Assembly: GCA_024743215.1 (NCBI GenBank)
Contig: JANSWZ010000001.1
Span: 992,001 to 1,056,000 of the forward strand
DNA: 64,000 nt
From: Alphaproteobacteria bacterium
Lineage (GTDB): Bacteria > Pseudomonadota > Alphaproteobacteria > Rhizobiales > GCA-2746425
Reading direction: 5' to 3'
Shown in pieces: positions 1-64,000 of this stretch. The notes under the pieces were generated by a model. It was not told the DNA's origin. It was given only the letters and a program-made list of their open reading frames with translations, and did no database searches. A program made the position numbers and the translations under genes. Positions within the stretch are counted from its first letter, which is position 1. Every line of letters begins with the position of its first letter.

Positions 1-470
1 TCCTTGTGCAGCAATATGTACTGGGAACCATCGTGAACGTAGCCCCTGCGGAAGTACCAACCGGGATTGCCAATGTGCTCTTGAACCCAAGAGGCGAGAC
101 GCGCACTGACCCAATCATCATAGTCAACAACCATGACGTAATCGTGGTCGTTTGCATCTGTAATTCCGTGTAAAATACGCCTTCCCTTGTCCAGACGCAC
201 CGCATCATAAAATGCCTCTTCATCGTCTGCTCTTGCGGGTAAGTCAGGCAATGAAAAATCCACATACCTCACCTCAAAACCGCTTGGCAAAGCGGGTAAA
301 TCAGCGCCTTCATTTGCAACAACAACACATCGCCAATTCGGATCATCCTGGTTTGCAATTGAGTGAGCGGTTTCGCTCAAATTGCGATGGACCATTGCCC
401 AATTGGAAACCGATCCCGGATGCCGGACAGGGATGACAAAGAGCAACTTTGGTGCAGCAGCGGGACTCAT
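1..470 (-). CDS. Putative glycosyltransferase (GT-A type), C-terminus beyond window edge
   Basis: The minus-strand reading frame opens at an ATG at 470 (MSPAAAPKLLFVIPVRHPG) and stays open to the window edge, giving 156 visible residues. The N-terminal beta strand (LLFVIPV) followed by a phosphate-binding-like region, and the later VVDYDDWV segment resembling the DxD motif of GT-A glycosyltransferases, suggest a nucleotide-sugar transferase that acts on the EPS lipid intermediate at the inner membrane. It lies 43 bases downstream of the exoW-like gene in the same direction, so it is probably the next gene of the minus-strand exo operon. I cannot assign sugar or linkage, and the missing C-terminus limits the call. 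A capsular or LPS modification enzyme is an alternative. Confidence 0.6.
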   Translation of the reverse strand, partial: MSPAAAPKLLFVIPVRHPGSVSNWAMVHRNLSETAHSIANQDDPNWRCVVVANEGADLPALPSGFEVRYVDFSLPDLPARADDEEAFYDAVRLDKGRRILHGITDANDHDYVMVVDYDDWVSARLASWVQEHIGNPGWYFRRGYVHDGSQYILLHK

Positions 471-513
471 GGGAACTTTCCCTGAGGTCTGGACGCATGT
501 GCAAATCGGTAAG

Positions 514-1536
514 TCACCATGTTTTTGCCTCTGCCGCTCTATTGGGCAAAACCGACAGGAAGTAATATGGAATGAGCACTATGCGCTTTGGATCGCGCGC
601 GAAAATCTTTTGGGCAAGTGGAAGAGATGGGAATTGACGTTTGGACAAGAACCGAATGAAGAGATAGCCATAGGCCCTTGTGTAGCGCTGCAATCGCCGA
701 TCTATGATGTCATTTTGTTGCCGGCTTAACTCAAACTGCTCTTTGGCTTTGACCCAAAACAGGACCAGATAACCATAACGGTCGGCGACCTTTGCGCTGG
801 TCCATTCAAGCGCCTCATAATAGATATTGACGCCCCTGCCACAGAACACATTTTCCTTCATGCAAATCACCGAGGCACGGCTGTTTTTTGCCAGTGAAAG
901 CCAGAATAAATGATCCTCCCCTGCACTTCGTTGCTCAATGTCAAACCTCAATTGGGTGTGGCGCGAAAAACGATAAACCACCGTAGACGTTTGGCTCAAA
1001 CACTCATTCAGCAAACCATTGAACAGAAGTTCATTGTCAATCTGATAGATCTGATTCAGGCCTGAAATCTCGGTCATGTATGTGTCCGGGTTTCGTTTCC
1101 AATCCCGCGTGGTTTCAAGATCCTCGAACCAGGAAGTGTCGATATTGAAGCGCGTGTGATCGCAGAAAAAGAAGTCAAATTCGCTACCAAGCCCTGCGAT
1201 GGCAAGCGCCAGATGATCATCTGTCCACACATCATCTGAATCTAGAAAGGCAACGAACTCAGTCTGGTTCACGTCCAACATATCGAGCCCGGTGTTCCTT
1301 GCCCCGCCAGGTCCGGAATTGGACTGCTCAACAAGCTCCAGAGCGAAATTGTCCGGCAGAACCAGCCCTTTGATCTCGCTAGCGGCGGAAACCGGCGAAC
1401 TGTCATCGATCACCACAATTTGCACCCGCATCCCCGCCGGCAGTTTTTGACTAACAACCGAGTTCAAAGCACGCAGCAAAATTCCGCTTTCCCTTTGGAA
1501 AAACGGAATAATGATGGCGATACCCCGGTCAGACAT
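514..1536 (-). CDS. exoW: Family 2 glycosyltransferase, ExoW-like
   Basis: A 340-residue GT2 protein. The N-terminus (IAIIIPFFQRESGILLRAL) is the nucleotide-binding strand and helix, IVVIDDSSP follows at about residue 40, and FLDSDDVWTDDH near residue 95 carries the metal-binding DxD. AGEDHLFWL near residue 205 matches the catalytic ED motif region of GT2 enzymes. The family transfers a sugar from a UDP- or similar donor to the growing lipid-linked repeat unit on the cytoplasmic face. In Sinorhizobium, ExoW adds a glucose late in the succinoglycan side chain; the opening IPFFQRESG and the neighbourhood (pyruvyltransferase, flippase) fit that. The ExoW assignment rests on recalled similarity and context. 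The gene lies 27 bases downstream of exoV. Confidence 0.7.
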   Translation of the reverse strand: MSDRGIAIIIPFFQRESGILLRALNSVVSQKLPAGMRVQIVVIDDSSPVSAASEIKGLVLPDNFALELVEQSNSGPGGARNTGLDMLDVNQTEFVAFLDSDDVWTDDHLALAIAGLGSEFDFFFCDHTRFNIDTSWFEDLETTRDWKRNPDTYMTEISGLNQIYQIDNELLFNGLLNECLSQTSTVVYRFSRHTQLRFDIEQRSAGEDHLFWLSLAKNSRASVICMKENVFCGRGVNIYYEALEWTSAKVADRYGYLVLFWVKAKEQFELSRQQNDIIDRRLQRYTRAYGYLFIRFLSKRQFPSLPLAQKIFARDPKRIVLIPYYFLSVLPNRAAEAKTW

Positions 1537-1563
1537 GCTGGTTACTCCTGTTGGAACTACGGC

Positions 1564-2454
1564 CTAGGCTGCGGATTTTCTTTGGCGAACGAACAGATCA
1601 ACCGTTGACAGTGACCGATCGGAAGCCCGCTCAATAGCTGCGTCTGAACTCAGTTGCGGTGGCCGGCGGCTTAAATTCTGAAGCCCCTGCGCAGCAATTC
1701 TTGCCATCACCATATTTGCCGGATAGGCAGCTTTTCCGGCCAAAAATCTGGTGACTTTACCTTTCCCCTGCCCGCCGGTTGTTCTGGTCCAAAGCTCCCG
1801 CATGCTGGAAGGCCACAATTTGTGTGGCTGATAGTCAATATCAAGAGATTCTGCCCAATCGTACCACTTGAACCGGTGCGGATGATGAATAGGCTCCACC
1901 GCGATCCAAGGCGTTCTCAATGCATCTGCGACAATTGCACCATGCATGGCTTCGGTAATGAGAAGCTTTGTTGCTCGAATCTCGGACAGAATCTGCTCAC
2001 ATGGTAAAGTGGGGTCCAACAGGTGAACTCCTGCCAGACGGCAAGCTTCTTTCCAATTTCCGCGATCGATACTGTCAAAATGCGGCATGAAGGAAATGTC
2101 GAACGATTGGGATGCGACTTCCGGCAATTCGACCCCACGAAGCAGCACCGCCGCATCACAGATGGATTTGTCTGCGTCGATACCCAACGCGGAGGCTGTT
2201 TTGGGCCCTCTTACAAAGCGGACATCCCACGAGCCGTCATTGACGTTGGGGGGCGCGGTATAGGCGCCATATCCTGATCCAACGACATATTTCATGGGTT
2301 CTTTCGGCAAAAAGTCCCAAAGAATTGAGCCAATGCCGACAAAAAGCTCACTTTCATCCTCATCCAGAAAATTTTTGGGTAGCAATCTCGGCCACAAATA
2401 GAGGTTCAGATCGTCGCCAAAGTTTCGCGCATAGTCATAATAGAAAAGTTTCAT
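1564..2454 (-). CDS. exoV: Polysaccharide pyruvyltransferase, ExoV-like
   Basis: A 296-residue protein starting MKLFYYDYARNFGDDLNLYL. The frame is open further upstream, but the true start is the ATG at 2454, which overlaps the stop of the flippase gene as TGATG. The NFGDDLN motif at the start, the GSG/RGP segment in the middle and the EAMHGAIVADALR motif near residue 190 are hallmarks of the polysaccharide pyruvyltransferase family (CsaB/ExoV type), which adds a ketal pyruvate from phosphoenolpyruvate to a sugar. In succinoglycan, ExoV pyruvylates the terminal glucose and its product is needed for polymerisation. Pyruvate gives the polymer negative charge. The C-terminal 60 residues are basic and less conserved. 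Translational coupling to the flippase gene suggests coordinated expression. Confidence 0.82.
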   Translation of the reverse strand: MKLFYYDYARNFGDDLNLYLWPRLLPKNFLDEDESELFVGIGSILWDFLPKEPMKYVVGSGYGAYTAPPNVNDGSWDVRFVRGPKTASALGIDADKSICDAAVLLRGVELPEVASQSFDISFMPHFDSIDRGNWKEACRLAGVHLLDPTLPCEQILSEIRATKLLITEAMHGAIVADALRTPWIAVEPIHHPHRFKWYDWAESLDIDYQPHKLWPSSMRELWTRTTGGQGKGKVTRFLAGKAAYPANMVMARIAAQGLQNLSRRPPQLSSDAAIERASDRSLSTVDLFVRQRKSAA

Positions 2455-3974
2455 CAATGCTTCTTTCTGCGAGATTGGAACACCTGCACGAGGTGTTTGA
2501 TCCGGTGAAAAGATAGGATGGAGACGAGAGAGACGTAGACGGCTCCCCCGATTAAAATCTGGAGTGCCAATCTGAAATATGGATCGAAAACGGAGAGGCT
2601 GTCCCGGGTAACAATCAGGACGATGACCATGGTGAGCACGGATACCGCCGCTGGAATCATTTGCTGGAGGTATTTCCAGACGCTCACATTCACCAGAACA
2701 GCAGACATGAGGAATGATATCGGCCACAGGAGATAGGTCTTGATTGCAATCGCAATGGTCAAAACCTCTACACCATAAGAGTGGAATGCCAGAATTATTC
2801 CAAGGGTAATCCCCTGTTGAACCGCCTGATAATAGAACCACCAGTTTGTTTTGCCCTGACTGGCGATCAGAGACGATTGGACGATACCAACGCTGGCGAT
2901 CAGGCCAACAGCGCAAAGAGCCTGAACAGGCACAATTGCACTCAACCATTTTTCGCCAAATACCAAGGGAATGAGTTCATCTGAAATCAGTGCCAAACCG
3001 GCAAACACCGGAAATGAAACCGTAAGAGATGCGAATGTGGCCAAAAGGAACGCTTCTCTGACTTTGGCCTGACTCTCTTGTAGAGACGAAAAAAGCGAAT
3101 GGGACACTGAGGCCAGCGTGCCAGCCATGACACTGTTTAAAATGGTCAGTAATCGCCTGGCGAAATTGTAGATACCAAGAACCGCAGGGCCTGCCAGTGA
3201 TCCCAGAAGAATCTGATCTAATTTCATCGTTCCGACAAATCTCGTGCCCGATGCAAAAATGCCGTAGCTCGCGACATCCTTGAGGCTTGGCAAATCAAAA
3301 CGAAACGCAGGAACGTGTTTTGCGGCCCAGAAAGCAACGACAAAACTGATGAAGGATGCGGCGACTTGAGAAATGACCAGTGCCCAAAGCCCATAGCCCA
3401 GATAGAGCAGCGCAAAGCAGCAGACTGCAGCAATTGTCGAGGCAATTGTGGTTCGCAATGCGATCAGGTTGAACAGCATCGATCTTGCGATAAGGGCATT
3501 TGGAACACAGGCTAAAAGATCAAACAGAAACCGCAATGCAAAGACCTGAATGAGAAGAGCAATCGAGGGTTGCCCCACAAGGCTGGCAATTGGAGAGGCG
3601 AAAATGAGCAACAGGCAAAACAGGGCCAGACCAGAAGCCGCGCATAGCCAGAAGACTGTATCAACGTGATCGTTGGTGAGCTTTGATCTTTGAATCAGGG
3701 CCTCGGCGAAAGCGCCTGGCGCAATCGCGCTGGCGAACATGCCAATGCTGGCGGCCAGTCCCACAAGACCGAAATCAGTGGGTGTGAGAAACCGCGAACT
3801 CACAACAAAAACGGCCAGCCCCAAAATGGCTGGAACCAGCGTATTTATAGACGACCAAAACACACCTTTGAGTGCAGCCAATCCCCGACCGGACTGGAGA
3901 TGAGCCAGGGAAACAGCTGGACCCTCAGCAGCTGCGCTCAGAGTCGCAGAAGACATTTTTGCCGAATTATCCAC
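2454..3974 (-). CDS. exoT: Polysaccharide flippase of the MOP/Wzx family, ExoT-like
   Basis: A 506-residue integral membrane protein with about 12 to 14 hydrophobic segments. The region GVFWSSINTLVPAILGLAVF near residues 38-57 and SSRFLTPTDFGLVGLA are typical of the polysaccharide-synthesis branch of the MOP superfamily (WzxC/ExoT). It would flip the undecaprenyl-pyrophosphate-linked repeat unit from the cytoplasmic to the periplasmic leaflet. The first 35 residues are soluble and variable; an alternative ATG lies 6 codons in. The gene overlaps the polymerase gene by 8 bases upstream and exoV by 3 bases downstream, so the three are probably translated from one message. S. meliloti ExoT is the nearest recalled relative, but family membership is firmer than that exact orthology. 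Confidence 0.8.
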   Translation of the reverse strand: MDNSAKMSSATLSAAAEGPAVSLAHLQSGRGLAALKGVFWSSINTLVPAILGLAVFVVSSRFLTPTDFGLVGLAASIGMFASAIAPGAFAEALIQRSKLTNDHVDTVFWLCAASGLALFCLLLIFASPIASLVGQPSIALLIQVFALRFLFDLLACVPNALIARSMLFNLIALRTTIASTIAAVCCFALLYLGYGLWALVISQVAASFISFVVAFWAAKHVPAFRFDLPSLKDVASYGIFASGTRFVGTMKLDQILLGSLAGPAVLGIYNFARRLLTILNSVMAGTLASVSHSLFSSLQESQAKVREAFLLATFASLTVSFPVFAGLALISDELIPLVFGEKWLSAIVPVQALCAVGLIASVGIVQSSLIASQGKTNWWFYYQAVQQGITLGIILAFHSYGVEVLTIAIAIKTYLLWPISFLMSAVLVNVSVWKYLQQMIPAAVSVLTMVIVLIVTRDSLSVFDPYFRLALQILIGGAVYVSLVSILSFHRIKHLVQVFQSRRKKH

Positions 3975-5244
3975 CCAATGCCCTCATCTTTGCTCCGCCA
4001 TAGCGCCCCTCTCTCAAATAAAGGCCGACGTTGCGGCGTGGCACCACGCGTAACTTCGTTGCCAGAAAGTAGAAAATGAATGAGCCAATCGTGTAGGGCG
4101 TCAGAATGTCGACTTCGGATACCGAACGGATTGTCAACAACACCAACAGGCTGCATGCGAGCATCGATTCCGGCTGGAAGTGGCCTTTCATCAATTTAGA
4201 AAAAGCCGCCACAAGTGTGGACATCAAAAGCCAGATCAAGAGAACGGCCCCCACATATCCAAGCTCGACCAGCGCTTCGATATAGGTGTTGTGGAAATGA
4301 AAACCTGTGCGGGATTCAATGTAGAATTCGGCCCATAACCGCTCCGCTTCAGAAAATCCCTGAACCCAATAGGCAAGATAACCCCACCCAAACCAGGGTG
4401 CTTCTGTCGCTGCAGCGAAGCCTTCTGACCAAAGATAGGTACGACCCGTTAAGGTTGAATCCTTTCCAAACAGGGCCAGGACAAATTCGAAAACATTCAA
4501 TTCGATTGCTAAATAAAATCCACAAATGGCCAAAACCAAACCGGAAAAAAACACTAGTTTTTGGGTATTTGCTGTGAAAACAGACAGACTCATCAAGCCA
4601 AACAGGAAAATAAGAGTGATGAATACAGATACAATGGAAGTCGCAGATGAAGAAATCGCAAGTATATACGCGCTCAAAAATATTATACCCAAGCATAATA
4701 TTTTCTGTGCATTGCCTGTTACGATATAAAACAGGTTGAAAAACCCGAAAATCAAGCCCAGCGAAGCGAAGAAACCGAGTTGGTTTTTTGACGAGAACAA
4801 ACCAACGAAAGTGTATGAACCATCTATCGGATTGTAGCTATAGCGGCCAAAGAACAGGGAGTACAGAAGCACCAGCGTGGTGCCAAAAAGGACGCCGATA
4901 GACAGTGAGCGATGGCTCACGACGCTGGCGGCAAATGTAGCGCATATGACATGAGACAGCATTTGTATGCCGCCTCGCAGAGTGGCGCCTGGGGCCTGTG
5001 ACCAGAACACCGAGAACACTGCAAGTGCAGCAAACAGGTAGATGATTGGAAACGTCTGAACCGTGCTCAGAACACGCCTGTGATCGACCATAATCAGCGG
5101 CAGCCAAAGCGCGTAATACAGCAGGATTGACACCTGACCAAAGCGCGACGAATAAGCGAACACAAACACCGACACAGCAATCGCAGTTGCAGCGTAAAGC
5201 GAATTGCATTCTTGATCGACAAACAGTGATCTTCTGATTTTCAT
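3967..5244 (-). CDS. exoQ: EPS polymerase of the Wzy/O-antigen ligase family, ExoQ-like
   Basis: A 425-residue polytopic membrane protein. I place the start at the ATG at 5244 (MKIRRSLFVDQECNS); an open upstream extension would run through a 12-bp inverted repeat and lacks coding character. About ten to twelve hydrophobic helices are visible. The large periplasmic-loop region with GRTYLWSEGF, GWGYLAYW and GFHFHNTYIEALVELGYVG (residues about 265-335) is the classic Wzy_C/O-antigen ligase signature. ExoQ polymerises succinoglycan repeat units in the periplasm. The order exoY-exoF-exoQ seen here is the same as in Sinorhizobium. The 3' end overlaps the flippase gene by 8 bases. Confidence 0.85.
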   Translation of the reverse strand: MKIRRSLFVDQECNSLYAATAIAVSVFVFAYSSRFGQVSILLYYALWLPLIMVDHRRVLSTVQTFPIIYLFAALAVFSVFWSQAPGATLRGGIQMLSHVICATFAASVVSHRSLSIGVLFGTTLVLLYSLFFGRYSYNPIDGSYTFVGLFSSKNQLGFFASLGLIFGFFNLFYIVTGNAQKILCLGIIFLSAYILAISSSATSIVSVFITLIFLFGLMSLSVFTANTQKLVFFSGLVLAICGFYLAIELNVFEFVLALFGKDSTLTGRTYLWSEGFAAATEAPWFGWGYLAYWVQGFSEAERLWAEFYIESRTGFHFHNTYIEALVELGYVGAVLLIWLLMSTLVAAFSKLMKGHFQPESMLACSLLVLLTIRSVSEVDILTPYTIGSFIFYFLATKLRVVPRRNVGLYLREGRYGGAKMRALGG

Positions 5245-5293
5245 TGTGTTCTTACAATTCTCGCTAAAGAACCTGAGCGGCAATGTGCAGGGG

Positions 5294-5326
5294 CTGGACT
5301 CAATTTGGAGGTTGAATTGAGTCCAG
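5294..5326. repeat. 12-bp perfect inverted repeat between exoF and exoQ
   Basis: Arms CTGGACTCAATT and AATTGAGTCCAG enclose a 9-base loop (TGGAGGTTG). In the minus-strand transcript it lies 4 bases after the exoF stop and about 50 bases before the exoQ start. No T tract follows, so it is not a classical intrinsic terminator. It may protect the upstream exoYF message, dampen read-through into exoQ, or bind a regulator. Confidence 0.6.
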
Positions 5327-5329
5327 ACC

Positions 5330-6580
5330 CTAGTTGCCAGCAGGGACGGACAGTTCGACAACCACAACATCGCCGGGTTGGACTGACGCGTTTTTATCGA
5401 CGGTCAGTTCCTTCAACCCGCCCTCCATGTCTCTTGTAATCTTGTAGGTGAGAACCAGCCCCTCACCTCCAAGCGCTGCATCGGTCGTCGCTGAGAATGA
5501 GGCGGCTTCCGCCAGCAAACCCTGCTGCATCTCGATCTTGCGTTCGATCTCGCCAATCTGTGAATCAAGCGTCTGACGCTCAAGCGCCAAATCAGCTTCT
5601 CTTCCTGAAAGAAACGAAATTCTTGATTGATTGACTTTGCCAATTTCCTGCTGGGCACGCAGAATTGCAGTGGTCAGGTCCAGTGCCTTGCCCTCAATAT
5701 CGACACTGTTTCTCTCTGCCTGGAATAATCTGGTGTTGTTGACCAAACCCTTCTTGGCAAGTTCTTCCATCCCCTTCCTTTCCTTGCCGACGGTCTCCAA
5801 CTGGGACTCAATCGACACCATCTTCTGTCGAAGCGCGGCAATCTCCTGTTCAAGCAGTGATTGCAGTGAGTCCAATGCAGACAGCTCCTGATCAATCTTG
5901 CGTTGGCGCGAGACCATGATCACTGTTTCATCTTCCACCAGGGATGCGATGAAATTTGAAGGAGCGCCTCTGAACACGGGCGCAAGAATATCTGTCTTGT
6001 TGGTTTCGGCACTGACGCGGGCGCGTTGAACAAGAAGACGCACCAGCTGATCCCTCAGAATACCTATGTTTCCGGTGGCGCTTATGGCATCGCGGGAGGC
6101 GCGGGATCCGGTTGTGGCCAACTGAGAGCCACCACCGGCAATCGCTATTGCACGCTGAACCGTAAGGCCGGGCGAATAGGGATATCGCCCGGATGCTTTC
6201 ACCTCGCCTGATATGAAGAATGGGCGATGTTCGATGACTTCAACCGACGCCTCCGCCTTGTCAACCAGGCCGAGCACGTTTTTCAGCTTGCTGCCAATTG
6301 TGCCGGCAAGTTCCTCGGTGGTCTTGCCAATGGCAGGGACAGACCCCACAAACGGCAATGTCAATGCGCCAGATGCGCCCACGACATATTCACCCGTAAG
6401 CGCTGGCCATTCGCGAACTTCACCCTCCACGCTGCGCCATTCATAGACCCTGATCATCAGCTTGTCTTCAACACCCAGCTGATACTCAGCCTGAGCATAA
6501 CTGAGTGATGAGAACCAGAGCAATACAACCGCGGCAAAAGAAAATATGTTCGGATTCGTTACGTCATATCTGGTGTTCAC
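5330..6580 (-). CDS. exoF: Periplasmic polysaccharide export protein, ExoF-like
   Basis: A 416-residue secreted protein. The frame opens at a TTG at 6613, but the GTG at 6580 is preferred because AGGGAG lies 7 bases before it and it leads straight into a signal peptide (NIFSFAAVVLLWFSSLSYAQA). After cleavage, YQLGVEDKLMIRVYEWRSVEGEV is the polysaccharide biosynthesis/export (Wza-type) domain, followed by a SLBB-like stretch (FFISGEVKASGRYPY near residue 135). Residues about 220-345 form a long alpha-helical coiled coil rich in Glu, Lys and Leu, as in ExoF/GumB-type proteins. It probably works with ExoP and ExoQ in polymerisation and export across the periplasm. There is no lipobox, unlike E. 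coli Wza. Second gene of the exoYFQ operon. Confidence 0.87.
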   Translation of the reverse strand: MNTRYDVTNPNIFSFAAVVLLWFSSLSYAQAEYQLGVEDKLMIRVYEWRSVEGEVREWPALTGEYVVGASGALTLPFVGSVPAIGKTTEELAGTIGSKLKNVLGLVDKAEASVEVIEHRPFFISGEVKASGRYPYSPGLTVQRAIAIAGGGSQLATTGSRASRDAISATGNIGILRDQLVRLLVQRARVSAETNKTDILAPVFRGAPSNFIASLVEDETVIMVSRQRKIDQELSALDSLQSLLEQEIAALRQKMVSIESQLETVGKERKGMEELAKKGLVNNTRLFQAERNSVDIEGKALDLTTAILRAQQEIGKVNQSRISFLSGREADLALERQTLDSQIGEIERKIEMQQGLLAEAASFSATTDAALGGEGLVLTYKITRDMEGGLKELTVDKNASVQPGDVVVVELSVPAGN

Positions 6581-6610
6581 TTGCTTACTCCCTAAGGTTA
6601 CGCAACCTTG

Positions 6611-6631
6611 CAATGACGTAAAACGTCATTG
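6611..6631. repeat. 9-bp perfect inverted repeat in the exoY-exoF gap
   Basis: CAATGACGT-AAA-ACGTCATTG, 9-bp arms with a 3-base centre. It lies 50 bases after the exoY stop and 31 bases upstream of the preferred exoF start on the minus strand. The tight centre would suit either a dimeric regulator site or a short RNA hairpin. The word ACGTCAT occurs again as part of an imperfect inverted repeat at about 14091-14110, ahead of the plus-strand exo genes, so a shared regulator is possible but not demonstrated. Confidence 0.5.
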
Positions 6632-6680
6632 CTCTGAGTTAGAAAAACAGATCAGATCAGCTCGTCAGTACGGAATCTGG

Positions 6681-7379
6681 TCAGTAACTGCCCTTAGCCA
6701 GACAAACGACTGGAATCGTTTTGATAATGATCAAGAGATCTGACTGGAATGACCAATTTTTCACGTAAATCTGATCGAGTTCCACACGACGCCCATAGCT
6801 GACATCATTGCGGCCGCTGATTTGCCAAAGCCCTGTCAGACCTGGCCGGGTACTGAGATAATACTGAGCAGCAGCCCCGTATTTTTCCAACTCGTCGCTG
6901 ACCACCGGCCTTGGACCTACTATGCTCATTTCGCCCATCAGGATGTTGAAGAGTTGCGGAAGTTCGTCCAGACTCAGGTTCCTGAGAACCACGCCGATTG
7001 ATGTGATCCGGGGATCATTTTTAAGTTTTCGGTCACGATCCCACTCGACGCGAGCTGACTCGTTTTCAGACAGGTAGATTTCCAACAATTCATCGCTGTT
7101 CGCGGCCATTGTCCGAAATTTCAGGCAATTGAATGCTGTCCCGTTTCGGCCAATGCGGCGATGTCCGTAAAATACAGAACCGCCATCAGTGACCTTGATA
7201 AGAGCAGCTAACATGAGCATCAATGGTGATAGGACGACCAACCCGATTGAGGCGCCGACAATATCAAAAAAACGCTTCAAGGAACTTCTGGATATACGGG
7301 GGAGATTTTCGTTTTGTGCTTGTCGAACTTGGCGTGCTTGTATGCGCCAAGGGGAGGATTTTTCGAAAACAGCCATCAT
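6681..7379 (-). CDS. exoY: Undecaprenyl-phosphate sugar-1-phosphate transferase, ExoY-like
   Basis: A 232-residue short-form bacterial sugar transferase (ExoY/WcaJ C-terminal domain family). KRFFDIVGASIGLVVLSPLMLMLAALIKV (about residues 32-62) is the membrane helix or re-entrant segment; FYGHRRIGRNG, FRTM, LKNDPRITSIG, LRNLSLDELPQLFN and GEMSIVGPRP are the conserved catalytic blocks. GLTGLWQISGRND near the C-terminus is also diagnostic. ExoY starts succinoglycan synthesis by moving galactose-1-phosphate from UDP-galactose to undecaprenyl phosphate; the sugar here is inferred from the cluster. Two adjacent ATG codons follow AAGGAG, and the second has better spacing. It is divergent from exoX, whose product restrains ExoY in rhizobia. 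Confidence 0.9.
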   Translation of the reverse strand: MMAVFEKSSPWRIQARQVRQAQNENLPRISRSSLKRFFDIVGASIGLVVLSPLMLMLAALIKVTDGGSVFYGHRRIGRNGTAFNCLKFRTMAANSDELLEIYLSENESARVEWDRDRKLKNDPRITSIGVVLRNLSLDELPQLFNILMGEMSIVGPRPVVSDELEKYGAAAQYYLSTRPGLTGLWQISGRNDVSYGRRVELDQIYVKNWSFQSDLLIIIKTIPVVCLAKGSY

Positions 7380-7664
7380 TGGCTCCTTGGTTTATCACAG
7401 CCTCCCAAAAGTAGAATACATAGAAAATTATCAATCACAAGTGCGATTACAGGAAATTTGATAATTCACTAAATACTTATGTTTCCCCTCACAAAATATG
7501 ACAATACTGCCTATTTTTTTATCTTATTTTTGCGATATTGCACAATTTTTATACTCAATAGATTGTCCAATTCAGACACATTCAGCATTCGCCAATTCTT
7601 AAACCTTGACCTCTATCATTTGTGGCCAGTTTGTGGTAAATTACGACAGCAACTTGAGGTAGCA
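7380..7664. promoter_or_regulatory. AT-rich divergent promoter region between exoY and exoX
   Basis: This 285-base region separates the divergent exoY operon and exoX and contains no credible gene. It is distinctly AT-rich (T-rich stretch about 7500-7580). Promoters for both directions must lie here. I do not see a convincing consensus pair. Confidence 0.5.
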
Positions 7665-7919
7665 ATGACTTTGCCAAAATTCTTACTCGGTCTGGTTTGC
7701 ACCACCATCATCGTGACAATGTGGTCATTATATGATGGCGCAGATTTTGTGACCGTGGCGATCAGAGCAGTCATTGTGCTCGTCATCCTGCAGATAGGAT
7801 ATTTTTGTTTCATCCTTATGAAAGTACGCGCACAGCAGAAACCAAAAGTGGACGAAAAAGCGCCAACTGACGCCAAAACATACAGCAAGAGCGAACCCCT
7901 GAAAAAGAGAGTGTCTTGA
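7665..7919 (+). CDS. exoX: Exopolysaccharide production repressor, ExoX/SyrA family
   Basis: An 84-residue membrane protein. The frame is open further upstream, but the ATG at 7665 follows TTGAGGTAG and begins with a short N-terminal helix (LPKFLLGLVCTTIIVTMWSLY), giving the expected size of the family. A second hydrophobic helix (VAIRAVIVLVILQIGYFCFILM, about residues 31-52) ends in LLQxGYF-like residues typical of ExoX. The tail is hydrophilic and Lys-rich, with several Ser/Thr. In Sinorhizobium and Rhizobium (ExoX/PsiA), the protein lowers EPS production post-translationally, apparently through ExoY, and the exoX to exoY ratio matters. Divergence from exoY here fits that role. It is convergent with the lasso exporter gene 25 bases away. 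Confidence 0.78.
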   Translation: MTLPKFLLGLVCTTIIVTMWSLYDGADFVTVAIRAVIVLVILQIGYFCFILMKVRAQQKPKVDEKAPTDAKTYSKSEPLKKRVS

Positions 7920-7944
7920 ATTCCGGTTGCGCCACTCATTGTTC

Positions 7945-9786
7945 TTAGCCTGCAATCACTTTTGATAAATTTTGCTTACGTTTTTTCCGCAAATTTGAAT
8001 ATTTTCCAGAATCGACAAGTCTGCCTTCCTCCATCGCAATGACATGATCGGCGTGAGCAATCATCGCGTCCCCATGGTCGATGGTCAGAATGGTTGTTTC
8101 ACCACGCAGTTTTTCGATGGTTTCGGCAATCAGGGCCTGATTGACCCAATCCAGTGCGCTCGTGGCTTCGTCAAGCACGAGCAGTTTGGGTTTTCTCAAG
8201 ACAGCACAAGCTATGGCAATCCTTTGGCGTTCACCACCGGACAGCAGCCCTCCTCTTTCCCCGACAATCGTGTCGAGGCCCAGGGGCAGATGTTTTGTAA
8301 ATTTCAGCGCTTGCGCAATATCAAGGGCAGTCGAAATTTCAGCATCATCCGCATCCGGTTTTGAAAAAAGCAAATTGGCTCTGATGGTGTCATGCAGCAG
8401 AAAGACATCCTGATGAACGATAGCGACGTGAGAACGCCATGCTCTTTGATTGTCTGAGCCAATCACCACGCCATCTACGGACATCGTTCCTGACGTCACT
8501 TCAATCAAACCTGCAATGATATCCGCCAGGGTGCTTTTTCCGGCCCCCGATGGCCCGATAAGCGCTGTTACTTTGCCAGCCGGTATTTCCAGCGAGATGT
8601 CACGCAAGGCAAAGTCACGCCCGGCCATCTCGTGACAATAGCTGACATGTGTCAGCGTGATCCCTTTTTGTAGCTTGAAAGAAATCGGCACAGGAGTTTC
8701 CTTGGCCGGTTCCTTTTCCTCTGCAAAGTCTCGGGTCAGGGTCAACACCGAACCATAGGCCGGCAGACTGACAAGGAATTGTTGTACCTGGGTGTGAAGG
8801 CTCAATAATCTCGGTGTGACGCGGACGAAAATCACCAGAAGCACCAGGAACTCCATCATGGAAACCCTGAACACCACCAAAGATACGTAAGCGAAAACAG
8901 CCAGCCCAACAGCACTGGCAATCTGGAAGGCTGCGGCGCCAATGGAGCTTTGATTGACATAGGCCGTGTTGTCTTTGGCTATCCGGGTTAAATTTTGATC
9001 CAGCAGATCGAAATAGAACCGCTCGCCGTTCAACATTTTCGCCATCTTGATGCCGGACAGGAAGTCCGAAATCGTGCGATATTGTTCCTTTCTGTTTCCG
9101 GTGGTCAACACACCAAACTTTGCGGCATTTACGCGAAAAGGCGACAAGCCAGCATAGAGGATTGCCCCCACAACCATCACAATCAAAGTGGTCGGAACAG
9201 AAATCAGCAAACACAGGACGGCATAAACCGCCATAACCACAAGGGTTTGGCATATGTTGAGCAGGAAAAACCCACACGCCTGGATTTTTTCAATGTCTGC
9301 GGTCAGAGCATGCTCCAGTTCCGACTTCCGGCTCTGCGCCACTTTCTCCCAGCGTGCGCGTGCAATTGCGTCGAACAATTCGATGCGCGTTTGATTGAGA
9401 AAGTCGATGAGCATCCGGGCCAGATAAATCGACTTCCATCTGACAAAGAAAGCTTGAAGCGTTACCAGCCCGATGAGCAGTGCGAGTATAACCGGAAGCG
9501 AAACAGCGATGTTGGGCAACCAACCGGAAAAAGCGTCTATCTGGCCAAGCTGCATCACGAACGCGCCATCGGTCTGACTCATGATGTGCAGCAGCGGTAT
9601 CAACAGAAATATGGAAATGCCCTCGGTCAGACTGCCAAACAGCAGCAGTGTGAGCGCCATCCAAAACCGGGCTCCTGAGATCCGCCCTATATGAGCCATT
9701 AGAAGCCGAATTTGTGCCGCTATCTGCTTTCTGCTCATACCAAGACTGTCAGCGGAGTCAGGAAGGTTTGATGGCGCAATGTTCAT
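7945..9786 (-). CDS. Lasso peptide ABC exporter (fused TMD-NBD)
   Basis: A 613-residue type I ABC exporter half-transporter. Six hydrophobic segments fall in about residues 38-335 and the ATPase in residues 370-600: Walker A GPSGAGKST near 413, signature LSGGERQRIAIA near 513, Walker B LLVLDEATSALD, and an H-loop (LTIDHGD). Such D proteins export mature lasso peptide and give self-immunity. It is the last gene of the lasso operon, coupled to the kinase gene by a TGATG overlap at 9786. It lacks the C39 peptidase domain of bacteriocin exporters, as expected because B1/B2 remove the leader. A role in EPS export is unlikely, since Wzx/Wzy genes are present and this gene is coupled to lasso genes. 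Confidence 0.85.
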   Translation of the reverse strand: MNIAPSNLPDSADSLGMSRKQIAAQIRLLMAHIGRISGARFWMALTLLLFGSLTEGISIFLLIPLLHIMSQTDGAFVMQLGQIDAFSGWLPNIAVSLPVILALLIGLVTLQAFFVRWKSIYLARMLIDFLNQTRIELFDAIARARWEKVAQSRKSELEHALTADIEKIQACGFFLLNICQTLVVMAVYAVLCLLISVPTTLIVMVVGAILYAGLSPFRVNAAKFGVLTTGNRKEQYRTISDFLSGIKMAKMLNGERFYFDLLDQNLTRIAKDNTAYVNQSSIGAAAFQIASAVGLAVFAYVSLVVFRVSMMEFLVLLVIFVRVTPRLLSLHTQVQQFLVSLPAYGSVLTLTRDFAEEKEPAKETPVPISFKLQKGITLTHVSYCHEMAGRDFALRDISLEIPAGKVTALIGPSGAGKSTLADIIAGLIEVTSGTMSVDGVVIGSDNQRAWRSHVAIVHQDVFLLHDTIRANLLFSKPDADDAEISTALDIAQALKFTKHLPLGLDTIVGERGGLLSGGERQRIAIACAVLRKPKLLVLDEATSALDWVNQALIAETIEKLRGETTILTIDHGDAMIAHADHVIAMEEGRLVDSGKYSNLRKKRKQNLSKVIAG

Positions 9787-10742
9787 CAGGCCGCCTGCCG
9801 TTCAAGAACGTGCACAAGCTCATCGAGCAGGCCCAGATTGTCGGGAACACTCAAGACGTTGACATGCAACCCCCCTGCGATCTTGGCGCATTGCATCAAA
9901 TGGACAGCAACAGAGTCTCCGACCATCGCAGCAGCGCCGAACCTCGACATGTATGAGTAGCGGATCAGCGCATCGAGACTTTGCCTGCCGGATAGGCACG
10001 TGACCCCTAACTCATTGCCGCGAACCAGAACAAACAGCTTTTCCAATTTTACGCGGAGGCCGGAAAAACCCGACGTCAAGCGGTATCGGTTTTTGTCAAT
10101 GGAAGGATGTGCTTGCGCAAGAATTCTGGATTCTGCCAAGTCTATCCGGGCACCGGCATCTGCCGCCAGCTTGATTTGGGGAAAGCCGGCCAGCACATAG
10201 AAATCACCACCTGCATCACAATCGATAGCTACGATATCATCGGTCAACAATGTATGCCCGGCGGCAACCAATGAAGCCGCGGTTGTTGATTTGCCCGCGC
10301 CCTTGTCTCCCAGAAGGCACAGGCCGCAGCCTTTGATGCCGATGGAACTGGCGTGCAAGATGAACAAGCCACGCTGGTGTAGCAGCACGGCCAGCACCGG
10401 CCCTAACAGCGGAAAGGCGACAAGGTCGTCTCCCACATTATCGGCCTTTTCCACGATGATTTCATGTCCGGATTGCACCTTGAATGTGCCGACAGTATCC
10501 CAATGAAGCACGGCATGACCCTCTTCAAACCGATACCATGTCGTGTCTTCACACGGGGCTCTCTGATCTTCAAAGCGGCCCCTTTTGATCCATGCGTCAG
10601 CAGCACAAGGCGCCACTTCTATCAATTCAGGCAGAACAAATTCGGACGCGAAAACCAGCCCATAGGCTGAGTAAAACCGGGTGGTTTTCGCCGGGCACTC
10701 CTGTGTGGCCATCGCATGGGAAAGGTGTCGGTCAATACTCAA
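9786..10742 (-). CDS. HPr-kinase-like peptide kinase of the lasso cluster
   Basis: A 318-residue protein related to the C-terminal domain of HPr kinase/phosphorylase. ILHASSIGI near residue 127, Walker A GDKGAGKST at about 143-151 and LLTDDIVAID near 165 are the conserved kinase blocks. In lasso clusters, relatives (PadeK of paeninodin, ThcoK, SyanK) phosphorylate the side chain of the C-terminal Ser of the precursor; the precursor here ends in Ser. The gene overlaps the cyclase gene by 11 bases and the exporter gene by 3 bases, so it is translationally embedded in the lasso operon. The N-terminal 110 residues are a variable, probably substrate-binding region. A sugar-metabolism HPr kinase is excluded by lack of PTS context and by low overall similarity outside the P-loop. 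Confidence 0.8.
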   Translation of the reverse strand: MSIDRHLSHAMATQECPAKTTRFYSAYGLVFASEFVLPELIEVAPCAADAWIKRGRFEDQRAPCEDTTWYRFEEGHAVLHWDTVGTFKVQSGHEIIVEKADNVGDDLVAFPLLGPVLAVLLHQRGLFILHASSIGIKGCGLCLLGDKGAGKSTTAASLVAAGHTLLTDDIVAIDCDAGGDFYVLAGFPQIKLAADAGARIDLAESRILAQAHPSIDKNRYRLTSGFSGLRVKLEKLFVLVRGNELGVTCLSGRQSLDALIRYSYMSRFGAAAMVGDSVAVHLMQCAKIAGGLHVNVLSVPDNLGLLDELVHVLERQAA

Positions 10743-12657
10743 CGCTTGTACCCCGCTCCATCTGCTTCAACCAGAGTGACAGCCAGACAGATCGCCACAC
10801 ATGCAGAACGTCATCCAATCTGGCACGGTCACCTTGTTGCGACAGACGTTGAAACGCCTTTCGCAGAAAATCCATGTTCACGTAGGGCGCTATTCTGTCG
10901 GCATCTGTGCCCATGATGGCGCTCATGAGCGCATGATTGTGGCTCAACATGCTGACCGCAATGTTTGATGTGAAATCGGCCTTGTCGCGGCGCCACTGGA
11001 CTTCGGGTGGCAGGATGCCCTCCATCGCCTGTCGAAGGATCAATCGGGTCCAGCCATTGCCCAATTTTTCACTGGCCGGAAGGCCCAGACAAAACAACAA
11101 TAATTCCTTATCCCAGAAGGGATATCGCGGCTCGATACAATTGGCCCCCGCTGCGCGGTCCAACACCTCAAATGCGTGAGGTATGAGAGGATTGGAGACA
11201 ATTTGCAGATGCTCACCCTGTTCGTCGGCTTTTCCCGGCTTTGCGCCTTGCGCAACTGAGTATCTGGCGACCAGATTGGATCGGCGCACCAGATCCTCAT
11301 TTACAAGCTGACGCCATCGCGTTCGTCTCCCAGAGAGTTTTGCCCTCAAGCGATAAGGCAGTATGGAATGAGAGAAGGAGCTGAATGAGTTGAACAGATT
11401 GCCTGACGCAGCGAACCGGCTTGTCAACAATTGCAAGCATATCGCAGCGGGGCTGACATTCAGGGTTTTTGCTACACCACAGGCCTCCCGCCACAAGCTC
11501 AGCCAGCGGCACTGGTCCGTCAATTCCCTAAGCCGACCATATCCGTGGGACACAACTTCATCACCGCCATGACCATCCAGAAGCACATGTTGCCCGTTGG
11601 CCCTGGCCTGCGCATAGATAGAACGGATGTTTGACAACCCAGGCGCCAGAAACAACTCCGATTGCTCCCGAAGCACACTTTCATGATGCGCAAAAGGCTC
11701 CGGCATTTCCGGGCCAAGGACATGAGACTTAAATCCACCTGTATTCAGCACAGATTGAATGGAATGGATTTCATCCGCGCCGCTTCCACGCTCGAATACG
11801 AGTGAGTATGCGTCAAGTGCGCCCTGCCCTTGTATTGACCTAAGATTACGAGCAACACAGGCAATGGAAGATGAATCCAGTCCTCCTGAAAGCATAACTC
11901 CCACTTGTTCGGTTCCACGCATCCTGTTCGCCACAGAGCGTGTAAAAAGTTCCGCAAATGCGTCTGGCAATTCAGCCTGCGCAATGGGTGGACTTGGTCC
12001 GGCCACCCAATATCCGGCGGTGTGAACATCATCTCGGGTGATCGTCATGTAATTTCCGGGCGGCAAACGGTTGATCTGTTGAAACGCCGTCCTGTCGGTC
12101 TCGTTGGGAAGGCCAACCAAAAAATCGGCAATGCGATCTTCGTCAACATTCAATCCACTGCCCTCCATTTCAACAAGTGCCGAAATGCTTGATGCAACTG
12201 AAAATTGCATTCTTGTCAGCCGAAAATAAAATGGCTTGATACCAAAACGGTCCCGCGCGCAGAACGCCAATTGTCTGGAATTGTCCCATATCACGAACGC
12301 GAAATCGCCATCCAGATGAGCCAGCATGCTCTCGCCCCATCTTCGATAGGCCTTCAACACCAACTCGCTGTCTGTGATACCGCCGGCGCAATTTCCCAAT
12401 ATGGGTATGAGCGCTTCTCGGTTGTCCAATCTGATGTCTCCGACAATCGAAAGCGATTTGCCATGTAACGAAAACGGTCCGCCCTTACGTTCCCCTGAAG
12501 TATTCGCCCAACCAAGCCCAAGCGTCATTGGACCAATGGTCAAAACCTTCTGACCATCAGAGAATCTGGCCTGCATCGTCGACAGCATATTGTGCAGACA
12601 CGTTTCAGTTGACCCACCACTCGTTCCCCTGCTGAAAATGCCTGCAATGGCGCTCAT
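10732..12657 (-). CDS. Lasso peptide macrolactam synthetase (asparagine synthetase homologue, C protein)
   Basis: A 641-residue AsnB-like protein. The N-terminal half (about 1-190) resembles a class II glutamine amidotransferase domain (SAIAGIFSRG, RFGIKPFYF) but has Ser in place of the catalytic Cys2, so it should not use glutamine. The C-terminal half has the PP-loop MLSGGLDSSS near residue 250 and GHGGDEVVSHGYGRL near 360. Lasso C enzymes adenylate the side-chain carboxylate of an Asp or Glu at core position 7-9 and close it on the N-terminal amine, trapping the tail in the ring. It sits between B2 (11-base gap upstream) and the kinase gene (11-base overlap). An ordinary asparagine synthetase is unlikely given the Cys loss and the neighbours. 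Confidence 0.88.
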   Translation of the reverse strand: MSAIAGIFSRGTSGGSTETCLHNMLSTMQARFSDGQKVLTIGPMTLGLGWANTSGERKGGPFSLHGKSLSIVGDIRLDNREALIPILGNCAGGITDSELVLKAYRRWGESMLAHLDGDFAFVIWDNSRQLAFCARDRFGIKPFYFRLTRMQFSVASSISALVEMEGSGLNVDEDRIADFLVGLPNETDRTAFQQINRLPPGNYMTITRDDVHTAGYWVAGPSPPIAQAELPDAFAELFTRSVANRMRGTEQVGVMLSGGLDSSSIACVARNLRSIQGQGALDAYSLVFERGSGADEIHSIQSVLNTGGFKSHVLGPEMPEPFAHHESVLREQSELFLAPGLSNIRSIYAQARANGQHVLLDGHGGDEVVSHGYGRLRELTDQCRWLSLWREACGVAKTLNVSPAAICLQLLTSRFAASGNLFNSFSSFSHSILPYRLRAKLSGRRTRWRQLVNEDLVRRSNLVARYSVAQGAKPGKADEQGEHLQIVSNPLIPHAFEVLDRAAGANCIEPRYPFWDKELLLFCLGLPASEKLGNGWTRLILRQAMEGILPPEVQWRRDKADFTSNIAVSMLSHNHALMSAIMGTDADRIAPYVNMDFLRKAFQRLSQQGDRARLDDVLHVWRSVWLSLWLKQMERGTSVEY

Positions 12658-12668
12658 AGTTTCACCGC

Positions 12669-13088
12669 CTAGATATCCACCATGGTCGCATAGCGTGGCA
12701 TGTCAGAAGCCTGTCCACCCAACACAACAAACCCGCCGCTTAGAAGCCACGCATGTGCCTTCATATTGTTGCGATTATCCCGCTCAATCCCAATTCTGAC
12801 GATGGAACGGCAGTTGTGTCTTGCCATCAAATACTGCCCGGCCAGAGCCTGTGTCAGACACGTTGCACCAGGGACAAAACGGGCGCATGCAACAACCCCC
12901 CATGCGATCATCCTTGCTGTCTTTTGATCTCCCTCTTCAGTAACTTGAATCGCTGAAATCGTCCGCATGATGAAAGAAGCGCACTTCAGTGACAGAGCAA
13001 TACGAATGAAACACAACACAATAATACAATGGGCCAAAAACACTTTTTCTGAAAACTTCAAATTTAAAAACCGAATTAAATTTGTCAT
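12669..13088 (-). CDS. Lasso peptide leader peptidase B2 (transglutaminase-like)
   Basis: A 139-residue protein of the lasso B2 / Transglut_core3 type. The likely nucleophile Cys77 sits in PGATCLTQALAGQYLM and the catalytic His112 in MKAHAWL, the pattern expected for a papain-like protease; GG follows in FVVLGG. B2 cuts the leader from the precursor with help from B1 and ATP. It overlaps B1 by 4 bases (ATGA), so B1 and B2 are a split version of the single B protein seen in microcin J25. The 5' end is unusually AT-rich compared with neighbouring genes. Residues 14-35 are hydrophobic, common in this family. Confidence 0.85.
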   Translation of the reverse strand: MTNLIRFLNLKFSEKVFLAHCIIVLCFIRIALSLKCASFIMRTISAIQVTEEGDQKTARMIAWGVVACARFVPGATCLTQALAGQYLMARHNCRSIVRIGIERDNRNNMKAHAWLLSGGFVVLGGQASDMPRYATMVDI

Positions 13089-13390
13089 GGCGACGCCAAT
13101 AAATTGTATTTCTCAAATTCTGAGAGAATTTTTTCAATATCTGAACGACATACTTCTTTTTTAATTTGAAATTTTTCTTCTATATATTTACATATTTCAT
13201 CTTTGGACGAGGGATTTTGTATGAATTCCCAGATATCTGCACCGACAGAATTTAGACTGTAATAGACATTACTTTTCAAATGAAGCAGCGCTATGCCCTC
13301 GCCGAACTCGCAAGCGACAACTTCGGGGGAGGCTTTCAGACTGAGGGATACAGGGGCACGATCTTCTGTCATAGGTAAAGAACCATTCAT
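13085..13390 (-). CDS. Lasso peptide B1 protein (PqqD-like RiPP recognition element)
   Basis: About 101 residues of PqqD-like fold. The conserved core is VVACEFGEGIALLHLKSNVYYSLN, then ADIWEFI and a helical C-terminus (EICKYIEEKFQIKKEV, IEKILSEFEKYNLL), matching PqqD/RRE proteins that bind the leader peptide and deliver it to B2. I prefer the ATG at 13390, with a short AGG about 10 bases upstream; starts at 13399 (ATG) or 13447 (TTG) are possible. Gene overlap with B2 supports joint translation. The last third is AT-rich, unlike the upstream precursor gene. It lies 159 bases after the precursor stop, separated by a hairpin. Confidence 0.83.
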   Translation of the reverse strand: MNGSLPMTEDRAPVSLSLKASPEVVACEFGEGIALLHLKSNVYYSLNSVGADIWEFIQNPSSKDEICKYIEEKFQIKKEVCRSDIEKILSEFEKYNLLASP

Positions 13391-13463
13391 TGCTAACATA
13401 CCTGACAATTCCCGCCCAACTCGGCAACTGCCTACGAATTTGATCAACCGACAAACGTGGACA

Positions 13464-13490
13464 GACTGGTCAAAGACTGGTCAAAGACCA
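13464..13490. repeat. Short tandem repeat, GACTGGTCAAA twice plus GACCA
   Basis: Two exact 11-base units (13464-13474, 13475-13485) followed by a partial third unit, between the precursor-gene hairpin and the B1 gene. Its function is unknown. It could be replication slippage or part of an mRNA-processing element. Confidence 0.6.
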
Positions 13491-13499
13491 CTCATGCCC

Positions 13500-13531
13500 A
13501 AAGCTGCCCGGCGCTATGCCGAGCAGCCTTT
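13500..13531 (-). terminator. Stem-loop between lasso precursor gene and B1 (leaky terminator or mRNA stabiliser)
   Basis: In the minus-strand transcript, AAAGGCTGCTCGGC pairs with GCCGGGCAGCTTT around a short ATAGC loop, with one bulged G and one G-U pair. It starts 18 bases after the precursor stop codon. No long U tract follows, so it probably allows partial read-through and keeps precursor mRNA in excess over the biosynthetic genes, as reported for other lasso clusters. Confidence 0.65.
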
Positions 13532-13548
13532 CTTTGGACGCCTTCCTT

Positions 13549-13707
13549 CTAAGAGAAGGTCAAATCCCCAAATGTTGTTCCAATCGGAAAAGCAGCATCA
13601 AGCGCCGATCCGGTAGAAGCTCCTTGGGTTATCTGTTCGATTGAACCGTGGACCGTGAGACACGGCGCTTCGTATTTCGGGTTCAACCTTTTCGAAGCTG
13701 TTTTCAT
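13549..13707 (-). CDS. Lasso peptide precursor (A gene), 52 aa
   Basis: A 52-codon gene starting ATG at 13707, with AGGGAG 8 bases upstream and stop TAG at 13549. The leader (28 residues, from MKTASKRLNPK) contains the RRE-recognition motif YxxPxLxxxGxxxxxT exactly: Tyr12, Pro15, Leu17, Gly21 and Thr27, with Thr at position -2 of the predicted cut. Cleavage after Gln28 frees a 24-residue core whose first nine residues are GASTGSALD, so Gly1 can join the Asp9 side chain in a 9-membered-residue ring. The tail is AAFPIGTTFGDLTFS; Phe residues at core positions 12, 18 and 23 are candidate steric plugs. The core ends in Ser, fitting the kinase in the operon. The other Gly start (Gly33) would place Asp only at position 5, too close for a ring. 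Identity as a precursor is strong; ring and plug details are inferred. Confidence 0.93.
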   Translation of the reverse strand: MKTASKRLNPKYEAPCLTVHGSIEQITQGASTGSALDAAFPIGTTFGDLTFS

Positions 13708-14192
13708 CAAAATCTCCCTTCACTCCTTGTCGGAACTTGCGGTTTTTGATCGCGCGGAACCATCCCGCACACGATGAGTAAGACCAGCGTCATATCGCAT
13801 GTCAAGAAAAAATGACCGAATACTTATCAAATTAAATTAAAGATTAGATACGCCCCTAATTTGATTGATTTTTCTCTTAAATGCTCAAATTTTCATCATT
13901 TCTACTTATTAACGAAAATCCCCTCTGTATTATGCCTGTTTTTTAGGCGTTTTTACCTGCTGCCTAAATTGTGTTCTTTCCGCCCCACTTTTTTTCTTCA
14001 ATAATTACAATATCTTATGTTTTCAAGCTGAACTTGCAGTTCAATCTGGAACAATATTCAGCCACATTTTTGATCGCTTTTCGCAGTAAAAACGTCATGA
14101 AATGATGTTTGACGGACGCTGATTTTTAATATTTACTTTGTGAGGGAGGCAACGACTACCAAGACTGATAGCGAGAGCAACAGGGCTTGTTT
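13708..14192. other. AT-rich divergent intergenic region, lasso operon / plus-strand exo genes
   Basis: No gene is visible. The stretch 13810-14140 is markedly AT-rich. It contains the candidate lasso promoter on the minus strand and, on the plus strand, a weaker TTGACG at 14109 followed 17 bases later by TTTACT, ahead of the fused transferase gene. An imperfect inverted repeat (ACGTCAT-GAA-ATGATGT) lies just before that -35 element. Confidence 0.5.
13777..13805 (-). promoter_or_regulatory. Candidate promoter of the lasso operon
   Basis: On the minus strand, TTGACA (13805-13800, preceded by C as in the alphaproteobacterial CTTGAC consensus) is followed after 17 bases by CTTACT (13782-13777). 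The predicted start of transcription would leave a leader of roughly 60 bases before the precursor start codon. The -10 match is modest. Confidence 0.45.
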
Positions 14193-16424
14193 ATGATACA
14201 GATCGCCGCCACCCCTACCCAATTCGGTCCACTCGCCAACGTTACAGATACTTTTCACACGGTCTCAGATTCCCTCGGCAAATATGTATTTGCCGAAATC
14301 GCAGGCCAGAAAAGGCGGCTGCGTGACATCGAAAGCAGTGATGCACTTCAGGAATTTCTGCGCACCAACAAAGTCGCAAATTTCCTGTGTGCCTGGCAAA
14401 TGCCTGTAAGTTCGGAATATCGCAAGCTCTATTTATGGTTGAACAACTATCGCAAACGGACCGCGCTTCTGAATGCGATCTGTCTTTCCCATATCTCGAA
14501 AATTTCGAGTGCACTGGTGAAAGCTGATGTTGAGTTCCTCGTTTTCAAGGGCGTTATTCAACAGAAAATCCTCTATGGCAGCTATTTTATAAAACCCGCT
14601 GGTGATGTTGATTTGCTCGTTCACGGCAAAGACTTCAAGCGAGCCAGAGACGTACTGGGAACTATTGGATTTGCCGTTATCGACAGATCGGATTCAAGTT
14701 GGTGGGTCAATTTTCTTGGCGAACAACATCTTGAGCCGCGCCAAACAGGCTCCCCGGCCATCGATCTTCATTACAGAATCCAGCAACCCGGCTCTCCGCA
14801 ACCATCTGACACTAGTGAATTTTTAAAACGGAAACAGTGGGTCGATGTTGCCGGGATCAAGGTGCCATTCATGCACCCGGATGATTTTTTGCTCATGTCG
14901 TCGATCAGCATAGCCAAGTCGATGTTCAATCGTGAGCCATGCGGAGGCCACGTCGCTGATATTCATGCGAGCCTGTGTCATTTACGACCACAGCACATTT
15001 CGACCATTCAGGCTTTCAGCAAGCGTCAGGGTCTGTCGGCCATTCTCGCGCTCGGCCTTCGTTCTGCAAAAGCGATCCTGAATGTCGGTCATCCAATGAC
15101 AAAATCGACCAAACCAGAGGTTCTGGCTTCGGTCAGCGACGCATCCCTGAGGAAACTCCTGCTTCTACCCGATAAAAACTCCCCAAGTTGGCCCAAGCGC
15201 CGACAGGTGTTGTGGGAGCTTTGCGAACACTCTCCGATCAGATTTGCCCGTGAATCCACATGGGCGATATCCGCAGATGTCTGTCGTCGCTTCACACAGG
15301 AAACACGCACTGCGAAGCCACGCCAGTTGGATAAGGGTCAGAATATGCAAAATACCCACGGGCATGGAGACACAACGGAAACCCGAGTTGAAAACCCGCA
15401 GCAAAATCGCAACACAAAATCTGTTTGCGTGATTATCGCTGCCTACAATGCAGAAGATTCAATTGCTCGGGCTGTGACGTCAGCTCTCAGTCAGACGGAG
15501 GTATCAGAAGTCATTGTTGTGGATGATGCTTCGACCGACACCACAGTCGGCTCAGCGCAGCTTGCGGAAGACGGAAGCCACCGTCTGAAATTGATTGAGT
15601 TGCCGCAAAATGTTGGTCCTGCAGAAGCCAGAAACATCGCCATCGACAATTCCAACGCTCCGCTGATTGCCATGCTGGATGCAGATGATTTTTTCCTGAA
15701 GGATCGTTTCAAACCGCTGATTGAAGACGATGATTGGGATTTTATTGGCGACAATATCGTGTTTTTGAATGAGGAAGCCATTGGCGCGTTTGAAACCACG
15801 GAGTTGTTAGGCAACAGCCCCAAACAAACAACACTGAGTTTCGCCGAATTTATTGCCGGGAACATTTCCAAACGCGGCCTGGTGCGCGGCGAATTGGGAT
15901 TTATCAAACCCGTCATGAAACGGGATTTCCTACAAACGCACGGCATCCGATACCAGAGCGATCTTCGCCTGGGTGAGGACTATGAACTGTATTCAAGAGT
16001 GCTTCTGAAACAGGCCCGCTTCAAAATCTCACCATCCTTGGGATATGGCGCGATCATTCGTTCCAATTCACTCAGCGCAAAACATCATACATCGGATCTG
16101 AGAGCGTTGGTAAATGCTGACCGGGCCATGCTGGATGACCGTGATTTGTCTGTTGCAGACCGCTCAATTTTGATGCGCCACGAACGGCACATCCATAGCA
16201 AGTTCGCGCTTCGTGAATTTCTCGATCTGAAGAATGACAAAACCGCGTGGCAGGCCGTGAAATTTGCCTGCTCAAGCCCGTCGACCTTTCTTGCAGTGTT
16301 TAGCGGTGTTGCTTTTGACAAGATTGGAAAAATCGGCCTGCCAAAAAGCCATAAATCGCCAGCGAACATTTACCGAGACCAACAGGTCTTGTTTCCGGTC
16401 AGCGGAATTGGGGCCAATCAATGA
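14193..16424 (+). CDS. Fusion of a NTP_transf_5-type nucleotidyltransferase and an ExoU-like GT2 glycosyltransferase
   Basis: A 743-residue protein; ATG at 14193 follows CAGGG, better than the TTG six bases upstream. Residues about 45-330 resemble the nucleotidyltransferase family found in many lasso and other RiPP clusters: FLVFKGV, then KPAGDVDLLV near 135-143 (the GDxD metal motif) and HPDDFLLM near 230. Residues about 330-405 form a polar linker rich in Gln, Asn and Thr. Residues about 408-640 are a GT2 domain: VCVIIAAYNAEDSI, VIVVDDAS, AMLDADDFFL and LGEDYELY. The GT2 half resembles succinoglycan side-chain transferases such as ExoU. A PsmN-type nucleotidyltransferase in the pseudomycoidin lasso cluster is, to my recollection, linked to hexose addition on phosphorylated Ser. 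Whether this fusion acts on the lasso peptide, the EPS, or both is open. Confidence 0.75.
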   Translation: MIQIAATPTQFGPLANVTDTFHTVSDSLGKYVFAEIAGQKRRLRDIESSDALQEFLRTNKVANFLCAWQMPVSSEYRKLYLWLNNYRKRTALLNAICLSHISKISSALVKADVEFLVFKGVIQQKILYGSYFIKPAGDVDLLVHGKDFKRARDVLGTIGFAVIDRSDSSWWVNFLGEQHLEPRQTGSPAIDLHYRIQQPGSPQPSDTSEFLKRKQWVDVAGIKVPFMHPDDFLLMSSISIAKSMFNREPCGGHVADIHASLCHLRPQHISTIQAFSKRQGLSAILALGLRSAKAILNVGHPMTKSTKPEVLASVSDASLRKLLLLPDKNSPSWPKRRQVLWELCEHSPIRFARESTWAISADVCRRFTQETRTAKPRQLDKGQNMQNTHGHGDTTETRVENPQQNRNTKSVCVIIAAYNAEDSIARAVTSALSQTEVSEVIVVDDASTDTTVGSAQLAEDGSHRLKLIELPQNVGPAEARNIAIDNSNAPLIAMLDADDFFLKDRFKPLIEDDDWDFIGDNIVFLNEEAIGAFETTELLGNSPKQTTLSFAEFIAGNISKRGLVRGELGFIKPVMKRDFLQTHGIRYQSDLRLGEDYELYSRVLLKQARFKISPSLGYGAIIRSNSLSAKHHTSDLRALVNADRAMLDDRDLSVADRSILMRHERHIHSKFALREFLDLKNDKTAWQAVKFACSSPSTFLAVFSGVAFDKIGKIGLPKSHKSPANIYRDQQVLFPVSGIGANQ

Positions 16425-16496
16425 GGCTTAACCTACAACCCAGTGGCGCAGCCATATCGATATTGTGCACCGGGCCAACCCAAGTGGTGGCGTAAA

Positions 16497-17765
16497 ATGG
16501 TTTTCAACTACATCAGAAATCGGACCAATCCCAACAACAGCGAATTTTATGTTCGGTCCATGGCGCGGGATATGGCAACAGATTCCAAGCGATTTGAACA
16601 ATTGGTTCGCAATATTCGTCACTGCAGCGAATCCATCCAACAAGAACTCTCAGGATTGCAATCCCGTTCCCAGAACGCAGCGGCATCTGCAGCCTTCCTG
16701 CTGGACACAATGGATAGTGGCGATGCTCCTGAGAACTCTGACAAACGATCAGACGAACTGACAGAAACATTGATGGCGTGTCAGTCCAGAATTCTGGCGC
16801 TTTCAGAGCAGCACAAAAGAGTTGGGGAGCTTGAAAAGCTGGCCCTGAAATTGACCGCAGATGACGACTCACCTGAGACTGACGTCGTCAGTGATATGGG
16901 AGTTGCACCTTCCAGTGCTTCGGTCCATGGAGTGAAACCAATTCCAGAAAACAAGACAGGCAAGCTGTTCGTTGCGGCCGCCCTGATCGCGTCAATCTGT
17001 GTATCGGGACTGACGGCGCTTCGGTCTGAACCCTCCTTTGCAGATGATTTGGACAGCGGCGTTTCCTTTGTCGATGACTTCAATTCTCTGGACTCAAGCC
17101 GCTGGTACATCTCTGACGGATGGGCCAATGGCGATCACCAAAACTGCACTTGGTCAAAAGGGGCAACCGGCATTTCAGATGACATGCTTGTGCTGCAATT
17201 CAAGCAGCAGGCAACCACTGATCGCGACTATGTCTGTGGCGAAGTACAAACCTATGCGCGATTTGGATATGGCGTCTATGAGGCTCGGATCAAAACCGGT
17301 AGCGGCTCTGGCCTCAATGCTGCATTTTTCACCTATATCGGACCGGTGCATAAAAAGCCTCATGATGAGATCGATTTTGAGTTTCTCCTGAAAGATACAA
17401 GCAAAGTGCAACTCAATTATTATGTGGGTGGCAGTGGCGGCAATGAGGCTCTAATTCCTCTTGACGGCACGTCAGACAGTGGCTTCAACAACTACGCGTT
17501 TGTCTGGGAACCGGGGCAAATGCATTGGTACGTTAACGGTAATCTGGTCCATCAGACCAGTGAATCTGATGTGCTGCCGAGCAGCCTCCAAAAAATTTAT
17601 TTCAGCCTATGGGGATCAGACACTTTTGTCGATTGGATGGGTCCCTTTTCCGCGCCGGATGAGCCGGTGTTGATGTTCATCGACCGGGTTGCTTTCACCA
17701 GCTTTGATGAGCCTTGTCAGTTCGATGAATCCGTCGCCTGCAATTTTGAACCAGCGGGTAACTGA
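16497..17765 (+). CDS. exoK: Glycoside hydrolase family 16 endo-glucanase, ExoK-like, with long cytoplasmic N-terminal extension
   Basis: A 422-residue protein from ATG 16497 (a GTG at 16443 is possible). The C-terminal half is a GH16 domain: SFVDDFNSLDSSRWYIS, GNxT-like region, GYGVYEARIKTG and the active-site motif DEIDFEF near residue 290, with the two catalytic Glu residues; VWEPGQMHWYVNG follows. In Sinorhizobium, secreted ExoK cleaves nascent succinoglycan. Unusually, here the domain is preceded by about 150 residues of charged, helix-forming sequence and then one hydrophobic segment (KLFVAAALIASICVSGLTAL, about 154-173). That looks like a signal anchor with a cytoplasmic coiled-coil tail, so the enzyme may be membrane-tethered. 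The usual ExoK is about 270 residues. Confidence 0.8.
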   Translation: MVFNYIRNRTNPNNSEFYVRSMARDMATDSKRFEQLVRNIRHCSESIQQELSGLQSRSQNAAASAAFLLDTMDSGDAPENSDKRSDELTETLMACQSRILALSEQHKRVGELEKLALKLTADDDSPETDVVSDMGVAPSSASVHGVKPIPENKTGKLFVAAALIASICVSGLTALRSEPSFADDLDSGVSFVDDFNSLDSSRWYISDGWANGDHQNCTWSKGATGISDDMLVLQFKQQATTDRDYVCGEVQTYARFGYGVYEARIKTGSGSGLNAAFFTYIGPVHKKPHDEIDFEFLLKDTSKVQLNYYVGGSGGNEALIPLDGTSDSGFNNYAFVWEPGQMHWYVNGNLVHQTSESDVLPSSLQKIYFSLWGSDTFVDWMGPFSAPDEPVLMFIDRVAFTSFDEPCQFDESVACNFEPAGN

Positions 17766-17766
17766 T

Positions 17767-19008
17767 ATGCGCCCGCAGAACCTTCAGGAACCCGGCAGGC
17801 ATGGAAGGGCGTCACCCCACTTTCTGTATCTTGTGCACGACCTTGCAGATCCGGCTGTTCGCAGACGCCTCATGATGTTCCAGGCTGGCGGTGCAGATGT
17901 TGCAATAGCCGGTTTCAGGCGATCGCAGGCTCCCATTACTCTTGTCGATGATGTTGCTCCCATTGAGCTTGGGCAAACCGAGAATGGAAATTTCGTGCAA
18001 CGCGCTGTTGCCGTTGTGAAGTCCACACTGTCCATCCGCAGCAGGTTTGGGCATTTGGCGAAACCCGATGTGATCATAGCTCGAAACCTTGAGATGCTGG
18101 TGATCGCTGTCCGTCTGAAATCATTTTTTGGCTCACCAGAAATCAAGATTGCCTATGAGTGCCTCGATATCCATCGCCTGATGTTGCGCACGGACCAGAT
18201 GGGCAGCGCCTTAAGGGGCCTTGAAAGGCGGTTGCTTAGACATGTCTCCATCATCATCACGAGTTCACCGGCATTTGTACGCAACTATTTCAGACCTCTG
18301 GCTGACGTCACTCAGCCAATCGAAATTGTTGAAAACAAGCACCTTGAACTGGCCAATGTTTCTACAACAGACGGAACTTTGGCCGGTGCGCGCACGCACT
18401 CCCCTTGGAAAATCGGGTGGTTTGGAGCGCTCAGATGTAAACGTTCCCTGGAAGTGCTTTCGGAATTTACGCAGGAGCAACAAGGAAAGTTTGTAATTGT
18501 CCTGCGCGGCATTCCTTCACTGGATGTCTTCCCGGATTTTCATGAATTCGTTGAAGCCCAGCCTTTCATGTCTTTCGAAGGGCGCTACAAAAATCCAGAA
18601 GACCTATCGGCTATCTATGAAGACGTACACTTCTCCTGGGTGATCGATCTGTTTGAGGCAGGACAAAACTCTGCGTGGCTTTTGCCAAACAGGCTGTATG
18701 AGGGATGTCGTTTCGCAGCGGTTCCCATTGCCGTAACGAGCACTGAAACCGCAGAATTCCTGTCTTCAAAACTCATCGGCATTACGATGGAAGAGTTGTC
18801 CGTATCTGAGCTCTCGAGGGTGCTGAGCACGCTTACCAGCGAGCAGTATTACGCCCACCGTAATGCGGTAACATCGCTTCCCAAAAAACAGTGGGTTTGC
18901 GATTTGAAGGATTGTGAGGCGTTGGTTTCAAAGATTGTTGGCTCGGTTGTCACCAGCCTTTCCAGTGCCCAAGAGGTTCCCGCCTCAGTTTCCCTGGAAA
19001 GAACTTAG
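17767..19008 (+). CDS. exoL: Succinoglycan-type glycosyltransferase ExoL
   Basis: A 413-residue protein starting at the ATG at 17767, one base after the exoK stop; an open upstream extension overlaps exoK and is not used. PHFLYLVHDLADPAVRRRL near the start followed by QAGGADVAIAGFRR is the ExoL signature. The rest has a GT-B-like pattern (PDVIIARNLEMLVIA, IAYECLDIHRL, IGWFGALRCKRSLE). ExoL adds a glucose in the second or third step of succinoglycan repeat-unit assembly on the lipid carrier at the cytoplasmic membrane face. The gene sits in the conserved order exoK-exoL-exoA-exoM-exoO-exoN-exoP. The C-terminal 20 residues are Ser-rich and poorly conserved. Confidence 0.85.
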   Translation: MRPQNLQEPGRHGRASPHFLYLVHDLADPAVRRRLMMFQAGGADVAIAGFRRSQAPITLVDDVAPIELGQTENGNFVQRAVAVVKSTLSIRSRFGHLAKPDVIIARNLEMLVIAVRLKSFFGSPEIKIAYECLDIHRLMLRTDQMGSALRGLERRLLRHVSIIITSSPAFVRNYFRPLADVTQPIEIVENKHLELANVSTTDGTLAGARTHSPWKIGWFGALRCKRSLEVLSEFTQEQQGKFVIVLRGIPSLDVFPDFHEFVEAQPFMSFEGRYKNPEDLSAIYEDVHFSWVIDLFEAGQNSAWLLPNRLYEGCRFAAVPIAVTSTETAEFLSSKLIGITMEELSVSELSRVLSTLTSEQYYAHRNAVTSLPKKQWVCDLKDCEALVSKIVGSVVTSLSSAQEVPASVSLERT

Positions 19009-19009
19009 T

Positions 19010-19999
19010 ATGGCGAGCTCAAATCGATACACCGCCCTGATTATCATTCCCTGTTTGAATGAAGAAGCTCACATTGGTTCACTGCTGGCTCAGCTGGCAG
19101 TCAAAACCGATCCTGAAAAATTCAAGATCATTGTCGCCGATGGCGGCAGCCAGGACAGAACAAGAAAGATTGTCGAGAAATTCAGTTCCGAACATCCAAA
19201 CATTGTCTTGTTTGACAATCCCTACAAAATCCAAAGCTGGGCTGTGAATCTTTGTGTCAGCGAGTTTGGTGATGAAGCGGATTACCTCATCAGGATCGAT
19301 GCACATTGCGAATACCCGGACGATTATTGCGCGCAATTGATTCAGGAAGCCAAGGCAACCAATGCGGATTCCGTTGCTGTTTCAATGGACACTGTAGGGC
19401 TCAGGACTTTTCAGAAATCCAACGCAGCCGCGCAAAATTCAAAGCTTGGCAATGGCGGTTCAAAACACAGATCAATCGTGTCGGGTCAATGGGTCGATCA
19501 TGGTCATCATGCCCTGATGACCATTTCCGCGTTTTGCGATGTTGGCGGCTACGATGTTGCCTTCAAGGCCAATGAAGATGCGGAACTGGACTACCGTTTG
19601 TCCGCTGCCGGCTATCGGATTTGGCTCACCAGCAAAACCAGATGCACGTATTATCCACGTCAGACCATTGTCAGCCTGTTCCGCCAGTATCAGAATTATG
19701 GCTTCGGCAGAGCCCAAAACCTGATCAAACACCGTGTGGTGCCCAAAGCCAGACAATTGCTTCCAGTGACCATTTTGCCAATCATCCTGCTGTCGACTCT
19801 TACGGTCTTTCATTGGGCAGCCATCATGCCGCTTATCCTATGGATGGGCGTCTGTCTCTCTTACGGATTCTATCTGGCTTATCAACAACGAGATTGGTCA
19901 ATCTCACTGGCCGGTCTGTCAGCCATGACCATGCATCTGGCCTGGTCGATCGGCTTCTGGCGACAGATGGCTGTCGCCGCTACGAAACCGGGCGATTGA
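19010..19999 (+). CDS. exoA: Succinoglycan beta-1,3-glucosyltransferase ExoA
   Basis: A 329-residue GT2 with a C-terminal membrane portion. The start at 19010 (MASSNRYTALIIIPCLNEE) follows the exoL stop by one base. IIVADGGSQDRT, IRIDAHCEYP (DxD-type, near residue 95), GQWVDHGHHAL, and KANEDAELDYRL with RQTIVSLFRQYQNYGFGRAQNL (Q-x-x-x-Y/W-like motif) are visible. Two or three hydrophobic helices lie in residues about 250-315 (LLPVTILPIILLSTLTVFHW, LAGLSAMTMHLAWSIGFW). ExoA adds the first glucose to galactose-pyrophosphoryl-undecaprenol in a beta-1,3 linkage. It lies in the exoKLAMONP block, 4 bases before exoM. Confidence 0.88.
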   Translation: MASSNRYTALIIIPCLNEEAHIGSLLAQLAVKTDPEKFKIIVADGGSQDRTRKIVEKFSSEHPNIVLFDNPYKIQSWAVNLCVSEFGDEADYLIRIDAHCEYPDDYCAQLIQEAKATNADSVAVSMDTVGLRTFQKSNAAAQNSKLGNGGSKHRSIVSGQWVDHGHHALMTISAFCDVGGYDVAFKANEDAELDYRLSAAGYRIWLTSKTRCTYYPRQTIVSLFRQYQNYGFGRAQNLIKHRVVPKARQLLPVTILPIILLSTLTVFHWAAIMPLILWMGVCLSYGFYLAYQQRDWSISLAGLSAMTMHLAWSIGFWRQMAVAATKPGD

Positions 20000-20003
20000 G
20001 CTT

Positions 20004-20954
20004 ATGAGGCATCCGGGCGAAACAACTTCAATCGATATTTGTGTGTGCACGTTTCAACGCGTCGAACTCCTTCACACTCTGGAATCTCTCGACAGACTGA
20101 AGATGATGAAGGACCATGAGGTTCGTATCATTGTTGTCGACAATGACTGGAAGCCAACTGCAAAAGCACTGGTTGACGATTTCGCAAAGAAATCCAAACA
20201 TCCGATTGCCTATCTGCATGCCCCTGCGGGCAACATCTCCATAGCGAGAAACAAGTGTCTGGAAGCGAGTACAGCCAAGCTTGTCGCCTTTATCGATGAT
20301 GATGAAATCGTGACGGAAAACTGGTTGAAATGCCTGATACAGGAAATGCAGACTTCCGGGGCTGACGTGGTATTGGGCCCTGTGATTGCACGCCATCTGG
20401 ACCCTGCGCCGAATTGGCTCAAATCTGGTGATTTCCATTCCACCTATCCTGTTTGGATCAAAGGACAGATCAGAACTGGTTATACCTGCAATGTGTTGAT
20501 GAAAATGAGCGCGCCCAGCCTTTCGGGACGCCGGTTCAACCTGTTGCGTGGTCAAACCGGCGGTGAGGACACAGAATTCTTCAAAAAAGTGTTCGAATGC
20601 GGCGGCCGGTTTTCATATAGTGAAAACGCAATTGTAACCGAAACCGTCCCTGAAAAGCGCGCTACATTTGACTGGCTCATGAAGAGACGGTTTCGCGCAG
20701 GTCAAACCCATGGCAAGCTCCTTGCAGAACCCCTTGGTACAGCTGCAAAGGTGTTCGAAACTGCTCGTGCACTTTCAAAGGTTTTCTATTGTGCCCTTTG
20801 CTATTGCCTGCACATCACAAGTCGCACCCGGCGAAACACAGCACTTTTGCGCGGTGGTCTGCATATCGGAACTGTCAGCGGGATACTTGGGTTCAATGAG
20901 TTAGAGCAATACGGAATGTCCGCAAGCACAGGGGTCAGCAATGAGCCAACCTGA
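20004..20954 (+). CDS. exoM: Succinoglycan glucosyltransferase ExoM
   Basis: A 316-residue GT2. IDICVCTFQRVELLHTLESL at the start, RIIVVDNDWKPTA, GNISIARNKCLEAS and AFIDDDEIV (about residue 93) are characteristic of ExoM, as is the later GQTGGEDTEFFKKVFE block. WLMKRRFRAGQTHG near residue 220 is another conserved patch. ExoM adds the beta-1,4 glucose in the early backbone of the succinoglycan octasaccharide; that linkage is taken from the Sinorhizobium pathway. The 3' end overlaps exoO by 14 bases, suggesting coupled translation. The C-terminus has one hydrophobic helix that may hold it at the membrane. Confidence 0.88.
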   Translation: MRHPGETTSIDICVCTFQRVELLHTLESLDRLKMMKDHEVRIIVVDNDWKPTAKALVDDFAKKSKHPIAYLHAPAGNISIARNKCLEASTAKLVAFIDDDEIVTENWLKCLIQEMQTSGADVVLGPVIARHLDPAPNWLKSGDFHSTYPVWIKGQIRTGYTCNVLMKMSAPSLSGRRFNLLRGQTGGEDTEFFKKVFECGGRFSYSENAIVTETVPEKRATFDWLMKRRFRAGQTHGKLLAEPLGTAAKVFETARALSKVFYCALCYCLHITSRTRRNTALLRGGLHIGTVSGILGFNELEQYGMSASTGVSNEPT

Positions 20955-21873
20955 TGTCTCGGTTATCATTCCAAGCTTCAACACCTCAGAAACGCTGGGC
21001 GCTGCGATCAAAAGCGCGATGCAGCAGACGGGCGTTCGCGTGGAAGTGATTGTTGTCGATGATTGTTCGCAGGACAATTCAGCAGCCATTGCGGAAAGTT
21101 TCCCCGATCATAGTGTCAAACTTTTCCAGCATGCAGAAAACCGCGGACCGGGCGCTGCGCGAAACACGGCCATTGAAAACGCGACTGGCACATGGCTGGC
21201 CATGCTGGATTCAGATGACACAATCGAAAGCGATCGCCTTCACAACATGATCGGCCTTGCCGAGGCAAATGGTACGCAGATTGTGGTGGACAATCTGAAC
21301 ATCAATTACGGCAATGACTGCAGTAATTCCCCCATGTTTCCTCCTGATGATTGGGCGCGATTGAGCAGTATCAGTCTGGCAGATTACATTCTGGGCAACA
21401 CGCTCTTCGCCAGTACCTTCAATCTGGGTTATCTGAAGCCGATCATCCGACGTGATTTTGTCGTCGATCATTCATTGTCTTATGATGAAAAGCTGCGCAT
21501 CGGCGAAGATTATCTGTTCGCTGCGACTGCCCTTTCCATGGGGGCCATATGCGGCGTTCACCCAGTCGCCGGTTACAATTACCATGTTCGAGACGGATCC
21601 ATTTCGCGGGTTCTGAAGCTTCACCACCTGCATGACATGAAAACGGCCGACACCATGTTCCTCGAACAGGCCGTCTTGAAGGGTGCTGAAATACAGGCCT
21701 TCAAGAAGCGCTCCAAAAGCATCGACGAGGCCGTCAGCTTTCTGAAATTGATCGAACACCTAAAAGCACGCGCCCCTGTGAAGGCGTTGAGAGCTGTGTT
21801 GAGCGACCCCATGGCAGCGCGCCATTTGCGCATGCCAATTGCCGCGCGTTGGCAACGCTGGGTGGCAAACTGA
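20941..21873 (+). CDS. exoO: Succinoglycan glycosyltransferase ExoO
   Basis: A 310-residue GT2: VSVIIPSFNTSETLGAAI, VIVVDDCSQDNS, GPGAARNTAIE, AMLDSDDTIESDRL (DxD near residue 93), and RIGEDYLFAATAL near 185. GYLKPIIRRDF is a patch shared with the GT2 half of the fusion at 14193-16424 (LGFIKPVMKRDF), indicating that the two domains are paralogues. ExoO adds the beta-1,6 glucose that begins the side chain in succinoglycan. It overlaps exoM by 14 bases and precedes exoN by 35 bases. Confidence 0.85.
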   Translation: MSQPDVSVIIPSFNTSETLGAAIKSAMQQTGVRVEVIVVDDCSQDNSAAIAESFPDHSVKLFQHAENRGPGAARNTAIENATGTWLAMLDSDDTIESDRLHNMIGLAEANGTQIVVDNLNINYGNDCSNSPMFPPDDWARLSSISLADYILGNTLFASTFNLGYLKPIIRRDFVVDHSLSYDEKLRIGEDYLFAATALSMGAICGVHPVAGYNYHVRDGSISRVLKLHHLHDMKTADTMFLEQAVLKGAEIQAFKKRSKSIDEAVSFLKLIEHLKARAPVKALRAVLSDPMAARHLRMPIAARWQRWVAN

Positions 21874-21908
21874 ATCACATGAATCTAAACCGTAACTTTT
21901 GAGGATAT

Positions 21909-22802
21909 ATGGACAAGATGCAGAAAGTACGAAAAGTGGTTGTTCCGGTTGCTGGACTTGGAACCCGGATGCTGCCGGCAACAAAATCCATCCCGAAGGA
22001 GATGCTGACGATCGTCGACAGGCCGGTCATCCAGTATTGCATTGACGAGGCAATTGAGGCCGGGATCGAGCATATTGTCTTTGTCACCGGACGGAACAAA
22101 TCGGCCATTGAAGACTATTTTGATCAAGCGCCTGAGCTCTACTCTTCATTGCAGAATGGCCAAAAGGCCGACAGCCTTGCCATGCTTGATGACATTCTGC
22201 CGGATGCCGGATTGGTAAGTTTTACGCGCCAACAATCACCAAAAGGGCTGGGCCACGCGATTTGGTGCGCTCGAAACCTGATTGGTCACGAACCTTTCGC
22301 AATCATGCTTCCAGATATGGTGTCCTTCGGTGATACGGGCTGCATGGCAGAAACCATCGAGCTGTACAATCAGACCGGCGAGAATGTGATTTCTGTTGAA
22401 GAGTGTCATCCCAGTGAAACAGGAAGCTACGGTATTGTCACGCCTGGCACGACCTTTGGCAAAGGATTCTCGATTAACGGAATGGTTGAAAAACCAAAGC
22501 CCGAAGATGCTCTGTCCAACTATTTCATCAATGGCCGCTACATCCTGCAGCCAGAGATATTTGAAATACTTGAAACGCAGAAGCAAGGTGCTGGCGGTGA
22601 AATACAACTCACCGATGCGATGCTGAGCCTGATGGAAACGAATAATTTCTATGCTCAGCCATTCACTGGCCGAATGTTCGATTGCGGACGACGAGAAGGC
22701 TTTGTTGAGGCCAACGTAGCCTTTGCGCTGAAGCGAGCCGACTACGCCAGCGCTTCGAAATCCAAAATCAGCAAAATGTCAGAACACACTGGCCTTAGAT
22801 AA
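21909..22802 (+). CDS. exoN: UTP-glucose-1-phosphate uridylyltransferase, ExoN/GalU
   Basis: A 297-residue nucleotidyltransferase. [20 protein letters not shown] at the N-terminus is the nucleotide-binding signature; [43 protein letters not shown] and GNVAFA-like C-terminal elements follow, and [16 protein letters not shown] are present. It makes UDP-glucose from UTP and glucose-1-phosphate, the donor for the many glucosyl steps of the cluster, in the cytosol. ATG 21909 has GAGG five bases upstream. The length is normal for GalU. This may be one of several GalU copies in the genome. Confidence 0.92.
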
Positions 22803-22832
22803 TTTCGGCTGTGTGAACCAGAAACGATCATC

Positions 22833-25211
22833 ATGAACACTTTTGAATACCCTGTCAGAAACCTTGCCGAACATCAGAGGTTTTCCGACGAAAAACAAAG
22901 CGAGTTCATTGACTTGAATCGTTTGATTGCAATGGCCAGACGGCAGTTCTTTCTGGTTACATGCTTTGTAATCGCGTGGTTTGTATTGGGGGTGGTGATT
23001 CTGGCAACAACGCCGCCCCAATACACGGCGGTCGCAAAAGTGCTGATTGATGACCGCTTGAGTCAAATCGTTGAAGAAGCCTCCCCAGCACCTCAACGTG
23101 TCAGAAACGATGCGGCCCTGCTGAGCGAAATCGAAGTCATCCGATCTGCCAGAATTGCCGACGCAGTTGGCCAGGCTCTCAATCTGGAAGAAAATCAGGT
23201 ATTCCTGCGCCCGCCATCCTCAATGCTTGGGCAGATCATTGGCACAACTCGTGGCTTTGTCCGCGCATTGCTCCCGAGCGCATCATCATCGCGTGATGGC
23301 AGTTCCAACGCAAGTGCTGCCGAGATTGCAGTGGCAAGGAATGCCGCTCTGAAAGAATACGTCCGAACCATTCTCCAAAGCAATGTCATGGTTGAACGCG
23401 CAGGGAGAAGTTACGCGATCTCAATTGCCTTTCGCTCCCATGACAGCCAACTGGCTGCCGAGATTACAAATGCCTATGCTGAAGCGTATATAGCCGATCA
23501 ACTTGAGGCCAATTTTGACGCCACACAGCAAGCAACGGAATGGATGCAAACGCGGCTCCAGGAACTTCAGGTCAGCTCTCAGTTGGCCTCCCAGCAAGCG
23601 GAAGACTTTCGGTCTCGAAATGGCCTTTCATCCACACGCGGATTGCTGATAACCGAACAACAGCTGTCTGAACTCAACTCACAACTGGCCTTGGCCAGAG
23701 CGGAGACTGCCAGAGCCGAGGCACGGTTCCAACAGTTCAGGCAGGTGCTTGATACAGATACGCAAGGGCTTTCCAGTTTTTCTCTGATTTCTTCAGAAGA
23801 ATATGGCAATGCCGCACTGGTAGAATTGAAAACCAGACTGGATGCAATCGACCAGCGGGAACAGGAAATCCGGCTGAATTTCGGCGAGGACCACCCGCAG
23901 GCTGTGTTGCTGCAAGCTGAACAGAGAGAGATTGTCCGGCAGATTACCACTGAACTCAACAATCTTTCAGCCAGCCTCAGGAGCGAGTTTGAAATTTCGA
24001 AAGCCAGAGAAGATGCGCTAGAGGAAAGCGTATCCATGGCCACCGGTCGAAACAGTGAGGCATCGCAGGCACAAATTGCCCTTCGGGGGCTGGAGCAACG
24101 CTCAGAAGCAGTAAACAGCCTCTATCAAACGTTTTTATCCCGGTATGAAGAAGTGTCGCAGCAACAGTCTTTCCCCGTCTCTGCAGTCAGAATTATTTCT
24201 GATGCAACGGTCCCAAGATCAAAGAGCAGCCCCAGGACCATACCGGTTTTGGGAATGATGATAGTGCTTGGCGGATTGATTGGCGGTATGATTGGTATTG
24301 TCCGCGAGTATAATGAACGGTTCTTCCGCACTGGCGGCGAAGTGAGAGATGTCCTCAAGCTCAAATTTCTAGGTTATGCGCCAAAAATCGACGGCAAAAC
24401 AGCCAATCCGGCCAAAGAACGCGGCCGGAGAAATATGAAGGCGGAACTCGCGGACCTGCGTGTGGCGCCAACCAGCAGACTTGAGAAATCAAGGATGCTG
24501 GCCGCTCTTGCAAATCCGACATCAATGTTCACCGAGACACTGCGCAATGCCCGCATTGCGGCCGATGTCGTATTGCAGGCAAAACAACACAAGGTGATTG
24601 GTTTTGTGTCGATCCTGCCCGGTGAGGGTAAGTCAACAATCGCCGCGAATTTTGCGGCTCTGCTGGCTTCTCATGATTCCAGGGTTCTCATCATTGACGG
24701 AGATATTCGCAATCCTGGCCTGAGCCGGGCGATGTTGTCGGAACCGACTGATGGATTGCTGAAAGCGGTGATTGAAAACAAAACCTGGCGGGATGTCGCC
24801 AAGGTCATTGAAGGCACCAAATTGTGTTTTATAGGCAACAATTTAAGTGGACAATTTTCACATACGAGTGAATTGCTTTCCTCGGAAGGGATGCAGCAAT
24901 TTGTTGCAGAAGCCAAAGAGACCTTTGACTACATCATTCTCGATCTGCCACCGATAGGTCCAGTGGTCGATGCCAAGGCTGTGTCGCAGATAGTCGACGC
25001 ATACATCATGGTGACGGAGTGGGGAAAGACCCCTCGCCTGCTGGTTTCCTCGCAGCTGAATGCCGAGGCAGCGATTTCTGATAAGCTTTTGGGTGTGATC
25101 CTCAACAAGGTCGACCTCAAATCCCTGCCGAAATACAGCACCGACGGAACGTCTGAAAAGTTTCTCAAGGAATATAATCAGTATTACGGCACCGGAGCGC
25201 AAGCTGTTTGA
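22833..25211 (+). CDS. exoP: Polysaccharide co-polymerase and BY-kinase, ExoP/Wzc-like
   Basis: A 792-residue inner-membrane protein. TM1 (FFLVTCFVIAWFVLGVVILA, about 33-53) is followed by a Wzz-type periplasmic region with a long coiled coil (about 220-400), then TM2 near 470-490 (VLGMMIVLGGLIGGMIGIV). The cytoplasmic domain is a bacterial tyrosine kinase: Walker A LPGEGKST near 592, Walker A' VLIIDGDIRNP and Walker B DYIILDLPPI. The C-terminal tail has a small Tyr cluster (LPKYS, EYNQYYGTG). ExoP controls succinoglycan chain length and export with ExoF and ExoQ through autophosphorylation cycles. It closes the exoKLAMONP block and is convergent with a phosphatase gene 39 bases away. Confidence 0.92.
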   Translation: MNTFEYPVRNLAEHQRFSDEKQSEFIDLNRLIAMARRQFFLVTCFVIAWFVLGVVILATTPPQYTAVAKVLIDDRLSQIVEEASPAPQRVRNDAALLSEIEVIRSARIADAVGQALNLEENQVFLRPPSSMLGQIIGTTRGFVRALLPSASSSRDGSSNASAAEIAVARNAALKEYVRTILQSNVMVERAGRSYAISIAFRSHDSQLAAEITNAYAEAYIADQLEANFDATQQATEWMQTRLQELQVSSQLASQQAEDFRSRNGLSSTRGLLITEQQLSELNSQLALARAETARAEARFQQFRQVLDTDTQGLSSFSLISSEEYGNAALVELKTRLDAIDQREQEIRLNFGEDHPQAVLLQAEQREIVRQITTELNNLSASLRSEFEISKAREDALEESVSMATGRNSEASQAQIALRGLEQRSEAVNSLYQTFLSRYEEVSQQQSFPVSAVRIISDATVPRSKSSPRTIPVLGMMIVLGGLIGGMIGIVREYNERFFRTGGEVRDVLKLKFLGYAPKIDGKTANPAKERGRRNMKAELADLRVAPTSRLEKSRMLAALANPTSMFTETLRNARIAADVVLQAKQHKVIGFVSILPGEGKSTIAANFAALLASHDSRVLIIDGDIRNPGLSRAMLSEPTDGLLKAVIENKTWRDVAKVIEGTKLCFIGNNLSGQFSHTSELLSSEGMQQFVAEAKETFDYIILDLPPIGPVVDAKAVSQIVDAYIMVTEWGKTPRLLVSSQLNAEAAISDKLLGVILNKVDLKSLPKYSTDGTSEKFLKEYNQYYGTGAQAV

Positions 25212-25250
25212 GACGAGGCCTGACACCCCAATCTGCAGACTGGACCCCTA

Positions 25251-26027
25251 TTATGATGACAGGAATTTTATCCCATCCTGGTTCAGTCTCACTGCGCTCA
25301 GCACACCGCTACGATACGCACCAGTATCGATATTCAAACGATTTGTTTTCAGCTGAGGGGCCTTTACCGGCGTATGACCATGGATCACAATGTAGTCTGA
25401 TACATCCGCATTCTTGTAAAACTCATCGCGGATAGTGACGAGGTCATGATCTTTCTGATCATCTATGTCGACATTCGGGCGGATGCCAGCATGCACAAAC
25501 AGAAACCTTCTGGTCTGGATCAAAATCGGCAGATCTTTCAAAAACTGTTTGTGAGAATTTGGTACAAGTTCCCGGATCTTCTCATCGACTTGCTTGCTTT
25601 TGCTATAGAGTGTCTCCAGGCGGTCAATATCTATCCCATAGGAAAGCAGCGTTTGCGTGCCCCCTAGCCGCAACCATGATTGAAGCGGCAAACGATTTTC
25701 CAGGTAATCGAGCATTGCCAGTTCATGATTTCCGAGCAGACAAATTCGTTTGAAATTTGCCTCTGGCGGTGCCAGCAGATGCTCGATTACGTCTGCTGAT
25801 CTGGGCCCCCTATCCACGTAATCACCAAGGGTGATGATCAGGTCATCCTGCTCGCTCGATTTTTTTTCAGCATAGATTTTTTGCTCCAACGACATGAGCT
25901 GATCAAAACACCCGTGAACATCGCCGATGACATAGACGTTTTCATAGGCGAGCGTCAGATCAAGCCTCGCCCTGCTGGAGACGCGATCTCTTCGCAAAAT
26001 GCGTGACAAATCATTTAGGTGCAGCAT
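25251..26027 (-). CDS. Serine/threonine-type metallophosphatase
   Basis: A 258-residue PPP-family calcineurin-like phosphatase. All metal motifs are present: GDVHGCFDQL near residue 34, GDYVDRGPRS near 68, GNHELAML near 98, FVHAGIRP near 177 and HGHTPVKAP near 218. Close relatives include phage lambda phosphatase-like enzymes and phosphatases next to rhizobial EPS genes. It may act on a protein phosphorylated within the EPS system, but no target is visible. The frame starts at ATG 26027, and the 3' end faces exoP. Diadenosine tetraphosphatase (ApaH) is a less likely alternative because the protein lacks its typical C-terminal region. Confidence 0.85.
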   Translation of the reverse strand: MLHLNDLSRILRRDRVSSRARLDLTLAYENVYVIGDVHGCFDQLMSLEQKIYAEKKSSEQDDLIITLGDYVDRGPRSADVIEHLLAPPEANFKRICLLGNHELAMLDYLENRLPLQSWLRLGGTQTLLSYGIDIDRLETLYSKSKQVDEKIRELVPNSHKQFLKDLPILIQTRRFLFVHAGIRPNVDIDDQKDHDLVTIRDEFYKNADVSDYIVIHGHTPVKAPQLKTNRLNIDTGAYRSGVLSAVRLNQDGIKFLSS

Positions 26028-26359
26028 TTAAACCTGTTCTGGTTGAGCAGATCGGTGTCAACGTTTTGATTCCCGTCTTATCCGGGTGATCATAAATTCA
26101 TAGATCGTCACTGTCAGAAAAATAAATCGAAATGACAAAGAATTGGACTTAGCTCGACCGACTAATTTGAATGTCAGCCGCTGTTGGCCTGAGGCATGTA
26201 TTTTTGTCTTCCTGTGACACTGGCGCGCATCATTCAGGCCATTGAAATTAGCAAAACTCAACTTTCAATCGGGTCTTTCAGCGCTCACACTCAGATGTCG
26301 TCTTTGCCCGATACAGCCAGTAGAGGCCAATGACAGGCTTTCAGGCTCACATTTCGACT
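26028..26359. other. Intergenic region without a supported gene
   Basis: This 332-base stretch lies between the phosphatase start and the LprI-like gene stop. It must contain the phosphatase promoter, but I see no convincing promoter, hairpin or RNA gene. A 67-codon minus-strand frame at 26058-26261 lacks a ribosome-binding site and family resemblance. Confidence 0.4.
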
Positions 26360-26755
26360 TTAGTCAGCAAAGGTGAGCAATAGATCGGCCCGCTCTCGGC
26401 CCATCTTAATTCGGCAGGACAGATTGGCAATGCTGCCGCCTGATCCACCGGCATAGGTGGCTTCAACATATTCACACTGGGCGTCGCGCGCAGCAGACCA
26501 GCCAGCGTGAGCCTTTTCCAGGGCAGGCTCCACAACTTTACGGCCCGTAGTACTGTCTAAGCTACGTGCTGCCTCAACAGCAAAGCCCAAAGTCTGCTTT
26601 ATCGTTTCATCGACACGCTTTGCCGTATCCTTCAGGCAATTAGCAATCTGGGCCTGAGAATTGTTCTCAACCCCACATTCCGATGCTGGGTCTGCATATG
26701 AGAGTGTCGGGCAAAGTAGAGCGGCAAAAACGCAGGCGGTTGAAACTCGGAACAT
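26360..26755 (-). CDS. LprI-family periplasmic protein
   Basis: A 131-residue secreted protein. ATG 26755 follows GAGG with 7-base spacing and begins a signal peptide (MFRVSTACVFAALLCPTLSYA, cleavage near residue 21). The mature part contains the LprI/DUF1311-type pattern: WSAARDAQCEYVEATYAGG, then GSIANLSCRIKMGRERADLL, with two Cys residues likely to form a disulphide and an earlier pair (ECGVEN, IANCLKD). The family is named for a mycobacterial lysozyme inhibitor, but most bacterial members are uncharacterised. There is no obvious operon partner. Confidence 0.8.
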   Translation of the reverse strand: MFRVSTACVFAALLCPTLSYADPASECGVENNSQAQIANCLKDTAKRVDETIKQTLGFAVEAARSLDSTTGRKVVEPALEKAHAGWSAARDAQCEYVEATYAGGSGGSIANLSCRIKMGRERADLLLTFAD

Positions 26756-27200
26756 GACGTACCTCAAACACAAAAAGGTGGTGCATACGGCACCCTAAAC
26801 GGTCCTTTTATCGAAACGCTATGAACATCACGTAAAACGATCACGATACGGTCCCCTCTCGCATTCACTCCCCGCACTCATAGGCACAGATTTCATCCAG
26901 CAAAGCCAATTCATGACTGCCTCCACACTATATTGGAACAGGTAAACAGGACCGTTTGCAGCAAACACCTGCGGGGCATTCTAACTTGTATAGTGTGCCT
27001 GATTAACAGCTAACCTTGATTTTGGCGCGCAAACACCTATGTTTTGTGAGCGTTTCAAGCCATCATTGGCTATTTAAACCAACGGCTTGCCCGATTGCTT
27101 TGCTTCCCCTGATTTTGAAAGCGTTTCAACCCTTGTGTGCACAACGCATCGGAACATCGCCCGCACGCTTCAGATTTCGGGCAATTTAAAGGTTTAAGCC
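26756..27200 (+). promoter_or_regulatory. Upstream region of the cold-shock gene with a 17-bp direct repeat
   Basis: A 445-base region without a gene. Two copies of a 17-base element lie at 27042-27058 (TTTTGTGAGCGTTTCAA) and 27113-27129 (TTTTGAAAGCGTTTCAA), 71 bases apart with 15 of 17 matches. The second copy contains a perfect TTGAAA-GCG-TTTCAA inverted repeat. Cold-shock genes often have long structured 5' leaders, and both copies are on the coding strand before the gene. The promoters of both the cold-shock gene and the divergent LprI-like gene must lie here. Confidence 0.5.
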
Positions 27201-27410
27201 ATGACAGTCGGCACCGTAAAATTCTTCAATGCTTCTAAAGGCTTCGGCTTTATTGCTCACGATGATGGTGGCAAGGACGCATTTGTCCATATTTCTGCAG
27301 TCGCACATGCTGGTTTTACTGGCCTCTCCGATGGCCAGAAAGTTTCCTATGATCTGGAAAGTGGCCGCGACGGCAAGGTTTCGGCAACGAATTTGCAGTT
27401 GACCGACTAA
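27201..27410 (+). CDS. Cold-shock protein, CspA family
   Basis: A 69-residue single cold-shock domain. RNP-1 is KGFGFIAH (about residues 13-20) and RNP-2 is DAFVHISAV (about 26-34); the opening TVGTVKFFNASKG is standard. It binds single-stranded RNA and DNA and acts as an RNA chaperone in the cytosol. AAAGG lies 11 bases before the ATG. The upstream repeats may be part of a temperature-responsive leader. It is followed 41 bases later by a small basic protein gene, an arrangement common in rhizobia. Confidence 0.95.
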   Translation: MTVGTVKFFNASKGFGFIAHDDGGKDAFVHISAVAHAGFTGLSDGQKVSYDLESGRDGKVSATNLQLTD

Positions 27411-27451
27411 CACGCGAACCGAACCACGCGCTTGTGTGGCCCCACCCCGAC

Positions 27452-27688
27452 ATGAAGGACCAAAACATAGTGAGCACTTCCAGAACCCGCGCAGAAGATC
27501 GTTTGGCGGCAATTAGCAAAATCCAAAAGGAGACTCTCAATGAACGAGAGGCCAAAGCTGCGGCGATCAGTAAAAACACCGCACGTCTGAAGGCCCTGCG
27601 TCTTGCAAAGGAAGCTGAGGATCTAGCGGAAAAACCAGCAAAAAAGCCAAGCCCCCGGAAACGAGCTGCCAAGACGGTTGCTTCATAA
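27452..27688 (+). CDS. Small basic helical protein downstream of the cold-shock gene
   Basis: A 78-residue protein if started at ATG 27452 (MKDQNIVSTSRTRAED); a GTG at 27470 with AAGGA upstream is an equally good start. It is mostly helical and charged: RAEDRLAAISKIQKETLNER, then ARLKALRLAKEAEDLAEK, and a Lys/Arg/Pro-rich tail (KPAKKPSPRKRAAK) that could bind nucleic acid. I recognise no named family with confidence. Small proteins of this kind often follow csp genes in Hyphomicrobiales. Expression from the csp promoter is likely. Confidence 0.6.
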   Translation: MKDQNIVSTSRTRAEDRLAAISKIQKETLNEREAKAAAISKNTARLKALRLAKEAEDLAEKPAKKPSPRKRAAKTVAS

Positions 27689-27696
27689 CGCCGCTT

Positions 27697-27741
27697 GCTC
27701 ATTCAGGGCATGATCATCCAATGGATGCCGTCCTGAATGAG
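27697..27741 (+). terminator. Inverted repeat downstream of the cold-shock unit
   Basis: CTCATTCAGG and CCTGAATGAG form a perfect 10-bp stem around a 25-base internal region that can itself pair partly (GGCAT and ATGCC). It begins 9 bases after the small basic protein stop. No T tract follows, so strength as an intrinsic terminator is uncertain. Confidence 0.5.
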
Positions 27742-27876
27742 ACTGTAAAGATTTAGCGAAATCCCGACGCTGGACACCGATTTAGCGGCCGTTGCTCTTC
27801 GTCTCGGCTTACTTTGTAGTGCCTCGCTCTCGACTGATTTGCTGATAGGGCAACAGCAAAAACTGGTGTGCTATTG

Positions 27877-28698
27877 CTAGCAGACAGTGCGCCCGCGCGT
27901 TATGATGGTTTCCAGAACCTCATCCGGGTCGCGCTTCCACCAGTTTTCAGCCGAGAAGATTTCCACCTCATACAAGCCGTCGAAACCTTCTGATTCCGCG
28001 TAGGAACGCAGCAGTGGAATGTCGATAACGCCGTCGCCCATCATGCCACGATCGGTCAGCATATCGGTGGTTGGCATCAGCCAGTCACAAATGTGAAACG
28101 CCATGATCCGGTCGCGACCTGCCCGTTTTAACTGGGATCGCAATTCATGGTCCCACCAGACATGATAAACATCAATTGCACAGCCAATTCCATCGCCCAG
28201 CCGGTCGCAGATATCCAGCGCCTGGCGCGTTGTGTTCACGCAGCAGCGATCGGCTGCATACATTGGATGTAACGGTTCTATAGCGATTTTGACGCCAACA
28301 GTGCGGGCATATTCCAACGTCCGGGCAAGACCCTCCTCGACCAATTCATGTGCGTGCGGTAAATCGCGTGATCCCTCAGCAAGTCCCCCCACAACCATCA
28401 CAAGACAGTCCGCATTGATCGTAGCAGCTTCATCAACAGCACGGCGATTATCATCAATCACGTCCTGTGTAATGGCTCCGGAAGCGGTGAACCAACCGCC
28501 CCGACACAGGCCGCTGACGCGCAATCCAGCATCCTGAATCGCGCGCGCCGCTTTTTCCGTCCCCATTTCCTGCAGCTTGTCACGCCATGGCGCAATGCCA
28601 CCAATGCCATGGCGTGCGCAGCCTTCTATGGAGCTGGCAAGATCCCATTTTTCACGAACCGTGGCAGTATTGAGCGATAATTTATCAGGAGTGATCAT
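27877..28698 (-). CDS. Sugar phosphate isomerase/epimerase-like TIM barrel protein
   Basis: A 273-residue xylose-isomerase-like (AP endonuclease 2 family) protein. ATG 28698 (MITPDKLSLNTATVREKWDL) lies one base after the stop of the DUF993 gene; an upstream open extension overlaps that gene. Metal-site segments are IAIEPLHPMYAADR (Glu, His), CAIDVYHVWWD (Asp, His), AFHICDW (His) and YEVEIFSAENWW (Glu). The family isomerises or epimerises ketoses and related keto acids. It is the distal gene of a three-gene catabolic unit with the DUF993 protein and a Gfo/Idh/MocA dehydrogenase. The substrate is unknown. Hydroxypyruvate isomerase-like or inosose-type activities are possible alternatives. Confidence 0.75.
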   Translation of the reverse strand: MITPDKLSLNTATVREKWDLASSIEGCARHGIGGIAPWRDKLQEMGTEKAARAIQDAGLRVSGLCRGGWFTASGAITQDVIDDNRRAVDEAATINADCLVMVVGGLAEGSRDLPHAHELVEEGLARTLEYARTVGVKIAIEPLHPMYAADRCCVNTTRQALDICDRLGDGIGCAIDVYHVWWDHELRSQLKRAGRDRIMAFHICDWLMPTTDMLTDRGMMGDGVIDIPLLRSYAESEGFDGLYEVEIFSAENWWKRDPDEVLETIITRGRTVC

Positions 28699-28699
28699 G

Positions 28700-29842
28700 T
28701 TAAATCTCCACACCACGGGCAGCAAAGATCGGGCGCGCCCGAGCTGCCACCGTGTCAGGGTCCGTGAACAGGCCAGCTGCATTGGCAAGCCGTACAATGT
28801 CGGCCAGGTGCAAGGTTGACCGTGTGCTTTCCTGGCCGCCAATCATGGTAAAATGATCCTGATGACCATTCAGATAGGCCAGGAAAACCACACCGGTTTT
28901 GTAAAAGCGCGTTGGTGCCTTGAAAATGTGCCGCGACAGCGGGACCGTCGGTTCAAAGACTTTCCTGTAAGTGGCTTCGTCTCCGCTGCCCAGCGCCGAC
29001 AGCGCATTTGCCGCCGCGCCAGCAATTGGATCAAATATTCCAAGAAGGGCGTGGGAATAGCCCTGCTCATCGCCTGCAATCAGATCAGGATAGTTAAAAT
29101 CATCGCCAGTATACATTTTGACGCCATCAGGCAGGCGGCGGCGCATTGCGATTTCTTTCTCAGCAGACAAAAGCGATATTTTGATCCCGTCTACCTTATC
29201 GGCGTTACTGGCAATCACTTTGAGACAGGTGTCCATGGCGCGCATATGGTCAGGATCACCCCAATAGGCTTCCAAGCTTGGATCGAACATCTCACCCAAC
29301 CAATGCAGGATGGCCGGTTGCGCAAGCCCTGACAGAATGCGGTCATACACTCTTGCATAATCATCTGGCCCATTGGCAGCCTTCGCCAAAGCACGCGATG
29401 CCATCAGAATGACGCGGCTGCCCGTGGCTTCAACAGCCTCGCACTGCAACTCATAGGCAGCGATGACATCATCAACTGTTACATCAGGGCCAGGCTGCAG
29501 ATGATCGGTGCCTGCACCACAGGCGATCAGATGCCCACCTGACTTTGCCAGAGCAACACTGCGTTCAATCAACTCAAGGGAAGTCGGCCAATCCAGCCCC
29601 ATTCCGCGCTGGGCCGTATCCATGGCCTCAGCCACACCAAACCCCAAGGACCAAAGGTGCTCGCGAAAGGCCAGCGTCCGATCCCAATCGATGGGACAGT
29701 CCAGCCACGGATCTGCTTCAACCAATGGATCGGCAACCACATGAGCCGCAGCATAGGCAACGCGGTTCCAACCATCACTTTTTTGAGGCAAGGCACCGGC
29801 CATCAGGTCCACCGCGCCGCCAGGAAGATTGAGTGTCGGCAT
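28700..29842 (-). CDS. DUF993 family, dihydrodipicolinate-synthase-like aldolase
   Basis: A 380-residue protein of the DUF993 family, distantly related to the DapA/NAL aldolase superfamily. The conserved pieces I see are WNRVAYAAAHVVADP, GMGLDWPTSLELI, ACGAGTDHL, ILHWLGEMFDP and DGIKISLLSAEKE; the Lys of GIKIS (near residue 217) is the likely Schiff-base residue. The position between an NAD-dependent dehydrogenase and a TIM-barrel isomerase, downstream of a TTT transporter, suggests a retro-aldol step on an oxidised sugar. To my knowledge no member has a firmly published function. The gaps to its neighbours are 1 and 2 bases, so the unit is tightly co-translated. Confidence 0.8.
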   Translation of the reverse strand: MPTLNLPGGAVDLMAGALPQKSDGWNRVAYAAAHVVADPLVEADPWLDCPIDWDRTLAFREHLWSLGFGVAEAMDTAQRGMGLDWPTSLELIERSVALAKSGGHLIACGAGTDHLQPGPDVTVDDVIAAYELQCEAVEATGSRVILMASRALAKAANGPDDYARVYDRILSGLAQPAILHWLGEMFDPSLEAYWGDPDHMRAMDTCLKVIASNADKVDGIKISLLSAEKEIAMRRRLPDGVKMYTGDDFNYPDLIAGDEQGYSHALLGIFDPIAGAAANALSALGSGDEATYRKVFEPTVPLSRHIFKAPTRFYKTGVVFLAYLNGHQDHFTMIGGQESTRSTLHLADIVRLANAAGLFTDPDTVAARARPIFAARGVEI

Positions 29843-29844
29843 GT

Positions 29845-30996
29845 CTATATCTCCAGTTCAGGCAAATCGATCCAGCGGCGCTCTTCCCAACTTTGGCAAC
29901 CTGCTTCAGCAAGCTGAACACCCTTGGCACCCTCGACCAGCGTGTAATTCCACGGGCCATCTTCCACGACATGGCGCAGGAATTGTTCCCACTGCACCTT
30001 GAAGCCATTATCGAACACCTGATTGTCAGGCACTTCTTCCCAGTCTTCGAAGAAGTTCATCGTCTGAGGCTGATCCGGGTTCCAAACAGGCTTTGGTGTA
30101 TTGACGCGGTGCTGGCTCCAGCATTTGTGCAGGCCAGCCACGGCGGAGCCATGGGTTCCGTCAATCTGGAAGGTCACCAGATCATCGCGCCGCACCCGGG
30201 TACACCAACTGGAGTTGATTTGAGCGACGATGCCGCCCTCCAGCTCGAATGTGGCATAAGCAGCATCATCTGCCGTTGCCTCATAGGCCTGATCAATTTC
30301 GTCCCAGCGTTCGGGAATGTGTGTTGCGCCAAGGCAACTCACTGATTTCACGGGTGCAACAACATTGTCGAGCACATAGCGCCAATGGCACAGCATATCG
30401 GAAATGATCCCGCCACCATCGGCTGCGCGGTAGTTCCAGGACGGTCTTTGGGCAGGCATCCAGTCGCCTTCGAAGACCCAATATCCAAAATCACCTTTGA
30501 CATTCAGAATGCGTCCAAAGAAACCGCTGTCGCGCAGGCGTTTCAGCTTGGCAAGGCCCGGAAGGTCCAGCTTGTCATGAACGATCCCGTTCTTGACGCC
30601 CTTCTCCTTGGCGTATTTTGCAATCTCTACTGCCTCCTCCAGACTTTCAGAAACCGGTTTTTCGCAATAGACGTCCTTGCCTGCGTCAATGGCCTTGCGC
30701 AGCAAGGCTGGCCGCAATTTGGTTGAGGCTGCATCGAAAAACAGAGTGTCATCCGGATTGGCCAGCGCGGCGTCCAGATCATCAGTCCAGCGCTCGACGC
30801 CATGGCGCTTTGCCAATGCTTCAACCTTTTCAGCATTGCGCCCCACGATAATGATGTCAGGGACCAGAAAAGAGCCATCTTTCAGGGCAACGCCGCCCTG
30901 CTCCTTGATCGCAAGAACAGAGCGGATCAAATGCTGGTTCATACCCATGCGGCCGGTAACGCCGTGCATGATGATACCTATTCGTGTTTGTCGCAT
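29845..30996 (-). CDS. Gfo/Idh/MocA family oxidoreductase
   Basis: A 383-residue NAD(P)-dependent dehydrogenase. The N-terminal Rossmann part reads RIGIIMHGVTGRMGMNQHLIRSV, a variant of the usual GxGxxG loop, and is followed by the diagnostic DVYCEKPVSESLEEAVEIA (EKP motif, Lys near residue 114). The C-terminal domain includes GDFGYWVFEGDW and MLCHWRYVLDNV. The family oxidises sugar hydroxyls or lactols. Together with the DUF993 and isomerase genes it forms a catabolic module that follows TctCBA and the TetR gene on the same strand. Spacing to the TetR stop is 106 bases, so an internal promoter is possible. Confidence 0.85.
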   Translation of the reverse strand: MRQTRIGIIMHGVTGRMGMNQHLIRSVLAIKEQGGVALKDGSFLVPDIIIVGRNAEKVEALAKRHGVERWTDDLDAALANPDDTLFFDAASTKLRPALLRKAIDAGKDVYCEKPVSESLEEAVEIAKYAKEKGVKNGIVHDKLDLPGLAKLKRLRDSGFFGRILNVKGDFGYWVFEGDWMPAQRPSWNYRAADGGGIISDMLCHWRYVLDNVVAPVKSVSCLGATHIPERWDEIDQAYEATADDAAYATFELEGGIVAQINSSWCTRVRRDDLVTFQIDGTHGSAVAGLHKCWSQHRVNTPKPVWNPDQPQTMNFFEDWEEVPDNQVFDNGFKVQWEQFLRHVVEDGPWNYTLVEGAKGVQLAEAGCQSWEERRWIDLPELEI

Positions 30997-31102
30997 GGTG
31001 GTGATCCCTTTCAGAAGTGCTTTTGATCAGTTGTTTATCTGTGTCAGCGTTGACGTGAGTAGCTGGCACTTGGGTCTTAAAATGTGTGGAACAGAGCCGA
31101 TT

Positions 31103-31765
31103 TCACGGCTCGCCCGCCTTCTCAGATTTGAGATATTGCACAACCATGTCGGAGATCATCTCGGACCTTTGCGCCAACCATGGAGCATCAATCGGGACTT
31201 TGAAAACCGAGCGCAGAGTGTGTTGGTTCGACACTGGAAAATAGCAAAGTGAGGCGATTGTGATGTACAGTTCTACCGGGTCAATATCGTCGCGAAACAG
31301 CCCGGTGCTTGCGCCTCTTTGAAGCAATTTTCCAATCCCATCGATCAATGGGGATTGAATTGCATCGGCATCACCAATCTGGCGGATCGCATCGCCGCCC
31401 AAAAGGTTCTCTGTGTTCAACATGGAAATGAACCATGGCTTTGACACAAAGTGGTTCATCGTGAAGCTCACCAGTTCACGTATGCCTGCTTCAGGATCAA
31501 GATCACCCAGTTGAAGGTTCAATTCACCGCGTCGGATTTGTACGTAGCTCTCTCGCAGAGCCGCCTTGTACAGCTCTTCCTTGTCGCCGAAATAGGTGTA
31601 GATCATCGGCTTGGAAACATCGGCAGCCTCTGCGATCGAATCCATGCGAGCGCCTGCATGGCCATACCGCGAAAATTCATGGAGCGCGGCTTCCAGAATG
31701 CGGCGCTTGGAAGCAGCGGCATCTCTCTTCGGGCCTTTTTTGACGGCTTTCAGACTGGCGCTCAC
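31103..31765 (-). CDS. TetR family transcriptional regulator
   Basis: A 220-residue TetR regulator. The N-terminal HTH reads KRRILEAALHEFSRYGHAGARMDSIAEAADVSKPMIYTYFGDKEELY (residues about 20-66). The C-terminal domain has a TetR_C-like helix set with FVSKPWFISMLNTENL. The start is a GTG at 31765 overlapping the TctA stop by 4 bases (GTGA), so it is cotranslated with the TTT transporter. It probably represses the transporter-catabolic block, with the inverted repeat at 34911-34924 as a candidate target. The effector would be the transported acid or its coenzyme A derivative. Confidence 0.87.
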   Translation of the reverse strand: MSASLKAVKKGPKRDAAASKRRILEAALHEFSRYGHAGARMDSIAEAADVSKPMIYTYFGDKEELYKAALRESYVQIRRGELNLQLGDLDPEAGIRELVSFTMNHFVSKPWFISMLNTENLLGGDAIRQIGDADAIQSPLIDGIGKLLQRGASTGLFRDDIDPVELYITIASLCYFPVSNQHTLRSVFKVPIDAPWLAQRSEMISDMVVQYLKSEKAGEP

Positions 31766-33300
31766 TGATCCTCCTCCCCACGCTTGCCTGCAGGCATCAG
31801 TCGGTCAATCCAACGCGCCACTGCCTTTTGCACCACTGGGAGGCTCAAGATAATACTCAGTAGGATTACGGCTACGAACATTGCCGAGATTGGACGCAGG
31901 AAAAACGGTTCCAGCGACCCGTTGGAAAGCGTCAGCCCCCGCCGCAGCGATTTGTCGAGCAGGCTTCCCAGAATGATACCGAGGACGAGCGGTGCCATCG
32001 GATAGTTCATTTTTCGCAAAACAAACCCAACCAAGCCGAACCCAACCATGACCCAGATGTCAAATATGCGCTGTGTCAACGCAAAGGGTCCAATCACGCA
32101 CAGCGTAAAGACAACTGGCATGAGGAATTCTCTTGGAATGCGCAAGACCAGTATGAACACCCGTGTCAATGACAGCCCGTAGATCGTAATCGCAAGAGTT
32201 GCGAAGAACAGCATGGCTGCGACTGAATAGATGAAGTCAGGCTGCTCGATCATGATCATGGGACCGGGCCGAACCCCATGAATAAACAGGGCGGCGATGA
32301 GAACGGCAGCAGGTGCTGATCCTGGAACAGCAAGGGTCAAGGCTGGAATAAGAGCGCCGGGAACCACGGCACTGTTGCCCGTTTCAGCAGCGATCAAACC
32401 TTCCTTGGAACCAGTGCCATATTCCTTGCGTTCTTTGCTGCTCCGTTTGGATGCCGCGTAAGACGCCCAGGCACCAATATCTTCGCCAACGCCGGGGATA
32501 ATGCCCACCAAAGTTCCGATAATTCCGGAGCGCCCGATTGTGCGTTTGTATTTCCAAAGGTCCGCCAGCTTTGGAAGGATGCGGTCTTCCTTCAGTTCTT
32601 TTGCACTCATTACCGGCTTTTTGCGCAACATCACCGTCAAGACTTCGGCAAAACCAAATGCCCCAACCATGGCCGGGATGAGCGCAATGCCACCATTCAG
32701 CTCAGAAAAGCCGAGATTGAAGCGAATATGGGCATGTATGCCTTCGCTGCCGATCATTGCGACCATCAGGCCGAGGATGCCTGCGATGTATCCTTTTAAC
32801 GGGCTGACGCCCCCAGTGAGCTGGCCTGAGATAACAATTCCAAAGACCGCCAGCCAGAAGAACTCAAACGACCCGAAATCAAGCGCGATGGCAGCCAGAG
32901 CCGGCGCCAGCAAAACCAGCAGCGCGATGCCAACAATTGTGCCCATGGCGGAGCCAGCAGTAGCAAGTGCCATGGCGTAGCCCGCCTGCCCTCGTTGCGC
33001 CAAGGGAAACCCATCAAGGGACGTGGCAGCAGACGCTGGCGTTCCGGGGATATTCAGAAGAATTGCCGATCTGGAGCCACCATAAATTGCCCCCACATAC
33101 ATGCAGATCAGCACCAGGATGGCTGCGTCTTTGTCCAATGTATAAGTGAGTGTGGTCAACAGGGCGACGCCCATGGTGGCCGTGAGCCCAGGCAGACTTC
33201 CGACCAGAATTCCAAGCAAAGTGGCCCACGCTACGTGGAACAGAAACAGCGGTGTTGTGAAGTGGGCAATCGCTGCGAAAAATTGGGTGAGCGCATCCAT
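31762..33300 (-). CDS. tctA: Tripartite tricarboxylate transporter large permease, TctA
   Basis: A 512-residue membrane protein with about 12 helices. The start is ATG 33300, which overlaps the TctB stop (TGATG); a longer frame upstream runs through TctB and is rejected. ATLLGILVGSLPGLTATMGVALL near residue 20 and GGSRSAILLNIPGTPASAATSLDGFPLA near 75-105 are classic TctA signatures, as is GIIPGVGEDIGAWASYA near 300. TctA moves the substrate with ion coupling after delivery by TctC. Substrates of the family range from citrate to aromatic acids and other carboxylates. The adjacent sugar-type enzymes suggest an acid sugar here. Confidence 0.92.
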   Translation of the reverse strand: MDALTQFFAAIAHFTTPLFLFHVAWATLLGILVGSLPGLTATMGVALLTTLTYTLDKDAAILVLICMYVGAIYGGSRSAILLNIPGTPASAATSLDGFPLAQRGQAGYAMALATAGSAMGTIVGIALLVLLAPALAAIALDFGSFEFFWLAVFGIVISGQLTGGVSPLKGYIAGILGLMVAMIGSEGIHAHIRFNLGFSELNGGIALIPAMVGAFGFAEVLTVMLRKKPVMSAKELKEDRILPKLADLWKYKRTIGRSGIIGTLVGIIPGVGEDIGAWASYAASKRSSKERKEYGTGSKEGLIAAETGNSAVVPGALIPALTLAVPGSAPAAVLIAALFIHGVRPGPMIMIEQPDFIYSVAAMLFFATLAITIYGLSLTRVFILVLRIPREFLMPVVFTLCVIGPFALTQRIFDIWVMVGFGLVGFVLRKMNYPMAPLVLGIILGSLLDKSLRRGLTLSNGSLEPFFLRPISAMFVAVILLSIILSLPVVQKAVARWIDRLMPAGKRGEEDQ

Positions 33301-33794
33301 CAGGGGAGCCTCACGAGAAAGCCGTAACGGAACAGCACTGATACACCGACTGCGACCAACACGGCATAAAGTCCAACGAGCAGCATCATTTTCAAGCGAT
33401 TTCCGCCCTTTCCTGACGGCCGCCACAAATACCAGCCGGTAAAGACTGCAATGTAAATTGCAGATGCAACAACGAAAGGAATTCGGCTGACCATGACGAT
33501 TGCAAACAGACAGCTCCAGACAGCAGCGAAACTAAAGTCACGCCAGTTTTCAGAATCTTTCGATGCCTCTGACGTTGACGGGCGCGTTTTCCCCCGTGTG
33601 CTCAGTCCCAGAAAGACCGCACAGACCATCAAGATCAAGCCGAGAAAAATGGGCAGCAGGCCCGGTATGCTGGAGGGATGAATTTGCCGGATTTCAAGCC
33701 GGTCCATTATGAAACCGCCCCAACACATTGCACCACCAAGCAACAGCAGGATGGCGGCAGTTATCCGGTCAGCCATGGGAGATTCAGAATTCAT
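33300..33794 (-). CDS. tctB: Tripartite tricarboxylate transporter small permease, TctB
   Basis: A 164-residue membrane protein with four predicted helices: TAAILLLLGGAMCWGGFIM, IPGLLPIFLGLILMVCAVFLG, FAAVWSCLFAIVMV with VASAIYIAVFTGWYLW, and LVGLYAVLVAVGVSVLF. That is the standard small-subunit topology. It is poorly conserved in sequence but is defined by its place between TctC and TctA. The gap to TctC is 85 bases and its stop overlaps the TctA start. Confidence 0.85.
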   Translation of the reverse strand: MNSESPMADRITAAILLLLGGAMCWGGFIMDRLEIRQIHPSSIPGLLPIFLGLILMVCAVFLGLSTRGKTRPSTSEASKDSENWRDFSFAAVWSCLFAIVMVSRIPFVVASAIYIAVFTGWYLWRPSGKGGNRLKMMLLVGLYAVLVAVGVSVLFRYGFLVRLP

Positions 33795-33879
33795 GAGTGT
33801 ACCTGTTTAGAATTCGCAGGAACGGTGTCCCTATTTGGCGCGCAGAGTAGAGCACTGCGCGCCAAATGGTTGAATGCCC

Positions 33880-34890
33880 TTATGGGCAGTCAATACCAAT
33901 TTCAGACGGGTCAACAATTGCTTCACCGCGCGTTACACGGGCACAGGCTTCCGCAATAACAACCGGCATTGCCCGTTTCATGGCTGCGTCGCCATAGCTT
34001 GGGTCGAAAACGGCACCACGTTCCGTGGCGTAGCTGCTCAATGCTTCTGCATTCATCACGTTTTCCTGCCAGATCTTGTCCACAGTGTCATAGACTTCCT
34101 GAGGAGCACCGACAGGGATAAATACGCCGAAGTAATCGGGTGCAACATGCATGTCTGGAAGAAAATCAGTGATTGGTGGAACCGGATCAATTCCCTCAAC
34201 AATCAATGGCTTGTCTGACAAGACAGCCAGTGCACGCAATTTGCCAGCTTTGATCATTTCAGTCTGTTCAACAGCAAGCTGCGTGGTTGCGGTGACTTCA
34301 CCAGACGCGGCGGCAAGAACAGCTGGATTACCGCCATCATAAGTGACCATACGGGCACCGAACTCACCACCAGCAGCTTCGCCGATGGCCGCAAGAGCCA
34401 TTCCGCCGGATGAATTCACACCGGCGGTGCCAACTTTAACAGTCTCCGCTTCTCTCATGGCTTCAAGCAACTCACCAAAATTCTGGTAAGGCGAATCCGC
34501 ATTCACAGAGACAACGGGTACATTCGCAACATGCAGATAAACACGATAATCATTGATCGAGGTGTTCTCGACAAGACCCGTCACTGAATATGTGGCGTTG
34601 TTGGCAATTGCATTTGCGGTCCATGTGTAACCATCACGCGGTGCATCCAGAGCCGCCTTGGTTCCGATTGAGCCTGATGCACCCGGTTGGTTCACGACAA
34701 CAACAGGCGTGCCCAGTGCTTCCGAAAGAAGCGGTGCCACAACCCGTGTGACCTGATCGGTCGATCCACCAGCTGACCATGGCACAATAATATTAATTGG
34801 CTTGTCCGGCTTCCATTCAGCATTTGCAGGCGCACTCAGCGCCATCATTGCTGCTGCACCAAGCAGACCAATTGTTTTTAACCTCAACAT
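33880..34890 (-). CDS. tctC: Tripartite tricarboxylate transporter substrate-binding protein, TctC
   Basis: A 336-residue periplasmic binding protein. The signal peptide is MLRLKTIGLLGAAAMMALSAPANA (cleavage near 24), followed by the family opening INIIVPWSAGGSTDQVTRV and VVVVNQPGASGSIG. The LAVLSDKP segment and the GVFIPVGAPQEV block are standard. AGGAGGAG lies before the ATG. It captures a carboxylate for TctAB. It is the first gene of the block 34890 to about 27877 and faces the transketolase operon across a 308-base divergent region. Confidence 0.92.
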   Translation of the reverse strand: MLRLKTIGLLGAAAMMALSAPANAEWKPDKPINIIVPWSAGGSTDQVTRVVAPLLSEALGTPVVVVNQPGASGSIGTKAALDAPRDGYTWTANAIANNATYSVTGLVENTSINDYRVYLHVANVPVVSVNADSPYQNFGELLEAMREAETVKVGTAGVNSSGGMALAAIGEAAGGEFGARMVTYDGGNPAVLAAASGEVTATTQLAVEQTEMIKAGKLRALAVLSDKPLIVEGIDPVPPITDFLPDMHVAPDYFGVFIPVGAPQEVYDTVDKIWQENVMNAEALSSYATERGAVFDPSYGDAAMKRAMPVVIAEACARVTRGEAIVDPSEIGIDCP

Positions 34891-34910
34891 ATTTTACTCC
34901 TCCTTTTTTG

Positions 34911-34924
34911 TTACCAACTAGTAA
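34911..34924. promoter_or_regulatory. Candidate TetR operator before TctC
   Basis: TTAC-CAACTA-GTAA, an inverted repeat with an ACTAGT centre, 20 bases upstream of the TctC start codon. A TetR gene is in the same operon. The match is short, so binding is speculative. Confidence 0.35.
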
Positions 34925-35129
34925 GTAATATAAGCCCCTCAAATTTGTCAACCGTCGAAAGCATAGGAAAATACATACCGCTACCGTAGCGCCGTCATGA
35001 GCTTCAAATTCCCGAAATCGAATAAAAATCCAATTCAGGCCAACAGAATGGGAACATCCGATCAGGGGCCAAACCAAGTGCAAACGCTACAATACAGTTG
35101 TGGCATTCCCGGCTCAAAAACTGCAGTTT

Positions 35130-35157
35130 AGTCAAAAGACAACAGTTCTTGACATTT
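35130..35157. promoter_or_regulatory. SorC-type operator, site 1 (transketolase operon)
   Basis: AGTCAAAAGACA-N8-TGACATTT. It matches the site at 42056 at 15 of 20 fixed positions with identical spacing. Its right half overlaps TTGACA (35149-35154), the likely -35 element of the plus-strand operon, which has CATTTT 17 bases on. Confidence 0.6.
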
Positions 35158-35198
35158 GTAAGGGCGCGCTTCATTTTCATTGGAAAGAGGAGGCCTTC

Positions 35199-36134
35199 GT
35201 GCAAAATAGCAAGACAACAGAAGCCGTTGCGGCAGGCATACGGAAACGTGTTTTTGAACATGCCATGCGCAACAATGGCGGCTATCTCAGCCAGGCATGC
35301 TCGGCTGCCGAGCAATTGGCTTTTCTCTACAATGAGGCCCTGACTCTTGGGGACCCTACCCTGCCCGCAATACCAAAGCCGTTCGGTGGCGTGCCGTCTG
35401 CGACCAACCCGGAATATCACACGGGCGCGGGTTATAATGGTCCCTTTGAACCCCAATTTGACCGCTTGTTCATAGCGCCTGCCCATTATGCATTGGTTGC
35501 CTATGCGACATTGATCGAAGTTGGCCGCATGGATGCCAAAGGCCTTGAAATGTTCAACCAGGATGGTTCTTCCGTCGAAATGATCGGCGCAGAACATTCC
35601 CCCGGAATGGAGGTCCACAACGGGACATTGGGCATTGGATTTTCAACGGGAGCTGGCCTGGCATTTGGTCGCAAACGCCGTGGCGAGACAGGTGATGTCT
35701 GCGTTTTCATGTCCGATGGCGAAGTACAGGAAGGCCAGACCTGGGAGGCCGTACAGGCCGCTGCACACCATCAGATAGACAATCTTTGGGCCTTGATGGA
35801 CGTCAATGACCAACAGTGCGATGGAGCAATGGACAGCGTGATGGAAGTCGGTGATATCGCCGCCAAATTTCGCAATTTCGGAGCCGTCTGTGTGGAAATT
35901 GATGCGCACGACCTGGATGCTTTGCGTGAGGCCAAACAAACGCCGCATGAAGGCAAACCACTCATCATTCTTGCGCGGTCTTCGCCCACACAAGGGATGG
36001 AATTCCTGCGACGACGCTTCCCGCGCCTTCACTATGTGCGCTTTAAATCTCAGGAGGAGCGCGCAGAGATGAACATTTCTATCGCAGCTGAATTGGGTAT
36101 TGATCCAGTCGATTTGACAGATGGAGGGCATTGA
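35199..36134 (+). CDS. Transketolase-like protein, N-terminal (thiamine-pyrophosphate-binding) subunit
   Basis: A 311-residue protein starting at GTG 35199 with GAGGAGG 6 bases upstream; the open frame reaches back to 35100 without coding character. The TPP-binding signature is SDGEVQEGQTWEAVQAAAHH (about residues 171-190), followed by WALMDVNDQQ. GGYLSQACSAAE near the start is the substrate-channel region. Transketolase is split over two genes here, as in some archaea and in sugar catabolic clusters. The enzyme would transfer or release a two-carbon ketol unit. It is cotranscribed with the C-subunit (1-base gap) and the RuBisCO-like gene. Similar split enzymes act on D-apulose-4-phosphate in apiose pathways, so apiose-type substrates are an alternative. 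Confidence 0.88.
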   Translation: MQNSKTTEAVAAGIRKRVFEHAMRNNGGYLSQACSAAEQLAFLYNEALTLGDPTLPAIPKPFGGVPSATNPEYHTGAGYNGPFEPQFDRLFIAPAHYALVAYATLIEVGRMDAKGLEMFNQDGSSVEMIGAEHSPGMEVHNGTLGIGFSTGAGLAFGRKRRGETGDVCVFMSDGEVQEGQTWEAVQAAAHHQIDNLWALMDVNDQQCDGAMDSVMEVGDIAAKFRNFGAVCVEIDAHDLDALREAKQTPHEGKPLIILARSSPTQGMEFLRRRFPRLHYVRFKSQEERAEMNISIAAELGIDPVDLTDGGH

Positions 36135-36135
36135 T

Positions 36136-37140
36136 ATGGTGGAGATGGTCAGTCGACCCTATGCAAGCGCATTTGAAAGCTATGCAACGGCAAATCCTGA
36201 TGTGCTGTGTCTCTCAGCGGATCTGACGTCCTCCTGTGAAATTGACGGGTTCCGTGACAGACATCCGGACCAGTTCATTTCTTTGGGAATGGCTGAACAA
36301 AACATGATGAGTTTTGCAGGTGGGCTTGGCCTGGCCGGATATCGTCCCTTCCTGCATTCCTTTGGCGTTTTTCTGTATCGACGCCCTTATGACCAACTTA
36401 TTGCTTCGGTCGCCTATCCACGGCGCAAAGTACGGTTGATGGGTTTTTTGCCCGGCATTACAACGCCTGGCGGCATGACCCACCAATCCATTGAGGATGT
36501 GGCGGTGATGCGGTCGATCCCCAATATGACTATTTTGGAAACGGGCGATGCAACAGAGGTGGAAAGCATCTGTGAGGCAGCGGATTCCATCGATGGACCG
36601 GTCTATTGCCGCGTCCTGCGCGGTTCCATACCCCGCCTTTTCGACACGCCGATCAAAGTCGGGCAAATGCGTGAATTGGCGCTGGGGGAAGACATACTGG
36701 TCATCACCTCAGGCATAGCGACCGAAGAAGCATTGCGGGCACGTAGCGCACTGGAAAAATCCGGCGTTTCAATTCGGCATCTGCACATCAACACGATCAA
36801 GCCATTTGGTGAAGAAGCGCTGCTGGATCACATTGGCTCTGTCAGCAAGGGCGTTGTCGTTCTTGAAAACCACGTCACAGAGGGCGGTATTGGATCGCTA
36901 GTTGCGGAAATCATGGCGGATAATGGCGTCGGTAAAAAGCTTGTGCGCCTGGGCCTGCGAGATACATTTGCTCACGGTGGATCACGCGCATATCTGATGG
37001 GCCACTACGGACTTGATGCTGCCGCCCTTGTGGCCGGCATTGAAAAACTGCTCGGCAGCAAAACTGGAATAACCGAAGAACAGCTGACCAGCACACGCAT
37101 TGATGCCGTTCATTCCGCTGTGAAAGCAGAGGCGCTTTGA
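36136..37140 (+). CDS. Transketolase-like protein, C-terminal (pyrimidine-binding) subunit
   Basis: A 334-residue protein. ATG 36136 has GGAGG 9 bases upstream and is preferred to ATG 36121. LGMAEQNMMSFAGGLGLAGYRPFLHSF (about residues 54-80) contains the Glu that activates TPP. GFLPGITTPGGMTHQSIEDVAVMRSIP is the classic substrate-site block, and residues about 190-320 form the C-terminal transketolase domain (ILVITSGIATEEAL, VLENHVTEGGIGS). It pairs with the preceding gene. The DXS-like and transketolase-like groups are close in this region, so either chemistry is possible. Confidence 0.88.
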   Translation: MVEMVSRPYASAFESYATANPDVLCLSADLTSSCEIDGFRDRHPDQFISLGMAEQNMMSFAGGLGLAGYRPFLHSFGVFLYRRPYDQLIASVAYPRRKVRLMGFLPGITTPGGMTHQSIEDVAVMRSIPNMTILETGDATEVESICEAADSIDGPVYCRVLRGSIPRLFDTPIKVGQMRELALGEDILVITSGIATEEALRARSALEKSGVSIRHLHINTIKPFGEEALLDHIGSVSKGVVVLENHVTEGGIGSLVAEIMADNGVGKKLVRLGLRDTFAHGGSRAYLMGHYGLDAAALVAGIEKLLGSKTGITEEQLTSTRIDAVHSAVKAEAL

Positions 37141-37143
37141 CCG

Positions 37144-38268
37144 ATGGCTGATGATAACCGGTTTCGCGTCACCTACCGTATTTTTGCAGGAGACGAGAGC
37201 GAAGCAAATACGCGCGCCAAAGACATAGCGCTTGAACAGACTGTTGAAATTCCGGACGATGTGGTTCCGGACGGTTTCATTCGCGATGAAATCGTCGGGC
37301 ATGTTGAAGCTGTTAACGGGCAAAAAAATGGCTCGTATGACGCCATCATTTCCTATGCACCGGACAGCGCCGGTCATGAAGTCGTTCAATTGATCAATGT
37401 GATCTTTGGCAATACGTCAATTCAGCAAAATGTGCGTGTTGTCGGCTTTGATGCGGGCCCGGAAATTGAGCGCCGATTTACCGGTGCCCGATTTGGCATT
37501 GATGGCCTGCGCGCCCTCACGGGCAGAAAAAGCGGTGGCTTGATTTCACCTGTCATCAAGCCACAAGGCTCCTCACCGGCTCAATTAGCGCTGATTGCCT
37601 CTCGCTGTGTTGCTGGCGGGGCTGACATCATCAAAGATGACCATGGGCTGGCCAATCAGACAATGGCCCCCTTTGAAGACAGGCTGAAAGCGGTCAGCGA
37701 CGCTGTTGCTGAGGCCAATGCCAAACATGGCACCAAAGCGCTCTATTTCGTCAACATTACTGGCCACACCAGCAATGTAGTCGAAGAGGCCTTCCGGGCG
37801 AAAGAAGCTGGTGCGGGTGGCGTGCTTATCATGCCCGGTCTCATAGGGTTTGGCACTGCACAGCATTTGGCAGCCAATGCGGACTTCGGACTTCCTGTTA
37901 TGACGCATCCCGCGTTTACCGGCCCGTTTGTTCTCACGCCGACAACAGGCATCGACCATGCCATCATGTATGGCACATTTCAAAGACTGGCCGGATCAGA
38001 CATTTCGGTTTTCCCGAATGTCGGCGGACGGTTTGGCTTTACGCGGGAAGAGTGTTTGTCCATTGCCGATGCCTGCCGTCAGCCTGACGGGATGGGAGCG
38101 CCCATGATGCCATCGCCCGGTGGTGGTATGAGTGTGGATCGCGCTCAGGATATGGTTTCCATGTATGGAGAAGATGTCGTCTTTCTGCTTGGTGGCAGTC
38201 TGCTGCGTCAGCGCGACAGGATCGGAGATACAGTCAAAGCCATGCGGGACGCTATAGATAGTATTTAG
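37144..38268 (+). CDS. RuBisCO-like protein (form IV)
   Basis: A 374-residue RuBisCO large-subunit homologue. Lys139 (VIKPQG) corresponds to catalytic Lys175 of true RuBisCO, and Lys164 in GGADIIKDDHG to the carbamylated Lys201. Asp166 is kept, but the metal-ligand Glu204 is His167, and the second KPK Lys is Gln. PSPGGGMS and LLGGSLL replace the usual phosphate-binding loops. Carboxylation of ribulose bisphosphate is therefore not expected. Known roles of form IV enzymes are enolisation or isomerisation in methionine salvage (MtnW, R. rubrum methylthioribulose-1-phosphate isomerase) and decarboxylation in isoapionate pathways. The MtnK and MtnA genes in the same regulon favour a methylthioribulose-phosphate-type substrate. 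Confidence 0.9.
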   Translation: MADDNRFRVTYRIFAGDESEANTRAKDIALEQTVEIPDDVVPDGFIRDEIVGHVEAVNGQKNGSYDAIISYAPDSAGHEVVQLINVIFGNTSIQQNVRVVGFDAGPEIERRFTGARFGIDGLRALTGRKSGGLISPVIKPQGSSPAQLALIASRCVAGGADIIKDDHGLANQTMAPFEDRLKAVSDAVAEANAKHGTKALYFVNITGHTSNVVEEAFRAKEAGAGGVLIMPGLIGFGTAQHLAANADFGLPVMTHPAFTGPFVLTPTTGIDHAIMYGTFQRLAGSDISVFPNVGGRFGFTREECLSIADACRQPDGMGAPMMPSPGGGMSVDRAQDMVSMYGEDVVFLLGGSLLRQRDRIGDTVKAMRDAIDSI

Positions 38269-38312
38269 AGCCAATTTAGAACGCAGATGTTCTTAATATT
38301 TGCGCTCACAAA

Positions 38313-38341
38313 AAAGCCGCCTGTCATGAACAGGCGGCTTT
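38313..38341. terminator. Bidirectional intrinsic terminator
   Basis: AAAGCCGCCTGT and ACAGGCGGCTTT form a 12-bp perfect stem with a 5-base loop. An A run precedes it on the plus strand, giving a T run for the minus strand. It lies between the convergent RuBisCO-like gene and the ABC binding-protein gene. Confidence 0.9.
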
Positions 38342-38359
38342 CGTGTTAGTGCTGTTAGC

Positions 38360-39409
38360 TTAGCGCGCTGGCAGCGGCATCCACTCTGTCATCGCAACAT
38401 CGGCATGGGCGAATTGTGGCATGTTGGCCGACAGATCTGACATGTTCTTGATGTCATTTTCATTCAGGAATGCCTGCGTGATCAAAGTTGGCGGCACTAC
38501 AACCTGCGCACCGGGATTTTCGCCGGTCAGCATGATTGCAAGCGCACGCACGGACACTTCACCAACAACGGCAGGGTTGGTGGCAACCGTTGCTTTCCAG
38601 GCACTGTCTGGCTCCCGCATGGCTGAAATATCAGCCGTGGATACGTCTGCGGAATAGATGCTGACATCAGATGTGAGGCCTGCTTCGTCGACCGCAATCT
38701 TCACACCTTTGGCAAACTCATCATAAGGGGCAAAGAACACCGTGATGTCCTGATTTGCCTGCAGGACGGAGCGCGCCTGATTTGCATTGGAGTTGGCAAT
38801 CGGATTGTCGAGCGTACCCATTTGGGCTCTTTCAACAATTCCCGGATTGGCAGCTTTGACTTCTTCCCATGCAACATGGCGTCGGTCGAGTGGCGCAATA
38901 CCCGGAACGTAGACGTATCCAGCGTTCCATTCGGTACCATTATCCTTGATCGCCTGCTCAAGAGCCAGTTTACCCAGGAGGTAATCAGACTGTTCGATCT
39001 GCGGGATTGCGTCATTTTCAACATTCACGTCAAAGGCAACAACTTTGATGCCCGCATCCACGGCCCGCTGCGCCGCTTCCTGCATGGATTCAGTCAGGCC
39101 GTGCTGGATAATGATGCCATCGACACCAAGAGCGATGGCCTGATCCACCATATCGGCCTGCAAGGCAGCGTCTTGACGACTGTCAAAGATACGCAGGTCC
39201 AGACCAATTGCCTCGGCCTGCTTTTCGACACCAGACAAATAGGCCTGGAAAAAATCGCCTGTGGACAGATAGCGTACTAGCGCAATCTTGACGTCACCTG
39301 GATTGTCCAATGGTGCGGGCATGGACTGCGCAAACCCGGTGCCAATTGTTGCGGCCCCGACTGCCACGCTGGCAAAAAGCCCTAAAACAGATCTTCTTAG
39401 AATTTTCAT
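38360..39409 (-). CDS. Sugar ABC transporter, periplasmic binding protein (RbsB-like)
   Basis: A 349-residue periplasmic binding protein of the ribose/autoinducer-2 type (peripla_BP_4). A signal peptide (LGLFASVAVGAATIGTGFAQ, cleavage near 28) is followed by VKIALVRYLSTGDFFQAYLSGVEKQA. The middle has GVDGIIIQHGLTESM and VVAFDVNVEND, and the C-terminal lobe has VTVFFAPYDEFAKG. The family binds pentoses and other furanoses in the periplasm. It is the last gene of the operon ATPase-permease-binding protein. With MtnK in the regulon, a 5-substituted ribose such as methylthioribose is a candidate ligand. Confidence 0.9.
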   Translation of the reverse strand: MKILRRSVLGLFASVAVGAATIGTGFAQSMPAPLDNPGDVKIALVRYLSTGDFFQAYLSGVEKQAEAIGLDLRIFDSRQDAALQADMVDQAIALGVDGIIIQHGLTESMQEAAQRAVDAGIKVVAFDVNVENDAIPQIEQSDYLLGKLALEQAIKDNGTEWNAGYVYVPGIAPLDRRHVAWEEVKAANPGIVERAQMGTLDNPIANSNANQARSVLQANQDITVFFAPYDEFAKGVKIAVDEAGLTSDVSIYSADVSTADISAMREPDSAWKATVATNPAVVGEVSVRALAIMLTGENPGAQVVVPPTLITQAFLNENDIKNMSDLSANMPQFAHADVAMTEWMPLPAR

Positions 39410-39437
39410 TTGGTTTCTCTCCCTGTTGAGTTGGTCG

Positions 39438-40505
39438 TCAATGACCGGCCGTTTTGCGGGCCGATAATGAAAAAGTGAATACGAGTGCGATCACAAGAAC
39501 CGCGCCCTTTATGAAATCCTGCGTGTAGTAAGGCGCGTTCATCATGGTCAGACCTTGCAAAAGGATGCCGACAAAGAGCGCGCCCATTGCCGTGCCGAAG
39601 GCATTGGGTTTCGCCGCCCCCAGCACCGCAAAACCGATCAGGGACGCTGCAACGGCATCCAGCAGCAGATTGGTGCCCGATGCGATATCACCGCGCCCCA
39701 ACCGGGCTGCGAGCAACATGCCTGCGATCGAGGCCAGAACACCGGAAATCATATAGGCGGTGACCTTGTAGCGTTTGACATTTGTGCCCGTCAGGGCGGC
39801 CGCGCGCTCATTTGAGCCAATGGCATACATCAGCCGGCCATGCCGCGTTGTTTCCAGAAATATCCAGATCAGAATGGCAATGACGATAAGGAAGACCACC
39901 GGAATCGGGAGCAGTTTTTCAAGAAAGAAATCAAATCGATGCCGGCCCATGGCAAGAAACAGCGGGTCGAATGTGCCATTGGCTGTCGTACCATCAGGCA
40001 ACACCATCCCAGTTGAGATTGACCGTCCAGCGGTCGGAATGCGCTGCAGCCCCACCAGCAGGAACATCATTCCCAGAGTTGCCAACAAATCCGGGACTTT
40101 GAACCGGACAATCAGAATTCCGTTCACCAGCCCGATAAAGGCGCCCATGAAAAGGCATGCGACAACCGCAACGGCTGCAGGTTGCTCCATGACCACCATC
40201 ACATAGGCTGCCAGCATCATTGCAGATGTTGCCACCGAGCCGATGGACAGATCAAAGCCACCCACAACCAAAGTACAGGTCACGCCAAGAGCCAATATGC
40301 CTGTCATGGCAACGGACTGGAATATGAACACGGCTGAGCGCGGTCCAGCAAACCCGTTGGCGAAAATGGAAAAGAAGATGGCCAGCCCGACCAGCAACGC
40401 CAGAAAACCATAGCGAATTGCCAGATCAAGCCCGCTCGACTGCCCTTTTTTGGCAGACGCCTTCGGCTGAGCGGTGATCCCGCTGTCTTGCACATCAGTG
40501 CTCAT
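39438..40505 (-). CDS. Sugar ABC transporter, permease (RbsC-like)
   Basis: A 355-residue permease with about ten helices and a hydrophilic N-terminus. VTCTLVVGGFDLSIGSVATSAMMLAAYV (about 95-122) and GSNERAAALTGTNVKRYKVTAYMISGVLA (about 225-255) are the standard RbsC motifs; the latter is the ATPase-coupling loop. Its start overlaps the ATPase stop by 4 bases (ATGA). A single permease gene implies a homodimer in the membrane. Confidence 0.92.
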   Translation of the reverse strand: MSTDVQDSGITAQPKASAKKGQSSGLDLAIRYGFLALLVGLAIFFSIFANGFAGPRSAVFIFQSVAMTGILALGVTCTLVVGGFDLSIGSVATSAMMLAAYVMVVMEQPAAVAVVACLFMGAFIGLVNGILIVRFKVPDLLATLGMMFLLVGLQRIPTAGRSISTGMVLPDGTTANGTFDPLFLAMGRHRFDFFLEKLLPIPVVFLIVIAILIWIFLETTRHGRLMYAIGSNERAAALTGTNVKRYKVTAYMISGVLASIAGMLLAARLGRGDIASGTNLLLDAVAASLIGFAVLGAAKPNAFGTAMGALFVGILLQGLTMMNAPYYTQDFIKGAVLVIALVFTFSLSARKTAGH

Positions 40506-42022
40506 GCTGCTTCATGCTCCGGCTGCTTTTGCGCTGTTCCCGTAACAGCGGTCAGTATTTCATTGAGATCGACATCGCGATTTACAAACTCGGCGATGAT
40601 TGAGTGTTCATGCATGACGATGATGCGGTCAGCAATTTCAAGTGCTTCGTCGAGTTCGGATACAAAGACAAGTGTCGCACGCCCCTTTGCGGTTTGCCGC
40701 ACCTTCTCGCCAATATCGTGCCGGGAACGGATGTCGACCCCCTGAAACGGCTCATCCAGCAATAGCAGACGACATTTATCAATCAGCCAGCGCGCCAACA
40801 TGACCTTCTGCTGATTGCCGCCAGACAGTGTGTTGATACCGTCAGTCTCTGACTGGCAAACAATTGAGAGCGCATCAATCATCTCTCGCGCAGTATCCCG
40901 CTCGGAATTGGGAGAGAGGAAAGAAAGGCTGGAAAACTGTTGCAGAAAGGGAATTGAGATATTCCGCGTAATGTTAAAGTCAGCGACCACGGCATTTGTT
41001 GCCCGGTCCTTGGTTGACATGAACACGCCGCTGGCGATTGCACTTCCGGGACTGGTGGGAGCATAGACACTGCCATCCAGTTTTATGGAACCGGAGTTGG
41101 GTGTCCTAAGACCAAACAATGCCTGCGCAAGGTCCGTCTTGCCGCTGCCCAAAAGGCCGGTGATGGCGACAATCTCATTGTCATGCAGTGTCAGATCAAA
41201 TGGCTTGCTATCCGGCTTCAAACGCATCTGCGTCAATTCTGCAATGGCTTCACCTTGCAGCGGAATTTCAATATTCACATCGGTCATGTGATGACCAAGC
41301 ATGGCGTTAACCGCGCCCTCATAGTCCAGAGGCGTGTCTTCAAAGAGACCCGAAATTTCGCCATCGCGCATGGAGACAATGCGATCAGCAATGCGCCTTA
41401 TGTCCGACATGCGGTGCGAAATATAGAGAACGGCCACGCCTCGTTCCTTGAAGGTTTCGATGAGTTCAAACAGACGCTCCGCCTCAACTGCGGATAAGGA
41501 GGAAGTCGGCTCGTCCAAAATAAGCAGTGACGGCTGGTGCGACATGGCGCGTGCAATGGCAATCAATTGTCTGTCAGCAACGCCCAACTGCGCAACAGGC
41601 TGACGCACATCAACATCAATGCCCATGCGATCCGCTATTTCCTGCGCATCTTTGAACAGCTGTTTTCGTTTCAGAAAAAACCCGAAACTGGGTTCCGCCA
41701 ATCTGTCAATCATGAGGTTCGATGCAACATCTAGGTCTGGAATGACACCATCATTGATGGCCTGATGGACGGTCACAACGCCCTTTCGTATCGCGTCTGA
41801 AGGGCTGGACGGGACAAAGTTCTGACCTGCGAGACTTACATTGCCTGAATCGCTTGAGTGTACACCGGACAGAATCTTGACCAGAGTCGATTTTCCAGCA
41901 CCATTGGCCCCCATCAAAGCTGTCACGCTTCCCGCAGGTAAATCCAGGCTAAGCCCCCGCAAAACAAGGTTATCACCAAATGCTTTTTGCAGACCGGAAA
42001 TCTGGCATAGACAGTCTGTCAT
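40502..42022 (-). CDS. Sugar ABC transporter, double ATPase (RbsA-like)
   Basis: A 506-residue protein with two ATPase domains. ATG 42022 follows GGGAGGAAC. Domain 1: Walker A GANGAGKSTLVKIL (near 38) and LILDEPTSSLSA; domain 2: a degenerate Walker A GLLGSGKTDLAQAL (near 285), signature LSGGNQQKVMLARWL and LLLDEPFQGVD. That asymmetry is normal for RbsA-type proteins. It powers uptake of the monosaccharide. The gene begins 34 bases after the SorC-type operator at 42056 and is divergent from mtnK. Confidence 0.93.
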   Translation of the reverse strand: MTDCLCQISGLQKAFGDNLVLRGLSLDLPAGSVTALMGANGAGKSTLVKILSGVHSSDSGNVSLAGQNFVPSSPSDAIRKGVVTVHQAINDGVIPDLDVASNLMIDRLAEPSFGFFLKRKQLFKDAQEIADRMGIDVDVRQPVAQLGVADRQLIAIARAMSHQPSLLILDEPTSSLSAVEAERLFELIETFKERGVAVLYISHRMSDIRRIADRIVSMRDGEISGLFEDTPLDYEGAVNAMLGHHMTDVNIEIPLQGEAIAELTQMRLKPDSKPFDLTLHDNEIVAITGLLGSGKTDLAQALFGLRTPNSGSIKLDGSVYAPTSPGSAIASGVFMSTKDRATNAVVADFNITRNISIPFLQQFSSLSFLSPNSERDTAREMIDALSIVCQSETDGINTLSGGNQQKVMLARWLIDKCRLLLLDEPFQGVDIRSRHDIGEKVRQTAKGRATLVFVSELDEALEIADRIIVMHEHSIIAEFVNRDVDLNEILTAVTGTAQKQPEHEAA

Positions 42023-42055
42023 TCGTTCCTCCCGCAAATATCTCAACAGCCAACC

Positions 42056-42083
42056 TGACAAAAGTCAAGAGGTATTGACAAAT
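42056..42083. promoter_or_regulatory. SorC-type operator, site 2 (ABC operon and mtnKA)
   Basis: TGACAAAAGTCA-N8-TGACAAAT. The left half is a perfect 12-bp inverted repeat. The right half overlaps TTGACA (42075-42080), the likely -35 element of mtnK (TACCAT 18 bases further on), and the whole site lies 34 bases before the divergent ABC operon. The reverse complement matches site 3 at 19 of 20 fixed positions with the same spacing. Confidence 0.7.
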
Positions 42084-42167
42084 GCTTTTTGCGCCACCTA
42101 CCATGTACTCACTTACGCATTTCGTGTAGCTGGTGGTCGACCATATTTTCTGTTCGGGGAGGACGAA

Positions 42168-43436
42168 TTGAGCGATTATAAGGCGTTGACGCCCGAAACA
42201 CTTTCAGCCCGTCTGGGCACTTTGGATGCAATGACAAATTTGCTCGGCGGTAGCAGCACCGACTGGCAGGTGCGCGAAGTTGGCGATGGCAATCTGAACC
42301 TGGTGTTTATCGTCGAAGGCACTGCAGGTTCTGTAATTGTGAAACAGGCCCTGCCCTATGTGCGCCTCGTTGGCGATTCCTGGCCGCTTCCACTTAAACG
42401 TGCCTACTTCGAATATCATGCGCTGATCCGACAGGCAGAGCGCGATCCTGGCAGCGTGCCGGAGATCCTGCATTTTGACGAGACCCAGGCGTTGATAATT
42501 ATGGAGCGCCTGCAGCCGCACATCATATTGCGCCAGCAGATGATTGCAGGCCGAAAGGTGGCAGGTCTTGGAGAGACCATTGGGCGCTTTTGTGCCCGCA
42601 ACGCATTTCGCGGCTCTGATCTGTCTATGGAGACTGCCAAAAAGAAAGCTGATCTTGCATTGTTCAGCGACAATGTAGAGCTCTGCGACATCACTGAAAA
42701 TCTGGTGTTCACCGACCCCTATTTTGATGCCGAAATGAACCGCTACACCACGCCTCAGCTTGATGGAGTCGTGGCTGAATTGCGCCATGACCAAATGCTG
42801 AAAGTAGAAGTCCAGCACATGAAACGTGCTTTTTCTGCAAAGGCGGAAACGCTGTGCCATGGCGATCTGCATGCAGGATCGATCATGGTTACAGATGATG
42901 AATCCCGTGTCATTGATCCGGAATTTGCCTTTTACGGGCCAATGGGCTTCGACATCGGTATGCTGATCGGCAATTATCTGATGGCCTATCACGCCATAAG
43001 CGCTCACATTGCCGACGATGCTGCCTGTGCCTCTTATCAGGAATGGGTCCTAGAGACGATCGACGAAACGTGGACAACGTTCTGTGATGAGTTCTCAAAA
43101 CTGTGGCGCACCGAACGAACCGGCATTCTTTATCCGCATACTTTGTACGAGGATCAGGGCCATCTGATGGCCAGTGAATTGGCGCTGGAGCAGCTTCTGA
43201 GCGAGATATTCGAAGACCTGCTGGGCTTTGCCGGCATTGAGATGCACCGCCGTATTCTGGGTCTTGCTCACATAGCTGAATTTGAGACAATTGAAGACGA
43301 AGACAAACGCGCGCCGCTTGAGACGCGATCACTGAAATTCGGACAGGCATTGGTCATGAACCGCAAACGGTTGCATGGCATCGATCGGGTCGTTGCAATG
43401 GCAAGACAATCACAAACAGGAACCGGAACATCATGA
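42168..43436 (+). CDS. mtnK: S-methyl-5-thioribose kinase (MtnK)
   Basis: A 422-residue kinase of the choline/aminoglycoside kinase-like fold. The start is TTG 42168, preceded by GGGGAGG; the frame extends upstream into the ABC gene without coding support. [15 protein letters not shown] (near 38) and [19 protein letters not shown] are MtnK motifs, as are [10 protein letters not shown] near 232 (catalytic Asp) and [15 protein letters not shown] near 249. It phosphorylates C1 of methylthioribose with ATP. In methionine salvage this follows nucleosidase action. Here, coupling to a sugar importer suggests use of external substrate. The stop overlaps the mtnA start. Confidence 0.9.
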
Positions 43437-44536
43437 AAGTTGGCGATACCCACTACCGTTCAATATGGCAGGACACTGCAACAGGTGAAATCCGCATCAT
43501 TGACCAGCGCTGGTTACCGCACGAATTTCGCGTTGTCACACTCGATACACTAGACGAATTCGCCACCGCCATTCGTGATATGTGGGTCAGAGGCGCGCCG
43601 CTTATTGGCGCGACCGCAGCCTTTGGTGTCGCGCTGCACATGGCCCGCGACCCATCTGACGTGGCCTTGAATGAGGCCTATGATGTGCTTCATGCCACAA
43701 GACCAACAGCGATTAATCTGCGCTGGGCGCTGGATGAATTGCGGACAACTTTAACTGCCTTGCCTGTGGATCAACGCGGAGCGGCGGCAATCGCCAAAGC
43801 TGCACAGATTGCTGATGACGATGTAGAAACAAATCGGTTGATCGGCGTCCACGGACTTGAAATCATAAAGAAAATTGCGGCAACGAAGAAGCCAGGAGAA
43901 GCCGTCAATATCCTGACCCATTGTAATGCAGGCTGGCTGGCGACAGTGGATTGGGGCACGGCAACCTCTCCCATGTACCACGCCATGGAAGCTGGTATTC
44001 CGATCCATGTCTGGGTTGATGAAACACGTCCACGTAATCAGGGCGCTCAATTGACGGCATGGGAAATGGTTGGCAATTCAATTCCACACCATCTGATTGT
44101 AGACAATGCCGGTGGTCATCTTATGCAACACGGACAGGTTGATGTGGTGATTGTGGGAACCGACCGCACCACAGCGCAAGGTGATGTCTGCAATAAGATC
44201 GGCACCTATCTGAAAGCACTTGCAGCGGCTGACAACAACGTCCCGTTTTATGTGGCTCTGCCCTCGTCAACGGTTGATTGGACCGTAAATGATGGCGTCA
44301 AAGAAATTCCGATTGAAGAACGTGACGGACGCGAAGTTACACACATCTATGGCCGTCTTGAAGATGGCAGCACGGGTTTTGCTCAAATCTCGCCAGATGG
44401 GACACCTGGCGGCAATCCGGCATTTGATGTAACCCCTGCCCGAATGGTGACCGGATTGATTACCGAACGCGGTATTGCCGAAGCCAGTGCTGAAGGTCTG
44501 CTGGCTCTGTTTCCAGAACGACGCTCAGCTGCCTAG
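43433..44536 (+). CDS. mtnA: S-methyl-5-thioribose-1-phosphate isomerase (MtnA)
   Basis: A 367-residue protein of the MtnA/eIF2B-like family. [13 protein letters not shown] near residue 57 is the phosphate-site loop; Cys164 in THCNAGWLA and Asp244 in [11 protein letters not shown] are the catalytic pair; [20 protein letters not shown] is the family signature. It converts the aldose-1-phosphate to the ketose-1-phosphate (methylthioribulose-1-phosphate). It overlaps mtnK by 4 bases and runs 12 bases into the convergent sorC gene. Related isomerases accept 5-deoxyribose-1-phosphate, so substrate identity is not certain. Confidence 0.92.
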
Positions 44537-45499
44537 CGATAAGATTGCTTCGGCGCTGGACTGATTTGTGACAATGTGTGTGGCATAGCCTCCGCGTAGC
44601 GCTGCAATTGCGGCAGGCACGCGGTCACTGCCGACAGATACGAGAATTCCCGTCTTCGGATCGCGCATTCGATCAAGGGCAATGCCCATCATGCGTTCGT
44701 CCAACGGTCCTTCAATGCCATCGCCTTGTTCATTGATAAAGCGCCCGCACAGCACGCCAACGGCACCATGATCAATGTACCAGTTCAACTCTTCAATCGT
44801 TGCAACACCGGATGAGACAACGTGACTGTCTGGCGTACATGAGCCAACTGCAAAAAGTGTTTTGTTAAAGTGGCTTATCTCGTCAAGCTGGCTGGCAATC
44901 AGATCTTCAGCACGCAATGCCCTGGCAACTTCCGGACTGGACAGCATTGCTGGCACATGCAGATTGACACACCGTGCCGAGAATTTGCGCGCCACATAAG
45001 ATGAACAGACATCTGCTGAAAACCCGTAAGGTGTCGCCATTGAGCCAACCAGTTGCAATACCGTCAGATCATCTACCGCAATTGTCTCCAGAAACTCTGC
45101 CACATCATAGATGGTTTTGCCCCATGCGACGCCAAGCCTGTCACCGGGTGAAACCAGACGTGGCAGCCATTGTGCAGCACCACGCGCCACACGAATTTCT
45201 GTCACGCGCTGTTCTCCATTGCCGTCCGGAACGACATAGGCTTCACGAAGGCCATATTTTTCACGTAGTTGCAGCGCGGCTTCATGGCCTTTGAATGCTT
45301 CCGGGGACAGCGTGATCTGCACATAGCCGCGTTCGCGCGCTTCTTGCAGGTAGTTCACGACAGTGGCCCTTGAGACCTTGAATCGTGCAGCGATTTCGTT
45401 TTGGTTCAGCCCGTCCTGATAGTACAACCAGGCAGCTTCGATGACGATATCATGCCCGCCAATCTGGCTTGCGGAGCGGCGCAACGATTGTGTCGGCAT
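44525..45499 (-). CDS. SorC-family sugar-responsive transcriptional regulator
   Basis: A 324-residue regulator. The N-terminal HTH reads [43 protein letters not shown] (about residues 18-60), then the SorC sugar-binding domain with [31 protein letters not shown] and LFAVGSC; the family binds phosphorylated sugars. Its own start lies 24 bases from the operator-like site at 45523-45550, and two further copies of that site lie before the transketolase and ABC/mtnKA units, so it very likely controls the whole pathway. It converges on mtnA with a 12-base overlap. Confidence 0.9.
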
Positions 45500-45522
45500 A
45501 CAGGTCCCCTTATCGCGATAAC

Positions 45523-45550
45523 ATTTGACAGCAGCATGTGACTTTTGTCA
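45523..45550. promoter_or_regulatory. SorC-type operator, site 3 (sorC promoter)
   Basis: ATTTGACA-N8-TGACTTTTGTCA. On the minus strand, TTGACA in the TGACAAAAGTCA half is followed 17 bases later by TCAAAT, so the site covers a likely sorC promoter. It is near-identical to the complement of site 2, with the same 8-base spacer length, and is consistent with autoregulation. Confidence 0.7.
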
Positions 45551-45635
45551 AATCGTGACGCTGAGGCGCTGGAGTTTGCTCCTGTTTTCCAACATCGAAT
45601 TGCCATGGATAACTGGCGAAATAGGTGCGCAAGAA

Positions 45636-46442
45636 TTAGAACGGGAATGGCCCGGAATGAGGCCCAACAGGCAAGTAGTGCGACGAAAAGACCTTGATGG
45701 CGCTGTCATAGGAATGAAGTAAAAATCCGCCCGGTTCCAGAGTGAACTGTGACGCTCCATCTTCTGTCAGGTCCGGGCATACGGCATGAGCAACCGATGG
45801 TCCGATCATGACAGGGCCACAGGGCTGATGGCTGGTCATGTAGCGATGGATGTGGCCGCAAATTGTCATCTTCGGGCCGCGATGATTTGAGACTATTTGC
45901 AGTAATTCCTCGGCATTATGAAGCGGTTGGGCATCCATATGCCCAATACCGGTCACAAAGGGAGGATGATGCAGGGCAAAAATCACCGGCTCGCCGGATA
46001 GCATCGCCAGTTCATTTTCCAGCCAGGCCAGTGTTTCTGATGTCAGCAAACCATGGGATTTGCCGGAAACCAGGCAATCAAGCGCCAGAACATGAACATC
46101 GCCCAATTGGACATGGCTGTTGAGCATTTCATTTTCGGGTTTCCAGAGTTGTTCTGAAAAAGCGGCGCGCATGACATCTCGGTCATCATGATTGCCAGGC
46201 AAAACGCATAGTGGAAGTCGGATAGGTAATAACAATTCCTTGAGGCGGTCATATTGCGCCTGTCGGCCGTGGTCTGTCAGATCACCTGTGATTACGATAC
46301 CATCAACGGGCCCGATTTTCGGCAATAAATCCGAGATATATGAAACTGCGTGAGCCAGATATTCCGCTGTATCCACAACGTCATAGGCCAGCATCCTCTG
46401 CTCGACCATGTGAATATCAGACAATTGGATGATGCGGGTCAT
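45636..46442 (-). CDS. Metallophosphoesterase (cyclic or glycerophospho-diesterase type)
   Basis: A 268-residue calcineurin-like phosphodiesterase of the CpdA/GpdQ group. ATG 46442 follows GAGG; the TTG at 46454 overlaps the ATPase gene and is rejected. Metal motifs: LSDIHMVE near residue 6, VITGDLTDHG near 52, LPGNHDDRD near 84, ALHHPPF and CGHIHRYM near 195. No signal peptide is visible, so it acts in the cytosol. It ends an operon for an ABC importer, which suggests that the imported substrate is a phosphodiester or phosphorylated compound. A cAMP phosphodiesterase with chance linkage is the alternative. Confidence 0.85.
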   Translation of the reverse strand: MTRIIQLSDIHMVEQRMLAYDVVDTAEYLAHAVSYISDLLPKIGPVDGIVITGDLTDHGRQAQYDRLKELLLPIRLPLCVLPGNHDDRDVMRAAFSEQLWKPENEMLNSHVQLGDVHVLALDCLVSGKSHGLLTSETLAWLENELAMLSGEPVIFALHHPPFVTGIGHMDAQPLHNAEELLQIVSNHRGPKMTICGHIHRYMTSHQPCGPVMIGPSVAHAVCPDLTEDGASQFTLEPGGFLLHSYDSAIKVFSSHYLPVGPHSGPFPF

Positions 46443-46450
46443 ACAAGTCC

Positions 46451-47482
46451 TCAAAAGTGAATCAGTGAATTGGCAGGAATATCAAGGCCGACCAGATCTC
46501 CAATTTTTGGAGCATCAGCGCCTTGCAAAGTCACCATCAGGGGCGCTTCGCAAACACCGGAGATCGTGAGCTTGGTATGTGTCCCGAGATAAACGCGTCC
46601 TATGACCTTACCCCGCAATGAAGCTCCATCAGGATTTGTGATGCGAATATCTTCCTGACGAATGAAAATGTGGTCTGGTTGCTGGCCCTCGATACCCGTT
46701 TTCAGAGTACCGCCTTCAAGATGCAGTTGGCCGTTTTCAAAGCGACCCGAAAGACGGTTAGCCCCGCCAACAAAACTTGCGACAAAGTCTGTTTGCGGAT
46801 CCCGATAGAGAACTTCCGGTGCCGCTCTTTGCTCAATCCGCCCTGCCCTCATAACCGCAATCGTATCTGCGATGGCCATCGCTTCGGACTGATCATGGGT
46901 TACAAACACAGCTGTCATCGACAGGCCTCGGAGAATTACGGCCAATTCGTCCCTCAAAGTATCCCGAAGGGCTGCATCAAGGGCCGATAATGGTTCATCC
47001 AGCAGCAGAACACGGGGCCTTGGCGCAACAGCGCGGGCCAGTGCAACCCTTTGACGTTGGCCGCCTGAAAGCTGATTGATGGCACGGTCCGCCAACCCGT
47101 CAAGTCGGCAAAAAGACATGACCTCGTTCACACGGTCATCACGTTCGCTGCCGCTGATGCCGCGCACTTTCAAACCATAGCCAACGTTTTGCTGCACGCT
47201 CATATTGGGAAACAAGGCATAGGATTGAAACACCATACCAATCGAACGGTGCTCGATTGGAACCTTTGTGACATCTTCGTCGTCAAACAGGATTTTTCCG
47301 CCGCTGTCGGGCGTTTCCAGCCCCGCCATAATGCGCAGCATGGTTGTCTTGCCGCAGCCGGATGGGCCCAGCAGACCAAGGATTTCTCCCGGTTTTACGA
47401 CCAGGTCCGTTGGCAGAAGGGCTTTTGTGTCTCCTGCAAAGGTTTTGGCGCATCCCAAAAGCTGTAATTCGGTTCCGGTCAT
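46451..47482 (-). CDS. ABC transporter ATP-binding protein (PotA/UgpC/FbpC type)
   Basis: A 343-residue importer ATPase. ATG 47482 overlaps the permease stop by 4 bases; a longer frame upstream is not used. Walker A GPSGCGKTT near residue 40, the CIPV-type block GMVFQSYALFPNMSV, signature LSGGQRQRVALARA, LLLDEPLSALDAALR and the H-loop FVTHDQSEA are all clear. A C-terminal TOBE domain (about 265-340) has VIGRVYLGTHTKLTIS. It energises import through the two permeases that follow upstream in the operon. Substrate classes for this subfamily include polyamines, iron, glycerol-phosphate and phosphonates. Confidence 0.9.
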   Translation of the reverse strand: MTGTELQLLGCAKTFAGDTKALLPTDLVVKPGEILGLLGPSGCGKTTMLRIMAGLETPDSGGKILFDDEDVTKVPIEHRSIGMVFQSYALFPNMSVQQNVGYGLKVRGISGSERDDRVNEVMSFCRLDGLADRAINQLSGGQRQRVALARAVAPRPRVLLLDEPLSALDAALRDTLRDELAVILRGLSMTAVFVTHDQSEAMAIADTIAVMRAGRIEQRAAPEVLYRDPQTDFVASFVGGANRLSGRFENGQLHLEGGTLKTGIEGQQPDHIFIRQEDIRITNPDGASLRGKVIGRVYLGTHTKLTISGVCEAPLMVTLQGADAPKIGDLVGLDIPANSLIHF

Positions 47483-48279
47483 GAGGGTTTTCCAATGGAT
47501 TGCGCTCTGTTTGATGCCCAAAGCATGGCGGCAAGAAGTGGGACGATCATGACGAAAAACACCAATGTGTAAGCCGACGCAATTTCAAGGCGCATCGAGG
47601 CATAACTGTCAGCAAGCCCCACCGGCAGCGTCTTGGTTAAAGGGGTGTGGAGCATCCATGTCAGATTGAACTCACCAATCGACAGCGTTACCACTGTCAA
47701 TGCTCCGGCAAGAATTCCGGGCCAAGCATTTGGCAGAGCGATGTCTTTAAACCTTTGCCAGGATGAAGCGCCCAACGAGGCCGCCCCCTCCTCCAGCGAC
47801 TGCAAATCAATTGTGGAGAAAACAGCAAGGACGGAGCGGATCATGAACGGCAAAGTATAGAGGACGTGCCCGACCAGAATGAACCAGAAAGACAGCCTGA
47901 ACCCCTTTATGGTGCCATAGAGCTGCAGCAAGGCCAGTGCCAGTGCCAAGCCGGGAATTGACAATGGCAGGGACACAAACTCCTCCACAATTCGAGAGAG
48001 GCGTCCGGGAAACCGGTTCAAACCGTAGGCAGCCGGAATACCGATGATTGCCGTAATTATAAGGCAGCCAAAAGCAATGCCCATGGAGCGCCAAATGGTG
48101 TCCGAATAAAGCTCCCAAACCTGGCCAACCCACTTCAGGGTGACGCCACTGGCCAAAATCCCCTGAAAATAATTGACCGTAACCCCCGCTAGAATAGACA
48201 GGATGGCAGGCACGAGCAGGAATGCACAAGCAAGAAGCGTGACAGCAAATTGGATCGCGAAGGCTGTTCTACGTGACAT
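47479..48279 (-). CDS. ABC transporter permease (second subunit)
   Basis: A 266-residue permease with six helices. The EAA loop reads EEGAASLGASSWQRFKDIALPNAWPGILAGAL (about 162-195), which couples to the ATPase; helices include TVTLACAFLLVPAILSILAGV-like N-terminal and VFFVMIVPLLAAMLW C-terminal segments. It pairs with the upstream permease (3-base gap) and with the ATPase gene (4-base overlap). It resembles PotC/PhnV-type subunits. The substrate is unassigned. Confidence 0.88.
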   Translation of the reverse strand: MSRRTAFAIQFAVTLLACAFLLVPAILSILAGVTVNYFQGILASGVTLKWVGQVWELYSDTIWRSMGIAFGCLIITAIIGIPAAYGLNRFPGRLSRIVEEFVSLPLSIPGLALALALLQLYGTIKGFRLSFWFILVGHVLYTLPFMIRSVLAVFSTIDLQSLEEGAASLGASSWQRFKDIALPNAWPGILAGALTVVTLSIGEFNLTWMLHTPLTKTLPVGLADSYASMRLEIASAYTLVFFVMIVPLLAAMLWASNRAQSIGKPS

Positions 48280-48282
48280 GAT

Positions 48283-49086
48283 CTACCCCGATGCTGCGAT
48301 ACTGGTGCCGGTCAATGACCGGGCAAACATTAACAACGCCCAGGTAACGAGACCCAGAAGGACCGAGAGCGCAGAAGCCATTGCGATGTTCGCGGACAGA
48401 GTGAATTCGGTGTAGATGACCATCGGAAGTACATCGATGTTTGTGGCCAGCGTGAATGCAGTTCCGAAGGCACCCATGGCGGTCGCAAAGGCAATTGCGC
48501 CTGATGCTATCAGTGCTGGCGCAAGGCCTGGCAGCGTGACGTCGCGCAGGACCTGTAACGGCGCCGCCCCCAGAGATCGGGCCGCTTCAACCAGCGCCGG
48601 ATCCAGTTTTTCTGCAGTGGCCATAACCGTCAACAACACACGGGGAATGGAGAAGTAAAGATAACCAAAGAACAGGCCAATCATTGAATAGGCAAACACA
48701 ATTCGCGTGTCGAAAATGTTTGAGCTGATGGTGTTGACCAGCCCTTGCCGCCCGCCCAGCAGAATGATGAGGAAGCCGATGACGACTCCGGGAAAGGCAA
48801 GTGGGAAAGTCAGACTTGCAATCAACACGCTTCTGCCCGGGAAGCGATTATGGGTCAGAAACAACGCTGCCGTTGTTGCGATTAACACAGCTGCAATGGT
48901 GACCGCGAGCGACACCAGCACTGTATCCAGCAAACTTTGCATGTAACGGGGATTTGAAACAATTTCAGCATAGATCAACCAGCCCTGCTCACCTCCGACG
49001 GAGGCAGAAACCAATCGGACCAGAGGCAGCGCCAAAAACGCAAGACTGAAAATCAGCAATGGCAGGAAACAAAGGAATACAAACAA
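48283..49086 (-). CDS. ABC transporter permease (first subunit)
   Basis: A 267-residue permease with six helices, resembling PotB/PhnU-type subunits. The EAA loop is VEAARSLGAAPLQVLRDVTLPGLAPALIASG (about 170-200). The only reasonable start is a TTG at 49086, with no good ribosome-binding site; the next ATG lies 48 codons in, past the first helix. Translation may depend on read-through from the binding-protein gene, from which it is separated by a hairpin. The N-terminal call is therefore tentative. Confidence 0.85.
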   Translation of the reverse strand: MFVFLCFLPLLIFSLAFLALPLVRLVSASVGGEQGWLIYAEIVSNPRYMQSLLDTVLVSLAVTIAAVLIATTAALFLTHNRFPGRSVLIASLTFPLAFPGVVIGFLIILLGGRQGLVNTISSNIFDTRIVFAYSMIGLFFGYLYFSIPRVLLTVMATAEKLDPALVEAARSLGAAPLQVLRDVTLPGLAPALIASGAIAFATAMGAFGTAFTLATNIDVLPMVIYTEFTLSANIAMASALSVLLGLVTWALLMFARSLTGTSIAASG

Positions 49087-49116
49087 TTTAAGATACCGAA
49101 AGCAGTTATGGAAAAT

Positions 49117-49146
49117 GGGCTGCGAAACCTTCAGATTTCGCAGCCC
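49117..49146 (-). terminator. Hairpin after the binding-protein gene (leaky terminator or mRNA stabiliser)
   Basis: GGGCTGCGAAA and TTTCGCAGCCC form a perfect 11-bp stem with an 8-base loop, 8 bases after the binding-protein stop. Such elements commonly keep the binding protein in excess over the membrane subunits of an ABC operon. No strong T tract follows. Confidence 0.75.
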
Positions 49147-49153
49147 GGTTTGG

Positions 49154-50152
49154 CTACTTCACTTCCGCAAGGTAGCGATCACCAAATGCCTTTTGGACTT
49201 GTTCCATCTTGGCATAATCAACCGGTGTCGCACGCTCGTAGTCGCTGTCCGGCAGGAATTTGGCAGCCACATCAGCTGGCAACTCAACCGGACGTGCCGG
49301 TTTCAGGAATGCATTTGTCCAGATCGCCTGACCTTTGTCGGACAGAATGAAATCGAGCACTTTTCTACCAACTTCCGGCTTGGGGCCATTGGCCACAAGG
49401 CTCATCACATACGGCACGACTACAGAACCTTCGCATGGCAGGACGAATTCAAAGTTTCCATCTTCGGTATATTTGCCGCGATATGCGTTGAAATCGTAGT
49501 CAAACAGGATGGGGATTTCACCGGAGACAACACGGGCATATGAGGTCTGTTTTGGAACGATTGGGTCGTTCTCAGCAAGTTCATTGAAGAAGGCAATCGC
49601 AGGATCGAAATTGTCCAGATCACCACCAAAAGCCCGGTTCACGGCAACTGCACCAGCATAGCCGACAAAAGCACTGGATGGGTCAAGATAGCCGACCATG
49701 CCTTCATATTCCGGCTTCTTCAGATCAGCCCAGCAAGCAGGTACTGGCGCGCCGCCCAGAGCATCCTTGTTCACAAAAAGGCCCAGTGTGCCGTAGTGGA
49801 TTGTGAACCAACGGCCATCAGGGTCCTTTAGGCCTTCCGCAATGTCGTCAAAGCCTTTTGGTTTATATGCAGTCGCAACGCCCTCATTTGCGGCCTTAAT
49901 TCCAGTGGTCACTCCGTAGTAAGCCACATCGGCAACAGGGGATGCTTTTTCAGCAATAAGCTGGCTAATGGTTTGGCCGGAATTCTTGTTGTCATGTGGC
50001 ATTTTCACGCCAATTTCTGCTTCAATCGCCTTAAGCATAGAAGCCCAATCGGCCCATTGTGGTGGACAATTGTAGCAGATGGCATCTTCCGCCTGAGCTG
50101 GCAGGGCGGAAAGAAGAGTTGCTGAAACCACAGCACCAAGGATATATCTCAT
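49154..50152 (-). CDS. ABC transporter periplasmic binding protein (iron/polyamine/aminoethylphosphonate-type fold)
   Basis: A 332-residue binding protein of the extracellular solute-binding family 1/6 type. ATG 50152 begins a signal peptide (MRYILGAVVSATLLSALPAQA, cleavage near 21); the longer frame overlaps the regulator gene. AICYNCPPQWADW follows at the mature N-terminus. The hinge region has VADVAYYGVTTGIKA, GTLGLFVNKDAL and VGYLDPSSAFVGYAG, and the C-terminal lobe has VGRKVLDFILSDKGQ. I cannot name the ligand. The downstream phosphodiesterase hints at a phosphate-containing compound. It lies 13 bases after the LacI gene. Confidence 0.88.
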   Translation of the reverse strand: MRYILGAVVSATLLSALPAQAEDAICYNCPPQWADWASMLKAIEAEIGVKMPHDNKNSGQTISQLIAEKASPVADVAYYGVTTGIKAANEGVATAYKPKGFDDIAEGLKDPDGRWFTIHYGTLGLFVNKDALGGAPVPACWADLKKPEYEGMVGYLDPSSAFVGYAGAVAVNRAFGGDLDNFDPAIAFFNELAENDPIVPKQTSYARVVSGEIPILFDYDFNAYRGKYTEDGNFEFVLPCEGSVVVPYVMSLVANGPKPEVGRKVLDFILSDKGQAIWTNAFLKPARPVELPADVAAKFLPDSDYERATPVDYAKMEQVQKAFGDRYLAEVK

Positions 50153-50165
50153 GTGTCTTCTCACT

Positions 50166-51254
50166 TTACTTGTTTGGTTGCATTTGGGTGGCTGACAAAT
50201 CCGACGGCCGAGTTGCAGCTTGGCCGTCGGAATTTTTCTTTGCGGCAATGGATAGGCTTTCCCCGCAACGAAATTCGAATGGAAGAGAAATCACGCCTGC
50301 TGGCGGCTTCTCGTTTTTCTGTAGAGCTTTGACCAGTAATTGCGCGGCCTTGGACCCCATATCGTGACAGGGTGTGGCAATCGTCGCCAATTTCGGATGC
50401 ACAAGATCGGCCACTGCGATGCCGTCAAACCCAACGACGCTGATATCCTCGGGGACAGATTTACCAAGACTTCGCAATGCGCGGATACAGGCCAATGCCA
50501 GCATATCGTTTGAGGCAAACAGGGCCGTTGTGGATGGTGATTTTTCAAACAGATCAATCAGGGCAAGCTCAAGATCACCTGGCGCATAATCAACTTCCAG
50601 AAGTGTAGGCTGATTCAAATTATGTTTTGCGTAGATTTCCGCAAAACCCTTGTAGCGATCAGCTGACCTGTCTGATTTTGCAAATTGAACGGCAACAAAA
50701 GCAGCGTTCAAATGTCCGAATTCAAATAATTTTTGACCTACAATCCGAGCGGCTTCCACATTGTCGACACCGACAGCCGAGATTCCTGAGTCTGTTGGCT
50801 GGTTGAAAATCAGGCAGTGCGGAATGTTGTTATCGTTCAACACCTGCAAAACCTTGCTGTTTTCCGGCGACGATACCGTGAGCACGACACCATCGACCTG
50901 TTTTGCCAGCAATGTGGCCAAGGCTTTTTGTTCTGTCATCTGGTCGTAATCGGCGCATGTTAAAATCACATCATAACCATGGACCGCCGCTGCCTGCTGA
51001 ATGCCTTGCACCGCATCCGCAAATACAGGATTGCTCAAAGTGGGAACCAATACGCCGATCGTCTTGCTGCGCTGGCTTTTCAGTGAACGGCCAAATTCAT
51101 TGAACTTGAAGCCCAGTTCCTCGGCAGCCGCCAGCACACGCACGCGGCTGGCAACGCTTGCAGGACCGGAATTATTCAGCACACGACTGACCGTCGCAAT
51201 GCCGCAGCCTGCTCGTTCTGCAACGTCTTTTATGGTTGGTTTGTTAGGTAACAC
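50166..51254 (-). CDS. LacI-family transcriptional regulator
   Basis: A regulator of about 362 residues. The N-terminal HTH and hinge read NKPTIKDVAERAGCGIATVSRVLNNSGPASVASRVRVLAAAEELGF, followed by a periplasmic-binding-like sensor domain with VIGVLVPTLSNPVFADAVQGIQQ-type sequence, SNDMLALACIRALRSLG and VVGFDGIAVADLVHPKL. GTG 51254 is preferred because AGGGTGG precedes it; GTG 51269 is the other option. It is the first gene of the ABC-phosphodiesterase operon and lies next to a 16-bp palindrome, the probable operator. The C-terminal 30 residues are polar and unusual for the family. Confidence 0.9.
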   Translation of the reverse strand: MLPNKPTIKDVAERAGCGIATVSRVLNNSGPASVASRVRVLAAAEELGFKFNEFGRSLKSQRSKTIGVLVPTLSNPVFADAVQGIQQAAAVHGYDVILTCADYDQMTEQKALATLLAKQVDGVVLTVSSPENSKVLQVLNDNNIPHCLIFNQPTDSGISAVGVDNVEAARIVGQKLFEFGHLNAAFVAVQFAKSDRSADRYKGFAEIYAKHNLNQPTLLEVDYAPGDLELALIDLFEKSPSTTALFASNDMLALACIRALRSLGKSVPEDISVVGFDGIAVADLVHPKLATIATPCHDMGSKAAQLLVKALQKNEKPPAGVISLPFEFRCGESLSIAAKKNSDGQAATRPSDLSATQMQPNK

Positions 51255-51272
51255 CAATTGATACACCACCCT

Positions 51273-51288
51273 GTGGAAACGTTTCCAC
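51273..51288. promoter_or_regulatory. LacI-type operator, perfect 16-bp palindrome
   Basis: GTGGAAACGTTTCCAC, with the central CG typical of LacI/GalR operators. It lies 19 bases upstream of the preferred start of the LacI gene, so it probably mediates autorepression of the whole importer operon. Confidence 0.75.
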
Positions 51289-51631
51289 TTTAGCCATATC
51301 TACATTACAGCGGTGTGACAGTCCAGTGCATTCAAATTCCAGTAACGCTGAATAGCCTCAAGTTGACCCAGATGCCCTGCAAAATAACCTCGCAGAATTC
51401 GGTGCGGATATCTTTGATTGTAGGCTATGACTGTTACAATCTATTGCGCTCAAGGAGCTTCAAAGCGCCGGTTTTACCAGACCCAGGTTTCGCGTATCAT
51501 ATCGCCGATGAATCAACCGTGAGATATTCCATTTGAACACAGCAAAACCGTTGACCTGATGAGCGTCAAAACGAGACTGCCTTGCTGAATTTCCCGATGC
51601 ATCAACAGAACCAGATACAGGAGTAATCCCT
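51289..51631. other. Divergent intergenic region, LacI operon / Ldh gene
   Basis: This 343-base region contains no supported gene. It carries the promoters for the LacI operon (left) and the dehydrogenase gene (right, with AGGAG at 51621). No clear -35/-10 pair or second copy of the LacI palindrome is visible on the dehydrogenase side. Confidence 0.4.
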
Positions 51632-52684
51632 ATGAACAACAAGGCCCGCTATGCGCCGGAGTCCCTTCGCACAATGGCGAAAGAACTGTTTATGGAGGCG
51701 GGTCTTGATGCAGAGAAAGCAAGCGCGATTGCGCATTACCTCGTGCTTGCCGACGAAATGGGTCACTCGACCCATGGTCTGGCCCTAACCGCCTGGTATT
51801 TGCAGATGCTGGCGACGGGAGACATGGCAAAGGCCGGTCATATCAAAACCCTGTCTGATCGTGCCGCTGCTGTCGCCTGGAATGGCGGGCGTCTTCCAGG
51901 CGCGTGGCTTACGTCCAAAGCCGTGGCGCTCGCCTCAGAACGCGCCATCCAATATGGTACCTGCACAATTGCCATTGCCGAGTGCCACCATATTGGTTGT
52001 CTGGCGGCCTATCTGCCGGACGCAACAGATCAGGGCCTGATGGTCTCAGTCGCCTCTTCATCTCCCTCTGGGTCACAGGTTGCCCCGTTTGGCGGCACCA
52101 AGGGCGTCTTTACCCCCAATCCCATTGGTTATGGGATTCCCGGTCCGAACGATCCAATTTTGATTGATATTTCGGCCTCCATTACGACCAACAATATGGC
52201 CAAGCGCATGCGGTTGGAGGGGCGAAAATACGATCATGACTGGGTCATGGAAGCCGACGGAACGCCCTCAAATGACCCTGAAGTACTGGAAAGAGGCGGC
52301 ACGCTTTTGCCCACAGGCGGTCTGGATCACGGGCAAAAGGGATATGGCATGGCCATCTGGGCCGAAGCTCTGACACAGGGCCTTGCCGGATTCGGTCGGC
52401 CGCAGCAACCCAAGGGCCTGTGCTCAGCTGTCACCGTACAGGTATGGGATCCAGAAGCATTTGGTGGTCGAGAGGCATTTGTGAGGCAAATCGGCTGGCT
52501 TGCAGATGCGTGCCACAACAGCCCGCCACGCGATGGCGTCGAGAAAGTCCGTTTGCCGGGTGAAGCTGCGATGCGCCGTGTTCGTGAAGCGCGGGAAAAC
52601 GGCGTGCCCTTGCATGATGGCATAATGGGGTCACTGAAACACCATGCCCAGCAATTCGGTGTGCCCCTGCCCGACCCCTTTTAA
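51632..52684 (+). CDS. Ldh-family NAD(P)-dependent malate/lactate-type dehydrogenase
   Basis: A 350-residue protein of the malate/L-sulfolactate/L-lactate dehydrogenase family (YlbC/YiaK fold). Characteristic pieces are VLADEMGHSTHGL near residue 40 (substrate Arg region variant), IAECHHIGCLAAYL near 117, VASSSPSG, APFGGTKGVFTPNPIGYGIPG near 150, ILIDISASITTNNMAK and GQKGYGMAIWAEALTQGLAG. It reduces or oxidises 2-keto/2-hydroxy acids or imines in the cytosol. ATG follows AGGAG with 9-base spacing. It is a single-gene unit ending in a hairpin. Substrate not assigned. Confidence 0.88.
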   Translation: MNNKARYAPESLRTMAKELFMEAGLDAEKASAIAHYLVLADEMGHSTHGLALTAWYLQMLATGDMAKAGHIKTLSDRAAAVAWNGGRLPGAWLTSKAVALASERAIQYGTCTIAIAECHHIGCLAAYLPDATDQGLMVSVASSSPSGSQVAPFGGTKGVFTPNPIGYGIPGPNDPILIDISASITTNNMAKRMRLEGRKYDHDWVMEADGTPSNDPEVLERGGTLLPTGGLDHGQKGYGMAIWAEALTQGLAGFGRPQQPKGLCSAVTVQVWDPEAFGGREAFVRQIGWLADACHNSPPRDGVEKVRLPGEAAMRRVREARENGVPLHDGIMGSLKHHAQQFGVPLPDPF

Positions 52685-52693
52685 GGAGGCTTT

Positions 52694-52713
52694 CCCAGCC
52701 TTTTACAGCTGGG
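52694..52713 (+). terminator. Short hairpin after the Ldh-family gene
   Basis: CCCAGC and GCTGGG pair across an 8-base loop, followed by TCTCTTT. It begins 10 bases after the stop codon and is a plausible weak intrinsic terminator. Confidence 0.55.
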
Positions 52714-52790
52714 TCTCTTTGATGTGTATCAACGCAAACCAATGCACTCTGGCGCGATAATCCATTTTGTCGAGCCAGGGAGCATCTGCA

Positions 52791-53879
52791 ATGACGAGCG
52801 ATCATAATCCAACGACAAACTCCGGGTTGTCTGCTGTCGCAAAATTGGCCAGTGCCGCGTTCAAGCGCCATTCCACATACGACGACGAGACATCGGCACT
52901 GTGGAAACACAGATCGCCGAATTCATGCTCTGAAGCTGATTATCTGTTCCACTATGCAAGGCTTGCTGCCAATGCACACAATACACAGCCGTGGTTGTTT
53001 GGCCGCGTGGCCGACGCGTATGTCATCAAACCTGACCCGGCGCGAAGGACCCCCGTGGTCGACCCGGATGATCATCATCTTTATTGCAGTCTTGGCTGCG
53101 CCACCGAGAATTTGCTTTTGGCTGCCAATGCGGCAGGCAAAGCTGCTTCAGTTGCCTTTAATGCTGAGGGCGATGGAGAAATTCAAGTTCGCCTGTCATC
53201 TGAACCGACGGCCAATGATCCATTGTTTGACGCCATTATCGACCGGCAATGCACGCGTTCAGATTACAGCGGCCAGCCAGTTGCCGACGCGCATCTGAGG
53301 CGCCTGTCTGACATGCCCCAACTATCTGGCTGCGAGCTAATTGTGATAACAGACCAGCCTGTTATTGAGCAGATATTGGAGTTGATCCTGTCCGCCAATT
53401 CAGCGCAAATTGGGGACCCCGCCTTCGTCGGCGAATTGACATCATGGTTGCGCTTCAATGCCGCCAGTGCACTTGCCACACGTGATGGGCTTTATGCGCC
53501 CTGTTCCGGCAATCCTACCTTGCCCAACTGGTTGGCAGGCCCCGTATTTAAAACGGTTTTTACGGCAAAGTCAGAAAACAAGAAATGTGCCAGGCAGGTC
53601 CGCTCTTCGTCCGGGCTGGCAATCTTCGTCTCCGATAAATGCGACAGAGAACATTGGATATCGTCCGGACGCAACTATCAACGATTTGCTCTTCAAGCGA
53701 CGTTGCTAGGCATCAAGCATGCTTTTTTAAACCAGCCTGTTGAAGTGCTGCAATTTCGGAAGGCGCTGGCCGCCCTGCTCGGCATCGGCGACAGACGCCC
53801 GGACTTTCTTGTTCGATTTGGCTATGCCGAGCCGATGCCACGTTCCTTGCGCCGACCAGTGAAGCAATTGCTGTTTTAA
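52791..53879 (+). CDS. Acg-type nitroreductase-fold protein
   Basis: A 362-residue protein. ATG 52791 has GGGAG 8 bases upstream and is preferred to TTG 52767. ARLAANAHNTQPWLF near residue 65 is the FMN-phosphate motif of nitroreductases, and LGCATENLLLAANAAG near 105 the second conserved helix; SGLAIFVSDK and QRFALQATLLGIKHAFLNQPVE lie in the C-terminal half. The arrangement and length match the Acg/Rv2032 group, a diverged double-length nitroreductase family that often binds FMN but lacks known turnover. There is no obvious operon partner. Its role is unknown; stress-linked storage of flavin has been suggested for relatives. Confidence 0.78.
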   Translation: MTSDHNPTTNSGLSAVAKLASAAFKRHSTYDDETSALWKHRSPNSCSEADYLFHYARLAANAHNTQPWLFGRVADAYVIKPDPARRTPVVDPDDHHLYCSLGCATENLLLAANAAGKAASVAFNAEGDGEIQVRLSSEPTANDPLFDAIIDRQCTRSDYSGQPVADAHLRRLSDMPQLSGCELIVITDQPVIEQILELILSANSAQIGDPAFVGELTSWLRFNAASALATRDGLYAPCSGNPTLPNWLAGPVFKTVFTAKSENKKCARQVRSSSGLAIFVSDKCDREHWISSGRNYQRFALQATLLGIKHAFLNQPVEVLQFRKALAALLGIGDRRPDFLVRFGYAEPMPRSLRRPVKQLLF

Positions 53880-54196
53880 GCTCCGACCCATAGCTTTCTT
53901 GCGCGTTTTCACGGCCCCTTCCCCCAACAAAGCATGAATTCAAGCTACAAAGGGTGCTCGACCACAGACGTTGGCAGCGTTGCAAGACATGGGGCACAAT
54001 GTTACATGGAGTGCCGGTCTTGGCGGAGGCACAATGCCATGCAGATCACCTCTTTGTGCGGTGTTCTGACAGACACTACGGCCCACCCGAAAGGACGATT
54101 TTGCCATCGGCTACTGAAGGATTAAGGCCAGTTGCCACTGGTAAACAAGGGTCAGAACCCTAAGTATCAAAGCATGACAGCGACAGGCCCAACTTG
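53880..54196. other. Intergenic region without a supported gene
   Basis: This 317-base stretch lies between the Acg-like gene and the TetR gene. Two overlapping plus-strand frames of 63 and 69 codons (53934-54125, 53954-54163) have odd composition (Cys, His and Arg-rich) and no ribosome-binding site. No hairpin or RNA gene is apparent. Confidence 0.4.
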
Positions 54197-54859
54197 ATGA
54201 TCGACGAAGATACCTCAGTAAAGAACCGCTCCGCTAAAAAAGTCGGTTTACGGCAAACTAAAAAGCTTGAGAAGGAATACCGGATCAAGGAAGCGGCACG
54301 CGCGCTTTTCATCGAAAAGGGTTATGAGAACGCCACTATTCGGCAGATTACCAAACGGGCAGATGTGGGCATTGGAACCATTTTTCGATACGCCGCCAAC
54401 AAGCGCGATTTGCTGTTTTTCATTTACAACGACATGCGAGCAGACTTCAGGTCTCAAAGCATTGACGATATCCCATCCGACATCGCATTGATTGCGCAGC
54501 TGGAGCAATTCTTTGGCCATCTGATCGAGTTCTTTGCCACTCAGCCGGAACTGGCGCGCGATATTTTGCGCGAAACGGCCCTTTATGATTCCGGTCTGCA
54601 AATGGAACGTTACTGGCGGACCCGGAAAGCAGCGGAGCATCAGCTGACGCATTTGCTGAAACGCAATCAGGAAGCGGGCCGTATTGCAGCTGAAACCGAT
54701 GTAAAATTGCTGACAATCTTGTTGTTTGACATCTACCGATCAGCCCTTCGCAGATGGGTTTTGAAAGATGGAAAAGACATTCAGAACGGTCTGGCGATGG
54801 TTGTTCCGCTTTTTCAGATTGCCCTTAAAGGTGTCGTTGCCCGTGACGGGGAGCTGTAG
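54197..54859 (+). CDS. TetR family transcriptional regulator
   Basis: A 220-residue TetR regulator starting at ATG 54197 (a TTG lies three bases earlier). After a basic N-terminal arm, the HTH is RIKEAARALFIEKGYENATIRQITKRADVGIGTIFRYAANKRDLLFFI (about residues 29-76). The C-terminal domain has EQFFGHLIEFFATQPELARDILRE and resembles regulators with lipophilic ligands. It could regulate the Acg-like gene upstream or a distant target. No operator is visible. Confidence 0.88.
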   Translation: MIDEDTSVKNRSAKKVGLRQTKKLEKEYRIKEAARALFIEKGYENATIRQITKRADVGIGTIFRYAANKRDLLFFIYNDMRADFRSQSIDDIPSDIALIAQLEQFFGHLIEFFATQPELARDILRETALYDSGLQMERYWRTRKAAEHQLTHLLKRNQEAGRIAAETDVKLLTILLFDIYRSALRRWVLKDGKDIQNGLAMVVPLFQIALKGVVARDGEL

Positions 54860-55028
54860 TTCCAAGCCTCATTTTTTGATACCGACTCCGCCCTTTCATC
54901 ATAACGCTTTTGCACGGCGCTATGGCAACAGGTGCTGGCGCGTTGATGCTAGTATGATCGAGGCAAGTTGACCAAAGGCAAGTCAGTTGAGTGTTTCCGG
55001 TTTTGACAAACAACTTAGGGTGCGGACA

Positions 55029-55937
55029 TTAGGTCAAGCGCTGAGCCACCTTGTGAAGCGCCTCGATAAACCGTCCAGCCAATGGCGACAGATCTGCGTG
55101 TTTGAGCCGCATGATGGCGACGCTTCTATCGATATGCAATCCCTCAAGTTTGACACCTCGGATCACCCCGGCACCGGCTTCCAATGCAAAGGCATGAGAT
55201 GGCATCAGGCTGACGCAATCAGTGTTCTGAATCAGCCCCTTTAGTGAAATGATGCCGGAGCAAGACCAGAAAGTCCTTGGAAAAGGTGTCCCCGAATTGA
55301 GAAATGCGGCCTCTATCTGTTCGCGGAAAATCCCGCCCTTTGCCGGTAAGGCCCATTGCTGATCCGCCAGCTTTTCAAGCGTCACAGATTTCTCATTCCA
55401 GATCGAACTGGCTTTTCCGACCACCGCCTGAATTTGAAAATCGGCCAGTTTTTCCTGTACGATATTCGCATGTTGGGTGCGGCTGCCAATGCCACCAAGA
55501 GCCATTTCGATTTCGCCTCCCAGCAGCTTTTCAAGCAGCGGTTCGTCTTCTTCCTCATGAATGGAAATCATGATGTGTTCGCCGGATTTACCCATTTGGG
55601 AAATCGCTTTGGGAACAAGCTGCGTTGCAGCGACGGGTGTGCATCCGATAACAAGCGGACCTACAAAGCCCCTCTGCTCCAGTTCCACTTCCTCCACAAT
55701 CCTGTCGAGAATCGTATCCACGGCACGCGCATGCCGCAATACCAGATCGCCATATTTGTTCAGCACCGCGCCATGACGGCCCCGCTCTACCAGTCTTACG
55801 CCCAATTGTCGCTCCAACCGAGCAATCCTGCTCGACAAAGCGGGCTGTGAGATGTTCTCTGCCTTTGCGGCAGACATGAAGGTTCCGTGCTCAGCAACAG
55901 CCAGCAAAAAACGGATATCTCGCGGATCAGGTCTCAT
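55029..55937 (-). CDS. LysR family transcriptional regulator
   Basis: A 302-residue LysR protein from ATG 55937 (MRPDPRDIRFLLAVAEHGTF); an upstream frame of 18 codons is not needed. The HTH spans about residues 7-62 (MSAAKAENISQPALSSRIARLERQLGVRLVERG). The effector domain has VGPLVIGCTPVAATQLVPKAI, EEDEPLLEKLLGGEIEMALGG and a C-terminal VAIMRL block. It lies between the TetR and XRE regulators in its own unit. There is no divergent partner gene next to its start, since the XRE gene is on the same strand 110 bases upstream, so the target is unclear. A role in the orotate operon is possible but unsupported. Confidence 0.88.
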   Translation of the reverse strand: MRPDPRDIRFLLAVAEHGTFMSAAKAENISQPALSSRIARLERQLGVRLVERGRHGAVLNKYGDLVLRHARAVDTILDRIVEEVELEQRGFVGPLVIGCTPVAATQLVPKAISQMGKSGEHIMISIHEEEDEPLLEKLLGGEIEMALGGIGSRTQHANIVQEKLADFQIQAVVGKASSIWNEKSVTLEKLADQQWALPAKGGIFREQIEAAFLNSGTPFPRTFWSCSGIISLKGLIQNTDCVSLMPSHAFALEAGAGVIRGVKLEGLHIDRSVAIMRLKHADLSPLAGRFIEALHKVAQRLT

Positions 55938-56047
55938 CAGAAAAATATATGATAAGTGTGAATTACATTGCAAAACATAATTTAACACCACTGGGCAAAG
56001 AGCAAGTTTGTCTCAGTGCTTTGATGCCAAAGCAAACCCTTAATGCT

Positions 56048-56929
56048 TCAACTCAGGACATTTTTCTCGATGAAGTCGGCAGCCTGCTCTCCCTTTAGCG
56101 CGCGTGTCCAAAGCTGTGTTGTCACCGACTGATAGAGTTCCGTTGCATCCGGTGCTGAACTGATCGTTGCAACACCCAGTCGGATGTTGGCGAACGCGCC
56201 CAGTCTATAGGGGCTGACGGCGACCGATTTGCGTGTGGCCTGTCTGAAAATCTGCAGGCTGGACCCCGGCATGGAATCGACAACCACGCCCAGTTGAACG
56301 CCTATCGGCTGGTTCCGCAGAAGCTGAACGATATTTTCAATTTCAATTCGGGCAACCTCGCGCCGTTTACTCAAATCGACGCCTTGCGGGTTATGAGCCC
56401 CGACAAACCCCAGCCGCAAAAACTGTGTGAGTTCAGCAGCAGATGTGAGGCTGATGATGCTGGGCGTGCGCTTTCGATATGTCGCTTTACGTTCACGCAA
56501 TATGTCCAGAAGCGTGTCCACTTCCCGCACTGCCTGATCATAATTATCTACATTGCCGGGAATGCTCTCTTTCAACACATCAGGCAGAAAATCATCGTAT
56601 GAATCTGTCGTTAAAAGATAAGAAATGGGACCAAACAACACTGTAATCTGGTCAACATTTTCCTCCAGTTGCCGCATCCGTTCAAAGAAGCTAATGGCAG
56701 AAGCGATATACTCAACCCCTGCCCCAAGGAGGGTTGGCAACGAAACATCCAGCAAATCAGCGATTTTCACCAGCGTATCAATCTTGGCTGGCTGGCCCGA
56801 TTCGTAGCGGTAAATTGCAGCCCTTGAAACGCCTGTCTGGTGGGCCAATTGCTCAGGGGTCAAGCCTGCGCCAAGACGAAAGGCTTTCATCCGCTCGCCA
56901 ATTTCCTCTCCAGAAATCCCGTGATTCAC
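56048..56929 (-). CDS. XRE-type regulator with C-terminal sensor domain, divergent from the TRAP/orotate operon
   Basis: A 293-residue regulator. GTG 56929 follows AAGG with 8-base spacing. The N-terminal HTH is IGERMKAFRLGAGLTPEQLAHQTGVSRAAIYRYESGQPAK (about residues 10-48). Residues about 75-290 are a large domain that I do not recognise by name; LRNQPIGVQLGVVVDSMPGSSLQIFRQATR and IRLGVATISSAPD suggest a periplasmic-binding-like sensor, perhaps for the TRAP-transported ligand. It is divergent from dctP across 213 bases that contain an inverted repeat and a good promoter. Similar XRE-sensor proteins neighbour TRAP clusters in alphaproteobacteria. Confidence 0.8.
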   Translation of the reverse strand: MNHGISGEEIGERMKAFRLGAGLTPEQLAHQTGVSRAAIYRYESGQPAKIDTLVKIADLLDVSLPTLLGAGVEYIASAISFFERMRQLEENVDQITVLFGPISYLLTTDSYDDFLPDVLKESIPGNVDNYDQAVREVDTLLDILRERKATYRKRTPSIISLTSAAELTQFLRLGFVGAHNPQGVDLSKRREVARIEIENIVQLLRNQPIGVQLGVVVDSMPGSSLQIFRQATRKSVAVSPYRLGAFANIRLGVATISSAPDATELYQSVTTQLWTRALKGEQAADFIEKNVLS

Positions 56930-57057
56930 GCGTTTGCCTTCAATTGTTCAATGTTTCTTTCCGGCAGCCGGGATGCGAACTCACTTGGAGAATTGTGCCC
57001 CTAACCGACGGAATTCTATTGCACAACCGTCGCAAAAAGAAAAGCAATACAAGATAA

Positions 57058-57107
57058 ATCTCATTTTTGAGATAATTCTTGACACTGCGACAAGCGGCTT
57101 TTACCTT
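57058..57107 (+). promoter_or_regulatory. Promoter and inverted repeat of the TRAP-pyr operon
   Basis: TTGACA (57079-57084) is followed after 17 bases by TACCTT (57102-57107), 35 bases before the dctP start codon. Immediately upstream, ATCTCA-TTTT-TGAGAT (57058-57073) is a perfect inverted repeat and a likely binding site for the divergent XRE-type regulator. Confidence 0.6.
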
Positions 57108-57142
57108 ACCCGACTTCTGATACAGCGCAACAGGAGCCGCAC

Positions 57143-58171
57143 ATGAAAGCGTTATCTAGACTATCAAAATTCACACTCCGAACACTTCCCATTCTTGGTA
57201 TAACCATGCTTGTAGCGCCGGCGGCGTGGGCAGCTGATTTTACCGCCAAGATTGGCCACCTGGAATCAGACCAGCAATCACGGCATATACACATTGCCAA
57301 AGTTGGAGAACTGGTCAAAGAGCGCACGAAGGGTGCAGTCGAATTTCAAATTTTTCCGTCAGGGCAGTTGGGCAATCAGCGCGAGATGACGGAGGGCGTT
57401 CAACTGGGCACGCTGGAAGCAACCGTTTCCCCAGCGGCGTTCATTGGCGGTTTCAACCCCGCGATCTCCATCCTGGATATTCCATTCCTGCTGCCAGAAG
57501 ATGCTGATAAGGCGCAGAAATTACGCGAAGGCGAATTTGGCCAGGCCCTGCTTGAATCCTTTTCTTCAAAAGGCGTTGTCGGTGTCACTTTGTGGCCAAA
57601 CGGCTTGAAGAATTTCACCTCCAACAAACCGCTGGATGATCTTTCCTCCTTTGGTGGCCAGAAATTCCGGGTGATGGATTCCAACATTCTTATTGAGCAG
57701 TTTGATGCGCTTGGTGCGTCCGCTATCGCCCTGCCATTCGGCGAGTTGTACACATCGCTTCAGACCGGCGTTGTGGATGGGCAGGAAAATCCGCTCGATA
57801 CCATTCAGCGCATGAAGTTCTACGAAGTGCAGAAGTACCTCGTCGTATCTGAACATGGTGCCATGGAAGATGTGGTTCTGTTCAATCCAATCTGGTGGAA
57901 TAGCCTTCCAGAGGAGTATCGCACCGTCATCACCGATGCATTCAACGAAGTTGTACCAGAACTGCGTGCCCACAAAGCCAAAGCAGTCGAAGCTGCGCTT
58001 GAAGCCATTAAAGAGAGCGATATCAATGTGCGCGTTGCGTCCAGCGAAGAGAAAGCGGCCCTCAGAGAAGCGATGTACGATAAGGCCAAGGCCGCCTACA
58101 TGGATCGGGCTGGCGATGCCGCTACCGAGCTGATCGGCGCCTATGAAAAAGCGTATTCGGAACTGAACTGA
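57143..58171 (+). CDS. dctP: TRAP transporter solute-binding protein, DctP
   Basis: A 342-residue periplasmic protein. AGGAG lies before the ATG. The signal peptide runs to about residue 31 (ITMLVAPAAWA-A). FTAKIGHLESDQQSRHIHIAKVGELVKERT and VEFQIFPSGQLGNQREM follow; FRVMDSNILIEQFDALGASAIALPFGELYTSLQTGVVDGQENPLDTI (about 180-226) holds the substrate-carboxylate-binding Arg and Asn of the family. It delivers an organic acid to DctQM. The downstream enzymes point to orotate or dihydroorotate as ligand, both carboxylates of suitable size. Confidence 0.93.
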   Translation: MKALSRLSKFTLRTLPILGITMLVAPAAWAADFTAKIGHLESDQQSRHIHIAKVGELVKERTKGAVEFQIFPSGQLGNQREMTEGVQLGTLEATVSPAAFIGGFNPAISILDIPFLLPEDADKAQKLREGEFGQALLESFSSKGVVGVTLWPNGLKNFTSNKPLDDLSSFGGQKFRVMDSNILIEQFDALGASAIALPFGELYTSLQTGVVDGQENPLDTIQRMKFYEVQKYLVVSEHGAMEDVVLFNPIWWNSLPEEYRTVITDAFNEVVPELRAHKAKAVEAALEAIKESDINVRVASSEEKAALREAMYDKAKAAYMDRAGDAATELIGAYEKAYSELN

Positions 58172-58220
58172 GCGTACTCAGTTCAATAAAAGTGGAAGGC
58201 GGCCATACGCGCTGCCTTCC
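58164..58220 (+). terminator. Two consecutive hairpins after dctP
   Basis: The first, TGAACTGAG-CGTA-CTCAGTTCA (58164-58185), includes the stop codon and is followed by ATAAAA. The second, GGAAGGCGGC and GCTGCCTTCC (58194-58220), has one G-U pair and a 7-base loop. They probably raise dctP mRNA over dctQM by partial termination or 3'-end protection. Confidence 0.65.
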
Positions 58221-58266
58221 CCACGCTTGAAAGCCTCAACCAGAACACTGGAAGCAACAGAAGATC

Positions 58267-58785
58267 ATGCATTATTTACGGCGTGTGGAGCGGGTTTTCC
58301 TCGTCACACTTTTCCTTTCAATGGTTGCACTGTTCTCTGTGAACGTGCTTGCGCGCGAAATTGGCGGAACCTTTGCAAGCCAATTGGCCTGGGTTGAAGA
58401 AGCTGTTCGGCTGATGAATATTTTTCTGGTTTTTGGCGCTTTGGGACTGGCGCTGGAGCGCGGCAAACATGTGGGCATTGACACGTTGAGAGAAGCCCTT
58501 CCCAACACGGCACGGGCCACCATTCGGCGCATTATCGATGCCGCAGGCTGTGTCTTCTCGCTTTATATGGCCTATCTGGCGTGGAAGCTGGTGGTCTTTG
58601 TACTGGGTACGGGCCAAAAAAGCCCAACGCTCGATATCCAGATCGGTTGGATTTACACAGCGCCGGTTATTGGCTTTGGCCTTCTGGCATTGCGCTACGC
58701 GCTCAGCTTGTTCAGGGTTATCGATCGCTTCACAAAAAATGATGATGATATGAGCGATGCACAGCCTGCGCCGGAGGCACGCTGA
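58267..58785 (+). CDS. dctQ: TRAP transporter small permease, DctQ
   Basis: A 172-residue membrane protein with four helices: VFLVTLFLSMVALFSVNVLA, LVFGALGLALERGKHVGID region, IIDAAGCVFSLYMAYLAWKLV and APVIGFGLLALRYALSLF. WVEEAVRLMNIFLVFGALGLALERGKHVGID is the standard DctQ signature. The C-terminal 20 residues are acidic and polar. Its stop overlaps the dctM start as TGATG. Confidence 0.88.
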   Translation: MHYLRRVERVFLVTLFLSMVALFSVNVLAREIGGTFASQLAWVEEAVRLMNIFLVFGALGLALERGKHVGIDTLREALPNTARATIRRIIDAAGCVFSLYMAYLAWKLVVFVLGTGQKSPTLDIQIGWIYTAPVIGFGLLALRYALSLFRVIDRFTKNDDDMSDAQPAPEAR

Positions 58786-60068
58786 TGCTTTTTATTGTTA
58801 TTCTTCTGGCTGTTATCCTGCTGATTGCAGGCTTTGAAATGCTTCTGGTGCTGGGCATACCTGCCCTGGCAACCAAAATGATTTTTTACGGTTCGATGCC
58901 CGATCTGGCCTTCATCCAGAAAACTCTGGGCGGCATCAATCACACAACTTTGCTGGCCATTCCGTTCTTCATTTTTGCAGCACATCTCATGGGGTCGGGA
59001 CAGATCGCAAGCCGCCTCACAGGGCTTGTCCGGGCGCTTGTCGGCCACGCACGCGGTGGCATGGGTTATACAGTTATTGGTGGCTCAATGGCATTCGGGT
59101 CCGTATCAGGATCTGCGCCAGCAACGGTCGCCGCCATGGGGCGGATGGTTTATCCGGAAATGCGCAAGGTCGGCTTTTCAGAGAAATTCAGTCTGGGCCT
59201 TCTTGTGGCCAGCGCCGAGACCGCCATCCTGATACCGCCATCTATCACTTTCATCATTTATGGCTGGATGACAGGGTCCTCCATCGGCCGGTTGTTTGCC
59301 GGTGGACTTGCGGTTGGACTGGTGCTTGGGCTTGCCTTTGCCATTCTTGTGAAACTGGAAGCCAAACGAACCGGCGTTGAATCGTTTCAAAAGACCACAT
59401 CCGGCGAGAAGCTGAAGGCATTCAAGGATGCCGGATGGTCTCTGGGCATGCCAATCATCATTCTTGGAGGCATCTATGGTGGCATTTTCACGCCCACTGA
59501 AGCTGCAGCTGTCAGCGTTGTCTATGCAATCCTGATTGAAGCCTTCATCTACAAGAATCTTGGCTTTGCCAAACTTGTGGAAATCACCGAGCGCAGTGCC
59601 ATTTCCACCGCCACAATTTTCATTCTTCTGGCCATGGGGGGCGTGCTGTCCTTCTTCATTACCTTGGCGCAGGTTCCAACTCATATCAGCGATCTTCTGA
59701 CGTCAGTTGATGCAGGTGCGATTACGTTCCTGCTGGTGGTCAATGTTTGCTTCCTGCTCGCAGGCATGTTCATCGACCCGAATTCCGCTCTGCTGATCCT
59801 GGTGCCGCCTCTGTTTCCGGTTGCCATGGCGCTTGGCATCGATCCGATCCATTTCGGAATGATCGTCACATTGAACATTGGTATGGGTATGATTACACCG
59901 CCCTTTGGGCTGGATATTTTTGTGGCCTCCTCGACGCTGAACAAACCTGTCATGAGCATCATCAAGGGCGTCTGGCCCTTCGTGATTGCCAACATCATCG
60001 TGCTGATGATCATCACCTATGTGCCATCGATTTCGCTGTTCATTCCAAATCTGATTTTTGGTCCATAG
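58785..60068 (+). CDS. dctM: TRAP transporter large permease, DctM
   Basis: A 427-residue membrane protein with about 12 helices. LLAIPFFIFAAHLMGSGQIASRLTGLVRALVGHARGGMGYTVI (about 64-106) and FGSVSGSAPATVAAMGRMVYPEMRKVGF are diagnostic, as are IPPSITFIIYGWMTGSSIGRLFAGG and FTPTEAAAVSVVYA; GMFIDPNSALLILVPPLFPVA and TPPFGLDIFVASS lie near the C-terminus. It uses a sodium or proton gradient to move the substrate delivered by DctP. The gap to pyrK is 11 bases, so transporter and enzymes form one operon. Confidence 0.93.
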   Translation: MLFIVILLAVILLIAGFEMLLVLGIPALATKMIFYGSMPDLAFIQKTLGGINHTTLLAIPFFIFAAHLMGSGQIASRLTGLVRALVGHARGGMGYTVIGGSMAFGSVSGSAPATVAAMGRMVYPEMRKVGFSEKFSLGLLVASAETAILIPPSITFIIYGWMTGSSIGRLFAGGLAVGLVLGLAFAILVKLEAKRTGVESFQKTTSGEKLKAFKDAGWSLGMPIIILGGIYGGIFTPTEAAAVSVVYAILIEAFIYKNLGFAKLVEITERSAISTATIFILLAMGGVLSFFITLAQVPTHISDLLTSVDAGAITFLLVVNVCFLLAGMFIDPNSALLILVPPLFPVAMALGIDPIHFGMIVTLNIGMGMITPPFGLDIFVASSTLNKPVMSIIKGVWPFVIANIIVLMIITYVPSISLFIPNLIFGP

Positions 60069-60079
60069 GAGGGCAGATC

Positions 60080-60922
60080 GTGAATATCGTACCATTACCC
60101 ACATCGCCCACCCCGATTGAGATGATGCCTGTGTTTGATGTCTCTTGCGCCGTCAAACGCAACGAGCCGGTCAATGGTGAATATCGTCTGCTGGTGCTGG
60201 ATGCGCCGCACTCCATTCTTCAATGCACGCCGGGCCAGTTTTTCCATCTTTTGTGTCCGGTGAGCGAACATCTACAACCCTATCTTCGCCGCCCCATGAG
60301 CATTTATGGCTACTATCCGGATCAGGGCGAATTGCATTTTCTCTACAAAGTCACTGGTGAAGGCACCTCAGCGCTGGCGACACTGACGACCGGTCAATCA
60401 TTGACTGTGCTTGGCCCGCTTGGGCGCGGTTTCGACATTCTGCCCGACTGGCAAAATCTATTATTGGTAGCACGCGGTGTAGGGCTCGCGACACTGGCCC
60501 CCCTGGCTCTTCAAGCCCACAAGCTTGGCCGGAACCTGACTGCAATCTGCAGCGCGCGCTCTGAAGACATGCTTATGTCTCTGGATTACTTTCGGGAACT
60601 GGGTGCCGATGTCATCCCTCTCACGGATGACACAGGCACGTCTGATGTTGGCAATATGCGCCGCATCATTGAAGCAAAAATTGCCGATACGGGTATTGAT
60701 GCCATGTATACATGTGGCTCCAACCGAATTCTGAAGCTGCTTCAATCCCTTGGGAAAACCCACAATATTCCCGGTCAGATTGCCCTTGAGCAACAAATGG
60801 CCTGTGGCATTGGCATGTGCCAATGCTGTGTCCGCGCCTTTCACCGGAAAGGCAAAACAGTCAATGAGCGTGTCTGTCGCGAAGGCCCGGTGTTCGATTT
60901 GCAGGAGGCGATCGGATGCTAG
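60080..60922 (+). CDS. pyrK: Dihydroorotate dehydrogenase electron-transfer subunit, PyrK-like
   Basis: A 280-residue ferredoxin-reductase-like protein. GTG 60080 is preceded by AGGAGGG; the longer frame overlaps dctM and is rejected. RRPMSIYGY near residue 71 binds FAD, and LLLVARGVGLATLAPLA near 130 is the NAD-binding loop. The [2Fe-2S] site is intact: ACGIGMCQCC and later RVCREGPVF give Cys-x4-Cys-x2-Cys and a fourth Cys. The subunit links NAD(H) to PyrD in class 1B enzymes. Most alphaproteobacteria use a quinone-linked class 2 PyrD for biosynthesis, so a class 1B pair within a transporter operon suggests NADH-driven reduction of orotate. It overlaps pyrD by 7 bases. Confidence 0.85.
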   Translation: MNIVPLPTSPTPIEMMPVFDVSCAVKRNEPVNGEYRLLVLDAPHSILQCTPGQFFHLLCPVSEHLQPYLRRPMSIYGYYPDQGELHFLYKVTGEGTSALATLTTGQSLTVLGPLGRGFDILPDWQNLLLVARGVGLATLAPLALQAHKLGRNLTAICSARSEDMLMSLDYFRELGADVIPLTDDTGTSDVGNMRRIIEAKIADTGIDAMYTCGSNRILKLLQSLGKTHNIPGQIALEQQMACGIGMCQCCVRAFHRKGKTVNERVCREGPVFDLQEAIGC

Positions 60923-61860
60923 ATCTGACCACACAAATCGGCTCTCTCACGCTGAAAAACCCAATTATGCCAGCCTCAGGAACGTTTTCGGAAGAACTGG
61001 CTCAGTTGTTCGATCTGGATGTACTGGGCGCGCATGTCACCAAAACAATCACCCGCGAAAAACGCAGCGGCAACCCAACTCCGCGCGTCTGCGAAGTACG
61101 GGGATCCATGCTCAACTCCATTGGTATCCCGAGCAAAGGGCTGGATGCCTTCAAAGCCAACGTCATCCCGTTCTATGATCGGTATGACGCACCCCTGATT
61201 GTCAGCATTTCAGCGGGCAGTACCGATGAGTTTGCCTCTCTGTGTGAGGACATAAGCGTGCCAGGCGTCGCCGCGATCGAAGTAAATATTTCCTGCCCGA
61301 ATATTGAGGAAGATGGCAAAGCCTTCGCTATGCGGCCTTCCACAACCCATGCTGTGATAACCAAACTGCGTCAGGCAACGGATCTGCCCTTGTGGGCCAA
61401 ATTGACACCCAATACGGGCGAAACGACAGAAGTTGCAAAAGCTGCGGAGGAAGCCGGTGCTGATGCCCTGGTGGTTTCAAATACCCTGCTTGCCATGGCC
61501 ATTGATATTCACACACGGCGGCCCAAACTGGGCAATCTGATGGGTGGCCTGTCCGGCCCTGCTTTCAAGCCGATTGCGCTGCGCATGGCTTATCAATGCG
61601 CAAAATCTGTCGATATTCCCGTAATCGGCTGCGGCGGAATCTCGACTGTGGACGATGTGATTGAATATCTGATCGCCGGTGCGGTCGCGGTTCAAATTGG
61701 CACTGCTACCTTTATTGAACCGCATATCATGGCCCGCATGATCGACGGGTTGGAAACTTACTTGACAACACAGGGGTTCCAAAGCGTTCGCCAGCTTGTG
61801 GGCTCGGTTGACGATAAAGAAGCTTCAGACGGAATGGTGTTTATGGAAGCTGCGCCATGA
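60916..61860 (+). CDS. pyrD: Dihydroorotate dehydrogenase, class 1B catalytic subunit-like (PyrD)
   Basis: A 314-residue TIM-barrel flavoprotein. NPIMPASGTFSEEL near residue 15, HVTKTITREKRSGNPTPRV near 40, NSIGIPSKGLDAF and EVNISCPN with Cys127 as the catalytic base (class 1; class 2 uses Ser) are visible. LWAKLTPNTGE, VVSNTLLAMAIDI, GGLSGPAFKPIALRM and VIGCGGISTVDDVIEYLIAGAVAVQIGTA complete the FMN and orotate site. It interconverts dihydroorotate and orotate. PyrK lies upstream with an overlap, and the hydrolase starts within its stop (ATGA). In this operon the reductive direction is inferred. A dihydropyrimidine dehydrogenase-like activity on uracil or thymine is an alternative. Confidence 0.88.
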   Translation: MLDLTTQIGSLTLKNPIMPASGTFSEELAQLFDLDVLGAHVTKTITREKRSGNPTPRVCEVRGSMLNSIGIPSKGLDAFKANVIPFYDRYDAPLIVSISAGSTDEFASLCEDISVPGVAAIEVNISCPNIEEDGKAFAMRPSTTHAVITKLRQATDLPLWAKLTPNTGETTEVAKAAEEAGADALVVSNTLLAMAIDIHTRRPKLGNLMGGLSGPAFKPIALRMAYQCAKSVDIPVIGCGGISTVDDVIEYLIAGAVAVQIGTATFIEPHIMARMIDGLETYLTTQGFQSVRQLVGSVDDKEASDGMVFMEAAP

Positions 61861-63137
61861 GCCGATCAAGCCACTTGGGGCAATCATTTGATGCCGAAAC
61901 CGTTGCGGCACAGCTGTTTGATGACATCGCAGCCTTTTCTCCTGATACAGCCGGAATCAGCCGCCCCGCTTTTTCAAAAACTGAGACCAAAACACTGAAA
62001 TACCTGGAAGATTACGCACGCGGGCAAGGGTTGTCAGTTCAGTATGATGCTGGTCAGAACGCGGTTTTTTCACTGCCAGACGACGCGGATGCCAGCAAAT
62101 ACATGCTTGTTGGCTCTCATGTAGACAGCGTGCCAAATGGTGGCAATTTTGATGGTTTGGCTGGCGTAATTGCCGGATTGCTGTGTTTGGCCCGTGCCAG
62201 ACATGCAGGCATTCGATTTGCCAAGCCGGTTAAGGTGATTGCCATGCGGGCGGAGGAAAGTGCCTGGTTTGGCCCCTGTTACATCGCCTCAAAGGCATTG
62301 CTTGGAAAACTCGATGAAGACGAGTTGCAGTCGGTCCATAAAGGGGATGGGCGCAGCCTGAGTTCCCATATGTCGGACATTGGCATTAATATGAACCAGG
62401 TGCATCAACATCGTCCCCTCATCGACCCCGACAGCATCGAATCCTACATTGAACTTCACATTGAACAAGGCCCCTTGCTTGTGGAGAAGGATATGCCTGC
62501 AGCTGTTGTCTCAGGTATCCGTGGCAACATAAGACATAAGAGAATTCGGTGCGTCGGCGAAGCCGGACACTCCGGCGCCGTCCCACGCGCCTATCGAAAA
62601 GACCCGGTGCTGGCCATGGCAGACCTTCTGACGCGGCTGGATGAGAGTTGGCTGACCATTCTACAAAAGGGTGAGGATCTGGTTCTGACCGCAGGCATGG
62701 TGGAAACAGACCGAGAGCGACATGCATTGACGCGGATACCTGATCTTGTGGATTTTAGCCTTGATCTTCGCAGTCAAAGTGCTGAGGCGCTCAATGATGT
62801 GCGGTCGTTGCTGATGCAGGAAATCAGATCTGTCGAGCGGGAGCGCGGTGTTACGTTTCAGCTCGATAAAGAGCTTCACACTGCACCGGCACTTTGCAAT
62901 AAGCAGATGGTGGAAGGCTTGTCCGCGTCTATGGCGCATGTAAGGCAAGAGCCTTTTACAATGCCGTCGGGTGGCGGGCATGACGCCGCCGTATTCGCAA
63001 ATGCCGGCATTCCTTCGGCAATGGTTTTCGTACGCAACAGAAATGGATCCCACAATCCGGATGAGGCCATGGAAATTCCTGATCTCATTGCCGGAACGGA
63101 TATCATCTTCAATTATCTGACAGAGGTGGTTCAGTGA
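61857..63137 (+). CDS. M20-family N-carbamoyl-L-amino-acid hydrolase (candidate N-carbamoyl-aspartate hydrolase)
   Basis: A 426-residue zinc amidohydrolase of the HyuC/allantoate amidohydrolase/beta-ureidopropionase group. Metal-site motifs are [20 protein letters not shown] (His, Asp) near residue 83, [19 protein letters not shown] near 131 with EES in place of the usual [23 protein letters not shown] near 200 and [23 protein letters not shown] near 370. It removes the carbamoyl group as CO2 and ammonia. Between PyrD and PyrC, the natural substrate would be N-carbamoyl-L-aspartate (ureidosuccinase), yielding aspartate. Overlaps of 4 bases on both sides show tight coupling. Allantoate or hydantoin degradation is less likely without their other genes. 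Confidence 0.85.
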
Positions 63138-64000
63138 CGTCTTCACAATTCATTATTCGGCAACCGGATGACTGGCATTTGCATCTGCGTGATGACGATA
63201 TGCTCAAGGCTGTCATTGGCCATTCAAGCGCCTGGTCGGCGCGTGCCATCATTATGCCAAATCTGATTCCGCCGGTTGTTACAACCAGCCAGGCGCAGGC
63301 CTACAAAGCGCGGATCGAGACCGCCCTGCCCTCTGGCGACGAATTTACACCATTGATGACACTGTACCTGACTGAACAGACCGAGATTGATGATTTGCAG
63401 GCTGGGGCTGATTCTGGTCTGATAACGGCCGTTAAATTGTATCCAGCGGGTGCGACCACGAATTCCGAAAGCGGTGTTAGCAGCTTTGAAAATGTCATGC
63501 CCATTCTGGAGCATATGGCAAAAATCAATCTGCCGCTGCTTGTCCATGGCGAGGTAACCGATGCGGATATCGACATCTTTGACCGGGAAGCGGTGTTCAT
63601 CGAGCGCGTGCTGGATCCAATCCGCAAACGCATTCCGGAACTGCGTGTGGTCATGGAGCATGTCACCACATCCGATGGCATAGACTACGTATCTGCCGGA
63701 GGGGACAACATCGCGGCGACGATCACGACGCACCACATGATCATCAATCGAAATGCTTATCTGGCTGGTGGCATTAGACCCCATTATTACTGCCTGCCTG
63801 TCGCAAAACGTGAAAGCCATCGACTGGCGCTGCGGGCAGCTGCCACATCCGGCAATCCCAAATTCTTTCTGGGCACCGATTCGGCGCCGCATTTTGATGG
63901 CGCGAAGGAAACAGCCTGTGGATGTGCAGGCATTTACACATCGATCAACACGTTGAACTGTCTGGCTCATGTGTTTGAGGACGATGGCGCTCTGGACCAG
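63134..64000 (+). CDS. pyrC: Dihydroorotase, PyrC type II (3' end beyond window)
   Basis: The frame starts at GTG 63134, overlapping the hydrolase stop as GTGA, with GAGGTGG upstream, and is open to the window edge (289 residues visible of about 345). [12 protein letters not shown] (His15, His17) is the metal-binding HxH; Lys101 in [12 protein letters not shown] is the carbamylated Lys; [28 protein letters not shown] and LGTDSAPH supply further metal and substrate ligands. The enzyme interconverts dihydroorotate and N-carbamoyl-L-aspartate in the cytosol. In this operon it should run in the hydrolytic direction. It belongs to the short E. coli PyrC-like type, distinct from the longer type I often used for biosynthesis. 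Confidence 0.92.

Follow-up and report, generated by a model that had tools for sequence, protein, structure and literature searches.

The short minus-strand gene at positions 13549 to 13707 of the window, which is the whole 64,000-nucleotide stretch analysed here, looks like a genuine lasso-peptide precursor gene. It is part of a cassette that is embedded in an exo locus of the succinoglycan type and flanked there by exoX- and exoU-like genes. Judged by gene families and context, this cassette is made up of seven genes, A-B1-B2-C-K-D and NT, and NT shares one open frame with an exo glycosyltransferase (GT). A first-pass annotation of this DNA had described the precursor; the embedding in the exo locus and the shared NT-GT frame, which it had not seen, are the more informative part. 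We estimate a probability of about 0.6 that the product is a phosphorylated, further tailored lasso peptide that works with the exopolysaccharide (EPS), acting on it, in it or attached to it.

The precursor open reading frame (ORF) comprises 52 codons on the minus strand, as the first-pass annotation had it, and starts with an ATG at 13707, with a TTG one codon 5' of it. The good ribosome-binding site described earlier is AGGGAG, located six bases ahead of the ATG. The encoded protein consists of a 28-residue leader, MKTASKRLNPKYEAPCLTVHGSIEQITQ, and a 24-residue core, GASTGSALDAAFPIGTTFGDLTFS. The leader harbors an exact YxxPxLxxxGxxxxxT motif, with all residues from Tyr12 to Thr27 as claimed (Tyr12, Pro15, Leu17, Gly21 and Thr27, the Thr standing at -2). 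This motif occurs once in a six-frame translation of the window; 200 windows simulated with a second-order Markov model averaged 0.02 occurrences. The core begins with Gly1, carries Asp9 and ends with a Ser, and an isopeptide ring between Gly1 and Asp9 with threading of the tail is predicted for it. The NCBIfam precursor model NF033528 gives the precursor 32.3 bits, just below the cutoff of 33, so that automatic annotation could overlook it; a Pfam search returned no match for it. It had also been proposed that the gene lies below usual size cut-offs. This was overstated, as 52 codons alone do not usually fall under gene-finder limits. A text search of literature titles and abstract openings showed no characterised lasso peptide matching the core.

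The B1, B2 and C genes lie directly beside the precursor, as reported before, and are recognized by Pfam and NCBIfam models. B1 is a PqqD-like RiPP recognition element (13085 to 13447, minus strand; Pfam PqqD, 57.3 bits) whose closest solved relative is TbiB1 (5v1u; phmmer E 7e-7). Its ORF starts with TTG and the true start may be further in. The putative leader peptidase B2 is transglutaminase-like (12669 to 13088, minus strand; NF033537, 63.3 bits, cutoff 33; Transglut_core3), and the putative lasso cyclase C is asparagine-synthase-like (10732 to 12657, minus strand; NF033535, 566.3 bits, cutoff 525; Asn_synthase). The HPr-kinase-like candidate peptide kinase K (9786 to 10742, minus strand; Hpr_kinase_C) and the MsbA-like ABC exporter D (7945 to 9786, minus strand; ABC_tran) complete the minus-strand order A, B1, B2, C, K, D. 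For D, all 25 NCBIfam ABC models among the matches listed scored below cutoff. K carries the His, Lys, Ser, Asp and Asp residues of known lasso kinases, and its H130, K151, S152, D168 and D169 are invariant among 15 aligned kinases. These residues are reported to matter in known lasso kinases (PMC9266682, PMC10368454), and the C-terminal Ser is the phosphorylation site in paeninodin and pseudomycoidin (PMC9266682). The predicted target of K is the Ser at the C-terminus of the core. The mass additions of 80 Da for which the first-pass annotation had allowed are thus sensible, because the cluster contains an HPr-kinase-like gene bearing the known lasso-kinase residues. The monoisotopic masses calculated for the window product are 2285.085 as the lasso, 2365.051 with HPO3 and 2527.104 with HPO3 and a hexose; the corresponding values for MAFF303099 are 2257.065, 2337.031 and 2499.084.

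The spacer between A and B1 (13470 to 13548, minus strand) folds into a strong hairpin (z -5.5 versus 100 mononucleotide shuffles), and a similar stem is found in G080, a genome of the same genus (z -2.6). The hairpin may determine how much precursor is made relative to the enzymes. It was less clear in the Mesorhizobium spacers that were folded. Between 13440 and 14200, sigma-70-type promoters gave 0 matches versus 1.3 expected. Isopeptidase-type proteobacterial lasso clusters are adjoined by isopeptidase and TonB receptor genes; a Pfam search of 19 window proteins (514 to 25211) detected no receptor, sensor kinase, isopeptidase or TonB receptor.

The exo-side border of the cassette is an exoX-like small membrane ORF, named by position only (7665 to 7919, plus strand). 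It is followed by an exoY-like undecaprenyl-phosphate sugar phosphotransferase (6681 to 7379, minus strand; assigned from Bac_transf and synteny) and an exoF-like polysaccharide export protein (5330 to 6613, minus strand; Poly_export). GT2, polysaccharide pyruvyltransferase, Wzx-like and Wzy/ExoQ-like genes at 514 to 5370 (minus strand) belong to the same exo locus. On the other side of the cassette lie an exoK-like GH16 endo-glycanase (16443 to 17765, plus strand; NF052392, 383 bits, cutoff 350) and, within 17689 to 25211 except for 21909-22802, plus-strand exoL-, exoA-, exoM-, exoO- and exoP-like genes whose names come from colinearity with pSymB; Pfam gave no match for the exoL-like ORF. 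The ExoQ-, F-, Y-, U-, K-, L-, A-, M-, O- and P-like proteins are colinear with the exo region of Sinorhizobium meliloti pSymB. The Wzx- and pyruvyltransferase-like genes also match inside that region and are placed elsewhere in the window. The exo gene names used here follow the gene order of pSymB and PMC8227245 and are presumptive, as the pSymB stretch carries no annotation. In Mesorhizobium, homologues of the exoX-like ORF (32-43% identity) are found at this position whether or not the cassette is present. An exoX-like ORF was found beside exoY in seven of 12 loci tested, from the window genus and from Mesorhizobium with and without the cassette; among these 12, no such match was seen in L156, the S. 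meliloti stretch, Brevundimonas or Salinarimonas.

The frame divergent from the precursor is a single ORF of 745 residues, with an NTP_transf_5 domain at residues 85-298 followed by a GT2 domain at residues 414-514. Its first half is NT (14187 to 15371, plus strand; Pfam PF14907), and its second half (15417 to 16424, plus strand; Glycos_transf_2) is an ExoU orthologue by sequence and position. D140-x-D142 and D193 of NT are invariant in an alignment of 22 sequences, three Asp as in pol-beta-type nucleotidyltransferases. No solved structure resembled NT by sequence at E 0.1. The GT2 half shares 46% identity (288 bits) with the S. meliloti pSymB gene beside exoX and exoY, the next best match there being 36% (117 bits). 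The name ExoU for that pSymB gene is presumed from the gene order, plus the gene list in PMC8227245. In both window-genus species that have it, the fusion ORF is unbroken at 745 residues (82% identity). It contains a conserved internal Met387, and a separate start of the GT at this codon is possible. Wherever the junction was read in Mesorhizobium-type loci, NT and GT formed two adjacent genes, either out of frame with each other or divided by a stop codon. A candidate fusion in L085 was rejected, a stop codon standing between NT and GT.

We searched named genomes with an alignment of kinases, which confirmed 135 loci, the best 80 of which were analysed. A scan of genome contigs with a single kinase sequence had yielded 47 pattern stretches and no confirmed relative; the alignment-based scan worked. 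Within the best 80 of the 135 loci, C and K are present in 80, B1, B2 and D in 79 and A in 78, along with NT in 77, GT in 76, ExoY in 73, ExoF in 72 and GH16 in 71. Seventy-two of these loci are of Mesorhizobium type (L022-L092 and L099, with L073, L082 and L091 under other or unspecific names). In 70 of the 72, the 11 genes are all present with identical order and strands (exoF-exoY-D-K-C-B2-B1-A, then NT-exoU-exoK), and the two others, L049 and L091, are ended by contig edges. A precursor profile matched 105 of 144 Mesorhizobium genomes passing a 90% completeness filter, 102 of them over the full length; the weak partial matches of G335, G431 and G379 are outside the 102. M. japonicum MAFF303099 has the complete cluster at the same place.

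Across the order, a search with the precursor matched eight of 297 genomes at E 0.01, the window's own genome included. One of the eight, G115 (E 0.009), is likely a chance match, with no match to the cluster queries within 20 kb around it. Six relatives whose regions were fetched have precursors of 53-94% identity at the same place, and the gene order in G080 is the same as in the window. The other three genomes of the window genus gave no match to the precursor profile or to NT. Of these three, G040 matches the GT weakly (26% across some 95 residues) and G145 the kinase profile weakly (24.5 bits).

A full-length precursor match is lacking in 42 of the 144 Mesorhizobium genomes. We probed 23 of these 42 for exoY (20 with no precursor match and three with a weak one), and 22 of the 23 have an ExoY-like match at E 1e-40. 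Exo regions were fetched from 14 genomes, leaving out G431, G328, G326 and G247 (exoY matches of 67-89%). Thirteen of the 14 loci contain exoF, exoY, the exoU-like GT and exoK, and in the same 13 the queries A, B1, B2, C, K, D and NT found nothing at E 1e-5 and 45 bits. The remaining locus, L148, shows exoY only and lies near a contig end. NT, with its PF14907 domain, is thus present or absent together with the cassette as far as these 14 regions go. Since the lasso-less loci keep the GT without NT, NT belongs to the cassette and the GT to the exo locus; since they keep the exo genes without A to D or NT, and exoX-like ORFs occur in both kinds of loci, the cassette consists of A to D plus NT. 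The 13 loci keep their EPS genes, and the cassette is therefore not required for EPS synthesis. Distant kinase-profile matches (E 1e-22 to 1e-25) lie elsewhere in the genomes G335, G379, G431 and G332, with weaker ones in others. In G335 and G379 (L159, L160), the weak precursor match falls in a cyclase and kinase cluster of another, more distant kind, and in G431 the weak precursor match has a distant kinase match some 1.6 kb away.

Lasso status changes four times on a tree of ExoF (85 rows) and five times on a poorly resolved tree of ExoY (86 rows); both are quick trees with long branches to the window genus, leaving out ten loci (L049, L091, L093-L098, L100, L101), and the counts of changes are raw counts. 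On the ExoF tree, a single starred clade holds 69 of the 70 lasso-positive rows of Mesorhizobium. The lasso-less L147 is nested in this clade, and L066 lies outside it among lasso-less rows. Between cassette and exo genes, protein distances show correlations of 0.81-0.92 over 67 of 71 loci (without L049, L053, L068 and L085), for instance 0.92 for C with the ExoU-like GT and 0.83 for C with ExoF (Mantel p 0.001, 67 loci). The exo genes correlate among themselves at 0.77-0.91. Such co-inheritance within one genus can be explained by linkage alone.

The Mesorhizobium precursors are under strong purifying selection. Over 67 distinct sequences from 71 loci, pN/pS is 0.13 for the whole precursor, 0.03 for the leader and 0.26 for the core. 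Values computed from 25 sampled loci per gene are 0.29 for B1, 0.33 for B2, 0.36 for K, 0.26 for NT, 0.20 for GT and 0.14 for ExoY; the precursor value is lower than those of B1, B2, K, NT and GT and equal to that of ExoY. In the best 80 of the 135 kinase loci, the precursor was found by its motif in 78; in addition, the core of L098, read by eye, is GASRGSQLDATFPTGTPFGELTFS, which is close to the window core and agrees with it in Asp9 and the C-terminal Ser, and L100 is a cut contig. Asp9 and a C-terminal Ser occur in every one of the 78 cores found by motif; the Gly1-Asp9 ring foreseen by the first-pass annotation has both of its residues in the window and its Asp in all 78. Residue 1 of the 78 cores is Gly in 75, Ala in two and Ser in one; the L068 core has an unread residue at position 2. 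One identical core recurs in 23 of the 72 Mesorhizobium-type loci from the best 80 of 135. The cores of L093 and L097 are 30 residues long and contain two Cys (for example ASGCPDALDAQFPAGTPFGDLTCGPDGGLS), which may make them a disulfide-bearing variant.

Beyond Mesorhizobium, exo genes surround five of six close homologues with full flanks versus none of 14 distant kinase/cyclase loci (Fisher p 4e-4, from small and partly related numbers, as the set of six includes two Brevundimonas and two related Erythrobacter-type genomes). The five are L093 (Aurantiacibacter), L096 and L098 (Brevundimonas), L097 (Porphyrobacter) and L101 (Salinarimonas rosea), each with at least four exo matches at most some 10 kb from the kinase, arranged differently from those of Mesorhizobium. 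The sixth, L095 (Salinarimonas ramus), has no exo match, and Pfam detected no EPS family in 10 flanking ORFs. L094 and L100 are on short contigs and stand outside the context count. The 14 distant loci (L159-L172, from 12 genomes) gave no match to the exo queries from the window, which diverged EPS genes could escape; ten ORFs from two of these loci contained no EPS family according to Pfam.

These features can be arranged in a mechanism. B1 would bind the leader and K would phosphorylate the C-terminal Ser of the core, with PadeK, ThcoK, SyanK and PsmK as precedents. B2 would cleave after Gln28, and C would close Gly1 on Asp9 around the tail. NT, functioning as PsmN does, would then modify the phosphate by adding a nucleotidyl or sugar group, and D would export the product. 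The genes would be expressed together, and the peptide would be made at the time of EPS production. An extension of this scheme, which we regard as unlikely, is that the exopolysaccharide is covalently joined to the lasso peptide: the phospho-Ser made by K would be nucleotide-activated or glycosylated by NT, and the fused ExoU, whose substrate is the EPS repeat unit, would transfer sugar or peptide between this product and the EPS. If so, EPS chains would carry a mechanically interlocked peptide, and in Mesorhizobium the legume receptor EPR3 would survey, among other things, EPS bearing the peptide.

Other readings compete with a functional link between the peptide and EPS. The product could be an ordinary phosphorylated lasso peptide of the paeninodin or pseudomycoidin kind, acting freely, perhaps as an antimicrobial or a signal, from a cassette that landed in the exo locus and was carried along by linkage. 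Every part is known from paeninodin-type clusters, and stable linkage in one genus does not need a shared function. The lasso-less L147 within the lasso-positive ExoF clade, the 42 of 144 genomes with no full-length match and the one homologue outside EPS genes (L095) fit such a history as well. We nevertheless consider it somewhat improbable, because five of the six homologues in other genera are among exo genes in other arrangements, because the NT-ExoU frame is open in two species, and because the core evolves slowly, down to the identical sequence in 23 of 72 loci (best 80 of 135), unlike a diversifying toxin. The strong conservation of the core would also suit a lasso regulator or signal, secreted or intracellular, that adjusts EPS synthesis, for example via the adjacent exoX/exoY control, and stays apart from the polymer, and the cassette does adjoin exoX- and exoU-like genes in both the window genus and Mesorhizobium. 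This appears distinctly improbable, since the 19 window proteins scanned with Pfam include no receptor, sensor kinase or isopeptidase and since a regulator would leave the NT-ExoU frame unexplained. That the ORF is decayed or arose by chance, and yields no peptide, is suggested by its shortness and by the NF033528 score just under the curated cutoff. The motif is expected 0.02 times per window, the enzyme set is full, and the precursor is conserved in two families and under purifying selection in relatives; we rejected this reading on selection and hold it to be extremely improbable.

The peptide proposed here, tailored and working with EPS, resembles several known systems. Paeninodin-type clusters (PadeK, ThcoK, SyanK) likewise have separate B1 and B2, a cyclase, an HPr-kinase-like K with His, Lys, Asp and Asp, and a C-terminal Ser (PMC9266682), whereas the present cassette lies in a Gram-negative exo locus and has NT in frame with an ExoU-like GT. 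The pseudomycoidin cluster also pairs a kinase, PsmK, with an annotated nucleotidyltransferase, PsmN, which is needed for hexoses on the phospho-Ser (PMC9266682). It differs in that NT bears a C-terminal ExoU-like GT in the window genus or adjoins exoU in Mesorhizobium, PsmN being likened to NT by description. Both a glycosyltransferase and a nucleotidyltransferase followed by a host glycosyltransferase have been considered for PsmN (PMC9266682), and the natural NT-ExoU frame fits the option of a nucleotidyltransferase with a separate glycosyltransferase. In Bacilli, paeninodin-like lasso clusters are found within polysaccharide (capsule) loci, and the family of linear polyphosphorylated peptides (LPPs) shares the RRE, an HprK-like kinase, an NTP transferase and an MsbA-like transporter (PMC13381572). 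In contrast to both, the present cassette is alphaproteobacterial, has a fixed exoX/exoU position in Mesorhizobium and shows the NT-ExoU frame. Membership of the LPP family was rejected, as a cyclase is present here and the leader differs from the YxxPxVLxHQ type. The Bradymonas system BsfA/BsfK has A, B1, B2, C and D together with kinase and nucleotidyltransferase genes, but BsfK acts on Ser3 of a core that ends in Asp, with Ile at -2 of the leader (PMC10368454), as opposed to the invariant C-terminal Ser and the Thr at -2 found here. HPr kinase, nucleotidyltransferase and family 2 glycosyltransferase genes also occur in ruminal lasso clusters (PMC7533575).

The succinoglycan-type exo loci of S. 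meliloti pSymB and M. loti have the same exo genes in the same general order, and differ from the window locus, which carries the lasso cassette between the exoX- and exoU-like genes. The M. loti exo cluster is given as exoQFYXUKTLAMONP (PMC8227245). The same paper describes the EPS structure, exo mutants and the plant receptor EPR3 for M. loti R7A, a close relative of MAFF303099, and has no word starting with 'lasso', 'asparagine' or 'PqqD' (PMC8227245). A 2026 paper only speculates on a biofilm role of phosphorylated lasso peptides in Bacilli (PMC13381572). In titles and abstract openings, with most subscription journals outside the coverage, no description of a lasso cluster in Mesorhizobium or Rhizobium, or with exopolysaccharide, was found. 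A lasso cluster in a polysaccharide locus is thus of a known kind, and the alphaproteobacterial exo placement, the spread in Mesorhizobium and the NT-ExoU frame appear, within this coverage, to be new. A placement in the exo locus that is common to many Mesorhizobium genomes is a clue to what such peptides do, and, alongside the naturally lasso-less relatives, the NT-ExoU frame is a molecular pointer to the role of phosphorylated lasso peptides. With the cassette at a fixed place in most Mesorhizobium genomes searched, including that of the Lotus symbiont MAFF303099, this role is testable in a tractable symbiont.

Of 385 genomes sampled evenly across the class, 11 matched the kinase profile at E 1e-30, and among these only the window's own genome scored as a close relative; the close family is therefore rare. 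At two of the distant lasso-kinase loci, a sulfotransferase gene adjoins the kinase (L164, 10300-11286; L167, 10318-11151), perhaps for sulfated peptides, and one alphaproteobacterial genome, G527 (L164, L165, L172), has five matches to the lasso-kinase profile.
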